NCBI RefSeq assembly: GCF_900143675.1
Contig: NZ_FRFC01000005.1
Location: 124,001 to 188,000, forward strand
Source: Candidatus Nitrosotalea sinensis
GTDB taxonomy: Archaea > Thermoproteota > Nitrososphaeria > Nitrososphaerales > Nitrosopumilaceae
Direction: 5' to 3'
DNA: 64,000 nt
Positions 1 through 64,000 of the stretch are shown piece by piece (position 1 is the stretch's first letter; each line of letters opens with the position of its first letter). The translations under genes and the position numbers were made by a program. The notes beneath the pieces are model-generated. The model was given only the letters and a program-made list of their open reading frames with translations. It had not been told where the DNA came from and searched no databases.

Positions 1-2
1 CA

Positions 3-566
3 CCAGCAGAACAAGCTCTAAGTGATAAAATAATAGATGCAAGTCCACTCGTGGCATATCCAATAGACAAGTGGAATACTCTTTTCGATCCAGCCTATAC
101 TCTCAGTGAAACAGCAGGTTATGGATATTCAGGACAGAAAGTAGCAGTAACAGGATTTGCATATGGTCAAAGCGATTTATACCAAGGATCTTTAAAGACA
201 CAGAATAAAGAATTGGACTTTACAACAGATGCAAAATATCATTTATCAGTAATTGACAGAGCAAGTTCAGGCACAATAGATGCAGCAGGTCATGCTAACG
301 GGTACATGGTACAAGGAGACCCAGCAATTTCAACGACTGCTCAAACATCAACAACAACCGGGGTTGCTACAGCACAAGGACTTTCAACTATGACAATATA
401 TGCAATGGCAGGATTTGCAGCAGTTATCGCAGCAGGCATTTTCTGGTGGAGCAACAGAAAGATGAAAGAGTCCCTAAAGAGAGGAAAAGATACAAGTCCA
501 CCACCGACATTCCAGTACGAAGAAAGAAAACACTGGGCTGACAAATTCGACGAAGATAAAAAATAG
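3..566 (+). CDS. C-terminal part of a membrane-anchored extracytoplasmic protein (5' end outside window)
   Basis: The frame is open from the first bases of the window, so the true start lies upstream; the GTG at 51 is only the first start-like codon visible. The visible part is a Ser/Thr/Gly-rich extracytoplasmic stretch, then one hydrophobic helix (AMAGFAAVIAAGIFWW) and a charged cytoplasmic tail rich in Lys, Glu and Asp. This is the usual layout of a surface protein anchored by a C-terminal helix. I do not recognise the family. The stop codon overlaps the 3' end of the RNase P RNA gene on the other strand by about two bases. Confidence 0.75.
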   Translation, partial: PAEQALSDKIIDASPLVAYPIDKWNTLFDPAYTLSETAGYGYSGQKVAVTGFAYGQSDLYQGSLKTQNKELDFTTDAKYHLSVIDRASSGTIDAAGHANGYMVQGDPAISTTAQTSTTTGVATAQGLSTMTIYAMAGFAAVIAAGIFWWSNRKMKESLKRGKDTSPPPTFQYEERKHWADKFDEDKK

Positions 567-847
567 TGCGTTCTGGCCGTAACCCTCCTTCTGTTTTCAC
601 GACATTTCGCTATGCGGCCTACCTAAACAAAGTGCAGCTCTTATTGTTTGATTTGGCCTTTCTCCGCATGGGATGGATTTTTCATTCACATCCTGGAAAT
701 CTCAGGTTTTACCATCATAGTGCTCCAGTTATGATTTTTTTCTGTGCCATTGCCAGTCATCTCTGACTATCCGTCTCCAGATCACGCTTGCTGCAAGGAG
801 GGAGGAGTTTCCTCTGCCGTAGCAGTAATCGTTCACCAGCTCGCACT
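565..847 (-). ncRNA. rnpB: RNase P RNA (archaeal type)
   Basis: Read on the minus strand, this region has the conserved RNase P blocks in the right order. Near the 5' end is a CR-I-like GAGGAAACTCC, in the middle a CACAGAAA block, and near the 3' end ACAGAAGGAGGGTTACGG, the P4-forming CR-IV/V region. The ends pair as helix P1: AGTGCG at the 5' end with CGCACT at the 3' end, giving about 283 nt, a normal size. An A/T-rich box (plus strand 865-874) lies about 25 bases upstream, as expected for an archaeal promoter. The RNA is the catalytic subunit that trims tRNA 5' leaders. Exact ends are inferred from P1. Confidence 0.85.
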
Positions 848-952
848 GGTCTAGTCTCAATATCAATATTTTAGCCTTTGAACACACATGCCCATACGAG
901 TAAATAGTTACAAGTAGAGATTTATTCGACCATTCAGCCCTCACGGATAGAT

Positions 953-3283
953 ATGGAGCATGACTCACATGCAGGGCTTGTTCGTAGCCTTTCATTACTT
1001 GACATAACTATGATAGGAATTGCTGCCATGATAGGAGGAGCAATTTTCAATTTGGTAGGACCTGCAATGTATGAAGGAGGACCATCGCTTCTCATAGTAT
1101 TTCTTGCAAGTGGAATCATCAGTTTCTTTACAGCATTAACATATGCAGAATTAGGTTCTGCATTTCCAGAAGCAGGTGGAGGATATAGATGGGTCAAAGA
1201 GGGACTTCCAAGACCAAATGCATTCATCAGCGGTTGGATTGCATGGTTTGCACACATGATAGCAGGAAGTCTGTATGCAGTATCAATTGGTGATTTTTTT
1301 GGAAGTATGCTCACAAGCATAGGTGTAGCGTCACAATTTGGCGGGATTCCCCTTGACAAGATAATTGCAATATTATCAATAGTTCTCTTCACTTATGTAA
1401 ATTACAGAGGAGTCTCTCTAACAGGAAAAATTGGCAATGGTCTTACTTTTATGCAGATAATCATAATCATAGTTCTTATCGCATCAGGAATTTATGCAAT
1501 GAGTTTTGTCAATCATAACTGGGCAGTAAACTTTCAGCATTTTGTTCCAAAAGGCATAACAGGATTCATCTTAGCAATGGGAATCACGTTTATTGCATTT
1601 GAAGGCTATGAGATAATAGTACAAGCAGGCGAGGAAGTAAAAAATCCAAAAAGAAACATACCAAAAGCAATTTTCATTACATTAGGCATAGTCACAGTCC
1701 TTTACATTGCATTTACTTTTGTCTTCTTAGGGGGAATTGATGCTACAAAAGTTGGCAAAGAAGTATGGCAATACATAGGCGATAACCAAGATGTAGGAAT
1801 TGCAAAAGCTGCAGAATATCTTATCCCGTATGGAACGACATTAGTATTCGTAGGAGGATTGGTTTCAAGTGTTGCCGCTCTTAGTGCAACTACTTTTTCT
1901 TCAAGCAGAGTTTCTTTTGCGATGGGAAGACAGTACAATTTACCATACATATTTAGTTCCATACATTCCAAGCATCATACTCCTCATTTTGCCATAATTG
2001 CATCAGGTTTTATCATGCTCATAATGGCATCCTGGTTGCCACTTGAACAAATTGCACTTGTAGCAGGAGTCATGTTTTTGTTTCTCTTTACGCAAGTAAA
2101 CTGGGCAGGTATCAACATCAGACGAGTTCACGGTAGCAAACTTGATTACGGATTCAAGATTCCATTATTTCCCCTCATGCCAATCATTGGCATAATATGT
2201 AAAGCAGGTCTAGCAATTTTCCTTCTAGTATACAATCCACTTAGTTGGGTAATTGCAATAATTTGGATACTCTTAGGTTTTTCAATATACAAGTTGTATA
2301 TTGCAAAAAAAGAGATAGATCACTATGCACCTCTTGTTGCAAACATGGGTCCGGCAGAAAGAAAAAGTTACAGAATCATGGTGGTCTTTAATAAAAAGAC
2401 GATTGAAAAACTAGTCAAGATTGCATCAGCCATTGCAAAAGACAAAGACGGTGAGATTTCACTGTTAAATGTTGCTACAATCCCTCTCCAGATACCACTT
2501 TCAATGGGACATAGGTTTGCAGAGCCTGTGATCAAGACATTTGACAATTTAAAAAACACTCCAGGATTTGCTGAGCACCGATACCTGGTAAGACTCTCAC
2601 ATGATAACACAGAGGCAATTCTTGCAACTGCAGAAGAGCAAGGAATCAATTTACTCATCATGGACTTTTTTGATCTTCGAAATAACAGAAAACTACTTTC
2701 ACTTGCAACATGCGACATACTAGGTGTGAGCATAAGAAAAGACTTTGAAAATGAATTATCAAACGTGGTTGTATCATACGATAAAGGTAGGCATTCTGAT
2801 CTTGGAATTGAGATAGCACATGCATTTTCAAACGTGATGGGAAGTAAAATGAGAATCATACGAGGAGTCGTAGAATCTCCAGAAGAAGAGCGAGATATAC
2901 TAAGCAGGATTAATGAAAAAATGTTTGATTTAGACTTGAAAAAAATCCCGGTAGAAAGAGTATACCCTACAAGTTCAGAGATAACAAAGGACTTGCTTGA
3001 GAACCTGAACAAAGATCCTGAAATTGTAATTGTAGGAGCAGGAAACCAATCAGAACAAGCATTCAGTCCAAGAACTATGGAAATAGTAGAAAAATCACGC
3101 TATAGCGTATTTGTTGTAAGGGATTCAAGGTTTGCAAGCATAAAGGCAAGGTACTTTTGGCAGATGATAGCACCCAGACTAAAAGAAAATAGAATAATTT
3201 ACAGAATTTACCGTAGCATATACAGATTAAAACCTACAAAGAAAGTTCCATCAGATGAAGAATATTTTTCAACAAAAATTTGA
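953..3283 (+). CDS. APC-superfamily amino-acid permease with cytoplasmic USP-like C-terminal domains
   Basis: Residues 1 to about 455 form a 12-helix transporter of the APC family. The N-terminal helix carries the unwound-helix glycine motif IGIAAMIGGAIF that binds substrate in this family, and EAGGGYRWVKEGL follows in the first cytoplasmic loop. Residues of about 460-776 are soluble and resemble tandem universal-stress-protein modules (for example RIMVVFN and IVIVGAGNQSEQAF). Fusion of a permease to such domains is known in archaea and bacteria and is thought to sense nucleotide or energy state. It probably imports amino acids or polyamines; the substrate cannot be read from sequence. The ATG at 953 places the first helix close to the N terminus, as usual. 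Confidence 0.9.
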   Translation: MEHDSHAGLVRSLSLLDITMIGIAAMIGGAIFNLVGPAMYEGGPSLLIVFLASGIISFFTALTYAELGSAFPEAGGGYRWVKEGLPRPNAFISGWIAWFAHMIAGSLYAVSIGDFFGSMLTSIGVASQFGGIPLDKIIAILSIVLFTYVNYRGVSLTGKIGNGLTFMQIIIIIVLIASGIYAMSFVNHNWAVNFQHFVPKGITGFILAMGITFIAFEGYEIIVQAGEEVKNPKRNIPKAIFITLGIVTVLYIAFTFVFLGGIDATKVGKEVWQYIGDNQDVGIAKAAEYLIPYGTTLVFVGGLVSSVAALSATTFSSSRVSFAMGRQYNLPYIFSSIHSKHHTPHFAIIASGFIMLIMASWLPLEQIALVAGVMFLFLFTQVNWAGINIRRVHGSKLDYGFKIPLFPLMPIIGIICKAGLAIFLLVYNPLSWVIAIIWILLGFSIYKLYIAKKEIDHYAPLVANMGPAERKSYRIMVVFNKKTIEKLVKIASAIAKDKDGEISLLNVATIPLQIPLSMGHRFAEPVIKTFDNLKNTPGFAEHRYLVRLSHDNTEAILATAEEQGINLLIMDFFDLRNNRKLLSLATCDILGVSIRKDFENELSNVVVSYDKGRHSDLGIEIAHAFSNVMGSKMRIIRGVVESPEEERDILSRINEKMFDLDLKKIPVERVYPTSSEITKDLLENLNKDPEIVIVGAGNQSEQAFSPRTMEIVEKSRYSVFVVRDSRFASIKARYFWQMIAPRLKENRIIYRIYRSIYRLKPTKKVPSDEEYFSTKI

Positions 3284-3303
3284 AAAGACAATAGTTCAGA
3301 TGC

Positions 3304-3795
3304 TTAGTTTAGTCCATATTCTTGTGATATCATCATAACATCATCACTAGTTTTTGCATTGAAATAATCTTCAAGAAGATACTGGTTCAAATCAAGAAAA
3401 GTGTGACCCCATTTGAATTTGTTGAGAATCGAGTTTGCAAGATCCTTGTGTCCTAGTATATACAAGGCGCCAGATATTGCTTCAGCAGTGGTAAGTTTAC
3501 CAATTTTTGAATAATTTACTGGATTTCCTGCAAGAAGCGGTGGCAGTTTCTTTGAGATACCTGTAAATTTCTTAAGAAAAGTATCTTGTGCCAACTCCCA
3601 TGAACAGTCTATTCCTGTAATAGAGTGAGTTTTCTCCTTATCAGATTGTAAAACAAATTCGGATGCAAAGGGATTTAGGATTACATCAGTTCCTTTAAGA
3701 TGCTTTATCCTTCTGGCAATTCCAAATTTTACTAGTTTTGCTGCCGTACATTTTGTAGGATCGTCCTGTTCAAACATCAGTACTTGGATTTGCAT
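3304..3795 (-). CDS. tsr3: 16S/18S rRNA aminocarboxypropyltransferase Tsr3
   Basis: A 163-residue protein of the Tsr3 (DUF367) family, which moves the aminocarboxypropyl group of S-adenosylmethionine to a hypermodified pyrimidine of small-subunit rRNA. Family signatures visible are DDPTKCTAAKL at residues 11-21, GIDCSWE at 61-67, and the LPPLLAGNPVNY block (84-95) followed by KLTTAEAISGAL. The length is normal for archaeal Tsr3. The start codon lies 43 bases downstream of the stop of the large secreted protein encoded on the same strand, so the two may be co-transcribed. Confidence 0.9.
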   Translation of the reverse strand: MQIQVLMFEQDDPTKCTAAKLVKFGIARRIKHLKGTDVILNPFASEFVLQSDKEKTHSITGIDCSWELAQDTFLKKFTGISKKLPPLLAGNPVNYSKIGKLTTAEAISGALYILGHKDLANSILNKFKWGHTFLDLNQYLLEDYFNAKTSDDVMMISQEYGLN

Positions 3796-3837
3796 GATTG
3801 TATCAAAGAAGATTCAAGAATAAATTGTTTAAGATGT

Positions 3838-6800
3838 CTATTTTGCCACATATGTTACTTGATAATAGAATCTAGTTGTTTGGTCTTTTTTGATTATTTC
3901 TACTCCCCATTCACCATTTGGAATTACATCGCCAGCGTGTGCAGGCATGATGCTAAATTGTTCCAGCCTCACTCCAGTTCCAGTATATCCGACCAGATAG
4001 TCCATGCCATTTACAGTCACTGTTTGGTACAAGAGACCTGAATTGGCAGTAGATTTTGTTATCTTACAACCACTATCCTGTCCAATTATGCAGGTGCCAT
4101 CTTGCGAGCTAACTTTTACGCTAATGGAATTTTCATCTCCAGGATTTACTCTGAGTAATCCATCAAGTTCTCGTGGATAATATGTTGCACTTTCTACAGA
4201 TTTTGAGTTTAGTTCCACAGCAATTACAGATTGTGGAAGTTTATTGATTTTATCAATAAGAATTCCAGGCGACTGAGAATGTCGTTGGATTGGACCTATG
4301 GTAGACGGTACAGTGGTAGGAGTAGTGTTAACAGTAGTATTAGAGGTTTGATTTACTGTGGATTGTGTTTGATTTTCAGGAATCGTCATATTTTGTACTG
4401 GCAATTTATCAACCACGTTAAAGTAGGCATAATATGCTCCAAATGGAACCTGCGCTATTATTGTGTAATTTCCAAGATGAGTATTGTTTGGAATCTTGTA
4501 GTTATAGACAAATGAACCGTATTGGTCAAATGCCACAGTAGCCTTTGGCACAAACAATCCTTGTTTTGACATTACCTGCCCCTCACTGATTACTGTGTCG
4601 TTTGCAAGACCAAAAGCAAGATCAACGTTATCTACAGATACAATGTAACTTGTCCTGCCTGTGATCAGAACAGTCTGTCCTGGCAGGTATTTGTCAGTAT
4701 CAGTAGTCATAAACAATTGCAATTTAGTTGAGCCTGATGAAATATTGTCAGTGACATTAAATGAGGTTATTGCCTTGTTTGTAAGATATTGTGCATACAG
4801 TTTGTAGGCACCAGTCTTCCAGATTCCAGTATGGAATGGAACGGTGACATAGAACTGCCCACCAGGGTTCACAGTAGCATCGCCTCGATATATTTGCTGA
4901 CCATCGTTTGTATATATCAAAATCTGAACTTGAGTGTTAGTATCTTGAGATGCAGCATTCTGTACGGGAATAACTTCTCCCCTTATCTTTGCTACATCAG
5001 TTGACAGATAATCAGTTTTGTCAGTAAGTACTACAATAGGGGCAATCTCTTGGTTTGGTTGTGGACTTTTAGATACTTGGAAAAAGAGATCAGCATTTGC
5101 ATTAGTAGAAGTTATTTTTATTCGGTATATTCCGTATAGATTTACAGTAGGATCAAACACTGGAGAGGCGGCTCTATTGGTTGTCGGAGGCATGTATCCA
5201 GTCTTTGCGCTATTAGGTATCGTCCAGGACCACGAAAACATTCCATTGTTTATCGCAAGAGGAGATACAGATTGTTCACCGTCAGGCTGAGTCAAAGTTA
5301 CAGTAAATGAAGTACCTGCAAGAGAGGAAATTTGTCCTGTTAGTGTTATTGTATCTCCTATTCCATAGACCTTTTTGTCTGTGCTTGCCACAATAGGACC
5401 TTGTGAACCAGTGGCTAATGGATCATAAACAGTAAAAGTTGTAGAAGTACTCAAGTTACTATATGATGCTTTTAGAGTATAAGTTCCAGGTGCGTAAATC
5501 CCGGTCTGAATAATTTGTTGTATTTGATAATTACCGTTAGCATCAGGGAACGCAAAATATGAGAGAGCGTTAGAGGTTGAAACACCTACATTATTGATAA
5601 AGCTGCCACCTGAAGATATTGGTCCTCCTGTAGAATTGAACACTTGAATCTTCACAGTAGCACCGGCGTTCTGTGTAGATAGCTGAATAGGGTTGAGAAT
5701 TTTACCAGATATTATCATGTGTTCTCCCAAGGCATATGAGTTCTTATCAGTAACTATGCTAAATGGAGATGAGGATGAGCTTGCGGCCTTGTAATCAGCA
5801 GGGTTTGGTACTACTATAAAGTCAGCCTCTGCAGTACCTTGTGGTATCGATATTATTGCTCTATAGTTTCCTAGCCCATCTGATGTTCCAACTAGAGCAA
5901 ATTTGTATGTAAAAGTATTATCAGACTGGAGATTTACCAATGTTACAATATTTGCAGTATTTGGAACAATTCCACGATTTCCACTAGTTTGAGTACCTGA
6001 ACTTCCACCTACAGTAGTTTGTATTATTTGCAGACTTGGACTTAGTCCCAGATTCTGTAATCCCTTGAATAGTGTACTTCCACTTAGGACTACAGTTTCC
6101 CCAGGAGCATATACCTGTTTATCAGTAGACAGAGTTATGACATTACTTTGTACTTGACTTGATACTAGGGTGAATGTCGTAAATGCAGAGGCATCACCAT
6201 AGGTAGCAGTTATACGATATACACCATATATAGGATTAACACTGTTGATAAGCAATCCAGTTGCACCTGCACTTCTCTGATATTGATTTGCAGAAGTTAT
6301 TTTTCCTTGAGAGTCTGGAAATAGATTTCCCTGATATACAATCGTATTTGTTGGATCATACACTTTGTACTGCACAGGAGTAAGTGGCAATACCTGAGAA
6401 ACATTGCCAAGCAATACAATCGGTTGTGAGATTGTATAGTTCGAGTTATCAGTGTATATCATCATAGTGAGTGGTGCAGATTGTGTAGGTGGAACAAATG
6501 CTACAGAGCTCAAGGAGAATGTAGATGATGTCTGAGCAGTACCATATGATGCAGAAATTGTATAAGTACCTTCTGTAAATCCTAGGACTTGATCAGTTTT
6601 CACATATGTAGAAAACTTTAGATCATTTCCAGGATACAGCGAAAATGTATTCTTGAAACCTCCTGGTCCTGATAAAACAATGTCAACAGTTTGAGGAATT
6701 GTGGATACTGCAGGATTTTTTACAATTTGTGATACTTGCCCACTGATATTTACTACATCTCCAAAGACATAGCTTTGCTTGTCGGAAGAGATGGACATTG

Positions 6801-7344
6801 TCAGTTGGCTTGTAGTGGTTGATGTCGTAGGTTGTCCGTTTGAGGAACCAGGTGTACCAGTTTTGAATACCCAGTCATTCTGGGAGCCTGTGTCGTATCC
6901 ATCATATACTCTTTGCCAAGTATTGCCATCACTTAGAGAATCAGACAATGAAGGAGTTTGATCAATTACAGTTCCAGATGAATTTTTCAATTGTATGATG
7001 GCACCAGCATGCGGGAACCAAATTGGCACATAGTGATACAGGATAAACTGGTGACTTGAGATGCTGGTCCCAGATGGAATTGAATATACTTGTTTTAATC
7101 CGGTGGTGGCCCCTATTGTCCATCCACCAATGTTTACATCAGAGCTTGTAGGATTATACAGTTCAACCCATTGTGCTGGAAATTTGGTGTCGTCAATAGC
7201 AGGATTTAGTTCTACTTCATTTATAACAACACGATTTGCTATAGGAATTGTTTGGCCATTTGCGGAATAACCATGTCCAAATGCAAGTAAGGCAACAATT
7301 CCCGCAATAAGGCATAGTCCAAGGTATTTCATCTGGAATACCAT
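3838..7344 (-). CDS. Large secreted protein: lamin-tail domain plus tandem Ig/macroglobulin-like repeats
   Basis: A 1168-residue protein. It opens with a signal peptide (residues about 1-28, hydrophobic GLCLIAGIVALLAFGHGYS), followed by a lamin-tail domain (about 38-160; VVINEVELNP, WVELYNP, IGGWTI). Then come at least six beta-sandwich repeats, each starting with a motif such as TDKQVYAPGETVVLSG, YALGEHMIISG, YGIGDTITLTG and YLPGQTVLITG. These resemble the MG2/Ig-like extension domains of archaeal surface proteins. A distinct C-terminal beta-rich domain contains two cysteines in CIIGQDSGC. No C-terminal anchor is visible. It is probably a cell-surface or secreted adhesive protein; the ligand is unknown. 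Confidence 0.85.
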   Translation of the reverse strand: MVFQMKYLGLCLIAGIVALLAFGHGYSANGQTIPIANRVVINEVELNPAIDDTKFPAQWVELYNPTSSDVNIGGWTIGATTGLKQVYSIPSGTSISSHQFILYHYVPIWFPHAGAIIQLKNSSGTVIDQTPSLSDSLSDGNTWQRVYDGYDTGSQNDWVFKTGTPGSSNGQPTTSTTTSQLTMSISSDKQSYVFGDVVNISGQVSQIVKNPAVSTIPQTVDIVLSGPGGFKNTFSLYPGNDLKFSTYVKTDQVLGFTEGTYTISASYGTAQTSSTFSLSSVAFVPPTQSAPLTMMIYTDNSNYTISQPIVLLGNVSQVLPLTPVQYKVYDPTNTIVYQGNLFPDSQGKITSANQYQRSAGATGLLINSVNPIYGVYRITATYGDASAFTTFTLVSSQVQSNVITLSTDKQVYAPGETVVLSGSTLFKGLQNLGLSPSLQIIQTTVGGSSGTQTSGNRGIVPNTANIVTLVNLQSDNTFTYKFALVGTSDGLGNYRAIISIPQGTAEADFIVVPNPADYKAASSSSSPFSIVTDKNSYALGEHMIISGKILNPIQLSTQNAGATVKIQVFNSTGGPISSGGSFINNVGVSTSNALSYFAFPDANGNYQIQQIIQTGIYAPGTYTLKASYSNLSTSTTFTVYDPLATGSQGPIVASTDKKVYGIGDTITLTGQISSLAGTSFTVTLTQPDGEQSVSPLAINNGMFSWSWTIPNSAKTGYMPPTTNRAASPVFDPTVNLYGIYRIKITSTNANADLFFQVSKSPQPNQEIAPIVVLTDKTDYLSTDVAKIRGEVIPVQNAASQDTNTQVQILIYTNDGQQIYRGDATVNPGGQFYVTVPFHTGIWKTGAYKLYAQYLTNKAITSFNVTDNISSGSTKLQLFMTTDTDKYLPGQTVLITGRTSYIVSVDNVDLAFGLANDTVISEGQVMSKQGLFVPKATVAFDQYGSFVYNYKIPNNTHLGNYTIIAQVPFGAYYAYFNVVDKLPVQNMTIPENQTQSTVNQTSNTTVNTTPTTVPSTIGPIQRHSQSPGILIDKINKLPQSVIAVELNSKSVESATYYPRELDGLLRVNPGDENSISVKVSSQDGTCIIGQDSGCKITKSTANSGLLYQTVTVNGMDYLVGYTGTGVRLEQFSIMPAHAGDVIPNGEWGVEIIKKDQTTRFYYQVTYVAK

Positions 7345-7490
7345 TTCAAGGCAGAGTTTGTAATTTTAGGTGTTGATTGTGGAAAAGTTGAGCTAGTTGT
7401 TAATGCACAAGATGTCCTGGTTTTCACATGCAGTGTACCCTTACATGTATTATAAGCAGTACGCAGAATTCATTCCTTACCAGAGTATGA

Positions 7491-7730
7491 TTATTGCAAG
7501 TCACATTTGGGGCATTTGCCGTCAGATATTTTTTCTCCACATACGGCACAGATGCCTTGCCCAATTTCTTTTTGAATCTGTCTTTTTTTCCTCCCCACAA
7601 ACACTTTGATTCCAAAGTACACCAAAATTGCAATGACAAGAGCATAGATAGGTGCCAAGACGGACATCATACCTATCATCAGAAATAACACTCCAACTAT
7701 TAGCAAAATTTCGCGTTTTTCAAATTTCAT
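7491..7730 (-). CDS. Small membrane protein with C-terminal zinc ribbon
   Basis: A 79-residue protein. Two adjacent hydrophobic helices (residues about 8-42) are followed by a basic linker and a zinc ribbon with two CxxC pairs (CAVCGEK and CPKCDLQ) at the C terminus. This two-helix plus ribbon layout is common among small archaeal proteins of unknown role. It is encoded upstream of the big secreted protein on the same strand, with a 146-base gap. The function is unknown. Confidence 0.7.
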   Translation of the reverse strand: MKFEKREILLIVGVLFLMIGMMSVLAPIYALVIAILVYFGIKVFVGRKKRQIQKEIGQGICAVCGEKISDGKCPKCDLQ

Positions 7731-7811
7731 TTTAATAATCTATGACCGGGTTTTTTCAATAAATACTATTGCCAGAACTCAGAGTCACTGAATTAACAAT
7801 CATTTTGTGTC

Positions 7812-8804
7812 ATGTCTCTAACTCTTCTTCATCGTCTGGCTATCACTATTTTCATATGTCAAATAATAACTAATTGCATTTTATTCAAATATACATCAAT
7901 TTGTCAAAAAACAGTGGACAGAGTAGAGATTGCAGGTTATACATCGGCGTTGCTTTCAGCAGTATTTTTTGGATCGGTTCCGATAATTGCAAAGCCAATA
8001 ATATCAAATGTCAATATACTGCTTCTTTCATCCATAGCATATCTTGCGTCAGCATTAATGTTCACCCCCATTGCAAAAACCAGAGGTACAATTACAAGGA
8101 ATGACTATGCAATATTAGCTACAATATCTATTTGTGGTGCTGCAGTTGCGCCATACATGTATTTTCAAGGACTGAGTCAATCAAGCGCTGCAGATACATC
8201 GTTATTGTCTAACGTAGAGACAATGTTTACAATACTACTAGCGTTGATTTTTTTCAAAGACAGATTAGGTAAGATAGGCGCTATATCAGTTACACTTGTT
8301 TTAACAGGAGTTGTCATAATAACAACAAATCTGCAATTTTCAAGTTCATTGTTACATCTTAATGCAGGGCATTTTCTTATTCTTGGTTCCATGGGATTAT
8401 GGGCAGTGGACAACAATCTTAGTAGAATAATATCCACAAGAATGGACACAGGCAGATTGGTTCAGATAAAATCACTTGTAGGTGGTTTAATTTTATTGTC
8501 AACCGTATTTTTCTTCCAAATACCACTTGCAATAAAATTTGAGCAGATACCATACATAATTACGCTAAGTGTTGTAGGCTTTGGAGGTTCACTTTACTTT
8601 TTCCTTCAAAGTTTGAAGAGGGTTGGCACAATCAAAACAACAATGTTGTTTTCAATGGCATCAGTATTTGGTCTTGTTTTTTCAAGCGTATTTTTACATG
8701 AACAAATAAGCCTGTATCAGACAGTTGCAATTACAATCATGCTTGTTGGAATTTACATGATAAGCAAAAAAGAAGAGGAGAAAAAACAGATTTCCAAGTT
8801 TTAA
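7812..8804 (+). CDS. EamA/DMT-family transporter
   Basis: About ten hydrophobic helices arranged as two EamA repeats identify a drug/metabolite transporter. The first repeat begins around GYTSALLSAVFFGSVPIIAKP, and the second around LILGSMGLWAVDNNLSRI. Substrates in this family range from amino acids to nucleotide sugars and cannot be predicted here. The ATG at 7812 gives an extra 34-residue hydrophobic leader. An in-frame GTG at 7914 would begin directly before the first conserved helix (MDRVEIAGYTS) and is the more likely start. Confidence 0.85.
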   Translation: MSLTLLHRLAITIFICQIITNCILFKYTSICQKTVDRVEIAGYTSALLSAVFFGSVPIIAKPIISNVNILLLSSIAYLASALMFTPIAKTRGTITRNDYAILATISICGAAVAPYMYFQGLSQSSAADTSLLSNVETMFTILLALIFFKDRLGKIGAISVTLVLTGVVIITTNLQFSSSLLHLNAGHFLILGSMGLWAVDNNLSRIISTRMDTGRLVQIKSLVGGLILLSTVFFFQIPLAIKFEQIPYIITLSVVGFGGSLYFFLQSLKRVGTIKTTMLFSMASVFGLVFSSVFLHEQISLYQTVAITIMLVGIYMISKKEEEKKQISKF

Positions 8805-8809
8805 AAATG

Positions 8810-10096
8810 TTAGATTCCCAAATATACTACAAACAGATAGTAAATTACCACATTTACAAGCGTAATAACTATGCCAATCTTGAAGAATTCAAGAAATGTA
8901 AATGCCTTTACTCCTCTTGATTCTGCTGCCTGGATTATGATTATTGTGCTTGCGGCTCCAAGTATTGTGAGGTTTCCTGCAATAGTCGATGAACATGCAA
9001 GCATCATCCATTGTACTATATGTGAACCAGTAAATCCTCCTGCAGACATGACCTGACTGTACAGTGCAACAAATGGAACATTGCTCAATACTTGACTAAC
9101 AGTTGTACTGTATACAGATATCACAGTACTGCTTTGAAAAACATTTTCAGGATTTGGCATGGGAAGATGTTTCAAGAATAAAGAGATTGCACCTGACGAC
9201 CATAATGCACTTGTGAGTACAAACATGGCCGCAAAAAATACCAGTATATGATAGTTCACACTTTTCAGTATTTCAAGTCGTCTGCTGCTTGCAGCATATA
9301 ATGTCATAGCACCAATTAATGACACCAGACTGATGCGTAGATCAAAAATATGCAGAAAAGACAGTATCTCAGATGCGAAAAATCCGCTGATTGTCAACAG
9401 CAATACAACTAGCGATATTTTAGCAAGTTTAGGATCCTCAATTGGTATACTTTCAAGTATGTTGTTGTTTTTGTAATTGACAGACATTTGCAACAAGTCT
9501 TTTTTAAAGTAAATTTTGAGAATATACCAGGTTACAAATAAGTTAAGAATTGTTGGGATTGCAAGGAATTTTATGAAATTTGTAAAGGGCAATGAAATCC
9601 CGCTTTGAACTGCAATCAACAGATTTTGTGGATTACCTATCGGTGTCATTGCACTTCCTATCGTTATTCCAAATGCAAGAGATAGTAGTAGAACTACCGG
9701 TCTTGTGCCAAGATGCTTTGACACATAGATAACAAGCGGGATTCCCACAAGGGCAATAGTATCATTTACTAGAAATGCAGAAAGTAGACCCATGCCCACA
9801 ACAAATGCCATCAGTAACAGTTCAGGAGTCTTTGCCTTTGCAAGCATCTTTGTGGCAACCACTTTGAGAAGACCAGATCTATCAAGAGAGGACACTATAC
9901 TGAACATACCAAACAAGAATAGTATGACATCTATCTGGATTGATTTTATTGCAGATTCGATATCTATTACTTGAAAGAGTACAACAAGTAATGCACCAAT
10001 TGACATTGCCACCCAAATAGGAACTCGGAATTTTATTCGCCCAACAATTAGAACATATACTATTGCAAAGATCGCCAGAGCCACATATTCTTTCAA
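8810..10096 (-). CDS. ArsB/NhaD (SLC13-like) ion transporter
   Basis: A 428-residue membrane protein with about 10-12 helices in two halves, as in the ion-transporter superfamily that includes ArsB, NhaD and SLC13 carriers. Conserved features are FLVNDTIALVGIPLVIY and the helix-hairpin signature GITIGSAMTPIGNPQNLLIA, with a second-half counterpart VLSNVPFVALY. It converges with the DMT transporter, leaving only five bases between the stops. The substrate could be arsenite, sodium/proton or a dicarboxylate. Its start lies 68 bases from the left target-site duplication of the casposon. Confidence 0.85.
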   Translation of the reverse strand: MKEYVALAIFAIVYVLIVGRIKFRVPIWVAMSIGALLVVLFQVIDIESAIKSIQIDVILFLFGMFSIVSSLDRSGLLKVVATKMLAKAKTPELLLMAFVVGMGLLSAFLVNDTIALVGIPLVIYVSKHLGTRPVVLLLSLAFGITIGSAMTPIGNPQNLLIAVQSGISLPFTNFIKFLAIPTILNLFVTWYILKIYFKKDLLQMSVNYKNNNILESIPIEDPKLAKISLVVLLLTISGFFASEILSFLHIFDLRISLVSLIGAMTLYAASSRRLEILKSVNYHILVFFAAMFVLTSALWSSGAISLFLKHLPMPNPENVFQSSTVISVYSTTVSQVLSNVPFVALYSQVMSAGGFTGSHIVQWMMLACSSTIAGNLTILGAASTIIIIQAAESRGVKAFTFLEFFKIGIVITLVNVVIYYLFVVYLGI

Positions 10097-10164
10097 TATG
10101 AAATTAAGAAGTCAGATGTGGTTTATTTCTTATTAATCAAATTTTGCAGAAACATCATAGACAA

Positions 10165-10178
10165 GACATAGAAATGGG
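10165..10178. repeat. Left target-site duplication of the casposon
   Basis: The sequence gacatagaaatggg is identical to 23701-23714. It directly abuts the outer end of the left inverted repeat, with no spare bases. The right copy includes the last four bases of the tRNA-Pro gene, so this left copy is the duplicated fragment. Confidence 0.93.
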
Positions 10179-10212
10179 GGGGTATAGATGGGGACATGCC
10201 GTTTGACCTTTT
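10179..10212 (+). repeat. Left terminal inverted repeat of the casposon
   Basis: Starts ggggtatagatgggg and continues with the core acatgccgtttgacctttt. It is the reverse complement of 23667-23700 with a single mismatch (t for a at the seventh base). The perfect inner match is 26 bp. It is presumably bound and cleaved by the Cas1 casposase. Confidence 0.94.
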
Positions 10213-10286
10213 TTCAGACTAAAAACGAAAGCAAGAACTTTGATTATACTGAAACATGATTTATCGAAGAGAGATTAATCTAGAAG

Positions 10287-10601
10287 ATGTGTTTACCAGA
10301 TACAATGGATGTGTACAAGGATCCTCATAAATTTGAAAAAGAACTTGCAAAGATTAATGCCCAATTAACTATCGTAGCAACTGGAGGTTCGGTCTTTGCA
10401 ATCTTTGGAGTTTCTTTATTCATTTTGGGTGTTACGACTGGTTTTGATGCCATCTCAAAAACTGGTGAAGTAATGACCCTTCTTACCATCATTAGCAACG
10501 TTTACTCTCAGTTTGGGATTTTCATATTTTTTATAGGCATTTCAGTTCTAGTTTTGGCTCAGTTTTTGATTCCTCGCAAAATCGACAAGCTGAAGTATTA
10601 G
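10287..10601 (+). CDS. Small two-helix membrane protein in casposon
   Basis: A 104-residue protein of unknown function. A short charged N terminus is followed by two hydrophobic helices (around VATGGSVFAIFGVSLFILGV and FGIFIFFIGISVLVLAQFL) and a basic C terminus. The ATG at 10305 (MDVYKDPHKFEKEL) is an equally plausible start. It is the first gene inside the left terminal repeat. No recognised family. Confidence 0.6.
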   Translation: MCLPDTMDVYKDPHKFEKELAKINAQLTIVATGGSVFAIFGVSLFILGVTTGFDAISKTGEVMTLLTIISNVYSQFGIFIFFIGISVLVLAQFLIPRKIDKLKY

Positions 10602-10611
10602 ATGTAAAAAA

Positions 10612-10905
10612 TCAATCAGAAACTTCTCTAAGATCCATATTTGGAATTATGATTGAATCTCCTTTTGTAGGGTCTAAATCTACGTTCTTGGTGGCTTCTC
10701 TTATACTGTCAAATGTTTTGACTGAACTTTCATGATATGTGCATTTTATATCATGAGAAAGAGCTTTCATGCATTTGTGAATTACTTCCTCTTCTGATTC
10801 TGCAAAATCTACAATTGCCCTGTTGGCATCCTCCATTATGTAAAAAGAGGGATTTTTCATTTCTAGGAGTTGCTTTATTGCATATTTTAGAATAATAACT
10901 GTCAT
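10612..10905 (-). CDS. Hypothetical protein in casposon
   Basis: A 97-residue soluble protein, acidic and mostly helical, with no cysteine pair, no transmembrane helix and no motif that I recognise. It converges with the two-helix protein gene, 10 bases apart. Codon use looks like that of its neighbours, which is the main reason to keep it. Confidence 0.5.
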   Translation of the reverse strand: MTVIILKYAIKQLLEMKNPSFYIMEDANRAIVDFAESEEEVIHKCMKALSHDIKCTYHESSVKTFDSIREATKNVDLDPTKGDSIIIPNMDLREVSD

Positions 10906-11064
10906 ATGATTTGTTCTAGATTTTTGTGGTTTTAAGATTTTATGTTATTTTGTATTTGGAAGATATCCTCTTATTTCATAGTAATTCCATTTGATCATAT
11001 ATCAAAGCATGAATGAAAGTAAGAACCAAAAATTGTTTAAATTAATCAAGCGCTAATCAAAAAC

Positions 11065-11511
11065 ATGATAATTGAAGGCATTATACTCATAATAAAATTA
11101 CTAAGTGGAAAAGGAGTGATAGGTTCGATAAGTGGTGCATCAGCTGGTACAGCTGCTAGTACAATTGCCAAGAGTACAATATTTGCAAAATCTGGTTTAA
11201 CGGGTGAAATTGGTTCTAATGCAATCGGGATAGGAATTGGTGAAAAGGTTGGTAATTCAATTGAACAATACAGGGAAAGACGCAAGTCATTTTATTCTAA
11301 ATGGCCAAAATCACAAAGAGAATTTGAGAAAAGAAATAAGGAAGAAGGAAAACGACTGGAGAAGTCTATGAAAGCGATGGAAAAGAATAGAGAGAAAAGA
11401 AATAAGGAAGAAGGAAAACGACTGGAGAAGTCTATGAAAGCGATGGAAAAGAATAGAGAGAAAAGAAATAAGGAAGAAGGAAAACGACTGAAAAAACTAA
11501 TGAGTGCATGA
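11065..11511 (+). CDS. Repeat-containing coiled-coil protein with glycine-rich hydrophobic N terminus
   Basis: A 148-residue protein. Residues of about 1-65 are glycine/alanine-rich and hydrophobic (GSISGASAGTAASTIAKS), like a membrane-inserting hairpin. Residues of about 85-148 are a strongly basic charged helix made of 22-residue repeats of the type EKRNKEEGKRLEKSMKAMEK, about two and a half copies. The repeats are exact at DNA level (66 bp), so they arose recently by tandem duplication. A membrane-active or coiled-coil role is an inference only. The gene lies in the left, accessory half of the casposon. Confidence 0.6.
   Translation: MIIEGIILIIKLLSGKGVIGSISGASAGTAASTIAKSTIFAKSGLTGEIGSNAIGIGIGEKVGNSIEQYRERRKSFYSKWPKSQREFEKRNKEEGKRLEKSMKAMEKNREKRNKEEGKRLEKSMKAMEKNREKRNKEEGKRLKKLMSA
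11326..11490 (+). repeat. 66-bp in-frame tandem repeat, about 2.5 copies
   Basis: Copies begin at 11326, 11392 and 11458. The first two are identical over their length, and the third diverges after about 33 bases. The period of 66 is a multiple of three and of the 22-residue helical unit, so copy-number change keeps the reading frame. Confidence 0.9.
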
Positions 11512-11535
11512 ATCAATTTATATGATTTTTTTTAC

Positions 11536-12498
11536 TTACGGATGAGTTAGAACCATATCTTTAAGTTTCATTTTTCGTATCGCGCGTTTTCCGCTCATAA
11601 CCGTAATAGTCGGATTTGTATTTCCAACATCTTGTGGCAATAGTACGTTTCCACCTCCACCAGATCTAATATGTCTTGGAAGTATACTGTTATCATCCCA
11701 CCATTTGCATGGGTCTTTGTTACATAAAATGAGGCATGCTTCTACGGTCTTGCTTGGATGTAGTATTCTCACGTATTCTTTTCCATTTTCAAAAAATTTC
11801 TCCAAGGTAAAATTATGCATCATATTCTTTCTCGTACTTTTCTTCTTCAATAATTTTAGTTCGATGAGCGATTTTTTAATATTTTTATGATATCCCAGCA
11901 TTTTTCTTGCTACTTTGAGACTCTTGGTTCCTTTTTGAGTATTGCAAGAACGATGTGAGAGTTTTACATTAGTTAGATCTGTAGCTCCTCCTTTAGCAAA
12001 GGCTTGAGTATGTTCAAATTCTGTGTCTGATATTCCGTGAAGTTTTCGTCCGCAAAGATTGCACATGTGAGGATTCAAGTCCCAGCATTTTTTTTCTTGT
12101 GCATGTGTTAAGTTTCTAGGTTTTTTGGTATTCTTGATTTTGGTTTTATGGATCTTAAGATCTTTTAACAAATCAATACTGTCATAGATGGACTGAAGAT
12201 TTTTCAGATCCTTGTCCATCCTATACCTAAAATCATGTACCATTTCATCAAGATCCCTTTCACCACTTGATAAAGTAGGTGTCAGATAATGAAATTGTTT
12301 TACTAGAATTTGATTATCATCAATTAATTCAAGTAAATTCTTAGTTTTGTCATACCATTTACTTCGTTGAATGTTGGCTGCTTTCAGATCACTTTCAGAA
12401 AATATATTGTATTTCTGAATGGTACGACCTTGTCTTAATTGCAGATCTATTCTTTTATGTGCTTCTTCTATTGGAATTGTGAATTTAGGACGAACCAA
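11536..12498 (-). CDS. HNH endonuclease (casposon-encoded)
   Basis: A 320-residue protein whose middle holds a classical HNH nuclease with a zinc-binding CxxC (C146, C149). The active-site strand EFEHTQAF (H163), N177 in DLTNVKL, and SHRSCN (H182, C185) follow in the usual spacing. The N-terminal 130 residues are helical, and the C-terminal 110 residues are of unknown fold with a GGGGN loop. HNH nucleases are frequent casposon genes; their role in transposition or replication is not established. The motifs are complete, so the enzyme should be active. Alternative roles are DNA processing for the element or anti-host or anti-phage nuclease. Confidence 0.85.
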   Translation of the reverse strand: MVRPKFTIPIEEAHKRIDLQLRQGRTIQKYNIFSESDLKAANIQRSKWYDKTKNLLELIDDNQILVKQFHYLTPTLSSGERDLDEMVHDFRYRMDKDLKNLQSIYDSIDLLKDLKIHKTKIKNTKKPRNLTHAQEKKCWDLNPHMCNLCGRKLHGISDTEFEHTQAFAKGGATDLTNVKLSHRSCNTQKGTKSLKVARKMLGYHKNIKKSLIELKLLKKKSTRKNMMHNFTLEKFFENGKEYVRILHPSKTVEACLILCNKDPCKWWDDNSILPRHIRSGGGGNVLLPQDVGNTNPTITVMSGKRAIRKMKLKDMVLTHP

Positions 12499-12550
12499 GA
12501 ACTATTGATCATTTATTCATCTACATAATAAAGAGAATCACAACATTGAC

Positions 12551-13372
12551 TCATACCTGTAAATAATTGCATTTCCCTTTTAATTCTCCCTCGTATCTAA
12601 TAATCTGATTTAATGAATTTCTTAAATCGGAAAGCAAGGATAGTGATTTTTTAGATATTTCTTTTAATGGATTTGTCAGTTCGGTTATTTCCGGTTTATT
12701 GACTATTTCTTTTATTACTGGCAATGTACCGTTTTTAGAGGATACATTGTATAGATTTGGCCAACGTTTTATATCGTCATGAAAAATGCAATTTAAAGCA
12801 ACGGCCACGGTCATGCTTATTTTATTTTGTTCATTTTGTTGCACGTTAATTGATCTTTCTAATTCATCAAAGAGTTTCAGTACAAGAACATTGAATTTCT
12901 CATGGTAAATGGGATAACTTTCATCTATATACTTCTGAACTATTCCTATCTGTTTTTTAATTTCTGGATAATGATTATCCAAATCATTGTATAACACGTT
13001 ATCTAGGAATATCATTTCATTTCCATATGAAGAACTTGAATTAATTATTGAAACCCACAGTTTGACATCCATTGTTTCTTTTAACTCCCGATCATTCATT
13101 AAATCTAGAAGAGATTGTTTTCCATATAGCGTGGATTCATCTATGCGAAAATGACTTGTGACATTATCAACACCATTTACAAGTAATTCTAAACAATTCT
13201 TTTTGATTTTGTCAAAATGGATTTGACGCGCTTGACTAGTTTTCTTTATTTTTTCAGATCTATGTGGACTTGTCCACGCGATTAGACTAGACATTACAAT
13301 TGCTATGACTGAAATTGCAAGAGATGCGATACTAAATACAAGGCTTGCATTCCATGAAAAATCTGTTCCCAT
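12551..13372 (-). CDS. Hypothetical protein with N-terminal membrane anchor
   Basis: A 273-residue protein with one hydrophobic helix near the N terminus (SIASLAISVIAIVMSSLIAW, residues about 15-34) followed by a long charged, mostly helical cytoplasmic domain. I recognise no catalytic motif. It lies in a minus-strand run with the HNH gene and the next membrane protein gene, with gaps of 52 and 65 bases. It is probably accessory cargo. Confidence 0.65.
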   Translation of the reverse strand: MGTDFSWNASLVFSIASLAISVIAIVMSSLIAWTSPHRSEKIKKTSQARQIHFDKIKKNCLELLVNGVDNVTSHFRIDESTLYGKQSLLDLMNDRELKETMDVKLWVSIINSSSSYGNEMIFLDNVLYNDLDNHYPEIKKQIGIVQKYIDESYPIYHEKFNVLVLKLFDELERSINVQQNEQNKISMTVAVALNCIFHDDIKRWPNLYNVSSKNGTLPVIKEIVNKPEITELTNPLKEISKKSLSLLSDLRNSLNQIIRYEGELKGKCNYLQV

Positions 13373-13437
13373 AACTCCATAAATAAGTCAGTCCAAATTA
13401 TATCTTGATTTGATCCTTTCAGAGATTTATGTGATTA

Positions 13438-14097
13438 TTAGTATTTTTTATCAAGTTCGGCATATGTTCTATCATTGAGTTCTACTAACTCTGTTATGAT
13501 TTTATGTCGTAGATCTTTTATGACTAATTTTTCCATCCAATATTCTTGTAAATCTTTTTCAGATAAATAATTGAGAATTTTATTGGTTGAATAAAACGTC
13601 AAAAAAGGTAACATGACAATTAATCCAAATACTATCGAAATGATTTCAAATACGATGGCAAAATCAGGCGATATTACATTTGACCAATTGGATGCTATTA
13701 TGGCTATTACGCCTACCACAACACCCAATATGCCCAAAAAATTATCTGTAAATCTCTTTTCCAAAGAAGGAAGTTTGGGTATTTCTGCCAAATATTCATT
13801 TATTGTCTTCATTGCCTCTTTAGAAAATTCATTACTTCGTTCAGTTCGCCAGTAGTTTATTTCATGTAATCTTAAGATATTGATTAACGTAGAGCGAATA
13901 TCTTTCCTAATTCGATTCGAAGCAAAAGGTAAATCATACGTATTTGTTGAAAATATTTTAAACCACTTCCATCCTGCAACTCGTTTAAGAAATTTATATT
14001 TCTGAAGGAACCGTTTGTCTCCTGATCCTCTATTTGCTACAGAACGTAACTTGTCATATTTTTCTAATAGCTTCTTCAGATCATCATTATTATGCAC
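13438..14097 (-). CDS. Hypothetical two-helix membrane protein
   Basis: A 219-residue protein. A basic helical N-terminal half is followed by two membrane helices (around NFLGILGVVVGVIAIIAS and FEIISIVFGLIVMLPFL) and a charged helical tail. The pattern of two central helices flanked by helical cytoplasmic domains resembles the general form of pore-forming effector proteins, but I see no diagnostic motif. It lies 39 bases downstream of cas1 on the same strand and could be co-transcribed with it. Confidence 0.65.
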   Translation of the reverse strand: MHNNDDLKKLLEKYDKLRSVANRGSGDKRFLQKYKFLKRVAGWKWFKIFSTNTYDLPFASNRIRKDIRSTLINILRLHEINYWRTERSNEFSKEAMKTINEYLAEIPKLPSLEKRFTDNFLGILGVVVGVIAIIASNWSNVISPDFAIVFEIISIVFGLIVMLPFLTFYSTNKILNYLSEKDLQEYWMEKLVIKDLRHKIITELVELNDRTYAELDKKY

Positions 14098-14136
14098 GTA
14101 TAATTTTATGTGATCACCTATTTAAAATTAAATTAA

Positions 14137-15363
14137 TTATTGAATTTTCGATAAAATCTTATCATAAATTTTGATATTCTTTCCTTCTACAATATTCTTC
14201 TTCACATACCAAAGTGTACTCTTGTTGATTCCAAGTTTCTTTCGTTGATCAGGTGTCATCTTCAATATTTTTTCCTTCAATGATATGGTATCATCGTCTT
14301 TAATTTTAAATTCTGTAATTTTCAAATCTAGTTTATTGCTTTTCTCTGAAATAAAATTTGCAAATTCCTGTATTTTGTAAAATAAGACATTATCATAGGT
14401 ATAATTTTTTCCTCGAAATGGAACCTTGGTATTGAAATTGTTCTTTATCTTTTCAATCAATAACTTTGCAGTTGTTTCTCGTAATCTGATATGATAATTT
14501 TCAGTCACTATAAAATCTGATTTTTTCAACTTACTATCATCCAACAACCGGATAACAGAATAATCGATAATCCATCTGAACAACTCCTGAAAATCATACA
14601 CTAGTGCAGTCTTGGCATATGTTGTTTCATGTAAAAATCCAATGACAGGATCAAGTCCTACAGAGTTTAGAGATTTTCTGACTCTGGATTCCAGTATGGC
14701 ATACCCGTAGTTTAGCAATGCATTGACCTCGTCTGACGCATTGACATTCCATGAACTTGACTTGTTCATCCTTCCTACAAATTTGAATTCTGGGGCCAAT
14801 TTTGTGACTAGTTTTTTGAATTGATCAAGGTGAATCTGTGCAATCCTTCCCTCAAAATTCATCAGTTTTTTCAGCTTGTCTGAAATTGGTCTATTTTCAT
14901 CCCTTGAATTTATGGCATAGTTTTGGATTTCATGATCAAACTGTGATTTTACTAGGTTGTATTGTATTACATCATAGAACCGTGACAGTTCCCTAATCAG
15001 ATTCACAGAACTTGAAATTTTGCTATTGACAAGTTCTAGAGCAATTTGGAATCTAGCGGCATCATCCAGGTGCTTTTGATACTGTTTTATGCGTAATTTT
15101 CCCAACTTGGGTTCCTGTGGAAGTGTTATTCCGAGCAGGTTTCCATTCCAGTTTAAGAGAGTTAGATTAATGTCGTGTTTCATTAGCCACCGCATTGATT
15201 CGAAAGTAATGGTTCCAGTATGCCCGTCTACGATGATACTATCATGATCTATTTGATGCGGGTAAAATTCTAATTTTTCATTCTTTAATTTATTTTGAAT
15301 TATCAGATTTCGTTTCTCTACGTTGATTGAAGTTCCAAATCCTGACACCAATAATGGATCCAT
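14137..15363 (-). CDS. cas1: Cas1 family transposase (casposase) with C-terminal HTH-like tail
   Basis: A 408-residue Cas1. The N-terminal beta domain (about 1-90) is followed by the all-helical catalytic domain. Metal ligands are present: E171 in FEGRIA, H245 in GFLHE, and D257 with E260 in VYDFQELFRW, alongside the family block LNYGYAILESRV at 217-228. Residues of about 365-392 (SLKEKILKMTPDQ, LGINKSTLWYVKK) form an extra helix-turn-helix-like segment, typical of casposon but not of CRISPR Cas1. It integrates the transposon ends at the tRNA-Pro target, creating the 14-bp duplication. No cas2 accompanies it. The start MDPLLVSGFG fits the usual N terminus. Confidence 0.95.
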   Translation of the reverse strand: MDPLLVSGFGTSINVEKRNLIIQNKLKNEKLEFYPHQIDHDSIIVDGHTGTITFESMRWLMKHDINLTLLNWNGNLLGITLPQEPKLGKLRIKQYQKHLDDAARFQIALELVNSKISSSVNLIRELSRFYDVIQYNLVKSQFDHEIQNYAINSRDENRPISDKLKKLMNFEGRIAQIHLDQFKKLVTKLAPEFKFVGRMNKSSSWNVNASDEVNALLNYGYAILESRVRKSLNSVGLDPVIGFLHETTYAKTALVYDFQELFRWIIDYSVIRLLDDSKLKKSDFIVTENYHIRLRETTAKLLIEKIKNNFNTKVPFRGKNYTYDNVLFYKIQEFANFISEKSNKLDLKITEFKIKDDDTISLKEKILKMTPDQRKKLGINKSTLWYVKKNIVEGKNIKIYDKILSKIQ

Positions 15364-15414
15364 TCCAATTTATCTTGTAGATCATGCATAAAGATCTTTG
15401 GATAAATAGATACA

Positions 15415-15546
15415 TCCAATAATCCAGCACGGATAATCCAATAATCCAGCACGGATAATCCAATAATCCAGCACGGATAATCCAATAATCCAGCACGGAT
15501 AATCCAATAATCCAGCACGGATAATCCAATAATCCAGCACGGATAA
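15415..15546. repeat. Six perfect 22-bp tandem repeats between divergent cas1 and HTH-polB operons
   Basis: Six head-to-tail copies of 22 bp with no spacer between them. Each unit contains the dyad ATCCAGCACGGAT (ATCC-N5-GGAT), and the junction of units gives a second dyad GGATAATCC. The array starts 52 bases upstream of the cas1 start codon and about 300 bases upstream of the HTH protein. It is not a CRISPR array. It may be an iteron-like binding site for the element's HTH protein, Cas1 or polymerase, and may serve as operator or replication origin. Confidence 0.9.
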
Positions 15547-15565
15547 TGGGCGGTTTTATCAATTC

Positions 15566-15626
15566 CCGCCTGATAGTTTGAGATTACCGTCTTGTTTTGT
15601 TTGTTGACCGTCAGAATATCAGGCGG
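15566..15626. promoter_or_regulatory. Inverted repeat next to the 22-bp array (possible regulatory or origin structure)
   Basis: CCGCCTGATA (15566-15575) and its perfect complement TATCAGGCGG (15617-15626) enclose 41 bases that themselves contain ACCGTC twice in direct orientation. It lies in the divergent intergenic region of the casposon, just beyond the tandem array. It could be a second operator or part of an origin; function is inferred from position only. Confidence 0.5.
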
Positions 15627-15849
15627 TATGATGATATTGTACATACGTATCGCCAAGATGTAACAATAATCCGCACAATGTTGTTTGATTATACATTGGA
15701 TGAGATCTTAGCATGAGATTCTGGATAAATCCGATTTTGAGATCTAAATGTACGATTTTAAGACCCAAACAGAGTATAAATTAGATTATTCCGATTATTT
15801 GGACCGAAACGCGGACTTTATCTTCTTGATCGTTTTATGGTTGATCCTA

Positions 15850-16386
15850 ATGGCTAAAAAACCGAAACAGAAAAAACTCTTTGCAAGAAAAATAAGCAAG
15901 AAGACACACAGAGTTTTAAAAATTGATTTTGATAAATTAACACCAAAACAGAATGCAAATTATGAAGACTCACTTGTTGTTCTCAATAAAATAAAATACG
16001 GTTTATCATTAACTGTAGCATCCAAGCAAGTTGGAATTTCGCCTCAAACTGTTAAACGATATGTTGGCTCTGCATTAAAATTACAAAATCATAAATGGAT
16101 TGCAAAATCATTGGACAGGCTGTTAAGAGAAGTTAGAATTTATGAAAAAGGAAAACAGGTCTGGATAACAGTACGTGGAATAAAGCAAGCAAAAATAATT
16201 GGACAGTATCATTCAGCAATTGGAAGATTATCACAAGGCCAATCTGTACTGAAACCATTTACAAAAATCAAGATCAAGGATGCAAGTGGAAAGATTCATC
16301 ATCTTGAAACAGACATTACAAAGATTCTTGCTATTTTAGAACAACAGGAAGATGCAGAATTTTATTCAATCTATGGGAGAAAATAA
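15850..16386 (+). CDS. Helix-turn-helix DNA-binding protein of the casposon
   Basis: A 178-residue basic protein. A lysine-rich N terminus precedes a helix-turn-helix at about residues 53-73 (SLTVASKQVGISPQTVKRYVG). The frame is open back to 15748, but that extension would encode an implausible hydrophobic leader, whereas the ATG at 15850 (MAKKPKQKK) gives a normal DNA-binding protein. Genes for HTH proteins are regularly found beside cas1 in casposons. It is the first gene of the plus-strand operon and the best candidate to bind the tandem repeats upstream. Confidence 0.8.
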   Translation: MAKKPKQKKLFARKISKKTHRVLKIDFDKLTPKQNANYEDSLVVLNKIKYGLSLTVASKQVGISPQTVKRYVGSALKLQNHKWIAKSLDRLLREVRIYEKGKQVWITVRGIKQAKIIGQYHSAIGRLSQGQSVLKPFTKIKIKDASGKIHHLETDITKILAILEQQEDAEFYSIYGRK

Positions 16387-16388
16387 AA

Positions 16389-16712
16389 TTGGATAATGCT
16401 CTTGATTCCATTGAACAACTTGTCAAGGAAAACAAGTGGCTAGAACAATTCTTTGAAGGTCAAGGTTGCTGCATATGGTGTTTTCATTCTGATCCTTTTG
16501 ATTTGGAAGACAATCATGTGGGTGGAAAAGTCAATAGTGATTTTACATTATCCATGTGCCGAAATTGTCACGGCAAGTTTTCAAGAAAACAGTATGGCTG
16601 GCCAAAAGGATGGTCAAGGAAAAACAAGAGCGAGCGGCAAAAAACAGCATGCCTTTTGATCGGACTGGGCGACATCATTCGAGGAATGGGGGAAAGGATG
16701 TACCATGAATGA
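16389..16712 (+). CDS. Small HNH-type zinc protein of the casposon
   Basis: A 107-residue protein starting at TTG two bases after the HTH gene stop. It has a compact HNH-like core: C28 and C31 (CIWC), then LEDNHVGGK with N42-H43, then CRNCHGKFSRKQ with C57, C60 and H61. The two CxxC pairs would bind zinc, and the H43 strand resembles the HNH active-site strand. Its end overlaps the start of polB by eight bases, so the two are translationally coupled. It is likely a nuclease or DNA-binding cofactor for replication; this is inferred. Confidence 0.75.
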   Translation: MDNALDSIEQLVKENKWLEQFFEGQGCCIWCFHSDPFDLEDNHVGGKVNSDFTLSMCRNCHGKFSRKQYGWPKGWSRKNKSERQKTACLLIGLGDIIRGMGERMYHE

Positions 16713-19395
16713 TGAGATAGCCGCTATTCGTGCCTATACCATTCCCAAGCAGGAACCAGACACAAAACAGCCCAAATTTTTCCATAAAACCATCCAGAAT
16801 TTCATCCGGATGATGATTCTGGACTGTGAGGCCACAACTGACTTTTATCACAATCTCAAGTTTGGATACTTTAAGGTAATTTTTCACGGCAAGTTGGATT
16901 ACCACGGGATATTTTATGATCCCTTGTTTGTCAAGGGCAAAGAGTTTAATGTTTTAAAACAATTCTCTGATGAAAATAAAATCAAGATATACACGCTTGA
17001 ACAATTTAGAAAGATTTTCCTCAAGGAAACATTTGACTTGCAGACTCTATGCATTGGATTTAATCTTCCGTTTGACCTTTCCAGGATTGCAATAAAATCA
17101 TCAAATTCAAAATTCAAAAGAAAAGGTGGCTTTTCATTGTTGTTTTCAAAAAACCTTGATTATCCAAGACTGCATGTTACACATGCCACGAGTACACTGT
17201 CATTTATCGAATTTGGTAGTACCATGGGAAAACAAAACAAATTCCGTGGAAACTTTCTTGATCTTAGAACATTATGTTATGCACTGACTGACAAAAAACA
17301 TTCACTCAAATCAGCGGGAAAATATTTCAAGACTAGATACAAAAAGCAGACTGGAATTGAACATGGAAAAATCACGTCACAATACATCCAGTATTGCATC
17401 AACGATGTAAACACAACATATGCCATATATCAAAAGGCAAAAAAAGAATTTGATTCGTATGGATTAAAAATTCCTGTAACTAGGGCATACACTCCGGCAT
17501 CAATAGGAAAAGAATTTCTCAAGATGATAGGTGTTGATTCCTTTCTTGACAAGAATCCAGAATTTCCAAAGAAAATAATTGGTTATATGATGTGCGGATA
17601 TATCGGTGGAAGAGTAGAAGATAAAATTCGCAAGACTCCGGTTTTGGTAGACGTACTTGATTTTCTGTCAATGTATCCTACGGTATGCACCTTGCAAAAC
17701 CTGTGGAGATTTGTAATTGCAGACCACGTAGAATACCTAGAAGCAACTCGTGAGATTGCAGATTTTATAGACAAATTTACTCTGGAGGACGTACAGAATC
17801 CACAGAATTGGACTAGATTGCAAGGAATAGTCCTGATTGAGCCTCATGAGGATGTCTTGCCTCTGAGGGCAAAATATGGCCAAAAACACGTCTGGAATAT
17901 AGGAATCAGCCATGTCACATCAAAGATACCTCTCTGGTACAGTTTGGCTGATGTCATTGCATCAAAACTGTACACTGGAAGGACACCAAAAATCCTCAAG
18001 GCGTACAGGTTTGTACCAGTAGGCGTACAGAAAAATCTCAAGAAGATCAATGTCCAAGGCATTGAGATTGATCCATACAAGGATGATTTGTTCAAGAAAC
18101 TAATCGAATACCGCCAAGTCCTGAAAAATAAATATGATCCAAGGCAGAAGATAATCAAGATAATAACAAATGCAATCAGTTATGGAATTTTTGTTGAAAT
18201 AAACACACTCGAAGAATCATCTAAAGTTCCAATTGATGTTTACGGCATGAAACATTTTACACAAGACAAGACCAAGATTGAAAAACCTGGATTCATGTTC
18301 AATCCTATAATTGCAGTTTCAATTACGTCTGCATCAAGGCTGTTGCTTGCAACCTGTGAAATTTTGTTGTCAAGAAAAAACATGGTTCATGCATACTGTG
18401 ACACTGATTCCATGATGGTTCCACCAGAGATGACAAGAGAGATTCAAGAATTCTTCCAACCATTAAATCCGTATAATTTTGATGCGGATATTCTAAAAGT
18501 GGAACGGGAAAATGTCATGTTCTATGGAATATCATCAAAACGGTACTGTCTTCATACGATAAAAAATGGCAAGATAACAATCAAGAACGATGATTATTCA
18601 TCTCACGGATTAGGTCATTTGCTTGATCCTTTTTCAAACAACCCTGATGAGAAAAATGACTGGAACAAGTACATCTGGAATGACATTATGGATTTGCATT
18701 ATGAAAAATCAAGCCTTGAAGAATTGTATTCCAAGTATGACAACAAGTATGCCATGTCACAGTTCATGGCATCAAGTCCGAGAATGCTTGCAAGGCTGTC
18801 CAACTTTAACAAAAATGATAGATATCAGGATCAATTCAAGCCGTTTAGTTTCTGTATTGTTGGATTTTCAAACCTCATAAATCCGAACACTGGTGAACTT
18901 GTCAAGCCCTTGGCCCCGTTTGTCAAGCCCGCAAGACACGCAGTTTTTGGGGATTTTGTTGATTATAACGACAATTCCATGGAAAAACTACGTGGAAAAC
19001 AATACTGGAAACCATTTTGGCAAATATTCATGGAATACCTGAATCATCCAGAGTCCAAGATAGATGGAGATGTTGGCATACTGGAAAGAAAACATGTCAA
19101 TGTAACCGGAATAATACACATTGGAAAGGAAAGCAATGAACTTGAAGAATCTGAACTGTTGGGAGTAGGTTCAGGCAGTTATGAAACTTATGAGGATGTT
19201 AGAAACTTGGATAAAAAGTTCAAGAAGATTGCGCCAAGCATTTTGAAGTTAAAACCAAAGGATGTCAAAAAAATTAGAATATCAAAACAGACTTTGTGGA
19301 ATGTAAAAAAGAAAATTTACACAAACCAAGTAAATCATATTTCAATGAAAATAAAAGTTCAATTAGTTAGATGCTATGAAATACAGCATAATTGA
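16705..19395 (+). CDS. polB: Family B DNA polymerase (casposon PolB, probably protein-primed type)
   Basis: An 896-residue polymerase with both activities intact. Exonuclease motifs: Exo I LDCEAT (D40, E42), Exo II FNLPFD (N120, D124), Exo III YCIND (Y230, D234). Polymerase motifs: A DFLSMYP (D319), B KIITNAISYG (K485, Y493), C YCDTDS (D566, D568), and SKRY at 611-614. The short spacing and large insertions suit the protein-primed subgroup reported for thaumarchaeal casposons, but no terminal-protein gene is recognised here. Residues of about 845-871 (ILKLKPKDVKK, ISKQTLWNVKKKI) resemble the C-terminal tail of the element's Cas1. It would replicate or repair the casposon during transposition. 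Confidence 0.92.
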   Translation: MNDEIAAIRAYTIPKQEPDTKQPKFFHKTIQNFIRMMILDCEATTDFYHNLKFGYFKVIFHGKLDYHGIFYDPLFVKGKEFNVLKQFSDENKIKIYTLEQFRKIFLKETFDLQTLCIGFNLPFDLSRIAIKSSNSKFKRKGGFSLLFSKNLDYPRLHVTHATSTLSFIEFGSTMGKQNKFRGNFLDLRTLCYALTDKKHSLKSAGKYFKTRYKKQTGIEHGKITSQYIQYCINDVNTTYAIYQKAKKEFDSYGLKIPVTRAYTPASIGKEFLKMIGVDSFLDKNPEFPKKIIGYMMCGYIGGRVEDKIRKTPVLVDVLDFLSMYPTVCTLQNLWRFVIADHVEYLEATREIADFIDKFTLEDVQNPQNWTRLQGIVLIEPHEDVLPLRAKYGQKHVWNIGISHVTSKIPLWYSLADVIASKLYTGRTPKILKAYRFVPVGVQKNLKKINVQGIEIDPYKDDLFKKLIEYRQVLKNKYDPRQKIIKIITNAISYGIFVEINTLEESSKVPIDVYGMKHFTQDKTKIEKPGFMFNPIIAVSITSASRLLLATCEILLSRKNMVHAYCDTDSMMVPPEMTREIQEFFQPLNPYNFDADILKVERENVMFYGISSKRYCLHTIKNGKITIKNDDYSSHGLGHLLDPFSNNPDEKNDWNKYIWNDIMDLHYEKSSLEELYSKYDNKYAMSQFMASSPRMLARLSNFNKNDRYQDQFKPFSFCIVGFSNLINPNTGELVKPLAPFVKPARHAVFGDFVDYNDNSMEKLRGKQYWKPFWQIFMEYLNHPESKIDGDVGILERKHVNVTGIIHIGKESNELEESELLGVGSGSYETYEDVRNLDKKFKKIAPSILKLKPKDVKKIRISKQTLWNVKKKIYTNQVNHISMKIKVQLVRCYEIQHN

Positions 19396-20780
19396 GTAAA
19401 TTTAATGAGACTTTCGAAATGTCGGGTTACTGGTGGCTACCAGATAATCCTACTAAAACAATTCCAGGAATTTTACATTATTCTCCTAACGATATACATT
19501 TGGATTTGATAGGATCATTCACAGATCTGAGCCAATTTCAAAAACAGTTAGAATATCCAATAATTCTTGGTTTTACTACTACAGGTACACCGGTAACACT
19601 CTACAAATGTTTTACCGTACGATTCTCCATGAGTCATCCCTCACTTCCAACTTCATCATACAGAGCTCTCCATTCATTTATTGGAATGCATTTCCCTACT
19701 GAAGCAGATATAAAATTTAACAGGGTCTATGCTCATTTAACTCATTTCGATGAATGGATGGGAGTATCAGGATTTTCTGTTGATCTGGATTCAATGGATA
19801 AAAATAAAATTAGTATTTCGTATTCTCAGCCCCCTGAAATTCGATTTGAATTAAATGAAAAATTTTCAATCTCAATATGGTTTGGATATTCAATGAATGT
19901 CCAATCCATGGATGAAAAACAGCAAGGAATGATACAAAGAATAGCTCTTAACATAGAAGCGAAATCAGAACTACAATTTCAAGAATTCCAGAATATTTTA
20001 TCAGATATCCGTCAATTTCTCGGATTAGCATGTCTAAATCCAATTTATCCTCTGGAAGTAAAAGGATTAACACAAATTAATGAACAAAAAGTAAACGAAC
20101 AAACAATTCAACCAACCGTTTCAATCTATTTTCTACCATTTAACATGCCTACTAAGATCAAAGAAATACCTGCCATGCACATGCTCTTCACATATAGAGA
20201 TATTGGAAAAGACATTGGAAATTATTTCAAGAAATGGATTGAAAATAAGTCTATTCTAGAACCAATTTACAATTTGTATTCAGACATACTACATCATAAT
20301 GAAATGGCAATAGAACACAGGTTTCTTTTTCTTATTCATGCGCTTGAAGCATATCACAGAAGAACTTCAGATGAAACTGAGGTTGATGAAGAAAATCATG
20401 CTATACGTATTAGTGAAATACTGACTGCCATACCTAAACATTCTGATTGGTTACAGATTAAACTCCAATTTAGTAACGAATTATCACTACGGCAAAGATT
20501 GGAGTCACTCTTAAATCAATTCCCATTCATCTTGGAAAATTTTGACTTGGACAATAAAAAATTCATCAGATCAATAGTAGACATGCGCAATTACATTACT
20601 CATTATTCTAATAAGGCAAAAACACAATTTGATGATCTAAAAAAAGTACACGAAATATGTGAACGTCTCAAATTATTGGTGGAATCTTGTCTATTATTTC
20701 AATTAGGGTTTGATGATAAAAAAATATCATTATTGATAGAAAGAAGTAAAATTAACAAAGGATTGAAACGGCCAAGCTAA
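19392..20780 (+). CDS. ApeA-like HEPN protein (candidate anti-phage cargo)
   Basis: A 462-residue protein. The N-terminal region opens with SGYWWLPDNPTKTIPGILHY, the characteristic start of the ApeA N-terminal domain. The C-terminal region is helical and ends in a HEPN fold with the ribonuclease motif RNYITH (R399 and H404, Rx4H). ApeA proteins are abortive-infection type anti-phage factors, and HEPN domains usually cut RNA. The TTG at 19392 overlaps the polB stop, giving coupling; an in-frame ATG at 19419 directly before GYWW is an alternative start. Family assignment rests on motif recognition. It pairs with the protease gene 29 bases downstream. Confidence 0.78.
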   Translation: MSKFNETFEMSGYWWLPDNPTKTIPGILHYSPNDIHLDLIGSFTDLSQFQKQLEYPIILGFTTTGTPVTLYKCFTVRFSMSHPSLPTSSYRALHSFIGMHFPTEADIKFNRVYAHLTHFDEWMGVSGFSVDLDSMDKNKISISYSQPPEIRFELNEKFSISIWFGYSMNVQSMDEKQQGMIQRIALNIEAKSELQFQEFQNILSDIRQFLGLACLNPIYPLEVKGLTQINEQKVNEQTIQPTVSIYFLPFNMPTKIKEIPAMHMLFTYRDIGKDIGNYFKKWIENKSILEPIYNLYSDILHHNEMAIEHRFLFLIHALEAYHRRTSDETEVDEENHAIRISEILTAIPKHSDWLQIKLQFSNELSLRQRLESLLNQFPFILENFDLDNKKFIRSIVDMRNYITHYSNKAKTQFDDLKKVHEICERLKLLVESCLLFQLGFDDKKISLLIERSKINKGLKRPS

Positions 20781-20809
20781 AATGTTTAACTGCAACTAAT
20801 CTTACGACA

Positions 20810-21625
20810 ATGTCGGATCCTATCAATGATTTATGGGTCAATTCAACTATAAGAATTGAAAATGAACAGGGTAAGTTTGGAACAGGTTTTCTAATTCAGA
20901 AAAATACAAAAAAAATTCTTGTGACTAATAAACATGTATTACATGAATGTAGATCGAAAAGAGAATCTACAAATTTTGTATACTTGCACATTAATATTTC
21001 TGAGGATGAACAAATCATTGGGAAAAGAATTCAATTTAACTTACATGCAGATGAACACAAACTTTGGACTGAACATCCGGATGTACAGGTAGATGTTTTA
21101 GGAATTGATGTATCTACAATCTATGAATGTTATCCAAATATGGTTGTAAAACCAGTAGATTCAACTTTAATTTGTGATAGATCATATTTACAACAATATA
21201 ATATTGTAAGTGGAAGACAAATTGTTGTACTGGGATATCCACTAACAGTACAACATACCACTAATGTTCCAATGCGAATTCCGGGATCGATAGTTAGTCA
21301 GATAGGACAGAACATTAGAGATAAATGGAAAAATCCTGATACCGGAGAAACTGAAGATCGAATTATTCGAGGATTTCTCATTGAAAGCAATGTAGCAATA
21401 GGATCCAGTGGAAGCCCCGTAGTCCTAGATACTGTAATCAATATCTTCGGAGGAGAACAAAATACGATTGGTAGACCATTTCCACCGTTTCTTTTAGGAA
21501 TATTGGCCGAAGAAAAATTCACCTATATTGATACTCCCGGTTCTGGAGTACAACCATCATATTCCGGCTTGACTGTAGTTTTTAGTGCTGAAACCATCAT
21601 TGATGTCATAAATTTATTTTCATAA
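20810..21625 (+). CDS. Trypsin-like serine protease, partner of the ApeA-like gene
   Basis: A 271-residue cytoplasmic protein (no signal peptide) with the chymotrypsin fold triad: H42 in TNKHVL, D95 in VDVLGID and S200 in GSSGSP. There is no PDZ domain, unlike HtrA. The gene follows the HEPN gene by 29 bases on the same strand. Trypsin-like proteases without export signals recur in prokaryotic defence loci, where they act as effectors or activate a partner by cleavage. Here it could activate, release or be controlled by the HEPN protein. The active site looks intact. Confidence 0.85.
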   Translation: MSDPINDLWVNSTIRIENEQGKFGTGFLIQKNTKKILVTNKHVLHECRSKRESTNFVYLHINISEDEQIIGKRIQFNLHADEHKLWTEHPDVQVDVLGIDVSTIYECYPNMVVKPVDSTLICDRSYLQQYNIVSGRQIVVLGYPLTVQHTTNVPMRIPGSIVSQIGQNIRDKWKNPDTGETEDRIIRGFLIESNVAIGSSGSPVVLDTVINIFGGEQNTIGRPFPPFLLGILAEEKFTYIDTPGSGVQPSYSGLTVVFSAETIIDVINLFS

Positions 21626-21639
21626 GCGGATTTAGATTT

Positions 21640-22599
21640 CTATTTACTATCTGATTTTTTCTCACGTTTCAATCTTCGTCGATTTTCTTCATATGCTATA
21701 AACTGTCCTGCAACAGTTGCTGGGTAAGTCAAACTAGCAAAAAGAATTACTAAAATTATCTGAGGAATTTCAAATTGATATCCAAACAAAATAACACTAA
21801 CAGAAGATAATGGCGCAGAGTAGATAGACGACAATGATTCAGTAGCTAAAAGGAAAATTGACATAAAGTAAATATTTGGAATACCGGGTCGTATCAAATC
21901 TGTTACTTGTGCATAATAATACATAACAAGAAAAATACTAATAATTCCTAGAGCAATTGTTAGAATTGAAATTTGAGGACTCCATAATTTAAAATCATTA
22001 TGATGCTGTTCATCCAATGAAAGAAATACGGCTGGAGAAAAAGCAACTGCGAATACGAGAAGATAAGTTGTATGTTTGTAATACCTATTGTAAGCATAGA
22101 TCATATTAGATGCAATTTTGACCGTGTTGTTAATTTCTGCAGTTTCAAGTATATCGGTTAATGAAAGTGCAATATTGGCAGTTTTTACAATTATTGCCAA
22201 TACCCATCCAGACCAAATTATGACAGTCCAACTGTACGAAACATGTTGTAAATTCTGTGAAATTATAAAAACAAATAGAAAACCATAGATTGTTATTAAA
22301 ATTGTAAAATTTCTACTTAGTTTATCTACTATTTTTTGTAGTTGTCCTAAATCAAAATTGTCATACGGTGTAGGAGGAAATGGTACATATCTCTTATATT
22401 TTGAAATATAATTCTTAACGGATTTATTATATTTCATCAGTATTGCAAGTCCAATGGCCACCGAAAGTATGATGACCATTGGTAGAATATTCCAGATTTG
22501 ACCATGTATGGATGCAATTTGATCAGATATGCCTAGAAATTCTCCGAGTTCTAATTCCATATAATTGGTAAAATCTAAGATGGTAAAAATATGATCCAT
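21640..22599 (-). CDS. Hypothetical polytopic membrane protein of the casposon
   Basis: A 319-residue protein with about seven or eight hydrophobic helices, including WNILPMVIILSVAIGLAIL near the N terminus. A basic C-terminal tail (ENRRRLKREKK) marks the cytoplasmic end. No transporter signature is recognised. It converges with the protease gene with only 14 bases between stops. It might be a membrane partner of the HEPN-protease pair, or unrelated cargo. Confidence 0.7.
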   Translation of the reverse strand: MDHIFTILDFTNYMELELGEFLGISDQIASIHGQIWNILPMVIILSVAIGLAILMKYNKSVKNYISKYKRYVPFPPTPYDNFDLGQLQKIVDKLSRNFTILITIYGFLFVFIISQNLQHVSYSWTVIIWSGWVLAIIVKTANIALSLTDILETAEINNTVKIASNMIYAYNRYYKHTTYLLVFAVAFSPAVFLSLDEQHHNDFKLWSPQISILTIALGIISIFLVMYYYAQVTDLIRPGIPNIYFMSIFLLATESLSSIYSAPLSSVSVILFGYQFEIPQIILVILFASLTYPATVAGQFIAYEENRRRLKREKKSDSK

Positions 22600-22645
22600 A
22601 CTGATTCAATGCAGTCCAACCTATAACATATTGTGATATGTACAA

Positions 22646-22663
22646 AAAAGGTCAAACGGCATG
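22646..22663 (+). repeat. Internal copy of the casposon terminal repeat (18 bp)
   Basis: The 18 bases aaaaggtcaaacggcatg are identical to, and in the same orientation as, the inner part of the right terminal repeat (23667-23684). The outer 16 bases of the terminal repeat are not present here. It lies between two minus-strand genes, 47 bases before the membrane protein gene starts, and looks like a remnant of an earlier right end or a cryptic one. Confidence 0.85.
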
Positions 22664-22673
22664 AAAAATAACA

Positions 22674-23267
22674 CTAGGGAATTCTACAAGCCAAGAAATC
22701 CAAAAACTGTTTTCTACAAATATTCGCACCTATTACCACCATTCCAAACGAACCAGCTATCAAGTGCAGGTTAGAGTCTTGGGAATAGGTAAATGATAGT
22801 AAAACTAACTGGCTTGCAAAAACTCCCAATAGCATGAAGACAAAGTCCATCCCGACTAGGATGGCGGTCTTTGAAGGATCAGTCTTTGCTCGTCGATAAT
22901 TCCTTATTACTGAAACTGCAAATCCCACAACCAAACTGATTTCAAAAACATGGTAATTGTTAAGTAAATTAAAAAAGTCGTACGTAACTGATGGATCCTT
23001 GTAAATTAAATTTAAAACCCCGATGATAAAGTAGCCAATGCTAAAAATCATCAGCGCTGTCAGTTCGATTGTGTTTCTTACTGTCATCGATATCTTCTTG
23101 ATTCCATTTACAATAATTCCTTGATGTTTGAAAAGAAATGGTAATGCATAATGAAATATTGAAGCCCAAATTGCGGCCCAGAGGATGGTTGAGGCACTTA
23201 GAAAATCTCCCATTATGCTTGCAGGTCTTGTTGCATATGGGAAACTCATTAACATGGATAAGGTCAT
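22674..23267 (-). CDS. Hypothetical polytopic membrane protein (right-end segment of casposon)
   Basis: A 197-residue protein with about five or six hydrophobic helices (for example STILWAAIWASIFHYALPFLF, SIGYFIIGVLNLIY and FVFMLLGVFASQLVLLSF). No motif is recognised. It lies between the internal and terminal copies of the right repeat, so it may have been captured after the rest of the element was assembled. The function is unknown. Confidence 0.65.
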   Translation of the reverse strand: MTLSMLMSFPYATRPASIMGDFLSASTILWAAIWASIFHYALPFLFKHQGIIVNGIKKISMTVRNTIELTALMIFSIGYFIIGVLNLIYKDPSVTYDFFNLLNNYHVFEISLVVGFAVSVIRNYRRAKTDPSKTAILVGMDFVFMLLGVFASQLVLLSFTYSQDSNLHLIAGSFGMVVIGANICRKQFLDFLACRIP

Positions 23268-23293
23268 TCTGATAAATAAGTTAGTATCATATG

Positions 23294-23599
23294 CTACATC
23301 GGCAAATTCGCATTACAATTCATGCAGTATTTCTGACCACTGCCATCAGTATCATGGTCTTTCTTTGGATGCCTGCAAACAATCTTTGTTCTGTGTTGAT
23401 CTGGCAAAAGTTGTCTTTTAATTGCCTGTAACCATTCAATGTCTCCTTGTAACATAGACCACATTGCTCTATCAAATCGATTGATAATATCACCTTGAAT
23501 GAGAGGCGGTAATTCCTCAGAACCTACTACTTTTGTTCTAAACTCCTTCTTTTCTTGAATCAAAAGATCAATTGACGAAATTGCCTTTTTTACAGCCAT
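23294..23599 (-). CDS. Small zinc-finger protein (right-end segment of casposon)
   Basis: A 101-residue protein. A charged helical N-terminal region is followed by a C-terminal zinc-binding site of the form CRHPKKDH then YCMNC. It is the last gene before the right terminal repeat and precedes the membrane protein gene by 26 bases on the same strand. A DNA- or RNA-binding role is possible; no family is recognised. Confidence 0.6.
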   Translation of the reverse strand: MAVKKAISSIDLLIQEKKEFRTKVVGSEELPPLIQGDIINRFDRAMWSMLQGDIEWLQAIKRQLLPDQHRTKIVCRHPKKDHDTDGSGQKYCMNCNANLPM

Positions 23600-23666
23600 G
23601 TATTGTCAAACGTTTTCTGGGATAAATCTAGTGGGTAATTTTGTAATTTCTTAAAATATAGTTATC

Positions 23667-23700
23667 AAAAGGTCAAACGGCATGTCCCCATCTTTACCCC
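23667..23700 (-). repeat. Right terminal inverted repeat of the casposon
   Basis: Reverse complement of 10179-10212 with one mismatch. It begins aaaaggtcaaacggcatg on the plus strand and runs to tttacccc, directly against the right target-site duplication. Confidence 0.94.
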
Positions 23701-23714
23701 GACATAGAAATGGG
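23701..23714. repeat. Right target-site duplication, overlapping the tRNA-Pro 3' end
   Basis: The sequence gacatagaaatggg is identical to the left copy. Its last four bases are the final bases of the tRNA-Pro gene (discriminator and first acceptor-stem bases), so insertion happened at the 3' edge of the tRNA and left the gene whole. Confidence 0.93.
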
Positions 23715-23784
23715 ATCGGCCGGATTTGAACCGACGACCTCAGGTACCCAAAACCCGAATCATGCCAAGCTAGACCACGATCCC
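23711..23784 (-). tRNA. tRNA-Pro (anticodon UGG)
   Basis: On the minus strand the 74-nt cloverleaf has a seven-pair acceptor stem GGGATCG/CGATCCC, a D arm with AGCTTGG, an anticodon loop TTTGGGT (anticodon TGG) and a T arm GGTTCAAATCC. The discriminator base is A and no CCA is encoded. No intron is visible. Its 3' end is the integration site of the casposon; tRNA-Pro is also the reported target of the Aciduliprofundum boonei casposon. Confidence 0.95.
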
Positions 23785-23867
23785 GATGTGATTGCACAAA
23801 AATGTCCCCAATTTAATCTTCTCATGTAGTTATTATTTTAAATAATAAACCAAGTTAAGGCTAGTCA

Positions 23868-24758
23868 ATGCAATTACAAGATTACATCAATGCGGGAAAG
23901 ATAGCGTCAGAGGTAAGAGAGAATGCAAGACGAAAAGATCACGTGGGCTCCACTTTGGAAGAGATATGCAATTCTATTGAAAAAGAGATAAACGACAAGG
24001 GAGGAAAATGTGCATTTCCTGTAAATGTGAGTCTAAACGACATTGCAGCACATTACACAGCAGAGCCTAACGATTCCACCACAGTCAAGGACACAGACCT
24101 GCTAAAAATTGATTTGGGTGTTCAGATAAACGGTCACATTGCAGATACGGCAGTAACAGTTTGCTACGACCCAAAGTATGATTTTTTAGTACAAGCCGCA
24201 GAATCTGCCCTAAAGGAGGCCATGTCAATAATAAGAGTGGGGACAAAATCAAGCGATGTTGGAAAAACAATAGAGAATACAACAAAACAGATGGGTGGAA
24301 TACCCATTGCAAATCTTAGTGGTCATTCTCTTGAACAGTATACAATCCATGCTGGAAAATCAGTTCCAAACATATGGTCCATTGGATCATTTTCATTTCA
24401 ATCCACAGAAGCATATGCATGTGAGCCATTTGTTACAACACCGGAAGGATCAGGTTTTGTTCGAGAGGGCAAAATTAGAAACATTTTCTCCCTGGTTACA
24501 CGAAAAAGAACAAAGGAAGAAGATACCAACAAAATGATTGACTTCATATGGCAGAAATTCAACATGCTTCCTTTTGCATTACGATGGCTCATCCCAGAAT
24601 TTGAGGAAAAAAATGCAAGAGAATTACTTGATAAACTGATTAAAAACAAAATTGTAAGATCATATCCGATACTAGTAGAAGCAAACAATCAACGAGTTGC
24701 ACAAGCAGAGCATACATTCATTCCCCAAGCCAATGGAGTTCTCGTAACTACTCTTTAA
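23868..24758 (+). CDS. map: Methionine aminopeptidase, type II
   Basis: A 296-residue enzyme that removes initiator methionine from new proteins in the cytoplasm. The pita-bread metal ligands are visible: D82 in LLKIDLGV, D93 in HIADTAV, H153 in LSGHSL and E186 in CEPF, with H62 as the substrate histidine. An acidic ligand in QAEHTFIP lies near the C terminus. The insertion around residues 210-265 with a helical subdomain marks the archaeal/eukaryotic type II form. The start ATG lies 83 bases from the 5' end of the tRNA gene on the other strand. Confidence 0.95.
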   Translation: MQLQDYINAGKIASEVRENARRKDHVGSTLEEICNSIEKEINDKGGKCAFPVNVSLNDIAAHYTAEPNDSTTVKDTDLLKIDLGVQINGHIADTAVTVCYDPKYDFLVQAAESALKEAMSIIRVGTKSSDVGKTIENTTKQMGGIPIANLSGHSLEQYTIHAGKSVPNIWSIGSFSFQSTEAYACEPFVTTPEGSGFVREGKIRNIFSLVTRKRTKEEDTNKMIDFIWQKFNMLPFALRWLIPEFEEKNARELLDKLIKNKIVRSYPILVEANNQRVAQAEHTFIPQANGVLVTTL

Positions 24759-24794
24759 TTACACAAGTGGAGAATTAAAAAATAAACTAAAAAC

Positions 24795-24983
24795 CTACTT
24801 GACAAGCTCGCCAAATATCTTATCGATCATCAACTGACCTGTGCCGCATGCAGTGCATTTACCACTGGCTTTAAAGACATAGTCACCTTCCACAAACTTT
24901 CGTTTTACAATTTTATTGCAGCTAGAACATTTTTCTACAGCATAGGGATCAAGTACCTCATTTTTTTTCTTAAAGAATCTCAT
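24795..24983 (-). CDS. Small zinc-ribbon protein
   Basis: Read from the ATG at 24983 (MRFFKKKNEVL) this is a 62-residue protein with two CxxC knuckles (CSSC and CTAC) separated by a beta-rich linker, an archaeal zinc ribbon. The start overlaps the stop of the upstream DUF1512 gene by four bases, so they form a coupled operon. A longer frame from 25028 would run into that gene and is rejected. The function is unknown. Confidence 0.75.
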   Translation of the reverse strand: MRFFKKKNEVLDPYAVEKCSSCNKIVKRKFVEGDYVFKASGKCTACGTGQLMIDKIFGELVK

Positions 24984-26116
24984 TGTGACACCCCCAACGT
25001 GTTCCCAACTCCAATTATCAGTACGCATTGACCAGGTTTGGAATTTTCTCGTATAATATCTTGAATTTGTATGAATACCTTATCAGAAGAATCCGCAATC
25101 TCTTTTTTCATAAGAGTGATTGCCTCTTTGATAGACTGTTTTATGACAATTGCATATATCGGGATGTTGTGCTTTGTAGCTATGCCCTCTATCTCAAACC
25201 TTTCAGTTCCTATACCGCCAATTGCAGCCCCAAATCCATGAGCCACGGATCCAGTATCCTCACCTTCCAGTTTCAATGCAGCGTCAACCATTATCAGCAT
25301 ATCTACCTTTTTTTCAGAAATTATCTTTTCAAATGCATCTGCAGGTCTGCCAACAGTTGCAGTCGGCCCTTCAGCTTTTAGCAGGCAGAGTTTTCTCCCC
25401 TCAAAGTCTTTTTCACTTAGAACAGTTTCAAATGAGATAGATTTTTTTTCCGTATCAAGCATCATCTTTCCAACAATCATTGGACCTATTCCATCGCCTA
25501 TTGGTTGTCCCTGCTTGAATGCAGATATTGCAGTTTTTAGTGCATCTGCTTCCTCCATGATAAACGGCATCATCATTTGCAGAGGCAAGATTAATGGGAA
25601 ATTATTTTGTTTTTTTGCAGTCAAAAAGAAGTGTCGAACCATTTTGTACAGTAGATGCAGTGTGGTTACCGCCTCAAGTATGTTGATTATTTGACTTGCT
25701 TGTAGATGAGTAATATTTGGAGCGAGGTTTTTGACTTGTTCCCTAGTAGTGTCTTCTCTTGTCCGCATGATGTGTTTTATCTTGGGTACAATTCCATTAG
25801 GATCCATATCAACTGGCATTATGGTAAAATATTCAAAATATCTATCAAGTATGACAGCAGGGTCTGACAAAGGCTTTACGGTGTTTTTTACATAAGATAT
25901 CAATTCTTTCCTGGTGTCATCACGGTATTGCTTGAGTTTTTCCAAATCTTTGTTGATTTCAGATGAAGTGACATGAAGCTGGATTCGCTGTCCATACAAC
26001 ATGAATATGAAGATAGGTAGAATCCAGATCAACCACATAAGTGGGTTCGAATTATCACTTGAGCTAAAAAGTTTGTCCAGATTTGTACCCAAAAAATCCA
26101 ATAACAAAAAGACCAT
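24980..26116 (-). CDS. DUF1512 membrane-associated protein
   Basis: A 378-residue protein matching the archaeal DUF1512 family as I remember it. One N-terminal helix (MWLIWILPIFIFMLYG, about residues 26-42) precedes a long cytoplasmic part with the blocks PLSDPAVILDRYFEYF, MPVDMDPNGIVPK and a C-terminal half ending in the glycine-rich QCVLIIGVGNT. The family is conserved in Crenarchaeota and Nitrososphaerota and has no known function. It is coupled to the zinc-ribbon gene downstream. Confidence 0.8.
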   Translation of the reverse strand: MVFLLLDFLGTNLDKLFSSSDNSNPLMWLIWILPIFIFMLYGQRIQLHVTSSEINKDLEKLKQYRDDTRKELISYVKNTVKPLSDPAVILDRYFEYFTIMPVDMDPNGIVPKIKHIMRTREDTTREQVKNLAPNITHLQASQIINILEAVTTLHLLYKMVRHFFLTAKKQNNFPLILPLQMMMPFIMEEADALKTAISAFKQGQPIGDGIGPMIVGKMMLDTEKKSISFETVLSEKDFEGRKLCLLKAEGPTATVGRPADAFEKIISEKKVDMLIMVDAALKLEGEDTGSVAHGFGAAIGGIGTERFEIEGIATKHNIPIYAIVIKQSIKEAITLMKKEIADSSDKVFIQIQDIIRENSKPGQCVLIIGVGNTLGVSQ

Positions 26117-26185
26117 TTTTTACTAAATTAAATCTTTCATAGACTTCATCAATCTTTCAGGAATTTTATTATATCATAAAAGCAT

Positions 26186-26391
26186 CATCCGACTGAAAGA
26201 AAGCAATGGCATTTCCTTTTGAGTGCGGAACATGTCCATTGTCGTACTCACTTTCCCCCTTTGCCATTGTTTCGTTGTTTCCTAGTCCTGTCTTACACCA
26301 GACATTTTAGGAAACAAGAGATACACTGGTTTTGATATCAAGTCCTTACCTGATATCATGACCGGCAGATGTATCCTGTTCCAGTCGGATG
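26186..26391. ncRNA. Candidate structured RNA, strand and family unknown
   Basis: The 427-base gap between two divergent genes holds a closed, highly foldable segment. A 10-pair closing helix (26186-26195 with 26382-26391) encloses four or more hairpins: 26203-26211 with 26262-26270; nested 26220-26227 with 26243-26250; 26275-26284 with 26308-26317, with an inner 26289-26293/26300-26304; and 26334-26340 with 26351-26357. G-C content is above the surrounding intergenic DNA. I looked for SRP helix 8, RNase P and tRNA signatures and found none. An A/T-rich box at 26165-26175 would suit plus-strand transcription. Confidence 0.6.
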
Positions 26392-26543
26392 GCTGTCATA
26401 TATTCAGCATCATAACATAAAAGGCCTATCAATATAGTTCCCGTATATCAAAACAACAATTCGCATAGCATCTATCTAAAAATTTGAATTATTCTAAAAA
26501 TATAATCAAATTATTTTAAACAGCGCACCGCAATTATAATTAC

Positions 26544-27983
26544 ATGAAAATATATGAAATTGGAATCAATCTAACAAAAATAGTGGGATGTATTGTTACA
26601 TGGGATAACCATATACGAGATTTTTATTCGGTTGATGCCAGTTCCTACAAACTAAGGCCCCAAGTGATAACGTTTCCTCGTAATGAAGACGATGTTATCA
26701 AAATCATACGGTTTGCGAAAAAGCACCACATTCCAGTAACACCCAGAGGTGGCGGTACTGGACTAGTGGGAAGCGCTTTGGGAAAAGGAATAATTCTTGA
26801 CATGAGAAATTTCAATAAAATCAAGATTGGAAAAAACCATGCGACAGTAGGAAGTGGGGTCTACAAGGGACATCTTGACAAGATATTGCAGAAACATGGC
26901 AGATTTGTAGGACCAGACCCATCAATAGGACCCTTTTGCACCATAGGCGGGATGATTGGCAACAATTCTAGTGGAATTCACTCGCTAAAGTATGGAAGTG
27001 TAATAGACAATCTAATTGAAGTTACAATCGTAAATTCGGTAGGCAATGTAACAAGGCTTCCAAACATGCATCACATGATAAAAAGCAATATTTCTCATGA
27101 CGTTATCAAGTCATTTCCCATGGTATCAAAAAATTCTTGCGGATATAGAATTGACAAAATTTTATCAGAAAAAGATGTCCACAAGTTAATTGCAGGCTCT
27201 GAAGGAACATTGGGAATCATCACATCTGCAAAGCTTCGAACATACAGGATACCAAAAAGTAAAGCATTGTGCATAATACATTACAAGACACTCAGGCAGG
27301 CAGCAATAGACAGTGTGAAGATACTCTCTTTAAAACCAGCAGCTCTTGAAGCAATAGACAATAACATAACAAGACACATCAAAATAAAAGTGCCAAATTC
27401 AGGATGTCTTATTTTTGCAGAGTTTGATAATGACATAAAGCACAACATAAAACAGATTCAAAAAATCGCAACAGGCAAGATAATCAAAATAGAATCAGAC
27501 AAAGATAACATCAGAAAATTATGGAGTTTTAGAAATTCAGCTCTTGCATTTAGTCTCAAGAGCATAACAAAAAAAGAGACAATGCCAACCCTCATAGAAG
27601 ATTCCGTGGTGCCAGTAAAAAGACTTCCCTTGCTACTAGACATGTTAGATATGATTAGAAAAAAATACCATCTCAGAACAATAGTTTACGGACACATCGG
27701 AAATGGGAATCTGCACATCAGGCCAGTTTTAGAACATAAAGATATCTCAAAAATACAAAAAATTGCAACTGAATTTTTTACAGGGGTAATAAGTATAGGA
27801 GGAAGCATAACAGGTGAACATGGTGATGGTTTGGCAAGATCAGAATTTGTAAAGACACAGTATGGAGACAAGACATATTCGGTTTTTAGAAACATCAAAA
27901 AACAATTTGATCCTCAAAACATCCTAAATCCTGGAAAGATAATATCAGATAAAAAGACAATGATAAAGAATCTAAAAATTTAA
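26544..27983 (+). CDS. FAD-linked oxidase, GlcD/D-lactate dehydrogenase family
   Basis: A 479-residue flavoprotein of the vanillyl-alcohol-oxidase fold. The FAD-binding PP-loop PVTPRGGGTGLVGSA (about residues 64-78) and the block GPDPSIGPFCTIGGMIGNNSSG are typical, as are the C-terminal metal and substrate motifs YGHIGNGNLHIRP, GGSITGEHGDG and FDPQNILNPGKI. These enzymes oxidise glycolate, D-lactate or D-2-hydroxyglutarate at the membrane. Which of these applies is not clear. It stands alone, with no iron-sulfur partner beside it. Confidence 0.88.
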   Translation: MKIYEIGINLTKIVGCIVTWDNHIRDFYSVDASSYKLRPQVITFPRNEDDVIKIIRFAKKHHIPVTPRGGGTGLVGSALGKGIILDMRNFNKIKIGKNHATVGSGVYKGHLDKILQKHGRFVGPDPSIGPFCTIGGMIGNNSSGIHSLKYGSVIDNLIEVTIVNSVGNVTRLPNMHHMIKSNISHDVIKSFPMVSKNSCGYRIDKILSEKDVHKLIAGSEGTLGIITSAKLRTYRIPKSKALCIIHYKTLRQAAIDSVKILSLKPAALEAIDNNITRHIKIKVPNSGCLIFAEFDNDIKHNIKQIQKIATGKIIKIESDKDNIRKLWSFRNSALAFSLKSITKKETMPTLIEDSVVPVKRLPLLLDMLDMIRKKYHLRTIVYGHIGNGNLHIRPVLEHKDISKIQKIATEFFTGVISIGGSITGEHGDGLARSEFVKTQYGDKTYSVFRNIKKQFDPQNILNPGKIISDKKTMIKNLKI

Positions 27984-27987
27984 TGAA

Positions 27988-28323
27988 TTACTTGATTTTG
28001 GTTCCAAGTGGTACATCTTCTGTGACTGTGAGCCAGAACGGTTTTTCACCAGAATCCGCTGCAAAAAGCATTGCGCTTGATTCAACTCCGGCAATACTTC
28101 TCGGTTCAAGGTTTACAAGTGCAATTACTATTCTTCCCACTAGTTCTTCAGGTTTGTAATATTGAGCGCCGCCTATTATGACATCTCGCTTTTCATTTCC
28201 AAGATCAATTGTTCCTTTAACTATTTTCGATTTGCCAGGAATTGGCTCCACTGATAGAATCTTTGCCACCCGCATATCCAATTTGGCAAAGTCATCATAG
28301 GTTATTTGATCCACATAAAACAT
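27988..28323 (-). CDS. Stand-alone tRNA-binding domain protein (Trbp111/CsaA type)
   Basis: A 111-residue OB-fold protein matching the tRNA-binding domain of methionyl-tRNA synthetase and CsaA/Trbp111. Conserved blocks are KLDMRVAKILSVEPIPGKSK, the IGGAQYYKPEELVGRIVIALVNL strand pair and the MLFAA loop. It binds the outside corner of tRNA without specificity, or acts as a chaperone. It converges with the FAD oxidase, with five bases between stops. Confidence 0.88.
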   Translation of the reverse strand: MFYVDQITYDDFAKLDMRVAKILSVEPIPGKSKIVKGTIDLGNEKRDVIIGGAQYYKPEELVGRIVIALVNLEPRSIAGVESSAMLFAADSGEKPFWLTVTEDVPLGTKIK

Positions 28324-28387
28324 CCAATAATGAGATTAAAATTGATTTCGAAACTAGCGATTTTCATTACAACATAAATATGAAGAG

Positions 28388-28819
28388 ATGAAAAATTTCA
28401 ACATGGTCCAGATACAGGCCTCGGTAGATATTGATGCACCGCTTGACAAGGTTTGGAACATAATATCTGATCTTGACTCAGAGCCAAGATTCTGGAAAGG
28501 AACAAAAGAGGTTAGAAACATTTCAAAAAATGAAAACGTAGTGACAAGAGAAGTCACCATTGCATTCAAAGACTCAAAATGTATGCAAACTGTAACGATG
28601 CAGCCAAAGGAAAAGATTCACGCTCAATTTACAAAAGGAATACTGGATGGTACAAAAACACTTACACTACAGCAATTAGAAAACAGAATCAGACTAGATG
28701 TATTATGGGACATCAAACTCACTGGCATGATGGGGATGTTTACGGGCATGATAAAAAAGCACATCCAGAGCGGTTCAGAACAAGCTCTTGAGAGCATAAA
28801 ACAAGAAGCACAGAGATAA
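28388..28819 (+). CDS. SRPBCC-family (polyketide cyclase/START-like) protein
   Basis: A 143-residue protein with the START-like helix-grip pattern: ASVDIDAPLDKVWNIISDLDS near the N terminus, WKGTKEVRNIS, and a long C-terminal helix. Such proteins bind hydrophobic ligands in a central cavity. The ATG at 28403 (MVQIQASVDID) is an alternative and perhaps better start. The gene ends two bases before the glycosyltransferase start, so they form an operon and may act together in lipid or isoprenoid glycosylation. Confidence 0.8.
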   Translation: MKNFNMVQIQASVDIDAPLDKVWNIISDLDSEPRFWKGTKEVRNISKNENVVTREVTIAFKDSKCMQTVTMQPKEKIHAQFTKGILDGTKTLTLQQLENRIRLDVLWDIKLTGMMGMFTGMIKKHIQSGSEQALESIKQEAQR

Positions 28820-28821
28820 TC

Positions 28822-30030
28822 ATGGCATATCTGATAGACATTGTAAACTATTTTCTTGTAGCAATCATGCTTGGTGTTTCTCTTGCGTGGACGTTTTTGA
28901 TAAGATCAATGTGGAGTACTTTTAAGAACTCGCCATTTTTGGACAGGTTCGAGTACAAGAGCCACCACAAACCAAAGATATCAGTAATTCTGCCGGCAAG
29001 AAATGAAGAGAGGTTTATAGAAAAATGCATAAACTCACTATTAGAGCAAGATTACGAAAATTATGAGATAATAGCAATAGATGATAGGTCAGATGACAAC
29101 ACGGGGGAGATAATCAAGAATATCGCAAAAAAAGATTCTCGCGTAGTACATGTATTAGCAGGACCAAAACCAGAAAAATGGATTGGTAAGAACTGGGCAT
29201 GCATAGAAGGATTCAAGAGATCATCAGGCGAACTTTTGTTATTTACGGATGCTGATACTACGCATACAAACAAGACAATCACATTAGCAGTGGACCACCT
29301 CTTGAGTGATAATCTTGATGCACTTACAGTGATTCCAAAGATGTTGTGCCTTGATTGGTGGACAAGAATAACACTACCAGTATTATCTACATTTTTACAT
29401 ACTAGATTTTCTGCACTTCGTGTAAATGACCCATCTGCAAAGACAGGTTATTTTTTTGGAAGTTTTTTCATAATAAAGAGAGAAACATACAATTCGGTTG
29501 GTACGCATGAGAGCGTAAAAAGCGAGATAGTAGAAGATGGGGCTCTTGGCAAGAAGGTAAAAGAACAAGGATTCAAGATGAAGATGGTACGAGGAGAGCA
29601 TTTGGTAGATGCAGTATGGGCAAGGGACTGGTCTACTTTGTGGCATGCACTAAAGAGGCTGATGATACCACTATACATCCAATCAAGCAAAACTGCAATT
29701 GGTATATTTGTTGCAGTATTATTTTTGTTATTCATGCCATTTCCCATCCTTGCATATTCAGCACTTTTCCTAAGTCATGCAATTTCCTTTAAGATATTAT
29801 TCGGAATCACACTTGTTGCTGCAGGGCTATTTTATTTAGGAAGCATTATTGATGCAAAAAAGGGACTAGGACTAGGATTCAGACATGCAATTTTTGCACC
29901 AATTGGCAGCATAGTCATCGTAGCAGGATTTGCAAGCGGAATACTGCATGCAAAGAAAAATGATTCTGTGACTTGGCGTGGAAGAACATATTCCATATCA
30001 GGCACTGCACAACATCCAATAAGCTTGTGA
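28822..30030 (+). CDS. Membrane glycosyltransferase, family 2
   Basis: A 402-residue GT-A enzyme. An N-terminal helix (NYFLVAIMLGVSLAWTFLI) precedes the catalytic domain with KISVILPARNEERFIEKC, AIDDRSDDNT, and the metal-binding FTDADTTH. An EDGALGKKVKEQG motif follows, and three or four C-terminal membrane helices complete the HpnB/CrtQ-like layout. The donor is an NDP-sugar and the acceptor probably a membrane lipid or carotenoid; neither can be read from the sequence. It sits between the START-like gene and an HtrA protease gene. Confidence 0.88.
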   Translation: MAYLIDIVNYFLVAIMLGVSLAWTFLIRSMWSTFKNSPFLDRFEYKSHHKPKISVILPARNEERFIEKCINSLLEQDYENYEIIAIDDRSDDNTGEIIKNIAKKDSRVVHVLAGPKPEKWIGKNWACIEGFKRSSGELLLFTDADTTHTNKTITLAVDHLLSDNLDALTVIPKMLCLDWWTRITLPVLSTFLHTRFSALRVNDPSAKTGYFFGSFFIIKRETYNSVGTHESVKSEIVEDGALGKKVKEQGFKMKMVRGEHLVDAVWARDWSTLWHALKRLMIPLYIQSSKTAIGIFVAVLFLLFMPFPILAYSALFLSHAISFKILFGITLVAAGLFYLGSIIDAKKGLGLGFRHAIFAPIGSIVIVAGFASGILHAKKNDSVTWRGRTYSISGTAQHPISL

Positions 30031-30051
30031 GTAAGAATTATACATTAACAT

Positions 30052-31194
30052 TTGATACTTGAATTCTTGGACAAGACTACAGCAGTTTTGGGCGGAGTTT
30101 ATGGAATAGTTGTACTAGTTCTAGTATTTGCATTTGTGTTTGATCAACAACGACCAGATATATCAGCTCAGACTTCAGTTTTAGGAAACATTGTGCAATC
30201 AAGTCCAGGATCACAATTTAGTTTAGCAGACCTTTTTGCAAGATCCCAACAAGGAGTAGTCCAGATAATAGTACACAAGACAGGGGACAATGCGACAGAC
30301 AGAGCAATAGGTTCAGGTATTGTATATGATCTTGACGGACACATCATTACAAACAATCATGTTGTAGACGACTATCAAAAAATCAGAGTTGTGTTTCATG
30401 ATGGCCAATCTTATTCTGCTACAGTAAGTGGTACAGACAAGTTTGCAGATCTTGCAGTTATCAAAGTTGATGCAAATTCAAATACATTTCATCCATTACC
30501 TTTAGGGGACTCGTCTAAGCTTCGGATTGGAGACCAAGTAATTGCAATTGGTAGTCCCTTTGGATTAAGCGAATCAATGACATCGGGCATAGTAAGTCAG
30601 TTAGGCAGAGTATTAAATCCACCAGACATAGGTGCATTTTCAATTCCAAATGTAATTCAAACAGACACTGCCATAAATCCAGGAAATTCAGGAGGTCCAT
30701 TATTGGACACTCATGGCGAGGTTATTGGAATAAACACAGCAATTCAGACCCAGACAGGCGAGTTTTCAGGAGTAGGCTTTGCCATACCATCAAACACAAT
30801 GAAGAGAATTGTTCCAGCACTAATACAATCAGGACACTACCAGCATCCATGGCTTGGGATATCTGGAATATCAGTAGACCCAGACTTGGCAGACAGCCTA
30901 AATCTTACGACACATTCTGGATTTTTAATAGAAAATATAGTATCAGACAGTCCAGCCTCCAAGGCAGGACTCCATGCATCAAACATGACAACAACAATAG
31001 ACGGTATCAAATACAAGTATGGCGGAGACATCATAATAGGAGTAGACAACAATCCAGTCTCAAAACTTGAAGACCTTCTAAATTATCTACAGGACTACAA
31101 ATCAGTGGGTGACAAGATGACAGTGCAGATAATCAGAGAAAACAAGACAATGGAAGTAACAATGACTTTGCAGGAAAGACCAAACAGTCAATAA
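30052..31194 (+). CDS. HtrA/DegP-like serine protease with PDZ domain
   Basis: A 380-residue extracytoplasmic protease starting at TTG 30052. A membrane anchor (residues about 12-30) precedes the trypsin-like domain with H103 (ITNNHVV), D133 (FADLAVIKVD) and S213 (NPGNSGGPLL). A C-terminal PDZ domain at about 265-370 contains the peptide-binding block LGISGISVD and the SPASKAGLH element. HtrA proteins degrade or refold damaged surface proteins. All catalytic residues are present. Confidence 0.93.
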   Translation: MILEFLDKTTAVLGGVYGIVVLVLVFAFVFDQQRPDISAQTSVLGNIVQSSPGSQFSLADLFARSQQGVVQIIVHKTGDNATDRAIGSGIVYDLDGHIITNNHVVDDYQKIRVVFHDGQSYSATVSGTDKFADLAVIKVDANSNTFHPLPLGDSSKLRIGDQVIAIGSPFGLSESMTSGIVSQLGRVLNPPDIGAFSIPNVIQTDTAINPGNSGGPLLDTHGEVIGINTAIQTQTGEFSGVGFAIPSNTMKRIVPALIQSGHYQHPWLGISGISVDPDLADSLNLTTHSGFLIENIVSDSPASKAGLHASNMTTTIDGIKYKYGGDIIIGVDNNPVSKLEDLLNYLQDYKSVGDKMTVQIIRENKTMEVTMTLQERPNSQ

Positions 31195-31353
31195 AATATT
31201 TTATGAAAAACCAGGATTAGTTTCGGAAACATTACAACAAGATCCAAAATCACTGAACTAGAATCAATGCAAAAAAAGATAATAATTACTTGAGCTCTTG
31301 GAGAAAAAAATTAGGGTTTATCAGATAACAGTAGAAAAATAGAGCACCAAGAG

Positions 31354-32079
31354 TTGAACAAACATATCATATTTACAACAGGTCTATTACTAGCAGGATT
31401 TGTAATTGCCATGTCCAGCATCCAGGTTTCAGAATCTGTACTTTCAAACAAGATGCTAGTATCAGTAAAGGCAGAAAAAGACCCCATAATGGAAGGTGAT
31501 TTTCCCACAATAGTAGGCAATGTCACAGATGAAGCATACAAGCCAGTTGCAAATGCAAATATTTTGATAATGTTTGGAACTACAATAGTTTCAACTCCTA
31601 CAGATGATCAGGGTAAATTCAGATATCAAGCAACAATGCCATCAACCCATGGAATCTACGAGGTAGATGTAACTGCGACAAAAGACGGGTACACAAAGGC
31701 ACTTGGAAATAACACATTTACTGTGAGCCCAAGACAAACTGCAACCATATCAAAAACCATAACTGGACTGCCAATTGAAACAGGTAATTACACTGTGTTT
31801 CTTGGCAAGGTAACACAGTGGAACCTAGAAACTACATGTTTTGTCAGTTTTGCTGACAAGTATATGCGATTCTTACATACATGTGATTTATACAACATGG
31901 AACCAGAAGACTTTCAGACAGACCAGCAGATCATACCAATGGTTTCTGTGATATTAGACAATCAAACATACAGACTATTCCCAGAAACTGTCTATCTCAA
32001 GGCATCAAATATGGCAAATGACACACTTGAGACATTCATAGAAAATACATTTGCAAACTATACCAATCCGCAAAACTAG
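31354..32079 (+). CDS. Secreted protein with Ig-like (carboxypeptidase-regulatory-like) domain
   Basis: A 241-residue protein starting at TTG 31354, with an N-terminal signal or anchor helix (FTTGLLLAGFVIAMSSI). Residues of about 38-125 form a carboxypeptidase-regulatory-like beta sandwich: VGNVTDEAYKPVANANILI, then DDQGKFRYQATMP. The C-terminal part is beta-rich with two cysteines (TTCFVSF and HTCDLY) that could form a disulfide. It is probably extracellular. Function unknown. Confidence 0.75.
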   Translation: MNKHIIFTTGLLLAGFVIAMSSIQVSESVLSNKMLVSVKAEKDPIMEGDFPTIVGNVTDEAYKPVANANILIMFGTTIVSTPTDDQGKFRYQATMPSTHGIYEVDVTATKDGYTKALGNNTFTVSPRQTATISKTITGLPIETGNYTVFLGKVTQWNLETTCFVSFADKYMRFLHTCDLYNMEPEDFQTDQQIIPMVSVILDNQTYRLFPETVYLKASNMANDTLETFIENTFANYTNPQN

Positions 32080-32280
32080 ATGAAACCATCCACAGTTACG
32101 GATGGAGCGTACCAGTACATAGTACAATTACATGATGTAGAATAGACACAAGATCTGCCATGCATATGATCAGTCTTGCAAGTATTTTAAATTTGGTGTA
32201 AATTTAGCATTATTCTCAGTTAACTATGTTAAGGAACAAAGTATCACAATTTTTTATTAATCAGCCAACCACTTGAGAGT

Positions 32281-32568
32281 ATGTCAAAACAACCATATCG
32301 TTCTGAATTAGGAATGATATCAGATATCTTGCGTGTTACAATGGATTACGGAAGAGAAGGTACAATCATCACTACAATAGCAAGAAGAGCAAATCTTTCA
32401 CATTATACTGCCACCGACAAGTGTCAAAAACTGATAGATTTCGGGTTGATGGAATCAAGATCTGATAAAAAAAGTAACTTTTTCACCATTACTGAAAAAG
32501 GCATGAAATTTTATGAAGAACTAGAGAGATTTACAGAAACAGTCCAAGCCATCAGAATAAGATATTAG
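32281..32568 (+). CDS. Winged-helix regulator (HTH_45/ArnR1-like)
   Basis: A 95-residue single-domain archaeal winged helix. The recognition region ARRANLSHYTATDKCQKLIDFGLM is followed by the wing SDKKSNFFTITEKGMKFYEEL. This small form is much expanded in Nitrososphaerota. A 200-base gap upstream leaves room for its promoter. The multicopper oxidase gene converges with it, four bases away. No effector domain is present. Confidence 0.85.
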   Translation: MSKQPYRSELGMISDILRVTMDYGREGTIITTIARRANLSHYTATDKCQKLIDFGLMESRSDKKSNFFTITEKGMKFYEELERFTETVQAIRIRY

Positions 32569-32572
32569 ACTT

Positions 32573-33754
32573 TCATTCTACAGTAAACATTGATAGCATT
32601 CCCGCAGTCAGGTGATCATTTACATGACAGTGGAATAACCAAGTTCCTACATTATCCGGATACATGTCAAGCACCTTCATGCTCATAGGCAACAACTCGA
32701 CCATATCAGTTCTCATGCCATTCATCAATAATGTTTCCCCATGCCAGTGAGGAGTGTGCAGATCCACCTCTGTTCCAACATCAACAACATACCATCTTAC
32801 ATGAGTATTGGCTTTCATTTTCAGCCCTGGCAGGTTCCCATACACATATCCATTGATTGAATGCATGAGGTTACTTTCTTGAAATTCGTCGTCGTCCTTA
32901 TTTACAGATGATGGAGATTGCGTAAACATTTGGATGTTTTTATCAATGTAAGGACTGTTATTTTCATTCATTACAGAAAACATTGTAACAAATTCTCTGT
33001 CAACACCTTTTGGCGTTCCATCAGGATTTGCCTCCCCGTGTCTTGTAATTATAATAGGACCTTCAAGTCCAGCATAGCTGTCAGATACCTCATCTACATG
33101 TGAGTGATACATCCACACGATGGAGCTTGGATCATGGGGACCTGGACCTGCTCTTTCTGGAACTTTCCAAATGTAAGTAAAGTTATTCCCAGGCAAAATA
33201 GATTCTCCAGGCTTGTCAGAATCAGGAACTCCATCATTGTATGGAGCTCCCTCAGATGCCTTGTCATATAATACCCCATGCGGATGCATACTGGTAGGTA
33301 TGCTACAATTATTCTTGAATACGACTTTGATTACATCTCCTACTTCAGCGTGAATAACTGGTCCTAGCATCCCCAAATGTTCCCATTTTGCACCCAATGT
33401 TTTTTGTGTTGTAAATGTAGAGTCAGAATATTCCCGATAAAGACACTTGATGTATGTGCTCCCAATTCTATCTTTTCCACTTATTGTATATACAGATGCA
33501 ATTTTGTCATCTTTTAACGGTACGCCTGTTATCTGGTTTATTCCCGTAGGTGCATAGTTCCACTGTACCTCATCTGAAGCAATGTAATACGTTCTTGTTT
33601 GACCAGAGTAATTATAAGTCTGTCCCGGAACATTTGTGTCATACAAAGAATCATGATTGTGATTCTCGTGTGTAAAATATTGATATCCAACAACAGATGC
33701 AAATGCAGAAAAAGAAATTGCCAAAACAACAAACATGATTTTGATCAAATTCAT
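32573..33754 (-). CDS. Two-domain multicopper oxidase
   Basis: A 393-residue secreted oxidase. The N-terminal hydrophobic segment (IMFVVLAISFSAFASVVGY) acts as a signal or anchor. Copper ligands: HPHG at 157-160, HSH at 217-219, the C-terminal HTPHWHG block, and FHCHVNDHLTAGM with H375, C376, H377, H381 and M386 for the type 1 site. Two cupredoxin domains are predicted rather than three. Nitrososphaerota rely heavily on such enzymes; substrates could be metal ions, nitrogen intermediates or phenols. The copper sets look complete. Confidence 0.9.
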   Translation of the reverse strand: MNLIKIMFVVLAISFSAFASVVGYQYFTHENHNHDSLYDTNVPGQTYNYSGQTRTYYIASDEVQWNYAPTGINQITGVPLKDDKIASVYTISGKDRIGSTYIKCLYREYSDSTFTTQKTLGAKWEHLGMLGPVIHAEVGDVIKVVFKNNCSIPTSMHPHGVLYDKASEGAPYNDGVPDSDKPGESILPGNNFTYIWKVPERAGPGPHDPSSIVWMYHSHVDEVSDSYAGLEGPIIITRHGEANPDGTPKGVDREFVTMFSVMNENNSPYIDKNIQMFTQSPSSVNKDDDEFQESNLMHSINGYVYGNLPGLKMKANTHVRWYVVDVGTEVDLHTPHWHGETLLMNGMRTDMVELLPMSMKVLDMYPDNVGTWLFHCHVNDHLTAGMLSMFTVE

Positions 33755-33877
33755 GAAATATTACACATTAGGCTTACCTAATTACGCCTGATATTTAATG
33801 TGAGCATGCATCACACACAATGAAAACACAAGATTATTCCAAAGATATGGAAAATAGAAAATATTATCATCCAATAT

Positions 33878-33896
33878 GTTGGATAGACTATCCAAC
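33878..33896. promoter_or_regulatory. Perfect palindrome upstream of the CbtA gene (candidate operator)
   Basis: GTTGGATAG-A-CTATCCAAC is a 9-bp perfect inverted repeat with a one-base centre, ending 39 bases before the start codon of the CbtA-like gene. It follows an A/T-rich stretch (33848-33866) that could be the basal promoter. The position suits a repressor or activator site. Confidence 0.6.
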
Positions 33897-33935
33897 AACT
33901 TAAATAGAATTCGTCCAGACTGGGTTTGAGAAAAA

Positions 33936-34661
33936 ATGAGAACTTTTTCTTTTCTTGCCATAGTGATAATTTCAGGTCTTTTAGCAGGACTAGTTCACGG
34001 AATGCTCAATATCGTACTAGTGGAACCATATCTTGATAGTGCGATAGGAATTGAGAATCAAAGATTGTTTGCAGAAGGACAAGAAAAGGACACCCCACAA
34101 TTTTGGCAAAAATTTAGCGATTATAGAACATGGCAGAAACAAGGATCAATCATATCAGGATCAATACTTGGGATTGCCACAGGAGCATTATTTGGGTTAG
34201 TGTTTGCATATACAAGACAGAGTCTTCCTACAAGAAACAATGTAACAAAGGCCCTTATTTTAGGAGCAATCATGTGGGCAGTAGTATTTTTCATTCCATT
34301 TTTAAAATATCCTGCAAACCCGCCCACTGTTGGAGATCCAGCCACAATCACACTTAGAGCCAGCACATATGTCATATTCATGCTGGCATCAGGCCTAGGC
34401 GCACTCGGATTTTCTCTTGTAGCCAGGAGGCTCAAAGGAAAAAGAATTTTAGCAATTATAGGATATGCAGTATTTATCACAGCAATGTTTTTCATAATGC
34501 CTCAAAATCCTGACAAGATTTCAATATCCATGGAGTTAGTAAATGGATTTAGGATTGTTTCTGCATCAACAATGACAATATACTGGATTGCAAATGCAGT
34601 GATACTTGGATGGTTGTGGAATAGATTCAAGCCAGATACGTTACAACAGACCAGAGAATAG
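33936..34661 (+). CDS. cbtA: CbtA-family predicted cobalt transporter subunit
   Basis: A 241-residue membrane protein with about five or six helices, matching the CbtA family: GLLAGLVHGMLNIVLVEPYL in the first helix, the FWQKFSDYRTWQKQGS loop, and FIPFLKYPANPPTVGDPAT in the middle. CbtA is predicted to import cobalt for cobalamin, which ammonia-oxidising archaea make. The usual partner CbtB, with its short histidine-rich tail, is not visible here. A palindrome lies just upstream. Confidence 0.8.
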   Translation: MRTFSFLAIVIISGLLAGLVHGMLNIVLVEPYLDSAIGIENQRLFAEGQEKDTPQFWQKFSDYRTWQKQGSIISGSILGIATGALFGLVFAYTRQSLPTRNNVTKALILGAIMWAVVFFIPFLKYPANPPTVGDPATITLRASTYVIFMLASGLGALGFSLVARRLKGKRILAIIGYAVFITAMFFIMPQNPDKISISMELVNGFRIVSASTMTIYWIANAVILGWLWNRFKPDTLQQTRE

Positions 34662-34856
34662 AATGCAAAGTGATATCAAGCATATTTTGTTTTAGAGTCC
34701 AGAATTGTAAAACGCAATCAGATTTTATCAAAAAAAACAGAAAAATAAATTCATAAAATAGAAAAATACCAATTTTGCGCAATACCTTCGAAAGAGCCTT
34801 GAATATTAGACATTACACCTAAGGATAAATACAACAGATAAAGCTAACATGACTAG

Positions 34857-36026
34857 TTGAGCAACCTCATACTTAGATCGGAAATATTAAACAGACTAGT
34901 AGACGGTAGGACCCCATCAAGAGAGGAAGCACATGCCATATATCAAGACGCTAAAGATGATCCCCTAGAGATCTACAAAGTATCGCAGTTTCTTAGAACC
35001 AAGAATAAAGGAATCACTGTTACTTATTCCAGAAAAGCATTCTTTAATTTGATAAATCTCTGCCGTGACACATGTTCTTATTGCACATACAAATCAGAAC
35101 CCAACCAAGCCAAACTTTCCATGATGTCAAAAAATGAAGTTACAGAACTTGTCAATATTGCAAAAAAATACCATTGTACTGAAGCATTATTTGTTACAGG
35201 AGAGAGACCAGAACAGAAATACCAAGAAGCCAAAGAGTGGCTCAAGAAAAATGGATTTTCCAGTACTGCGGAATATTTGGCAGAAGCATCAGATATTGCA
35301 CTAAAAGGCGGATTATTTCCCCACACAAACGCTGGAAATTTGACAAAAGATGAGATGAGACAGCTAAGAGAGACAAACGTAAGCTTAGGACTAATGCTTG
35401 AAAATGCAAGTAAGAGACTTGCAGAGGAAGGTATGCCACATCAATTTGCACCAAGCAAGAATCCAAGTGCAAGAATAAAGACTCTACAAAATGCAGGAGA
35501 ACTAGACATTCCAATGACCACCGGGTTACTTGTCGGAATAGGAGAAAGTCCAGAAGAGTTGATTGATTCAATTTATGTCATAAAAGAGATACATGAAAGA
35601 TATCACAACATACAAGAGATAATATTACAAAACTTTCATCCAAAACAAGATACGCTCATGAGATCAAACCCAACACCACATGAAAGATATTTCAAGACAA
35701 TAGTTGCATTGACCAGAATAATAATGCCAGATATGAATATCCAGATACCACCAAATCTCTCCCCCGCGTCATATTCATCATTTTTATCAACTGGAATTAA
35801 TGACTGGGGAGGAATATCGCCCATAACACAAGATTATGTAAATCCGGAATTTCCATGGCCAAAGATTGAGGAGGTTGACAAGAGATGCACTGAGGCAGGA
35901 TTTAATCTCAGAGCAAGATTCCCAGTTTACCCAGAGTTCTTTGGAATGGTAAATCATACCCTTAGAGAGAAAATGTATGCAGTGGCAGATTCAGACAACC
36001 TAGTAAACAAGGAGTATTCAAAATGA
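34857..36026 (+). CDS. cofG: FO synthase subunit CofG
   Basis: A 389-residue radical SAM enzyme starting at TTG 34857. The iron-sulfur cysteines are C69, C73 and C76 in CRDTCSYC. With CofH it makes 7,8-didemethyl-8-hydroxy-5-deazariboflavin, the chromophore of coenzyme F420. Family blocks include TGERPEQKYQEA and GLLVGIGESPEEL. Its end overlaps the cofH start by four bases, indicating coupled translation. Confidence 0.95.
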   Translation: MSNLILRSEILNRLVDGRTPSREEAHAIYQDAKDDPLEIYKVSQFLRTKNKGITVTYSRKAFFNLINLCRDTCSYCTYKSEPNQAKLSMMSKNEVTELVNIAKKYHCTEALFVTGERPEQKYQEAKEWLKKNGFSSTAEYLAEASDIALKGGLFPHTNAGNLTKDEMRQLRETNVSLGLMLENASKRLAEEGMPHQFAPSKNPSARIKTLQNAGELDIPMTTGLLVGIGESPEELIDSIYVIKEIHERYHNIQEIILQNFHPKQDTLMRSNPTPHERYFKTIVALTRIIMPDMNIQIPPNLSPASYSSFLSTGINDWGGISPITQDYVNPEFPWPKIEEVDKRCTEAGFNLRARFPVYPEFFGMVNHTLREKMYAVADSDNLVNKEYSK

Positions 36027-37288
36027 ATACACAGACTGCATTGTTTGATTCACTATTAAGAAACTCAGACCCGTTGATATCAGGTACTCTAAATCGTGCA
36101 CTAGATGAAAAAGAGATTTCCGTAAAAGAGGCAACCACCTTGTTTAATGCACAAGGAATAGATTTTCACATGATTGGAATTGTGGCAGATGAATTGCGCA
36201 GAAGAAGGGTAGGGGACATTGTCACATATGTTGTGAATCGAAACATCAATTTTACAAATGTGTGCATAAAACAGTGTGGTTTCTGTGCATTTAGCAGAGA
36301 TTTTCGCCAGGAGGAAGGATATTTTCTTCCAACTGACGAGATAGTCAGGCGTGCAAAGGAAGCACATATGTTAGGAGCCACAGAGGTTTGCGTTCAAGCA
36401 GGCCTTCCACCAGACATGAATGCAGATACATATGAGAACATCTGCAGAGCGATAAAGACAGAGGTTGGAGACATCCACATACATGGATTTTCACCTGAAG
36501 AAGTTTTGTACGGTTCAATTAGATCAAATGTGTCAATAAGAGAATATTTGCTTAGACTAAAAGAGGCAGGGGTAAACTCGTTACCCGGTACAGCTGCAGA
36601 GATTTTAGATCAACAAATGAGAGACAAAATATCACCTGGAAGAATCAGTGTAGATAAATGGACAGAGGTAATCAAAACAGCACACAAGATTGGAATACCA
36701 TCAACATCCACCATAATGTTCGGACATATGGAATCACCAGAAGACAGGGCAAAACACATGGGGTTGATAAGAGAGATACAAAAGGAGACAGGAGGATTTA
36801 CAGAATTTGTTCCGTTGAACTTTATCCATACAGAGGCACCCATGTACAAAGAACACTGGAATGTCAACATACGAAATGGCGCAGACGGCAGAGATGTACT
36901 TCTCATGCATGCAGTAGCAAGAATCATGTTCAACAATCACATAAACAACATACAGACATCATGGGTTAAAGAAGGAGCAGGAATGGCACAATTATCACTC
37001 TCTTGGGGAGCAAATGATTTTGGAGGTACTTTGATAAATGAAAGTATATCAACATCAGCAGGAGCAGGACATGGTCAATTGCTCAAACCAAAAGATATTC
37101 GACGTTTGATAAGACAAGTAGGAAGAATTCCTGCTCAGAGGGCCACATCATACAAAATACTAAAGGTATTTTCTTCAGAAGACAGCACGGATCCCCTTGA
37201 TGAAGTACAAAATGTATCACAGTTTGGATCATATCATGAATTGATAAAACTTGACGGGTACAGATACAAGAGCAATAGGCGAAGATAA
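36023..37288 (+). CDS. cofH: FO synthase subunit CofH
   Basis: A 421-residue radical SAM enzyme with C81, C85 and C88 in CIKQCGFC. It joins the ribityl pyrimidine precursor to tyrosine-derived carbon in the first half of FO synthesis. The blocks HIHGFSPEEVLYGS and TSTIMFGHMESPEDRAKH are typical for CofH, as is TSWVKEGAGMAQLSL near the end. It lies between cofG (four-base overlap) and the TldE-like gene, which starts directly after its stop. Confidence 0.95.
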   Translation: MNTQTALFDSLLRNSDPLISGTLNRALDEKEISVKEATTLFNAQGIDFHMIGIVADELRRRRVGDIVTYVVNRNINFTNVCIKQCGFCAFSRDFRQEEGYFLPTDEIVRRAKEAHMLGATEVCVQAGLPPDMNADTYENICRAIKTEVGDIHIHGFSPEEVLYGSIRSNVSIREYLLRLKEAGVNSLPGTAAEILDQQMRDKISPGRISVDKWTEVIKTAHKIGIPSTSTIMFGHMESPEDRAKHMGLIREIQKETGGFTEFVPLNFIHTEAPMYKEHWNVNIRNGADGRDVLLMHAVARIMFNNHINNIQTSWVKEGAGMAQLSLSWGANDFGGTLINESISTSAGAGHGQLLKPKDIRRLIRQVGRIPAQRATSYKILKVFSSEDSTDPLDEVQNVSQFGSYHELIKLDGYRYKSNRRR

Positions 37289-38641
37289 TTGTCATATTGT
37301 TATGACATACTGAAGAGATCAAAGGAATTACATCTTGATGAATGCGAGGCAATATCAATTCAAAAAGATATCATCACCGTAAGAATAACAGATTCGGAGA
37401 TAGCAGAAACAAAACACAATAGAGAGAAATCATTTGCAGTACGAATCATAGACAAGAAAAAGATAATGTCTGCAAGAACTACAGAAAATGAAAATGATTT
37501 GGTAGAAAGAGCATTGCAAGCAAGAGCATTTGTAAGGCCAATGAATTTGTGGGATACGCTTCCATATCCTTCAGCATATACAACAACAGAAAGAACGTAT
37601 GATCCTCATCTTGCCAAGATATCAGACACGTCTGCAATAGATATTGCAGAAGAGATGATAAATGCATCACGTCATAAGCATGTGACACGCATTTCAGGAT
37701 CTTTGAACATAGTTTCGGAAACATTTCACATAGTAAACACAAATGGTATTGATTATTCAGACAAATCTACCTTTATTGCAGGAACGATAAACACAGAATC
37801 AGAGACAGGAAACAATGCAGTAAGTGGGATAGGCGCAGATTGCTCCAGAACCAGAGACCGATTTTCTGCACATAGGGTAGGAAGTGATGCTTCTGAGATG
37901 TGTGTGAGTTCTATCAATCCACAAAAAGTTGAGCAAGACACATATCAAATAATATTTGATCCTTATGCATTTGGAGATCTGTTATCGTTTGTATTTTCTG
38001 CAAACTTTAATCTAAAAACATATTCTGAAAAACGAAGTTGTTTTTCTGGAAAATTTGGAGAAAAAATTTCAGACGACAATCTAACTATTATGGACGATCC
38101 ACATGCTCCGGAGGGCATAGGCAGTAAACCATTTGATGACGAAGGAGTTCCCACCAAGCCACAGTATTTGATAAACTCAGGAATCTTTTCAGGCTTATTT
38201 TCAGATTCATTTGAAGCATTCAAAAATCAAAAAAGATCTAGCGCTAATGCAGCACGGCCAGGTTCACCGATGGGAAGGTCTACCCAGCCACTAACTGTCC
38301 CGCAGCCCCACAATCTAAGAGTTGTCGATGGAAAATACTCAAGAGAAGAAATCATAAAAAATACCAAAAAAGGCCTTCGGGTAGGAAGATTGTGGTACAC
38401 ATATCCAATAAATCCAGAACAGGGAGATTTTTCATGTACTGCAAGAAGCGGCGTCAAGATAATAAAAGACGGAAAAATATCCAGTCCTGGAAAATCTGTG
38501 AGAATAGTTCATAATCTAAAGACTATACTTGCAAACATTGTATCAATTGGAAATGATTCAAGAAATATTTTGCAATGGCATTCACTTCCATCGATAACAC
38601 CTACCATCAGTGTTTCAGGCATACCTGTGACATCACTTTAG
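37289..38641 (+). CDS. TldE/PmbA-like metalloprotease subunit
   Basis: A 450-residue protein of the TldD/PmbA family starting at TTG 37289, directly after the cofH stop. The conserved FDDEGVPTKP block and the C-terminal ...PEQGDFSCTARSG... region are present. I do not see the HExxxH zinc motif of the catalytic TldD subunit, so this is probably the TldE partner; no tldD is in the window. The pair trims or processes peptides. Its position directly behind the F420 genes may be transcriptional convenience only. Confidence 0.85.
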   Translation: MSYCYDILKRSKELHLDECEAISIQKDIITVRITDSEIAETKHNREKSFAVRIIDKKKIMSARTTENENDLVERALQARAFVRPMNLWDTLPYPSAYTTTERTYDPHLAKISDTSAIDIAEEMINASRHKHVTRISGSLNIVSETFHIVNTNGIDYSDKSTFIAGTINTESETGNNAVSGIGADCSRTRDRFSAHRVGSDASEMCVSSINPQKVEQDTYQIIFDPYAFGDLLSFVFSANFNLKTYSEKRSCFSGKFGEKISDDNLTIMDDPHAPEGIGSKPFDDEGVPTKPQYLINSGIFSGLFSDSFEAFKNQKRSSANAARPGSPMGRSTQPLTVPQPHNLRVVDGKYSREEIIKNTKKGLRVGRLWYTYPINPEQGDFSCTARSGVKIIKDGKISSPGKSVRIVHNLKTILANIVSIGNDSRNILQWHSLPSITPTISVSGIPVTSL

Positions 38642-39642
38642 ACGGACTGTAAGACAAATTGCATTCCAATCCCAATTGCATACAACACAAGCAGTAAGAT
38701 GCCTGATTTTAGGCCTAGTTTGTTTTTGAACATCGGAATTAACGCAACTATAGTAATTACTGTGACAAGTATCATTTGATATTCCAGTATTGAGGTATTA
38801 GGAATCTTTGCTGTAATTCCCTTGTAGCTCATTGCCGCAAATACTGCGACTGATAAAAGCAAGGTATTGTTTAGTATTTTAGAACCAAGCACGTTAGCAA
38901 CTGCTATTGATGCTCCTCCTGCACCTTTTCTAGCAAGCAATATCATTGATATTTTTTCAGGCATCTCACCTGCAATAGGACTGACTATTACTGCCAGTAC
39001 TACAATAGAGACTCCGAGATCAACTGATACCCCCTCAAGGGCATGTACAAATGGTTCTGCACCAATAAAAATTCCAACAGTACCGGCTACAAAAAGAATC
39101 ATAGCCCTAGCAAAGTGTTTTTTCGGTTTGATTTGAGAGTCTTCATGTAGATTTTTTTCAAGAGGTATGACTTTTTTTTCTTTTTTCATTTCTCTGAAAG
39201 CAAACGCAAGATAGACTGCAAACATTCCAGAGAAGAATATTCCATCCAATACATCATAACCGTCAATGAACAATATTGCACCAGCAACAGCTGTTAATAC
39301 AAGGAAGATTTTGTCCAATCCAAACTCTTTTACATTTATGAATTTTTCAGGAGCCTTGGAAAGTCTTGTTGTTGCAATTATTAGCATTATTGCAAGTCCA
39401 AAGGTCATCATAAACAAATTGCTTCCAAGTGCAGAACCCAGAGCTGCACCATACGAACCATCTTTTGCTGCAGCCACAACAATTCCAATCTCAGGCAGTG
39501 TTGTTGCAATGCTCAAAAGAGTCCTTCCTACAAACCTGCCGCCCCATCTTTCAGCAAGGTGCTCTGCACCATCAGACAAAAGCCAACTTGCAAAAATTAA
39601 TTCCCCAAGCCAGCCAAGAAGTATCAGGATATTTTCTGCCAA
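38638..39642 (-). CDS. Sodium/calcium exchanger family protein (CaCA, YrbG-like)
   Basis: A 334-residue membrane protein with ten helices in two inverted halves. The alpha repeats are SIATTLPEIGIVVAAAKDGSYGAALGSALGSNLF in the first half and GEMPEKISMILLARKGAGGASIAVANVLGSKI in the second, both with the acidic residue that binds the cation. It exports calcium or a similar cation using sodium or protons. Its stop overlaps that of the TldE-like gene by four bases from the opposite strand. Confidence 0.9.
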   Translation of the reverse strand: MAENILILLGWLGELIFASWLLSDGAEHLAERWGGRFVGRTLLSIATTLPEIGIVVAAAKDGSYGAALGSALGSNLFMMTFGLAIMLIIATTRLSKAPEKFINVKEFGLDKIFLVLTAVAGAILFIDGYDVLDGIFFSGMFAVYLAFAFREMKKEKKVIPLEKNLHEDSQIKPKKHFARAMILFVAGTVGIFIGAEPFVHALEGVSVDLGVSIVVLAVIVSPIAGEMPEKISMILLARKGAGGASIAVANVLGSKILNNTLLLSVAVFAAMSYKGITAKIPNTSILEYQMILVTVITIVALIPMFKNKLGLKSGILLLVLYAIGIGMQFVLQSV

Positions 39643-39704
39643 TACACTACTACACTAAACCTTGTTCTATTATTTGTGACTACATAAGAGCAGAGAGAGA
39701 CAGG

Positions 39705-39938
39705 TTAGTCTTTTACAATTATCATTGTAAGGGTGGATTTTATTCCATCTAGTTTGCGTACCTGTGTGGTTATTGCTTCCCTCAATGTTTCCATAGAATC
39801 AGATTCCAACACCATCAAAACATCATACACTCCATACACTGGATACACCTCTTTTACATGAGGAATTTTTTTTATCTCATTTACAATAGTGGTCTCTTTC
39901 CCAAGTTCTGCATTAATTAGGACAAATGCACTATGCAT
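39705..39938 (-). CDS. Stand-alone Lrp/AsnC ligand-binding (RAM) domain
   Basis: A 77-residue protein consisting only of the RAM ligand-binding domain of Lrp/AsnC regulators (AFVLINAELGKE, HVKEVYPVYGVYDVLMVLE). No DNA-binding domain is present. Such solo domains bind amino acids and may pair with full-length Lrp proteins. A related copy is encoded at 45782. Confidence 0.88.
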   Translation of the reverse strand: MHSAFVLINAELGKETTIVNEIKKIPHVKEVYPVYGVYDVLMVLESDSMETLREAITTQVRKLDGIKSTLTMIIVKD

Positions 39939-40037
39939 GAAGTGACTGCATACGTCTAGAATAAAAACAAATTGAAATTGTTCAAAAAAGCTAGCAGTAA
40001 GCTCAAAAAATTCATCTAGCTAGAATTAATAAGGTAT

Positions 40038-40057
40038 ATTACCGTACTATTACCGTA
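40038..40057. promoter_or_regulatory. Direct repeat of ATTACCGTA directly before a regulator start codon
   Basis: ATTACCGTA occurs at 40038-40046 and 40049-40057, 11 bases apart (about one helical turn). The second copy ends two bases before the ATG of the winged-helix gene. The placement suits autoregulation of a leaderless or short-leader message. Confidence 0.5.
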
Positions 40058-40059
40058 AT

Positions 40060-40404
40060 ATGAAGCCCAGAATGACATACATATCAGTAGAAGTAGCAGA
40101 CCACTTTGCGGATTTTATCATAAAAAGAGATGAGCAGATACTTGATGCCGTGAGGACCCGCGCACGAGATTTTAGTACGATATCCATTCTCAAGCTGCTA
40201 TACCAACTAAGGGGCAATCCTATGACATTCTCAGACCTGTATGTCAAGTCAAACATACGAATGAAACGATCATTTCTTAATTACCTCCATCTTTGTATGT
40301 CGTACAATTTTATCAAAAAAGAGCCAAGGGGATCAAACATGGTTTATTCAATTACAGACAAGGGAAGAACCATGCTAGATCTATTCATGCAGAAAAACAA
40401 TTGA
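40060..40404 (+). CDS. Winged-helix transcriptional regulator
   Basis: A 114-residue archaeal winged helix of the HTH_45 type: ISILKLLYQLRGNPMTFSDL, the recognition helix KRSFLNYLHLCMSYNFI and the wing GSNMVYSITDKGRTMLDLF. An extra N-terminal segment of about 30 residues precedes the fold. A tandem direct repeat overlaps its start region. It precedes purM by 40 bases on the same strand. Confidence 0.82.
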   Translation: MKPRMTYISVEVADHFADFIIKRDEQILDAVRTRARDFSTISILKLLYQLRGNPMTFSDLYVKSNIRMKRSFLNYLHLCMSYNFIKKEPRGSNMVYSITDKGRTMLDLFMQKNN

Positions 40405-40444
40405 TGACATAATTCTTTTATTATAATCAGATAGAGCAAAACCA

Positions 40445-41467
40445 TTGGCAATAACTTACAAGGATGCAGGAGTAGATATTAAAAAAATAAAGAAGAGCCA
40501 GGCAAGCATTGGCAGCATCATAGCATCAACCCATAGATTACAGAAAAAGGCAAAGACAATGTCTGGATTTGGCCATTATGCCGGAATTGTCCAGATACCT
40601 GGAGGAACACTACTTGCCACACATACAGACGGTGTTGGAACAAAAGTAATAATCGCGCAGATGATGAAAAAGTACGACACGGTAGGAATTGACTGTGTAG
40701 CAATGAATGTAAACGACATAATATGCACAGGTGCAACACCAATATCTTTTGTTGATTACATTGCAGCAAACAGAAATGATCAAAACATATTCAACAAAAT
40801 AGTTAGAGGTCTAGTCAAAGGTGCATTAGATGCACAGGTACCAATAGTAGGTGGAGAGACTGCAATCCTCCCAGATCTCATATCAGGGAAAAATTTTTCA
40901 TTCGACCTTGCAGGTATGGTAGTAGGCATTCTTGACAAAAAAGAGATGATCCTTGGCAACAAGATAAAACCAGGAGACAAAATCATAGGAATTAACAGTA
41001 GTGGATTGCACTCAAACGGATACTCACTTGCACGCAAAGCACTATTGAAAAAACATTCCATACATGACAGAATCAAAGGCATAGGAGTTTTAGGAAATGC
41101 ACTGTTAGAGCCTACCAAGATCTATGTCAAGCCTGTTTTAGAATCAATTAAAGAGTGCAAAATTCATGGCCTTGCACACATTACAGGAGGCTCTTTTACT
41201 AAATTATTGCGACTCAAAAATACAGGATTTGTTTTAGACAACTTACCACCCACACCCGCCATATTCCAGGCAATCGAGGATCAAGGAGTAGAAAAAGATG
41301 AAATGTACAAGACATTCAACATGGGAATTGGGCTATGTGTCATATCACCAAAAGAAGAATATTACAAGATTAACAGAATCTTCAAAAAACACGGGTTTGT
41401 GACAAGGGAAATAGGTAAGATCATAGAAAAGAAAGGGGTCTACATCAACAAGACAAGGATAGCATGA
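40445..41467 (+). CDS. purM: Phosphoribosylformylglycinamidine cyclo-ligase (AIR synthetase)
   Basis: A 340-residue enzyme of purine synthesis, closing FGAM to aminoimidazole ribonucleotide with ATP. The N-terminal GHYAGIVQIPGGTLLATHTDGVGTK block and the VAMNVNDIICTGATPISFVDYIA nucleotide-binding region are typical, as is the later GLAHITGGSFTKLLRL. The start is TTG at 40445. The length matches PurM. Confidence 0.95.
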   Translation: MAITYKDAGVDIKKIKKSQASIGSIIASTHRLQKKAKTMSGFGHYAGIVQIPGGTLLATHTDGVGTKVIIAQMMKKYDTVGIDCVAMNVNDIICTGATPISFVDYIAANRNDQNIFNKIVRGLVKGALDAQVPIVGGETAILPDLISGKNFSFDLAGMVVGILDKKEMILGNKIKPGDKIIGINSSGLHSNGYSLARKALLKKHSIHDRIKGIGVLGNALLEPTKIYVKPVLESIKECKIHGLAHITGGSFTKLLRLKNTGFVLDNLPPTPAIFQAIEDQGVEKDEMYKTFNMGIGLCVISPKEEYYKINRIFKKHGFVTREIGKIIEKKGVYINKTRIA

Positions 41468-41521
41468 CATGCAAATGATCTTCAGATTAGGATTTAATAC
41501 CCAAATCAATCCAAACACAAT

Positions 41522-43105
41522 GTGCAGATAGAGACTACATTTGAGGACGCGTGTAAAGAGATATGCAAGAACCTCCTTGCTATATCAAGTCCTACAAGTA
41601 ATGATGTAAAAAAGCAAGTCAAGAAAATATGTACAAAATATTCACTCGAGCGAATTCCTAGAAATTATGAGATACTCGCGTCTGTGACAGGATCAGAATA
41701 TATAAAATTACAAAAGGCATTGGTAAGAAAACCAGTCAAGACGGCTTCAGGTGTTGCAGTCATTGCATTGATGCCAAAACCATATGCGTGTCCACATGGC
41801 AGATGTACCTATTGTCCTGGAGGAATTGAGTACAATTCCCCAAATAGTTACACAGGAAGGGAACCATCCACACAAAATGCAATCTTAAACAATTATGATC
41901 CAAAAAAACAAATCTTGAACAAACTTGAGCACTTGATTGCATATGGTCATGACAGTACCAAATTAGAACTTGTCATAGTAGGCGGGACATTTCTTTTCAT
42001 GCCACGAGACTATCAAATTAATTTTATAAAATCATGCTTTGATGCGTTAAATGGATTTGATTCTCCAGATTTAGAATCAGCCAAGAAAAATAATGAAAAG
42101 GCAAATTTTAGAAATGTTGGATTCACCATAGAAACCAAGCCTGATTATTGTAAAAAAGAGCACGTAGATTGGATGTTAGAATACGGTGTGACCAGGGTCG
42201 AGATAGGAGTGCAAAGCCTTCATGACAGAGTATACAAGATAGTAAACAGAGGGCATTCATACAATGATGTGGTAGAATCGTTTGAAATCTCGAAAAATGC
42301 AGGATATAAAATTGTGGCCCATATGATGCCTGGCCTTCCCTCAATGACTCCAGAAGAAGACATTGCTGATTTTAGAAAGTTATTTTCAAATCCTCAGCTA
42401 CGGCCAGACATGTTAAAGATATACCCAACCCTAGTACTTGAGGATACGCCACTTTATTCCATGTACAAGGACGGGAGATACACACCATATTCAGATGATG
42501 ACATGGTGCAAGTTTTGACAGAGATAAAAAAAATAATTCCAAGATGGGCAAGAATAATGAGAGTCCAAAGAGAAATATCATCAGATCAAATAATTGCAGG
42601 GCCAAAGCTTGGCAACCTAAGGCAAATAGTTCAGCAAAATCTACGAAAACAGAATGTGTCATGCAAGTGCATAAGATGTAGGGAGGCAGGACTCTCAGAC
42701 AACATAATGAACATAGATGACATCAAGATGCACCGAGAAGATTATGAATCGTCAAGAGGAGACGAGGTCTTTTTGTCATATGATGATTCAAATGACAAGA
42801 TATTTGGATTTTTAAGACTCAGAATACCCGGCGGCAACATTCACAGAGCTGAGATTTCCGACAACACATGTATTGTTCGAGAACTTCACGTATATGGAAA
42901 ATCATTAAAGCTTGGAGAGAGAGAACAGGACAGTATTCAACACTTGGGATTAGGAAAAAACCTAATGAATGAAGCTGAAAAGATTTCATCAGAAGAGTTT
43001 GATGCCAAGAAATTACTTGTAATTAGTGCAGTGGGCACACGAGAATACTATAGAAAACTTGGTTATACCCCTCTTGGTCCATACATGTCAAAGGATTTGA
43101 GATAA
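41522..43105 (+). CDS. elp3: tRNA uridine-34 carboxymethyl/acetyl transferase Elp3
   Basis: A 527-residue protein with a radical SAM domain (cysteines C90, C95, C98 in ACPHGRCTYCPGG) and a C-terminal GNAT acetyltransferase domain (about 430-527, HLGLGKNLMNEAEKI). It makes the cm5U-type modification at the tRNA wobble position. The GTG at 41522 is the start; the ATG at 41520 hits a stop after three codons. Its stop and the lysS start overlap by one base (ATGA-type overlap), coupling two translation genes. Confidence 0.95.
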   Translation: MQIETTFEDACKEICKNLLAISSPTSNDVKKQVKKICTKYSLERIPRNYEILASVTGSEYIKLQKALVRKPVKTASGVAVIALMPKPYACPHGRCTYCPGGIEYNSPNSYTGREPSTQNAILNNYDPKKQILNKLEHLIAYGHDSTKLELVIVGGTFLFMPRDYQINFIKSCFDALNGFDSPDLESAKKNNEKANFRNVGFTIETKPDYCKKEHVDWMLEYGVTRVEIGVQSLHDRVYKIVNRGHSYNDVVESFEISKNAGYKIVAHMMPGLPSMTPEEDIADFRKLFSNPQLRPDMLKIYPTLVLEDTPLYSMYKDGRYTPYSDDDMVQVLTEIKKIIPRWARIMRVQREISSDQIIAGPKLGNLRQIVQQNLRKQNVSCKCIRCREAGLSDNIMNIDDIKMHREDYESSRGDEVFLSYDDSNDKIFGFLRLRIPGGNIHRAEISDNTCIVRELHVYGKSLKLGEREQDSIQHLGLGKNLMNEAEKISSEEFDAKKLLVISAVGTREYYRKLGYTPLGPYMSKDLR

Positions 43106-44694
43106 TGGAAGAAGAGCAAATAACAATTGGCAGAGGAACGTGGATAGACAAACTTGCAGATGAACTTGTGCAGAGAGAAAAAACCCTTGGGAGAAAAATG
43201 GACTTGCTAAGAGTGGAAAGCGGTCTTGGGGCATCAGGCATACCACATATCGGGAGCCTTGGAGATGCAGTACGAGCATATGGCGTAAAACTTGCTCTTG
43301 AAAATTTTGGATACAAATCTGAATTGATTGCATACTCTGATGACCTTGACGGTCTCCGTAAAATTCCAGAAGGATTGCCAGAGTCTCTAAAAGAACATCT
43401 TGGCAAACCAGTATCATTTATCCCAGATCCATTTGGGTGCCATGACTCATACGGACTACACATGAGTAGCATACTCTTAGATGGGCTGGACAAACTTGGA
43501 ATCAAATACAAGTTCCAGCGAGGTGTAGATACTTATCGAAATGGATTGCTAAAAGACCAGATTCACACAATACTGACAAACAGCCAGAAAATTGGTAAAA
43601 AAATAGCAGAGATGGTAGGACAAGAAAAATACCAAGAGACCCTACCATATTTTCCGGTGTGTGCAAATTGCGGCAGACTGTATACAGCAACATCATATCA
43701 GTACATTGCAGAAGAAAAAAAGATCAAGTACAGATGCATCGATGCAACCATAGGCTCAAAGCAACTCAAGGGGTGTGGACATGATGGAATAGCAGACATT
43801 ACAAAGGATTTGGGCAAGCTTCCATGGAAGGTAGAATTTGCTGCAAGGTGGCACGCATTTGATATTAGATTTGAGGCATACGGTAAGGATATTATGGATT
43901 CAGTAAAAGTAAACGATTGGGTGGCAGAAGATATTTTGAATTTCCCTGCACCAACTCATGTAAAATATGAAATGTTTCTTGACAAGGGCGGAAAAAAGAT
44001 ATCAAAATCACTTGGAAACGTCCTGACATCACAGGCATGGCTCAGATACGGAACCCCAAAAACAATTCTATTGTTGCTTTACAAGAGAATTACAGGAGCT
44101 AGAGAGGTTGGAATTGATGATATTCCAAGCCTCATGGAAGAATACAATGAACTTGAGAACATCTACTTTGGAAAGACCAAGGTGGACAATGTTGCCAAGC
44201 TAACAAGATCTAAAGGATTGTATGAATACGTCAATCTGTTAAATCCTCCAAAGTCACCAGCCCCATATGTTAACTATAGGCTTTTAATTCAACTCTGTAA
44301 GATATTTAGAGAAAATAGAATTGCACTTGTCACCAAGAAACTTGTAGAATACGGTACAATAAAAGAATCAGGCCCAGAGATTGAAAATTTGATAACACTT
44401 GCAGGAAATTATGCCGATGACTATGACAACCCGACAAAAGTAGAAGTCCAATTAGACAACATCTCAAGACAAGCACTAGGCCAACTTGTAAAAATACTTG
44501 GTTCAGAAGATGAACCTTCAGATCTGCAAAATACGATATATCAGATTGCAAAAGATAGTGGAATGCAACCAAAAGACTTGTTTAAAATGTTATACCAGAT
44601 AATACTTGCATCAGACAGAGGTCCCAAGATTGGACCGTTGATACTTGACATTGGGCGAAAAAAAGTGGCCGACTCTATTACAGGATACCTCTAA
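43105..44694 (+). CDS. lysS: Lysyl-tRNA synthetase, class I
   Basis: A 529-residue class I enzyme, the archaeal LysRS type. The nucleotide-binding HIGH-like signature is PHIGS (47-51) and the KMSKS loop is KISKS near residue 300. A zinc site appears as CANCGRLY with a later CIDATIGSKQLKGCGHDG. It charges tRNA-Lys. It is translationally coupled to elp3, which modifies U34, present in tRNA-Lys(UUU). Confidence 0.95.
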   Translation: MEEEQITIGRGTWIDKLADELVQREKTLGRKMDLLRVESGLGASGIPHIGSLGDAVRAYGVKLALENFGYKSELIAYSDDLDGLRKIPEGLPESLKEHLGKPVSFIPDPFGCHDSYGLHMSSILLDGLDKLGIKYKFQRGVDTYRNGLLKDQIHTILTNSQKIGKKIAEMVGQEKYQETLPYFPVCANCGRLYTATSYQYIAEEKKIKYRCIDATIGSKQLKGCGHDGIADITKDLGKLPWKVEFAARWHAFDIRFEAYGKDIMDSVKVNDWVAEDILNFPAPTHVKYEMFLDKGGKKISKSLGNVLTSQAWLRYGTPKTILLLLYKRITGAREVGIDDIPSLMEEYNELENIYFGKTKVDNVAKLTRSKGLYEYVNLLNPPKSPAPYVNYRLLIQLCKIFRENRIALVTKKLVEYGTIKESGPEIENLITLAGNYADDYDNPTKVEVQLDNISRQALGQLVKILGSEDEPSDLQNTIYQIAKDSGMQPKDLFKMLYQIILASDRGPKIGPLILDIGRKKVADSITGYL

Positions 44695-44697
44695 AAT

Positions 44698-44886
44698 ATG
44701 GCACACAGTGAGCACAACAGGCCAAAGGGTAGCGGAGTAATACTCATCGCAATTGGAATTTTAATATTCTTTTTTGCACCAAGATATTATACAAAAGATC
44801 TTGTGGGTGGCATGGTCATCATGGTACTTGGATTTGTGCTAGGCGGAATTGGTTTTTACCTTGCCTTTTTGAAGAGACGAACGTAA
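44698..44886 (+). CDS. Small two-helix membrane protein
   Basis: A 62-residue protein with two hydrophobic helices (GVILIAIGILIFFFAP and GMVIMVLGFVLGGIGFYLAF) and short basic ends. It starts three bases after the lysS stop. Such proteins are common in Nitrososphaerota; no function is known. Confidence 0.7.
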   Translation: MAHSEHNRPKGSGVILIAIGILIFFFAPRYYTKDLVGGMVIMVLGFVLGGIGFYLAFLKRRT

Positions 44887-44935
44887 ATTTCAGACAAAAA
44901 GGAATACTTTTCTTACCATATGACAGAGTTTTCTC

Positions 44936-45733
44936 ATGGGACTCTTTGGACGCTCAAAAAAGGACATCGAGGAAAAAATAGAAGAGAGCACACCAGTACA
45001 GACAGAAAAAGAATCTCATGAGATTTCAGACCTGAGAAAAGAAATTCAGGATGCTGCAGTAATGTTAGAATCATATTCTCATGAATTAGAAAAAACAAAG
45101 ACTGAACTTGAGGCAGTCACTGCAGAAGCAAAAGCATTACGAGAAGAGGCAGAGTCTGCAAGGTCAGACATACAGGCAATGAAAACAGAAAGAGAATTGG
45201 TGCAAAAACAGATAAAATCTGCAAAAGAAGAGCTTGAACTTTTAAAATCCCAATATTCCCAAACAGAGATAGATCAGGTAAAACGACAGATAAATGAGGT
45301 AAAAGAAGAACTCTCAAAGATATGTTATGCAAAAGAGATAGAGGTAACAGAGTTAGAGTCCATAAGATCAACAATAAATTCTGCCAAAGAGGAGCTTGAA
45401 AAAATAACCAAGTCACGTGAAAACCAAGAGCGAGAGATAGAAGCATTGGAGGCCCAGAAAGAGATGAAGAAAAAAGAGATATTCCTATCAAAAAAAGAAC
45501 TTGAGTTTATCGAAACACAACTTGCAAGTGTTGGAAGAAACGAAGATACAAAGAAAATTGTAGAGGCAGCAGGGGCAGTTGCAGCATCCATCAATGCAAA
45601 ATACGAGGCAACAAGAAAAGAATTGGAAATAGTCAAGATTGCATTAGCAAGGACAAAAGAAGAATACGAGGAGAGCAGAAAAGAGATAGAGAGTTTGAAA
45701 AATAAATCCAGTGCTAAAAACATGACAGTGTGA
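44936..45733 (+). CDS. Long coiled-coil protein
   Basis: A 265-residue protein that is almost entirely charged coiled coil from about residue 25 onward, with heptads rich in Glu and Lys (for example ELEKTKTELEAVTAEAKALR). The N terminus MGLFGRSKKD is basic with a short hydrophobic patch and may touch membrane or partner. There is no Walker motif, so it is not an SMC ATPase. Possible roles are chromosome organisation, cell shape or division; these are guesses. Confidence 0.75.
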   Translation: MGLFGRSKKDIEEKIEESTPVQTEKESHEISDLRKEIQDAAVMLESYSHELEKTKTELEAVTAEAKALREEAESARSDIQAMKTERELVQKQIKSAKEELELLKSQYSQTEIDQVKRQINEVKEELSKICYAKEIEVTELESIRSTINSAKEELEKITKSRENQEREIEALEAQKEMKKKEIFLSKKELEFIETQLASVGRNEDTKKIVEAAGAVAASINAKYEATRKELEIVKIALARTKEEYEESRKEIESLKNKSSAKNMTV

Positions 45734-45781
45734 TGGCACCATTAAAGACATCCTTTTAAGATATGACACACATACAGGTTT

Positions 45782-46012
45782 GTGAACGAAGCCTTTGTTC
45801 TTTTAAATGTCGATTATAAACATCAGCAAAACATAATCGATGCAGCTAAAAAAATCCCAATAGCAAAAGCGGTAAAAACAACTTATGGTGTGTATGATGT
45901 TTTGGTAATTTTGGAATCAAATAACATGCAAGATATCAAAACTGCAATAGACGTGGATTTGCACAAGATCAATGGCATAAACAACATCACATCTCTTATT
46001 GCAGTAAACTAA
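45782..46012 (+). CDS. Stand-alone Lrp/AsnC ligand-binding (RAM) domain, second copy
   Basis: A 76-residue RAM domain (AFVLLNVDYKHQ, TYGVYDVLVILESN) starting at GTG 45782. It is clearly related to the protein encoded at 39705-39938 and likewise lacks a DNA-binding domain. It precedes thioredoxin reductase by one base, so they are probably co-transcribed. Confidence 0.87.
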   Translation: MNEAFVLLNVDYKHQQNIIDAAKKIPIAKAVKTTYGVYDVLVILESNNMQDIKTAIDVDLHKINGINNITSLIAVN

Positions 46013-46013
46013 A

Positions 46014-46988
46014 TTGGCTCAAGAATATGAGATCATCATAGTAGGAGGAGGCCCAGCAGGATTATCTGCTGGCATATTCATAGCAAGACAAAAGGTGTCA
46101 TGTCTCTTGATTTCAAAGGACTTGGGTGGGCAGCTAAATTTAATTCCGAAACTTGAAAATTATCCTGGTACCATAATGTCAAGTGGTCCCCTTCTTGCAA
46201 AAACCCTTGAGAATCAGTTTCTCATGTTTGGTGGAGAGATGGCATACGATACTGTTGAAAAAATCGACGAGTCAGAATCTGGTTTGATTGTAAAAACTAC
46301 AAGATCAGAATACAAGGCAAAAGCAGTCGTTGTCTCACCAGGAAAAGTTCCAAATAACCTCGGTGTTGAAAATGAATCCAATTTTGTAAACAAGGGAGTG
46401 CACTATTGTACAAAATGTGATGCTCCATTTTATCAGGGAAGAACAACCGCAGTTATCGGTGTCGGAGCATATCTTTTAGAATCTGGAATATTACTTTCAA
46501 GAATGGCATCAAAGATTTATCTAATTTACAAGGGAGGGACACTGGCAGGAGACAAGGAGATGATATCAGCAATAGAAAAAAAAGAAAATATCGAGCTTGT
46601 TCCTCAATCCTCAATCAAATCCCTTGCAGGAGGAAACAATTTACAAACAATTACCATATTGAGTAATTCAGGTCAAGAAAAAACAGTAAATGTGGACGGA
46701 TTGTTCATAGAAATGGGTTCAAAGATAAACTTGGATTTTATCAAACATTTGGTAAAGATAAACACCAAAAGTGAGATAGAGATAACAAGTGACGGAAAAA
46801 CATCTCATCCTGCAATCTTTGCTGCAGGGGATGCAACAAGTATACCATACAAGCAGATTGTGGCTGCATGTTCAGGAGGAGCAACTGCTGGTCTTTCAGC
46901 ATTTAACTATGTAGAAAAGCTCAAGGGCAAGCCAGGCATACGAGCAGATTGGAAAAAGACAATCGGCGATACAGTATTTCACTATTAA
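46014..46988 (+). CDS. trxB: Thioredoxin reductase
   Basis: A 324-residue flavoprotein starting at TTG 46014. It has an FAD Rossmann motif GGGPAGLSAG (11-20), the redox-active pair C132 and C135 in CTKCDAPF, an NADPH-binding segment (VIGVGAYLLESG), and the C-terminal FAD-binding ATSIPYK. It reduces thioredoxin with NADPH. Its stop overlaps that of the MFS gene on the opposite strand by four bases. Confidence 0.92.
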   Translation: MAQEYEIIIVGGGPAGLSAGIFIARQKVSCLLISKDLGGQLNLIPKLENYPGTIMSSGPLLAKTLENQFLMFGGEMAYDTVEKIDESESGLIVKTTRSEYKAKAVVVSPGKVPNNLGVENESNFVNKGVHYCTKCDAPFYQGRTTAVIGVGAYLLESGILLSRMASKIYLIYKGGTLAGDKEMISAIEKKENIELVPQSSIKSLAGGNNLQTITILSNSGQEKTVNVDGLFIEMGSKINLDFIKHLVKINTKSEIEITSDGKTSHPAIFAAGDATSIPYKQIVAACSGGATAGLSAFNYVEKLKGKPGIRADWKKTIGDTVFHY

Positions 46989-48490
46989 TCCAGGATTTTT
47001 GATTTTTTCAACTGTTTGTACAATACAAGAGATAACATTACAGATGCACATGATATTATGGTGGCAGTAAGAAAGATCAGGTTGTACGAATCAGAGGTAG
47101 GAAACGTACCGGAAATTCCAGGAAGTGATGTCTTGTTGGTTTGCATATACATTGCTGCTATTGCAGGACCCACTGAAGCACCAACTATTCTTATCAGCGT
47201 ACTCATTCCAAGGGATGCGCCAACATCAGTTTTTGGAGTAGAGAGCATTATCACATTCATAGCTCCCACATTTGTAAGAGATAGACCTGTTGACAATACT
47301 GCAAGGTTGACAGAGACTAGCAACTCAGTAGAGTGATTGAGATACAAATTTGTAAAGCCTATTGCGCTGATGATACTTCCTGCGATTATGGGTTTTATTG
47401 AGCCAAGCTTTGATATGATAAAACCAGAGGTTGGTCCAAAGATCAAAAGCACAATTGCAAATGGTAATTGTACATTAGTTGTCATCAATGGATTTTCTCC
47501 AAAGCCTAGCGGTGTAGGGCTTCGTATGAGTACAGGTATTGTTTGAAATACCATAAACATGGACAATCCTACAATCATCACCATAATGTTTGCAGGCAGA
47601 ATTATTTTGTTTGCAAGTATTTTCAGATTTACAAGTGGTGCACTTGATCTTCTTTCTATCATTATGAATAACACCATGTAGACAATGCCAATTGTTACTA
47701 CTCCAGGTATAGTAACTAGATTGGATGAATCATTGTTTTCAACCATTGTCAATGCCATTAAAAATGCGCTAATTGAAATTGCAAGCGTTATTGCCCCTTG
47801 TACATCAATTTTGTTTTTAGATACATTGATACCATTTAGTTGAAGATGTGAATCATCCACGTGTATAAATCGCATAATTATCACCAATAATGACAATACA
47901 ATTGGTATTATAGAGAAGAAAGTAGCGTGCCAGCCAAAGTTTTGTATCAGATGGCCTCCGGCAACAAGTCCTATTACAGCACCTGCGGCAAACATTGAGG
48001 TTATTATGCCCTGGCCTATTGCAAGCTTGCTTCTGGGAAACAATTCCCGGATTATCCCAAAGGCTATTGGAAACATCGACATTCCTATCCCCTGAATGAT
48101 GCGTATTGCAAGCATTTGATAGATATCAGTTACAAATCCTCCAAGTGACACGCCAAGTGCATATATTCCCATTACAATGAGCAAGATCTTTTTTCTTCCA
48201 TAGATGTCAGAGAGCTTACCTGTAATTGGAGTCATTATTGCACCTGCAATCAGATAAGTAGTCAAAATCCAAGAGGACATACCATAAGATATGTGGAAAT
48301 CTTTGATAAGATCAGGAATTGCTGGAACTAGCATCGTCTCTGCATACATGACCATTGTTGCAATTAGACTCAGAATTGCAAGTGTCTTCCATGCAGAAGA
48401 AGGGATTTTTTCCTGAAGACCATCAGTGTTTGATTGCGAAATTTTCATCTTATCCAGTCCTATTGGATTTTTTTGTCTGGATTGCGTCAA
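46985..48490 (-). CDS. MFS multidrug exporter (DHA2 type)
   Basis: A 501-residue transporter with about 14 helices, the DHA2/EmrB type. The motif A loop GKLSDIYGRKKIL follows helix 2, and SWILTTYLIAGAIMTPITGKL is typical of proton-coupled drug exporters. Its start region overlaps the 3' end of the MarR-type regulator gene on the same strand by 41 bases, so regulator and pump form an operon. The substrate is unknown. Confidence 0.9.
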   Translation of the reverse strand: MTQSRQKNPIGLDKMKISQSNTDGLQEKIPSSAWKTLAILSLIATMVMYAETMLVPAIPDLIKDFHISYGMSSWILTTYLIAGAIMTPITGKLSDIYGRKKILLIVMGIYALGVSLGGFVTDIYQMLAIRIIQGIGMSMFPIAFGIIRELFPRSKLAIGQGIITSMFAAGAVIGLVAGGHLIQNFGWHATFFSIIPIVLSLLVIIMRFIHVDDSHLQLNGINVSKNKIDVQGAITLAISISAFLMALTMVENNDSSNLVTIPGVVTIGIVYMVLFIMIERRSSAPLVNLKILANKIILPANIMVMIVGLSMFMVFQTIPVLIRSPTPLGFGENPLMTTNVQLPFAIVLLIFGPTSGFIISKLGSIKPIIAGSIISAIGFTNLYLNHSTELLVSVNLAVLSTGLSLTNVGAMNVIMLSTPKTDVGASLGMSTLIRIVGASVGPAIAAMYMQTNKTSLPGISGTFPTSDSYNLIFLTATIISCASVMLSLVLYKQLKKSKILD

Positions 48491-48932
48491 GTTCTGAAAA
48501 AGTCATCAAGTTTTTTGAAATTTTGCGTAACGTTTCAAGTGTTATCCGTACCTCATCATCAGAGATATTTTTTGTAGAAGATTTGCGTATCTTGATGGCA
48601 CAATCCATCATAGACTCCCACAGTGAATCAGACTTTGGCATCAAGTAGATACGGTTTGCTCTCCTATCATTTGAATCTGGTTTTCTTTTGAGCAAGTTTT
48701 CCTTTTCCATCTTGTCAATGATTGGAACAAGTGTAGCACCTTCGATTCCCACCTTATCTGCCAATTCTTTTTGCGTTAGGCCTGGTTGAGTCATCAATGC
48801 CCAGACTACACGCCACTGGCTAAGCGTAACTCCAACATTTTTTCTCAATTCTACATCAAAAGAGCGTTGAAACGCCTTTGCAGTTGCATTAACGACAAAC
48901 CCAATGCTGTTTTCAAAATCATATCTAGTCAT
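48450..48932 (-). CDS. MarR-family transcriptional regulator
   Basis: Read from the ATG at 48932 (MTRYDFENSIGFV) it has 160 residues, normal for MarR. Features are SQWRVVWALMTQPGLTQKELADKVGIEGATLVPIIDKMEKENLL (winged helix) and the wing SNDRRANRIYLM. A longer frame from 49025 adds a hydrophobic stretch across the promoter and is rejected. A duplicated palindrome directly upstream is its likely binding site. It probably represses the operon with the MFS exporter until a drug binds. Confidence 0.9.
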   Translation of the reverse strand: MTRYDFENSIGFVVNATAKAFQRSFDVELRKNVGVTLSQWRVVWALMTQPGLTQKELADKVGIEGATLVPIIDKMEKENLLKRKPDSNDRRANRIYLMPKSDSLWESMMDCAIKIRKSSTKNISDDEVRITLETLRKISKNLMTFSELDAIQTKKSNRTG

Positions 48933-48934
48933 AT

Positions 48935-48960
48935 TTAGTATACTGATGATTAGTATACTA
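48935..48960. promoter_or_regulatory. Duplicated palindromic operator between MarR gene and Dps-like gene
   Basis: TTAGTATACT occurs at 48935-48944 and 48950-48959; each carries the palindrome AGTATACT. The centre spacing is 15 bases. It starts three bases upstream of the MarR start codon, where a MarR dimer would block transcription. Confidence 0.65.
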
Positions 48961-49025
48961 ACGATATAAATCTTGATGGTGACTATATCGATTTGCTTAT
49001 ATCGACTATAGACTTGAGATGGCAC

Positions 49026-49601
49026 ATGGTCAAAGAACCAAACGTAGTAGGAGTAAAAGTACTAGAACAAAATGGTGTAAATGTAAAAGAACTGATAAAG
49101 GCACTAGTTTACAATGCATCAGTAGAGTTTACTGCATACTATTACTTCACAAATCTTAGAGCTCATTGCGTGGGCATGGAAGGCGAGGCACTAAAGGGAA
49201 TAATTGAAGATGCTAGATTAGAGGATTTGAGTCACTTTGAATCCTGCTTGTCAAGAATCTACGAACTTGGTGGAAAACTCCCACTTGATGCGCAAGAATT
49301 TATCAAGATGTCAGGTTGTGAATTCTTACAACTTCCGACAAATCCGATAGACACAAAAGCAATCTTGGAAAAATGCCTCAAGGCAGAACAAGGGGCAATT
49401 GTGAACTGGAACAAGGTTTGTCTTATGACACATGGAAAAGATCCTGCCACATATGATGTTGCAAAAGATATTCTAAGAGAAGAGATTGAACACGAGGCAT
49501 GGTTTTTGGAATTACTTTATTCAAGACCATCAGGTCACATGAGAAGAAAATTCCCCGGAGAAAGGCCTCATACCCAGAAACATTCACGAGCTCTGGGATA
49601 A
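49026..49601 (+). CDS. Dps-like/ferritin-like protein
   Basis: A 191-residue four-helix protein read from the ATG at 49026 (MVKEPNVVGVKVLE). Helix 1 carries SVEFTAYYYFTNLRAHC, helix 2 ARLEDLSHFESCLSRIYELGGKLP, helix 3 KAEQGAIVNWNKVC and helix 4 LREEIEHEAWFLELL, which supply the carboxylate and histidine iron ligands. It matches the archaeal DpsL/ferritin-like family that stores iron and detoxifies peroxide. It is divergent from the MarR regulator and may share its operator. Confidence 0.82.
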   Translation: MVKEPNVVGVKVLEQNGVNVKELIKALVYNASVEFTAYYYFTNLRAHCVGMEGEALKGIIEDARLEDLSHFESCLSRIYELGGKLPLDAQEFIKMSGCEFLQLPTNPIDTKAILEKCLKAEQGAIVNWNKVCLMTHGKDPATYDVAKDILREEIEHEAWFLELLYSRPSGHMRRKFPGERPHTQKHSRALG

Positions 49602-49652
49602 ACACTTTCTTTTTGTACACATAATAGGAAATTAGATAAGTTCAGTACTTGA

Positions 49653-50159
49653 GTGAATAATTGTCAGTACATGATAATGATAATTTGTGGCCTTCCAGGA
49701 GTTGGAAAGAGTACATTAGCAAACAAAATTGCACCAAGGATTAATGCAGTCATCTTGTCTTCAGACAAAATTAGAAAAGAGATATTTCAAAATCCAACAT
49801 ATTCAGCATTTGAAAGAAAATTAGTTTATGACATAATGACAATTATTGCAAAATACCTCAATGATATAAGAATAAGTTGTATTTTAGATGCAACTTTTAA
49901 CAAGGAAGAATCAAGAGTTACCATAAAAGAAAAACTAGGTCTGGAGGACAGAGATTTTCAAATCATAGAATGTACCTGTCCTGAAAACATAGCAATATCA
50001 AGATTAGAATCTCGTAAAAACGACTATTCAGATGCAACTAGTGAGATATATTATAAAATGAAAAAGATCTACGAACCTGTTAGTTTACCACATATTACAA
50101 TAGATACAACGATACCCATAGAGACAAACATAGAAAAAGTTCTAAAATACATCCAGTAA
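49653..50159 (+). CDS. P-loop kinase (AAA_33 type)
   Basis: A 168-residue P-loop protein. The Walker A motif is GLPGVGKST near the N terminus, with SSDKIRKEIFQ and CILDATFNKEESR following, as in the small kinases that phosphorylate nucleosides, RNA ends or zeta-toxin-like targets. It starts at TTG 49653; an in-frame ATG at 49671 (MIMIICGLPG) is a plausible alternative. The substrate is unknown. Confidence 0.8.
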   Translation: MNNCQYMIMIICGLPGVGKSTLANKIAPRINAVILSSDKIRKEIFQNPTYSAFERKLVYDIMTIIAKYLNDIRISCILDATFNKEESRVTIKEKLGLEDRDFQIIECTCPENIAISRLESRKNDYSDATSEIYYKMKKIYEPVSLPHITIDTTIPIETNIEKVLKYIQ

Positions 50160-50175
50160 ATCAGAACAAGGCGCA

Positions 50176-50307
50176 TTATGGAAGATCATCAGATGTGGAG
50201 GTACAATACTTGTGGACCCATTTTCCTGAAGGGCTCTTTGCTATCTCTTCACCAGATCTGATTTGTGCATTACATTCCGAACATACAGTCTTGAATTTTG
50301 CTTTCAT
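50176..50307 (-). CDS. 43-residue zinc-finger microprotein
   Basis: Reading the intergenic DNA on the minus strand from ATG 50305-50307 gives a 43-residue protein that starts MKAKFKTVCSECNAQIRSGE and ends at TAA 50176-50178. CSEC and a distal HKYC form a plausible zinc site, and SPSGKWVHKYC resembles the small PARP-like or LIM-like finger of archaeal proteins. It is too short for a default gene caller. Confidence 0.65.
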   Translation of the reverse strand: MKAKFKTVCSECNAQIRSGEEIAKSPSGKWVHKYCTSTSDDLP

Positions 50308-50408
50308 TACATCATTACAACATGGTAATGCTAGATAAACCATCTAAAATGTAACTAGATGATCAACTAGGTCAGATCAGTACAACATATACCTTTTATC
50401 CGACTTGA

Positions 50409-51410
50409 ATGAGATTCCACATTCAAAAACATATCAATAAAAGCCCAGAATATCCCAACAGTCTCTGGTGGAACTTGTCTACATCTAAAAATGTCACATG
50501 CCTGTTTTTTGCATTTGCTTTAGTTTTGATCATGTCACATCCTGCATATGCCTTGCAAAGCAGCATGATAGACCCGAATTTGCAGATAACATTGGATTAT
50601 CCTGATACAGTAAAACCTGGAGAAAACCTTGTCATATCAACAATAACAAAGGCAACATCAGACCAGATCTCAAACATAACCCTTGCAGTATCATCCCCTG
50701 GACTATACACGACAAACAATACTTGCAGTCTTGCAAAACTTGCAAAAGATTCCACCTTTGGTAATAACTTTGAAATGAAAATAAAAAATGACATGCCAGA
50801 TGGAACCTTTGTCGTCAACATGCAGGCAACATATTTCATCAAAGGCTTGTTTGATGCAAATCCAGTCAAGGATACATTTGCACAGGCTTTTAGAATAAGC
50901 GTTCAATCAAGTCCAATCATAAGTTTTGATATCCAATCTCCTAGCAACGTATTCTCAGGAGAACCATTTTCCATAAAAGGTACTGTGAAAAATCAGGGTG
51001 CTACGGCTCAGAATTTACAGATCGTTGTATACTCTCAAGATGTCAATTTAGATGGTAGAAAATCATTGTTGTTATCAAGTCTTGATTCTGGAAAAAGTTC
51101 TGATTTTGAATTTATTGTGAGCACCCCAAAAGATCTTGACATACCAACTCATGCAACAATTTACATCAATGGAACATATCTTGACGAGTCCAACAAGACG
51201 CATTCAATACAAGATTCCATTAGCATGTTTGCAAGACATAGAGGAATGATGGAAATTGGAGATGCAAATGGCATATGGCTTGGTGACTTTTTCATAGCAC
51301 CTGTAGTAGGCGTCGGTACCATTGTATCAAGTGCCATAGGCTTTTTCATATTCTTGTGGCACTATAGAAACAAGAAGAAATCAAAAAAGACAAAGAAAGC
51401 AAAATCATAG
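50409..51410 (+). CDS. Secreted CARDB-like protein with C-terminal membrane anchor
   Basis: A 333-residue protein. A hydrophobic signal (LFFAFALVLIMSHPAYA, about residues 32-48) sits behind a long basic N-terminal extension; an internal start is possible. Two beta-sandwich domains follow: LDYPDTVKPGENLVIS, then FDIQSPSNVFSGEPFSIKGTVKNQG, a CARDB-like pattern. A C-terminal helix (GVGTIVSSAIGFFIFLW) and a lysine-rich tail anchor it. Surface role, ligand unknown. Confidence 0.8.
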   Translation: MRFHIQKHINKSPEYPNSLWWNLSTSKNVTCLFFAFALVLIMSHPAYALQSSMIDPNLQITLDYPDTVKPGENLVISTITKATSDQISNITLAVSSPGLYTTNNTCSLAKLAKDSTFGNNFEMKIKNDMPDGTFVVNMQATYFIKGLFDANPVKDTFAQAFRISVQSSPIISFDIQSPSNVFSGEPFSIKGTVKNQGATAQNLQIVVYSQDVNLDGRKSLLLSSLDSGKSSDFEFIVSTPKDLDIPTHATIYINGTYLDESNKTHSIQDSISMFARHRGMMEIGDANGIWLGDFFIAPVVGVGTIVSSAIGFFIFLWHYRNKKKSKKTKKAKS

Positions 51411-51455
51411 CACCACCCTTAAATTACCTGTGAGATTGGTCCAGTTTGACACAAC

Positions 51456-51806
51456 ATGGTAAAGCCAGTAATTTATGGCGCAATAGGCGGAGGAGTTGCA
51501 GTTGCAATAGCAGTAATTGTGATATTTGCAATTCATCCTGCCACTGAGCAATATGCATTGACTGTAGAACCAAGAACCGAGATGGTCATGGGAGTAGGAA
51601 ATGTTGTTCGCGTCTATGTACAAAACACAGGTTCTTCGCCTTTGACAAATGTCAAGATAGACTATGGGACAACCTCTGACACTTTACCAGTTTTGAACCC
51701 AGGAGAGCATCCAATGTTTTCTCCACCAGAGGGTACAAAGATGGTTACAGTGACAAACGATCAAGGAATAACTGTAATGAAATCTTTGACAGATTCAATG
51801 CAATAA
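51456..51806 (+). CDS. Membrane-anchored single beta-domain protein
   Basis: A 116-residue protein with an N-terminal anchor helix (IGGGVAVAIAVIVIFAI) and one extracytoplasmic beta-sandwich (VEPRTEMVMGVGNVVRVYVQNTG). It follows the larger CARDB-like gene by 45 bases on the same strand and could be a partner of it. Confidence 0.72.
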   Translation: MVKPVIYGAIGGGVAVAIAVIVIFAIHPATEQYALTVEPRTEMVMGVGNVVRVYVQNTGSSPLTNVKIDYGTTSDTLPVLNPGEHPMFSPPEGTKMVTVTNDQGITVMKSLTDSMQ

Positions 51807-51878
51807 ATCAAAAATTAATTTATTTTATTATTTTAGACCTATTTTCAAATACATAATGTCAAAAGATGGGAAATAGAA

Positions 51879-51965
51879 TTATTGTGATTTTTCTATTTCC
51901 ACTATTTGATATTCTTCAGGGTTTTCTTCTTTCAATCTTTGAAAGTAGATTTCTTCATATGGCAT
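51879..51965 (-). CDS. Possible 28-residue microprotein
   Basis: On the minus strand ATG 51963-51965 opens a 28-codon frame (MPYEEIYFQRLKEENPEEYQ, ending before TAA at 51879), a charged amphipathic helix. The upstream DNA carries TTTAAATAG, a good archaeal box A, about 30-40 bases away. Codon choice looks archaeal, but the length alone makes chance possible. Confidence 0.35.
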   Translation of the reverse strand: MPYEEIYFQRLKEENPEEYQIVEIEKSQ

Positions 51966-52008
51966 TTTGTAAACTTGAAAAATTCCTATTTAAAGAAAAG
52001 ATTCATCA

Positions 52009-52347
52009 ATGTTATCAGTAGGGGTCAAAATTTCACAACATGTTTTAGACTTGGAAATGAGTTTTAACAGGGAGACTATCAGAAAAAACATGGCTGAGCA
52101 AGCCGAAATTGACAAGATAAAGAAGAAGATAGACAAGAACGAACACAGTCTGCAAACCAAGATTAAGAAACTACAAAGTATTTGGGAAGACACAGGTCTT
52201 GACCCAAAAGACCAGTCATACTTGATAGAAAAGACAATGAGATTTGAAATGGCACAGACAGAAATTGGCAGTGTCTTTTCTTTGTTTGGAGAGATAATAG
52301 AAGAATACAAGAAATTATGTAAAGAGCTTGAAAAGTTAGAAGAATAA
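52009..52347 (+). CDS. Small coiled-coil protein
   Basis: A 112-residue mostly helical, charged protein. The in-frame ATG at 52057 (MSFNRETIRKNMAEQAEID) gives a cleaner 96-residue product. The central part has a heptad pattern (KIKKKIDKNEHSLQTKIKKLQ), and the middle contains LDPKDQSYLIEKTMRFE. No recognised family. Confidence 0.6.
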   Translation: MLSVGVKISQHVLDLEMSFNRETIRKNMAEQAEIDKIKKKIDKNEHSLQTKIKKLQSIWEDTGLDPKDQSYLIEKTMRFEMAQTEIGSVFSLFGEIIEEYKKLCKELEKLEE

Positions 52348-52405
52348 GCAGGTAGTTTTTTACTTTATTCTGTGGCATTAAGAGACAGAGTCAGAGATTA
52401 GAAAA

Positions 52406-52861
52406 TCAATCAGTATATCTAATTGTATAATGCATGCCAGATTCAATCTCTCGCACAGTTTGCACCAGATTATCAATGTCAAAGGGTTTGTAGATTACAG
52501 CATTTGCCCTAAGATCCTCAATTTGGTCTGCAGTGTCTTGTGAGAGGTCTGTAGTTACCATAACTACTACTGCCTCTGGATTTATTTTTCTAATCATTGA
52601 AAGAGCATAAATTCCGTCAGCTTCAGGCATTATTACATCAAGAAATGTAATGTCAGGATGAAGTTTCTCATAAAGTGCTACAGCTTCTTTTCCATTATTT
52701 GCAGTTCCGATAACTTGGAATTTCTTTAATTCCAATAGTTCAACAAGCAATGACAGAACATCATGATTATCATCCACTACAAGAACAGTTTTTAAATTTC
52801 CAATATTTTTCATATAGTTAGGTGTACCGTATTCTCTATTTAAGGGGTTTTTAGGCTCCAT
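52406..52861 (-). CDS. Response regulator receiver (CheY-like)
   Basis: A 151-residue single receiver domain with the acidic pair D30-D31 in VVDDN, phospho-acceptor D75 in FLDVIMPE, the T103/T104 switch and K125 in YKPF. There is no output domain. The internal ATG at 52807 (MKNIGNLKTVLVVDD) is a better start by family length. No histidine kinase is nearby. It may act in taxis or stand-alone signalling. Confidence 0.9.
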   Translation of the reverse strand: MEPKNPLNREYGTPNYMKNIGNLKTVLVVDDNHDVLSLLVELLELKKFQVIGTANNGKEAVALYEKLHPDITFLDVIMPEADGIYALSMIRKINPEAVVVMVTTDLSQDTADQIEDLRANAVIYKPFDIDNLVQTVREIESGMHYTIRYTD

Positions 52862-52992
52862 ATTTACTGATCACAGGGAAAAATGGCCGAAATATAAAGC
52901 GGATCTTCGATACAATAAGGCATTTAAGGGAAAACTAGGGGTGAAATTCACCAAAATTGATATATTACCTAGTGTTTGGAAGATAGTAGGAT

Positions 52993-53940
52993 ATGAAGAC
53001 AGTTACAGAAAGAATAGAAAAAACAGACATAGTGCAGGATTTAAACGATAATTCCAAACTATTATCACAGTTAACTGATGTATTATCAGTCTTATCAAAA
53101 GATGATGCTTTAACAATCTTCCAGATGGCAGAAGAAGGAATCAGGTCAGAAATTGACACCCCTACAAGAATAGGCCTTACAAAGAAACAGTACTATACAA
53201 GACTAAAACAACTAGTAGATCTAGGATTAATTACAAAACGCAATGAAACATACACACAGACTGCATTTGGCAGAGTTGTATATCAAAAACATATCATTGG
53301 GCTTACAAACAATATCAAAAATTCAAAATATCTCCAGATGGTGGATGTGCTAAAATCAGATCCAAAGTTCAGCGACAAGGACATCATGAATTTCATATCA
53401 AAAGTGGAACCACAAATTAGTCAGGATCTTTCAGATGGTGCAACAAAAACATCCACAGTTACAACAGAATACGAAGACATGGTAAGAAAGATTTTAGAAA
53501 TTATAGAATTTGCACAAAAAGAAATACTTCTCATCACAAGATTCCAAAACGACCTAATTGTGAATGCAATATTGAAAAAAGCAAACACCGGAGTAAATGT
53601 CAAGGTACTAGCAGACATCAACCTCGTAGAAAATTATTTTGAGGCAGGGATGATAAAATCAGACAAGAATAAGAGTGAGCGAGAAAAAGTTGTTTCCAAC
53701 CCATATTACCCATCAAGAATAGACAGAAGATATGTTCAAGTTCCATTCTGTGCCATTATAACAGACAGTAAACACGTGGGATTAGAAATCGCAGATTTAA
53801 CCGAGTCAAAAAAATTCAAGATGGCAATCTTTGCAGATGATGCAAACCTTGCAGAGTCAATATCTACCACATTTAGTGGCTTGTGGCATAAATCAAGTAA
53901 AGAACATCCAAAAATAATTCAAAAGTCAATTAAAAATTAG
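52993..53940 (+). CDS. Winged-helix regulator with C-terminal phospholipase-D-like/TrmB-like domain
   Basis: A 315-residue protein. Residues of about 20-100 form a winged helix (SVLSKDDALTIFQMAEEG; RIGLTKKQYYTRLKQLVDLGLI; the wing NETYTQTAFGRVVYQ). Residues of about 160-300 (EIIEFAQKEILLITRFQNDLIVNAILKKANTGVNVKVLAD) resemble the PLD-fold sensor of TrmB-like regulators without catalytic HKD motifs. It is likely a ligand-sensing transcription factor. Confidence 0.78.
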   Translation: MKTVTERIEKTDIVQDLNDNSKLLSQLTDVLSVLSKDDALTIFQMAEEGIRSEIDTPTRIGLTKKQYYTRLKQLVDLGLITKRNETYTQTAFGRVVYQKHIIGLTNNIKNSKYLQMVDVLKSDPKFSDKDIMNFISKVEPQISQDLSDGATKTSTVTTEYEDMVRKILEIIEFAQKEILLITRFQNDLIVNAILKKANTGVNVKVLADINLVENYFEAGMIKSDKNKSEREKVVSNPYYPSRIDRRYVQVPFCAIITDSKHVGLEIADLTESKKFKMAIFADDANLAESISTTFSGLWHKSSKEHPKIIQKSIKN

Positions 53941-54871
53941 GTATAAACATCTGACTTAGGATCAAGCCCACAAGAATAGAGCCTTGAATAGTAAAAATAC
54001 TATTTCTTACGCTGGTTCTTGTTTTATTCATACTCTTTTTATCAGAGTAATTTCTAGTCAGTTTTCCAATTTTCATTACAAGATAACCACACACCATTAA
54101 TCCCAAAATAGCACCGATCATATGCATACCTAGAAAATAATGACCTGCCAGAATTAACATAGCAATTGACAATATAGAACCTATTACAACCATAAAGCTT
54201 TTCTTAACACCAATTACAATAGGAATAGTCCTTCTGCCACCCTTTTTGTCACCTTCCAAGTCCCGAATATCATTAAGAGGTCCATTTATGAAATATATCA
54301 AGAATACAATGGTGGAGGAAGCCAATGCAAAATAAGAGATATTTTGTGTTGCAAAGGCACCCATCATAGAAGCTATAAACCCTCCAAGTGCAGTAACAAT
54401 TGTTTTTATTACAAACATGTTTTTCAAATGAATTTTAGGGTGCGAGTATGCAATGGCCAATCCAAGAAATACTAGTGCTGCAATTCCAGTTTGCATGTTT
54501 ATCCAAAATGCCATAGATGTAGAAAATACAAAGAAACCTGTTGTTGCATACATTATCTGATTTCGGTATGTTTTCTTTGAACTCATAGTATTACGATCAT
54601 TTACTTCATCTACGTCATAGTCGGTAAGGTCATTATAGAGATAAGTGGCCAACGCAAGAAAATACACAGATAATGTAAGTTTAGACAATGTAAAGAAATC
54701 AGGAATTTGCATACCAGATGAGATGAGAAAAGTACCAAGAGATGCTAAAGCAAACCCATAGACTATAGTCCTAGATTTTATCATAGAGTACAGAATAGAG
54801 CAAGCAGAAACAATTGCCGCCAGGGGATTTTTCTTAGGGGGTAGATATTCCAGCGCCAAATTACTCACCAA
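53930..54871 (-). CDS. UbiA-family prenyltransferase
   Basis: A 313-residue membrane enzyme of about nine helices. The two aspartate motifs that bind prenyl diphosphate through magnesium are NDLTDYDVDEVND and NGPLNDIRDLEGDKKGG. In archaea this family makes digeranylgeranylglyceryl phosphate or prenylates quinones; sequence alone does not decide. It overlaps the end of the regulator gene on the opposite strand by 11 bases. Confidence 0.85.
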   Translation of the reverse strand: MVSNLALEYLPPKKNPLAAIVSACSILYSMIKSRTIVYGFALASLGTFLISSGMQIPDFFTLSKLTLSVYFLALATYLYNDLTDYDVDEVNDRNTMSSKKTYRNQIMYATTGFFVFSTSMAFWINMQTGIAALVFLGLAIAYSHPKIHLKNMFVIKTIVTALGGFIASMMGAFATQNISYFALASSTIVFLIYFINGPLNDIRDLEGDKKGGRRTIPIVIGVKKSFMVVIGSILSIAMLILAGHYFLGMHMIGAILGLMVCGYLVMKIGKLTRNYSDKKSMNKTRTSVRNSIFTIQGSILVGLILSQMFIPNF

Positions 54872-55095
54872 ATGGTTTACTAATTAAAGCAAAAGATTGA
54901 AACATATTCTCCATATATGGAGAAATACATATGTATATTATAACTTTTATGATAATTGAGTAGAAAGTATGAAAAATATATCATAAACATCATATTTTAT
55001 GTAATTTTTCACAAATTCCTAATCAATGTCACAATATGCAAATTTCTCAAAGACACCAACAATACATAAAACGAACAAGAAAATAAGCAAGACAG

Positions 55096-56595
55096 TTGCA
55101 ATCAGACATACCAAATAGAGTACTATTTGTCGCAATAGCATTAGTGTGTGTTACATTTTTTGTTTACAATACACCACAAGCAAACGGGATGGAAGGATTA
55201 CTACCAAAATTAGAACCAACTCAACACGTTTCATCAAATCCTAATTTGTATGTCTCAGCAGAAAATTCACTGTTCAAGAATTATTTTGCTGGACCCCAAG
55301 TCATTGAAGTCATAGTATCTGACCCGGACATAAACAGATTAGATCAAGCATATGGAGAACCAGTGGTTACAATAAATGGAAAGAGATTGAGAATGGCACA
55401 AACTACAGATGGTAATTGGCATGCATATTTCGCAGACATGAACCAAGCAGAATATGCTGATGCGACACAGACCAACAATTCTGGAAAAGGTTTAGACTTT
55501 GGACAATTTTGTTCAAGTGAATCAGCAATAGCAACAGGGGTGGATTTTTCAGAGACAAAAGGAATTGCAGTATCTAGACATTTTAGTGGGGCTTCAAACG
55601 GAACCCAATCACTTGGGACATGTTCCCCCACTAACATTGCAGGTGTAACAAACATAGCAGGTGGGACATTACTCAATCATGTTATAAAACAAAACACAAC
55701 ACTAAATGGACAACCACCAGGAGGAAAATTAGGACAAATAGCTTCAAACAATGTTGCGTTTTCAAATGCGTGGCCCATAATTCAGTTATATGATTTTTCA
55801 GGATTTCCAGAAACTGTCACAATACAATATCAAAAAGCAGGAGGAGTGCAATCAGTTGATCTTGTCTTTGATAGAATTCCAGGAAGTTTGATCAAAGGAT
55901 TAACTAACAGAATCTATTTGCCACAAGGTGCGGAAGTGCAGGCAGACTTGGTTGACCCGCAACTCAACATAGACCCCACAGAAGAGGATTCTTGGACATG
56001 GGGCACGTCAACTACAAATAGTACGGTATATTATGAGGCATTTTCAAGAAACGGAGTTGCAGACGCTGATGGAACCATAGGAATGCAGAATCTGAGCGGG
56101 AATTTGACATCATTGATGTTTAATCACAACGGCATACTGACAACAAATCCCCGACCACAGGGAGTCAAGGTGGTAGAGGCGCAAAACAATGGAATACAGA
56201 CAGGATTTCTAGATAGCAGCGGAAGGCACAGGACTCAATCAATAAGCGGGGCATCAGGTCCCATAACACTGCTTGAGATTCAACCAAACGTAGGAATATT
56301 TTCAGATTACGATACAAAGGGTATTGCGGATTTGAAAATAATAAACAACGCGATGCGGGATACATCATTTTTAGCAAAATATAATGACATATCATACAGC
56401 ATAGTTGTAAAGTATCATACAGCTACTTTGACCATGGAGATACCGCATGCAAATACGCAAACACAGAATGTACAGACAAAAGTAATCACCCACAATCCGG
56501 ATACTGTTTTTATTTCATTTCTGAAATTATCCATTGTAAAGAGCCTGTTTTTGTACCAGTTTTTTACCACTTTGGGTTTTAATGTCATGATGTAA
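55096..56595 (+). CDS. Truncated S-layer protein paralogue
   Basis: A 499-residue secreted protein starting at TTG 55096 with a signal peptide (LFVAIALVCVTFFVYN). Residues of about 45-460 match the N-terminal part of the thaumarchaeal S-layer protein: NLYVSAENSLFKNYFAGPQV, IVSDPDINRLDQAYGEPVV, the LDFGQFCS block, AWPIIQLYDF and LNIDPTEEDSWTW. Full-length S-layer proteins in this group run past 1,500 residues. Here the frame ends in an atypical hydrophobic tail (SIVKSLFLYQFFTTLGF) and the rest is missing. It is probably a truncated duplicate, not the main lattice protein. Confidence 0.82.
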   Translation: MQSDIPNRVLFVAIALVCVTFFVYNTPQANGMEGLLPKLEPTQHVSSNPNLYVSAENSLFKNYFAGPQVIEVIVSDPDINRLDQAYGEPVVTINGKRLRMAQTTDGNWHAYFADMNQAEYADATQTNNSGKGLDFGQFCSSESAIATGVDFSETKGIAVSRHFSGASNGTQSLGTCSPTNIAGVTNIAGGTLLNHVIKQNTTLNGQPPGGKLGQIASNNVAFSNAWPIIQLYDFSGFPETVTIQYQKAGGVQSVDLVFDRIPGSLIKGLTNRIYLPQGAEVQADLVDPQLNIDPTEEDSWTWGTSTTNSTVYYEAFSRNGVADADGTIGMQNLSGNLTSLMFNHNGILTTNPRPQGVKVVEAQNNGIQTGFLDSSGRHRTQSISGASGPITLLEIQPNVGIFSDYDTKGIADLKIINNAMRDTSFLAKYNDISYSIVVKYHTATLTMEIPHANTQTQNVQTKVITHNPDTVFISFLKLSIVKSLFLYQFFTTLGFNVMM

Positions 56596-56601
56596 TGAAT
56601 T

Positions 56602-56973
56602 TCAGATTTTGATTCCAAATACGACAGGAGTGCCTTTTTTGTATACAGCAATTTGTATGAGTCTTGCCATCAGACCATATTTTTTCTTGCGAAGTGCAAT
56701 TGCCTTTTCAGATTCTGATTTGTTTGCAAAATAAGCCGTTGCCTCAATCCAGTCACCTTTAGGATCTCCTCTGAAATTACAGGGGACAATTCTGACATGC
56801 TTGTTGACAGTCAAACGTTTTATCTTTCCAGTAGTAGCAGGCGTTGCCACGTAGATGACATCATTATCTATGACATACCATACAGGTGTTTGTACTGCCT
56901 GGCCATTTTTTCTGTATGTCTCAAGATTAATGCATTTGGCATTACGAAATTGCCCCAGTTTGTCAGATGACAT
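56602..56973 (-). CDS. PPOX-class F420/FMN-dependent oxidoreductase
   Basis: A 123-residue split-barrel protein of the pyridoxamine-5'-phosphate-oxidase-like family: PVWYVIDNDVIYVATPATTGKIKRLTVNKHVRIVPCNFRG contains the cofactor-binding strands. Many archaeal and actinobacterial members use F420, which the cofG and cofH genes here would supply. It converges with the truncated S-layer gene, six bases apart. Confidence 0.85.
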   Translation of the reverse strand: MSSDKLGQFRNAKCINLETYRKNGQAVQTPVWYVIDNDVIYVATPATTGKIKRLTVNKHVRIVPCNFRGDPKGDWIEATAYFANKSESEKAIALRKKKYGLMARLIQIAVYKKGTPVVFGIKI

Positions 56974-57096
56974 ATAATAAATCTAGAACAGGCCAGATTA
57001 AAAGATGACATCAAGAGGTGAACCCTAAAACACCATTGGAAGATTATGGTATATTTTATAAGATCTTCTTATCCATCACAGCACGATTGGTAAAAA

Positions 57097-58635
57097 TTGG
57101 AAGCAAATAAAGATAATATCCTATTAGAGCATTTTCAAAAAGAGATCTGGAATAAGGTTCCACATGTGGAAAATGGCGTCATAGTCAATCCTACTCCGTT
57201 AAAAGATATCACCCTAGATCTGAAAGAGTGCGCAAAAAAAGAGTTTAACCTGAACCTTGACGATAAAGATCTTCACATTTTTGGCAAATTTGACTCGAAT
57301 TTACTTGCAGGCTCCATCAAGGTAAGGCCAGCAGTAAACATAATTCATGATGCCATCACATCAGGCAGACTCAAAAGTGGTCAGACAATATTTGAGGCAA
57401 CATCTGGAAATTTTGGAATAGCTCTTGGTCAGCTAACTAAGATTGGGCTTGATGTAGTTGCACTGGTGTCAAGAAAGTTACAAGAAGGCGTTTTTGAAGA
57501 ATTGAGAAATGAAAAGATTCGAATTATAAATTTGGACATGGACATTTGTCCTGCCCCTGGTATGAAGGAAAGCCCGAATGTCTTGGCTGCAAGGGCAACT
57601 GCCGCAAACATCAGATCACAATTATCAGAGCTTGGATTTGATCCCACAGTATTTGACAAGGCAAGCTCAGAAGTACAAGAACTTTTAGCTAAACAGGATA
57701 TCATAAACCTAGCAAAACTTTTTGCAAAAATTTACAATTGTTTTTGTCCCGAGCAATATGACAATGACATGAATACAGAGGTACACAGAGTGGTTACCGC
57801 GCCTGAAATAGACCAACAGTTACATGAAAAAGGGCAATCTCTAGAAAACTTTAGAATAGTTTGCACCTTTGGCACAGGCGGTACATCAGGAGGCCTGAGT
57901 AGATACATCACAGAAAAATATGGAAAGAAATCTCTACATGTAGTATTTCCAGTTGGAGGCCAGGATGTAGCTGGAATCAGGACAAAAGACAAGGCATCAG
58001 GGTTAAAATTTTACGAGCCTGACAGGTATGCAGGTCAACATGAGATAGACTTTGAGCAGGCTAAACGTTTGCTCAAGTTTTTTGTAGACAAGGGATACGA
58101 CATGGGGGAAAGCAGTGCTCTTGCGCTGTATGCAGTAATGCAGATGGCAAACTTTGGAGGATTTGGTGGTAATTTCATAGTCATAGTTGCAGACGGCATA
58201 CAAAAATACAAAAAGAATCTCGAGTCATCAAATAAGAAACAAAACAGAATCCAAGTCTCGCTGCAAGAGGCAGCCTCAAGCGTAGGAGATTATGACAAGG
58301 TGATTTGGATTCACACCCAATACACTCCAAAAGAAGAAGGAATAGAAATGATTGCTAAGACTTTGGGAGTTGACAAGAGTAAGATCTTTGTTCCAAAAGC
58401 AAGAGATGTTGAGAGGCTTCTTGCAACCCAGCAAATACCAGATGAGATCAACAAGGCATTGGAAGGAACTCACAAGTCACTTCTTGTTTGCATGGCAGGA
58501 TATACATCACTAAATGCAGTCAAAGTGCTAGGAAGCAAAGGTATTACAACAGAAAGTTTGACAGGAGGAATATCCGCAATATCTCAAGGAAAGGGCAAGC
58601 AGATGGGCGAGCTCATACAAGTAGCCACAGAATAG
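57097..58635 (+). CDS. Cysteine-synthase-like PLP enzyme fused to a rhodanese-like domain
   Basis: A 512-residue protein starting at TTG 57097. Residues of about 30-380 are a fold-type II PLP enzyme: K75 in GSIKVRPA binds PLP, ATSGNFG (101-107) is the substrate loop and GTGGTSGG holds the PLP phosphate. An unusual insertion sits at about residues 150-220. Residues of about 400-505 resemble a rhodanese sulfurtransferase domain (VIWIHTQYTPKEEG, then LLVCMAGYTSLNA where the cysteine loop would be). The fusion suggests sulfur transfer to or from an amino acid; the exact reaction is unknown. Confidence 0.83.
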   Translation: MEANKDNILLEHFQKEIWNKVPHVENGVIVNPTPLKDITLDLKECAKKEFNLNLDDKDLHIFGKFDSNLLAGSIKVRPAVNIIHDAITSGRLKSGQTIFEATSGNFGIALGQLTKIGLDVVALVSRKLQEGVFEELRNEKIRIINLDMDICPAPGMKESPNVLAARATAANIRSQLSELGFDPTVFDKASSEVQELLAKQDIINLAKLFAKIYNCFCPEQYDNDMNTEVHRVVTAPEIDQQLHEKGQSLENFRIVCTFGTGGTSGGLSRYITEKYGKKSLHVVFPVGGQDVAGIRTKDKASGLKFYEPDRYAGQHEIDFEQAKRLLKFFVDKGYDMGESSALALYAVMQMANFGGFGGNFIVIVADGIQKYKKNLESSNKKQNRIQVSLQEAASSVGDYDKVIWIHTQYTPKEEGIEMIAKTLGVDKSKIFVPKARDVERLLATQQIPDEINKALEGTHKSLLVCMAGYTSLNAVKVLGSKGITTESLTGGISAISQGKGKQMGELIQVATE

Positions 58636-58637
58636 AT

Positions 58638-59183
58638 TTACATCTTTAGTGGTCGATAGAATCTCAATACCAGAATAGATACAAAGCCTATCACTGCCAC
58701 AGAAAATACAGATGTAGAAAATTCAGGTATTACCCTAGTACCCTGGATTTGAACCTCATGTGTATTGGTATTAACAGTGAATCCCAGTATTGTTGAATGA
58801 CTATAAGTTGCAATCTCATAGGAAGTGTTTTTTCCATCCACATAAAGTAGAAACTGATTGCTATCTGAAGATATGATTGACTGTGGAATGTAGACCCACA
58901 TTGTATCGGTTTCTGTTACATTTTGTAGAGACATTTGAATAGAATTGGATTCAGGGACGACTGATATCTTTGATACCGTCGCACTGGTATAATGAAATCC
59001 ATAGTATAGAGGATAAGTCATGTTATCCACTTGTAGATTGTATGTTTTTCCAAATACCGAGATTGGATTTGTCACTATGGCATGTACAAATGGAGGAGTA
59101 AGAACATTGTCACCATGTGCAGAAGACAATGGCAAAGATAAGCAAACAATACTGATAATTACAATGTATGTAATTTTCATCAA
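58638..59183 (-). CDS. Secreted protein with PEF-CTERM type sorting signal
   Basis: A 181-residue protein with a signal peptide (IVIISIVCLSLPLSSAHG) and a beta-rich middle. The C terminus is a tripartite sorting signal: VIPEFSTS, a hydrophobic helix (VFSVAVIGFVSILVLRF) and basic residues. This matches the archaeal PEF-CTERM/PEFG class processed by archaeosortases. Its stop lies two bases from that of the PLP fusion gene. Confidence 0.8.
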   Translation of the reverse strand: MMKITYIVIISIVCLSLPLSSAHGDNVLTPPFVHAIVTNPISVFGKTYNLQVDNMTYPLYYGFHYTSATVSKISVVPESNSIQMSLQNVTETDTMWVYIPQSIISSDSNQFLLYVDGKNTSYEIATYSHSTILGFTVNTNTHEVQIQGTRVIPEFSTSVFSVAVIGFVSILVLRFYRPLKM

Positions 59184-59336
59184 CTTGGAATTAATTTGGC
59201 AACATAATAGGTCAATCTACAAATATCACACGTGATAACAAATCAGATACAAAGTTTGGATTTGTAATCACATTATTTGCAGACTCATGGTCACAAAAAA
59301 CAATGTTTTACATTGTTTTCACATACGGTTAAAGAC

Positions 59337-60104
59337 TCATACTTCTTCTATAGTCACTTGGGCATTTGATATGGTAGCAATCACATTGGTTGTATCAGTA
59401 ACATATTGAAGATCTATCCAATATGTTGTTCCTACATTGAGTCCGGTAATAATTACTGGAATGGTGTATGTATTTGGAGAGCCATTGACTAATGCACCAG
59501 ATTTGGCATCAAACTGTAAACCCACTGTGGTTCCAGTAGCTGCGGCATTGGCTGCAGGTGCAGGAGTAGTACCATAAGCAGCTTGAACTAGACAACCATC
59601 ACCTTTAGTGGCAGATATACATTCAAAAGTAAAATCGATTTTTACTCTACCTGTTTGTTGCGGAGTAAAAGTGATACCAGAACCTGCCATCAATGCACTA
59701 GCTGACTTGCCAGATGCCAATGTTCCACTCACCGTATTGAACTGTGCAAGTGATTTTGTGGTCACTATTGTTTGCAATGTAGAAGATCCTTGGAACTTCA
59801 AGACTCCTGCTGTAGTATTTCTCCAGATATCTCCTGGTGACAGAGAGGAAGGATCTGAAGATGTTCCTGCTAAATTAAAACCAGCAGTAGATGAGTTTGC
59901 TTGAAATGTTTGCTTTGATCCTGCATTAAATGTATTTGCCGCATCTGTAAAAACAGTAGTAGTAGGAAGGTCAGACTCAATGAATCTAGATGCTAGAGAA
60001 ATGGCTTTCTTCGGAATTCCTGCAGCATCTGCAGAATATATCGCTACTGCACCCAGTATTATGATAGCTACAATGACAAAATTTGGAGATATCTTATTTG
60101 TCAT
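59337..60104 (-). CDS. Secreted beta-rich protein
   Basis: A 255-residue protein with an N-terminal anchor or signal (FVIVAIIILGAVAIYSADA). It is low in charge and rich in Thr, Ser, Ala and Gly, like a fibre or sheath protein. The part from about residue 70 (PSSLSPGDIWRNTTAGVLKF) resembles the head of phage-tail-fibre-like or adhesin proteins. Two cysteines (ECISATKGDGCLV) could pair. No family is firmly recognised. Confidence 0.7.
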   Translation of the reverse strand: MTNKISPNFVIVAIIILGAVAIYSADAAGIPKKAISLASRFIESDLPTTTVFTDAANTFNAGSKQTFQANSSTAGFNLAGTSSDPSSLSPGDIWRNTTAGVLKFQGSSTLQTIVTTKSLAQFNTVSGTLASGKSASALMAGSGITFTPQQTGRVKIDFTFECISATKGDGCLVQAAYGTTPAPAANAAATGTTVGLQFDAKSGALVNGSPNTYTIPVIITGLNVGTTYWIDLQYVTDTTNVIATISNAQVTIEEV

Positions 60105-60424
60105 TCTTTTTCAATTGGTCTTTATTGTACTTAAAAGATTGCGAAATCACCTACAAATTCATGTTCTATTTTGGAATTTTTTTGAAAAAATTATTTCCAG
60201 AAAGGACTTTAAAAAATTTGGAAAAAATATTGATTTGAAAAATTATCTAATGTGTGATTGTACACCAGATTTGAACATATTTTTAGAAACAAACAAAGTG
60301 TTGTGATCAATGGTTTTCTAAAATTTATACACTAGTGTTTTACAAAATATGCTGCTTTCAACAAATAGAAATTCTTGTTATCAATATTTGAGAAACTAGT
60401 AAGAGACATCTTTTAATTGCAAGT
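60105..60424. other. 320-base A/T-rich intergenic region
   Basis: No convincing gene. It holds the promoter of the secreted beta-rich protein on the minus strand: TTTTAAGT (box A-like, about 60130-60138) lies about 25-30 bases before the start. An imperfect inverted repeat with runs of T and A (60171-60199) may be the only structure. A plus-strand frame crossing from 59980 is antisense and rejected. Confidence 0.5.
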
Positions 60425-61603
60425 TTATTTTTTTGTCTTGAAAATAAAGATTGATACAGACACGCCAAATCCTATAGGGATGCCAATTTCTGCCAAAACA
60501 ATGGCATTTTGAATATCATCAGATTGACGTTTGTCAAGTGTTTTGGTTTCAGCAAGACTTTTGGCCGCATCAAGTTGTTGTTGAAGAGAAGATGTCGAGT
60601 TTTCATTGTCAGATATGACATATACAATACCAGGTGTGTCATTTGCAGTGTACGTCATGCCTGTTAACGGGTTTGTGGCTATTGCAAATGGATGTTTTCC
60701 CACAGGAATCACATCAGTTGCCATTCTAGTATTTCCGTCAATTACAGAGACTGTACCATTACCAGAATTTGCAACAAAAATTCTGTTTTTAGAATAATCA
60801 ATTGATACACCGTCAGGATTAGAGCCTACTGGAATTTTTGATAATACGGTATTATTTTTTGCATCAATGAGAAAGATTTGTGAAGTAGGAGAATCTGTGA
60901 CATATACAGTATTAGAGTATAGGTTTATTGCAACATCAGTAGGGCCCTTGCCTGTTGGTATAGTGTTTGAGACTGTGTTTGTGTTTGTATTAATAACAGA
61001 GACTGTTCCCGAACCAGAATTTGTGACATACAAAGTATTGGTGGACGGGTTTACAGATACAGCGGTAGGACGTAGTTGTACCTGTATCGTATCTATGACT
61101 GAATTTGTTTTGCCATCAATTACAGAGACAGTTCTGTCACCCATATTTGTCACATAGATGTAACCTGTAACAGGGTTTAATCCAAGACCATTTGGTTGTG
61201 TTCCTACTGTTATGTTAGATGTAATTGTAAATGTTCTTTCATCTATTACAGTTACAGCATGCGAGCTAAGCCTTGAAACATAGACTAGTCCAGAATCTGG
61301 ATTGACCACAATTCCTGTTGGACTGTCATTCACAGTAATTTGTTTGATTACAGTATTTGTATTTCCATCAATTACAGAGACAGAATCATTTCCAAAGTTT
61401 GTTACAAAAATCCTGTTTGTGTTTGGGTCAATTGATATGGCCCACGGATTTGCTCCAACATTAATTTGTGACACATCAAATGCAAAGGCTGGCCAGGTTC
61501 CAAACATGAAAAGAGCAACTATTACTAGATGTGTGGTTTTCACTTTACCCAGTTTGAATAGATACAATATAAAAATAATGATTGTGTCCTTTAATGAATT
61601 CAA
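60425..61603 (-). CDS. Secreted YVTN-family beta-propeller protein with C-terminal anchor
   Basis: A 392-residue protein. After a signal (VIVALFMFGTWPAFA) come about seven repeats of roughly 42 residues, each containing a version of IFVTNFGNDSVSVIDGNT. These form a seven-bladed YVTN propeller. The C-terminal part has a short helical stretch and an anchor helix (VLAEIGIPIGFGVSVSIFIF). Such proteins sit on archaeal surfaces and may bind partners or have enzymatic roles. The function here is unknown. Confidence 0.88.
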   Translation of the reverse strand: MNSLKDTIIIFILYLFKLGKVKTTHLVIVALFMFGTWPAFAFDVSQINVGANPWAISIDPNTNRIFVTNFGNDSVSVIDGNTNTVIKQITVNDSPTGIVVNPDSGLVYVSRLSSHAVTVIDERTFTITSNITVGTQPNGLGLNPVTGYIYVTNMGDRTVSVIDGKTNSVIDTIQVQLRPTAVSVNPSTNTLYVTNSGSGTVSVINTNTNTVSNTIPTGKGPTDVAINLYSNTVYVTDSPTSQIFLIDAKNNTVLSKIPVGSNPDGVSIDYSKNRIFVANSGNGTVSVIDGNTRMATDVIPVGKHPFAIATNPLTGMTYTANDTPGIVYVISDNENSTSSLQQQLDAAKSLAETKTLDKRQSDDIQNAIVLAEIGIPIGFGVSVSIFIFKTKK

Positions 61604-61759
61604 TTAATCATGGAAAAGTTAGATGAATTTCATAGTTTATACCAGCAACATGGTATTATTTTCAAATACCAATTTTACAGGCCAATCCAACCAAGCCCTA
61701 GGAGTTTTAGTACAGTACATCTCATACATTGATCATAGTTAAAAACAAGTACACATACT

Positions 61760-62125
61760 ATGACAGACATGAAGTTCACAGCATCTAGAAAAGCGATAGC
61801 AAAGATAGAAAAAAAGAAGATTCGACAAGACCTCGAACAGATGATATCTCGCATAGAAAAGACTTCAACAAACAAAGAGGGAGCTGGAAGGCATGTTTCA
61901 AACCTTATTCGTGTTGTAGCATCCCTTGAGAATACACTGACAAAAAAGAACAGAATGTCTGTGATTGAGAGCATATTTTCCGATGCTAAAAAGGCTGAAT
62001 TGCCACACCAGTGGGAAAGAAAAGAAGGATACGAATGCGACAAACAAGGTAACTGCTCAATTGTAAATCCAGACAAGATATGCTACAGAGACACATGGGT
62101 TCCAGGCGTATGTATGAGCGGCTAG
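61760..62125 (+). CDS. Conserved hypothetical cytoplasmic protein
   Basis: A 121-residue protein with a basic helical N-terminal two thirds and a C-terminal cysteine cluster (CDKQGNCSIVNPDKICYRD, then GVC). The cysteines could bind metal. No family is recognised with confidence. Codon use resembles neighbouring genes. Confidence 0.65.
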   Translation: MTDMKFTASRKAIAKIEKKKIRQDLEQMISRIEKTSTNKEGAGRHVSNLIRVVASLENTLTKKNRMSVIESIFSDAKKAELPHQWERKEGYECDKQGNCSIVNPDKICYRDTWVPGVCMSG

Positions 62126-62198
62126 CACCGTCTCTTTTTTCTTTTATACCAACATTTCAAAACATATCAACAAATACAATATAACAAAAAGAGGACAT

Positions 62199-62384
62199 TC
62201 AGAACAAGGATTTGTGAATATTGGCTTTGATTTTACCTCTTAGTTCATCTGTAATATCCTCTTGTTTCATGCCATGATCTCTTGTTGCGTGTATTGCACA
62301 TTGAGACAATATTTCATCCTCTGTTTTTCCTTTTGCTACAAAATTGCATTCAAACCCAACATCTTTGCATTTGAATTTTAGCAT
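62199..62384 (-). CDS. DUF1059 small protein
   Basis: A 61-residue protein matching the DUF1059 family: FKCKDVGFECNFVAKGKTEDEILSQCAIHATRDHG is the signature pattern of two cysteines and a histidine pair, likely binding zinc. Function unknown. A 74-base gap separates it from the preceding convergent gene. Confidence 0.85.
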   Translation of the reverse strand: MLKFKCKDVGFECNFVAKGKTEDEILSQCAIHATRDHGMKQEDITDELRGKIKANIHKSLF

Positions 62385-62600
62385 AATTCTCCTTGGTTTT
62401 AATCATTATAAGTTTTGAGATAGTCAAATTATTATTTTATGTCAAAAGAAAAGGGTCAGATTTTATCATAGTAAAATATGATTACATGGTAAATCAGATT
62501 GTTTGACTTGGAAATTCCCAGGATTAAGGAGTTAGCCACCAATCAAAGTGGCATTAATGTTTTAAATTGAATTTGATTCAAGATCGAAAAGGAACAAAAA

Positions 62601-64000
62601 ATGCAATACAAATGGGTTGCGCTATCCAACACTACGATTAGCATTTTGATGGCATCACTTGACACCAACATCCTGTTGATAGGACTGCCAACTGTAGTCT
62701 CTGATCTACACTCCTCGCTTATTGAGACAATGTGGATAGTGCTTTCCTATGGTCTTGTAACAACATGTGTGCTTCTAAGCTTTGGCAGGCTTGCAGACAT
62801 GTTTGGCCGTGTGAAACTCTACAATATGGGACTTGTCGTGTTTACGATATCATCACTTTTTTGTAGCTTTGCCCAGTCTGGGACAGAATTGATACTCTTT
62901 CGCATCTTCCAGGCCTTTGGTGCGGCATTTTTGTTTTCAAACAGTGCGGCAATACTTACTGACGCATTTGATGCCAAGGAAAGAGGAAGAGCGCTTGGTC
63001 TAAATCAGATCTCCATAGTTATTGGATCAGTCCTAGGACTATTACTAGGAGGGATTCTGACTGAGACACTTGGATGGCGGTCCATCTTTTGGGTAAATGT
63101 TCCCATAGGTACCTTTGCTGCAATATGGTCACATAAGAAGATGAGAGAACTCGGTACAATATCAGGTGGAAGTATAGATTGGTTAGGCAATCTCGTCCTT
63201 GTTGCAGGACTTCTTTTGATAATGCTTGGCATCACTACAGGATCGCTCCAGATGATTCCTTCTTTGCTAGAAGTGGTGTTTGTAGTGACCGGGATAGGAG
63301 TGCTCGGAGTATTTGCATATGTAGAATCAAAGGTACGGCAGCCCATGTTTGACATCTCACTTTTCAAAAACAAATTCTTCTCTGCTGGAAATTTTATGAT
63401 CTTTCTCAATGCCCTTGCAAGAGGTGCGCTTGTGTTGATAATGACATTCTACCTACAGGGACCTTCAATGAGGCTCGGGCCTTTTGCTGCAGGTATCTAT
63501 CTCATACCAGTCTCTTTTACAATTGCAACCTTTGGGCCCATCTCAGGATGGCTCTCCGACAAGTACGGTTCAAGGATCCTTACCATTCTGGGCCTATCAA
63601 TATCCACTGTTGGATTTCTTGTCATGACCCGCATTTCCCCTGTGACAGACTTTGAGGGACTGGTGCTTCCCTTGGCACTAGTTGGTGCAGGCTTTGGCAT
63701 CTTTGCATCACCCAACAGGGCATCAATCATGGGTTCAGTGCCACCTCAGAGAAGAGGTGTTGCGGCAGGGATGAGTACCACTCTTGTAACACTGGGAAAC
63801 GTAATGAGCCTTGGAATATCATTTGCAATACTTGCACATGCCATTCCACCGCAAGATCTCGAATCAGTTTTCCTTGGCTCTACGGTGCACAATTCTTCTG
63901 CAGTTGTAATTACGAATTTTATAAACTCAATCCATGTGATATTTTACATTTCAACATTTGCTCTTGTGGCATCAATAATTCCAGCCATAATTCTCAGGCG
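62601..64000 (+). CDS. MFS transporter, DHA2 type (3' end outside window)
   Basis: The ATG at 62601 opens a frame that stays open to the window end (about 466 codons). It encodes an EmrB-like MFS protein: MASLDTNILLIGLPTVVSDL in helix 1, SYGLVTTCVLL, the motif A loop GRLADMFGRVKLY and the helix 5 motif C variant GSVLGLLLGGILTETLGWR. At least 12 helices are visible. G-C content and codon use shift slightly upward here compared with the rest. It is a second drug-exporter paralogue in the window. Confidence 0.88.
   Translation, partial: MQYKWVALSNTTISILMASLDTNILLIGLPTVVSDLHSSLIETMWIVLSYGLVTTCVLLSFGRLADMFGRVKLYNMGLVVFTISSLFCSFAQSGTELILFRIFQAFGAAFLFSNSAAILTDAFDAKERGRALGLNQISIVIGSVLGLLLGGILTETLGWRSIFWVNVPIGTFAAIWSHKKMRELGTISGGSIDWLGNLVLVAGLLLIMLGITTGSLQMIPSLLEVVFVVTGIGVLGVFAYVESKVRQPMFDISLFKNKFFSAGNFMIFLNALARGALVLIMTFYLQGPSMRLGPFAAGIYLIPVSFTIATFGPISGWLSDKYGSRILTILGLSISTVGFLVMTRISPVTDFEGLVLPLALVGAGFGIFASPNRASIMGSVPPQRRGVAAGMSTTLVTLGNVMSLGISFAILAHAIPPQDLESVFLGSTVHNSSAVVITNFINSIHVIFYISTFALVASIIPAIILR

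Follow-up and report, generated by a model that had tools for sequence, protein, structure and literature searches.

What do the similar C-terminal tails on the Cas1 integrase (casposase) and the DNA polymerase PolB of a casposon in Candidatus Nitrosotalea sinensis do, and do both serve the same DNA site? The element lies in the window, by which we mean the whole 64,000-nt stretch analysed here (contig NZ_FRFC01000005.1, positions 124,001 to 188,000); its features are collected in Table 1. Its ends, read from the sequence, are a pair of terminal inverted repeats (TIRs) plus a 14-bp target-site duplication (TSD), located without use of the leader motif discussed below. The TIRs are 34 bp long (GGGGTAWAGATGGGGACATGCCGTTTGACCTTTT), and the insertion site is the 3' end of a tRNA-Pro gene. 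With cas1 and polB within TIRs and a TSD present, the element has the features that define the casposon superfamily. The two genes are divergent, their C termini facing outwards. Cas1 matches 6opm over its whole length (E 3.3e-69). The PolB matches (PF00136 and phrog_17) are weak, and its orthologues lie in family 1 type elements of related Nitrosopumilaceae. The element also holds an internal third copy of the inner TIR block, for which the expectation in shuffled sequence is zero.

Table 1. Features of the casposon and its insertion site (window positions)
Feature	Position	Strand	Details
Left TSD	10165..10178	.	GACATAGAAATGGG, 14 bp
Whole casposon	10179..23700	.	13,522 bp between outer ends of TIRs
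Left TIR	10179..10212	+	GGGGTATAGATGGGGACATGCCGTTTGACCTTTT; tip GGGGTATAGA
Left TIR inner block	10201-10208		GTTTGACC
HNH nuclease gene	11536-12498		inside element; PF01844 E 5.1e-10
cas1 (casposase)	14137..15363	-	408 aa; Pfam PF01867 E 5.1e-57
Cas1 C-terminal HTH-like tail	14140..14331	-	residues 345-408; recognition-helix segment INKSTLWYVKKN
Cas1 tail segment	14191-14268	-	residues 366-391, ILKMTPDQRKKLGINKSTLWYVKKNI
ORF upstream of polB	15748-16386		single weak HTH protein match in the element
ORF upstream of polB	16389-16712
polB	16705..19395	+	896 aa; PF00136 E 4e-4, under cut-off
PolB C-terminal HTH-like tail	19177..19392	+	residues 825-896; recognition-helix segment ISKQTLWNVKKK
PolB tail segment	19240-19317	+	residues 846-871, ILKLKPKDVKKIRISKQTLWNVKKKI; spacing as in Cas1 segment
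Internal copy of inner TIR block	22646..22663	-	CATGCCGTTTGACCTTTT; without tip
Right TIR	23667..23700	-	GGGGTAAAGATGGGGACATGCCGTTTGACCTTTT, reading inwards from tip
Right TSD	23701..23714	.	GACATAGAAATGGG; overlaps tRNA-Pro 3' end
tRNA-Pro	23711-23784
Leader motif (tRNA T-loop)	23723..23730	-	TTCAAATC, 8 bp before TSD

An earlier note on this DNA had described two tail segments of equal spacing, and their sequences and coordinates were reproduced. Taken as a single pair, the tails align with a Smith-Waterman score of 74, which 0 of 5000 shuffles reached (fitted p 2.7e-4), and for the full-length Cas1 and PolB pair 2 of 500 shuffles were as good; significance at this level is only moderate, and single-pair statistics were rejected as sole proof. 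It was the addition of relatives that made the homology decisive. Comparison of 28 Cas1 tails with 19 PolB tails by hhalign gave a probability of 98.1% and a P of 6.3e-14 over 50 columns, supporting the shared HTH-type module on transposase and polymerase that the note had proposed. When a PolB-tail profile was run against the whole genome in six frames, it found PolB (1.9e-29), the Cas1 tail (6.2e-11) and no others. Among 177,635 PDB sequences, the top match of both the Cas1-tail profile (E 5.9e-10) and the PolB-tail profile (E 0.0071) was the C terminus of 6opm, the M. mazei family 2 casposase, the matched region being its C-terminal HTH. AlphaFold2 predicted four helices for the PolB tail (pLDDT about 90), in register with those of the Cas1 tail, for which four helices were predicted with low confidence (pLDDT 58). 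Pfam HTH-family matches were weak and under the cut-off, and the predicted helix order fits an HTH; Foldseek with the PolB tail returned no useful match. An AsnC/Lrp-like match in the element's own genome (L003) was rejected as general HTH similarity at chance level. As judged from these sequence comparisons, the tails of Cas1 and PolB are paralogues and share their ancestry with the family 2 casposase HTH.

The tail is widespread among relatives. It was present in 36 of 36 intact casposon-type (family-1-type) Cas1 ORFs; the near-full Cas1 ORFs numbered 39, the three tail-less ones being one truncated where its contig stops and two that are CRISPR-like. Among PolB ORFs long enough to include the end of the core, an HMM detected the tail in 40 of 46, and in the remaining six it is divergent or frame-shifted. 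PolB tails of relatives lacking the segment altogether would have counted against the earlier note; this is not what is seen. When the tail was sought in CRISPR Cas1, at least 30 of the 44 plasmid-borne matches, 30 being those listed and every one annotated cas1, ended at or before query residue 342. In a tree of the tails, a split with support 0.77 set all 37 Cas1 tails, together with the family 2 tails, apart from all 33 PolB tails; the separation is an old one and not the result of copying within each element. Two polB 3' fragments with a Cas1-type tail in one Thermoplasmatota genome (L110, 8096-8506 and 11432-11842) show that exchange does happen occasionally. A third family of tail-bearing genes was considered and rejected, as the matches that were opened were cas1 or polB fragments or tail-only remnants. 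Searches of viral and phage collections found no relatives.

The TIR tip, GGGGnTATAGA, is conserved across elements. About a dozen classes can be told apart both for the inner block, about 22-34 nt from the tip, and for the PolB recognition helix: ISKQTLWNVK is found with RTTTGACC (the window's class, about 22-30 nt from the tip), ISRSNLISLQ with ACCCACGTGG, ISERGLRNFK with ACGTGCCGC and ISQQxLYKIK with AGTTGTGATTTT. Over 29 elements, helix and inner block correlated with a Mantel r of 0.62 (permutation p 2e-4); because the pattern was already known when the data set and classes were compiled, this and the permutation values that follow express the strength of the pattern and are not those of a planned test. 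The correlation was 0.75 in 16 Thermoplasmatota elements, a group defined by element type in which a few (L008/L113, L181) come from other archaeal lineages. As a control, the 16 residues that directly precede the helix in the same PolB tail gave an r of -0.11 against the inner block in this group. With the pre-tail PolB segment controlled for, in the 10 of the 16 Thermoplasmatota elements having that segment, the partial r was 0.85 (p 2e-4). In Nitrosopumilaceae alone the partial r was 0.16 (p 0.13), so that the link between tail and TIR is inseparable there from PolB phylogeny, and covariation within Nitrosopumilaceae was rejected as evidence. Outside the data set, G563 has the tail ISQQALYKIK and, at what appear to be both ends, the expected block AGTTGTGATTTT; these ends lie on two contigs with matching duplications, and this was the sole check made afterwards. 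The covariation of PolB helix and inner block is not described in the literature compared and is new here.

The Cas1 helix, in contrast, does not vary with the TIR: its columns INKST are invariant in 28 tails and constant across all TIR classes. What is equally constant is the target. Seven elements had their ends found from TIR and TSD alone (L004 and L041 counted as one element). All seven are flanked on one side by the 3' end of a tRNA gene that has TTCAAATC 8 bp before the TSD: tRNA-Pro in the window, L040 and L041, tRNA-Glu in L005 and L042, and tRNA-Ser in L043 and L058. The target rule is thus an invariant TTCRAAT, 8 bp and the TSD. Two further Thermoplasmatota elements, one at a tRNA-Val, fit this rule in a search that began from the motif. 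Tandem arrays in two Nitrosopumilaceae genomes adjoin TTCAAATT or TTCAAACT at the same spacing, with no recognised tRNA. A pattern search requiring TTCAAA gave many more junctions, which are circular for the leader rule and were left uncounted; where junctions were located from the TIR tip alone, some carry TTCGAATC instead. Elements inserted in EF-2 genes were absent among the loci fetched. TTCRAAT occurs in nearly all tRNAs, and it may mark the tRNA target by means other than the Cas1 tail.

The family 2 casposase of A. boonei requires a TCAAATC located 8 bp upstream of the TSD (PMC6614799). That this target rule extends to family 1 type elements is new here. The M. mazei casposase is inactive without its HTH (PMC6977970). 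As both the Cas1 tail and the leader are invariant, invariance cannot show their pairing. In addition, NitAR1, the one purified family 1 casposase, integrates site-specifically in vitro at its ef-2 site (PMC6614799), and its cas1 gene (CP003842.1, 655943..656986, 1044 nt) encodes 347 aa, the length of the core without the tail, so that it appears tail-less; this may be a natural loss, a frameshift such as the one seen in L005, or a matter of annotation. Since this apparently tail-less enzyme is active in vitro, the case for the Cas1 tail at the leader is weaker than that for the PolB tail at the TIR.

Could the covariation arise with no matching of protein to DNA? The tails might be homologous HTH domains that bind DNA without matching specificity, with the polB 3' end and the adjacent TIR being swapped as one segment. 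A distance of 57-150 bp separates the 3' end of polB from the TIR in most Thermoplasmatota elements, so that linkage could carry tail and TIR block along as a unit, and the confounding with PolB phylogeny in Nitrosopumilaceae is also compatible with this. The same can be said of two elements in the G250 genome, whose PolB C termini match at 74 of 78 residues ahead of the helix and at 11 of 33 beyond it, the divergence starting at the recognition helix and taking in the inner TIR block as well; yet the TIR tip does not diverge alongside it (21 of 24 nt agree in the tip, 7 of 12 in the inner block). Moreover, the opposite TIR, kilobases away, bears the same inner block in every element with both ends found, G482 among them, which argues against linkage alone, and the classes still match where the distance from polB to the TIR is 0.7-4.3 kb (Nitrosopumilaceae, G497/G482). 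We consider joint transfer of this kind unlikely, though not negligible, as the explanation.

The earlier note had suggested that the shared module brings transposase and polymerase to one site, either the terminal repeats or the 22-bp array. Homologous tails would suit such co-localisation, and the inner block of the ISKQTLW class, which reads GGTCAAAY on the opposite strand, does resemble the leader GGTTCAAATC, this class also having the PolB helix nearest to that of Cas1. Across the classes, however, Cas1-like PolB helices did not go significantly with leader-like TIR blocks (rho 0.40, p 0.10), and a Cas1 helix that stays constant against about a dozen inner-block classes, each PolB helix varying with its own block, speaks against a common site. 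The 22-bp array was dropped as such a site, as the arrays of other elements differ in unit sequence or are absent. A single site for both tails is thus improbable. We give still less credence to the proposal that the tails are protein-protein modules or stabilisers of multimers and not readers of DNA sequence. It draws on the isolated M. mazei HTH, for which no DNA binding was seen, and on the disorder of the tail in the crystal (PMC6977970); against it stand the HTH-like order of the helices and the position of the PolB variation, which sits where a recognition helix would lie and correlates with DNA sequence.

Taken together, we lean towards separate sites for the two paralogous HTH tails, that of PolB probably reading the sub-terminal TIR block of its own element (here RTTTGACC) and that of Cas1 probably the T-loop leader of the tRNA. 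For PolB this is suggested by the covariation, and the tail would bring the polymerase, probably a protein-primed one, to the termini of its own element for replication. For Cas1, the joint invariance of helix and leader, the mutagenesis of the A. boonei leader and the inactivity of M. mazei casposase lacking its HTH are consistent with a tail that reads TTCRAAT 8 bp from the TSD, so that the integrase would be placed for site-specific integration. Having split long ago, the two tails would no longer read the same site. By a narrow balance of judgement, helix and inner-block pairs may diversify and be exchanged as cassettes, with each polymerase replicating its own element only, tandem arrays included; the Cas1 tail would be held constant by a target, the tRNA T-loop, that does not change.

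For the elements examined, these data contradict the literature, in which family 1 casposases are stated to have no HTH, and the view of the HTH as dispensable rests partly on that statement. They also offer a specific role for the HTH domain that M. mazei integration needs, and suggest how the polymerase of a self-synthesising transposon may find its own ends, the recognition helix and the terminal repeat varying in step. Nature offers about a dozen such pairs of helix and site, and the covariation makes the role of the tail directly testable.

The module itself is ordinary, being known from family 2; what is new is that family 1 type elements carry it and follow the tRNA target rule, together with the covariation. 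Family 2 Cas1 and family 2 PolB were described as carrying a similar C-terminal HTH by Krupovic et al. 2014 (PMC4046053). The pairing of tails is therefore not new, and the earlier note was mistaken in holding that no described casposon has the tail on both proteins. Family 1 Cas1, on the other hand, has been described as without an HTH domain (PMC4046053, PMC6614799), and relative to this literature the tail that we recognise by sequence on family 1 Cas1 and on family 1 PolB is new. Compared with CRISPR Cas1, the core is common to both and the tail occurs, among the matches listed, only in casposon Cas1.

The window element is like the family 1 casposons of Thaumarchaeota (NitAR1-C1 and others; PMC4046053, PMC6563490) in its thaumarchaeal host, its divergent cas1 and polB, and its TIRs and 14-bp TSD. 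Just upstream of polB, a place at which family 1 has 3-4 small conserved genes, it has two ORFs. Family 1 as described has a Cas1 without HTH or other additional domain and targets ef-2, another protein gene or intergenic sites, whereas all 36 intact Cas1 proteins here have the tail homologous to the 6opm C terminus and the insertion sites that were resolved are mostly tRNA 3' ends. With family 2 (AciBoo-C1, MetMaz-C1) the element shares the homologous Cas1 tail (6opm, E 5.9e-10), a similar HTH on PolB, a tRNA-gene target with TCAAATC 8 bp from the TSD, and an HNH nuclease gene within the element; its Thermoplasmatota relatives have in common with MetMaz-C1 a TIR layout of tip, A-run and inner block (PMC10359463). 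Family 2 elements have two distinct HTH proteins, of which the window element shows one weak match (15748-16386). Unlike that of family 2, the PolB of this element appears to belong with the family 1 type, which is marked by a protein-primed PolB of the thaumarchaeal kind.

Besides cas1 and polB, the casposon in the window carries a gene for an ApeA-type HEPN protein, a candidate anti-phage defence gene aboard the element. Comparison of the 212-aa protein with NCBIfam gave a very weak match (E 0.061) to a telomere terminal protein, and from this match the protein can be put forward as a candidate primer protein.

Coordinates of features in the window and at loci with related elements or remnants (L-numbers)
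Feature	Location	Positions	Remarks
ApeA-type HEPN protein gene	window	19392-20780	PF18862, PF18739
212-aa protein gene	window	15748-16386	directly upstream of polB; weak HTH match
polB 3' fragments and HEAT-like repeat ORFs	L110 (G250:C20:16001-36000)	6926-14129	alternating
Tandem casposons	G175:C1 (L048, L049, L056, L198-L200)	1415217-1497934	cas1 in several copies
Cas1 core and tail	L005	9983-11205	different reading frames
22-bp-period array	window	15414-15545	close to cas1
22-bp-period array	L041	11286-11332	close to cas1
22-bp-period array	L058	9001-9145	close to cas1
Extra inner TIR block	window	22646-22663	no TIR tip; ~1 kb inward of right end
Extra inner TIR block	L041	7427
Extra inner TIR block	L043	15816
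TTCAAATC and target-site duplication	window	23701-23730	tRNA 3' end
TIR tip with flanking motifs	window	23667-23730	also at other element ends

The C-terminal tail of Cas1 was also retained alone in numerous short remnants (L067-L077, L079), which seem commoner than remnants of other cas1 parts. For the NitAR1 casposase of 347 aa, the frame split at L005 offers a possible model. At L110, the Cas1-type tail terminates two polB 3' fragments, and the long ORFs of this locus (768, 989 and 283 aa) consist of 40-residue HEAT-like repeats. Unit sequences of the 22-bp-period arrays differ between the three elements, and the tandem casposons of genome G175 have a single duplication, AATAACATTGTGCT, in common.

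At element ends, the TIR tip is flanked at near-equal distance (about 22-24 nt) by the leader motif and the inner TIR block; in the RTTTGACC class these two lie in mirror orientation about the tip.

In the window and at L005, L040, L041, L042, L043, L058 and L173, TTCAAATC lies exactly 8 bp ahead of the target-site duplication at tRNA 3' ends, and the elements inserted there are family 1 type casposons. According to the literature, family 1 casposons target protein genes; the motif and spacing seen here follow the rule already described for the casposase of A. boonei, a family 2 enzyme.
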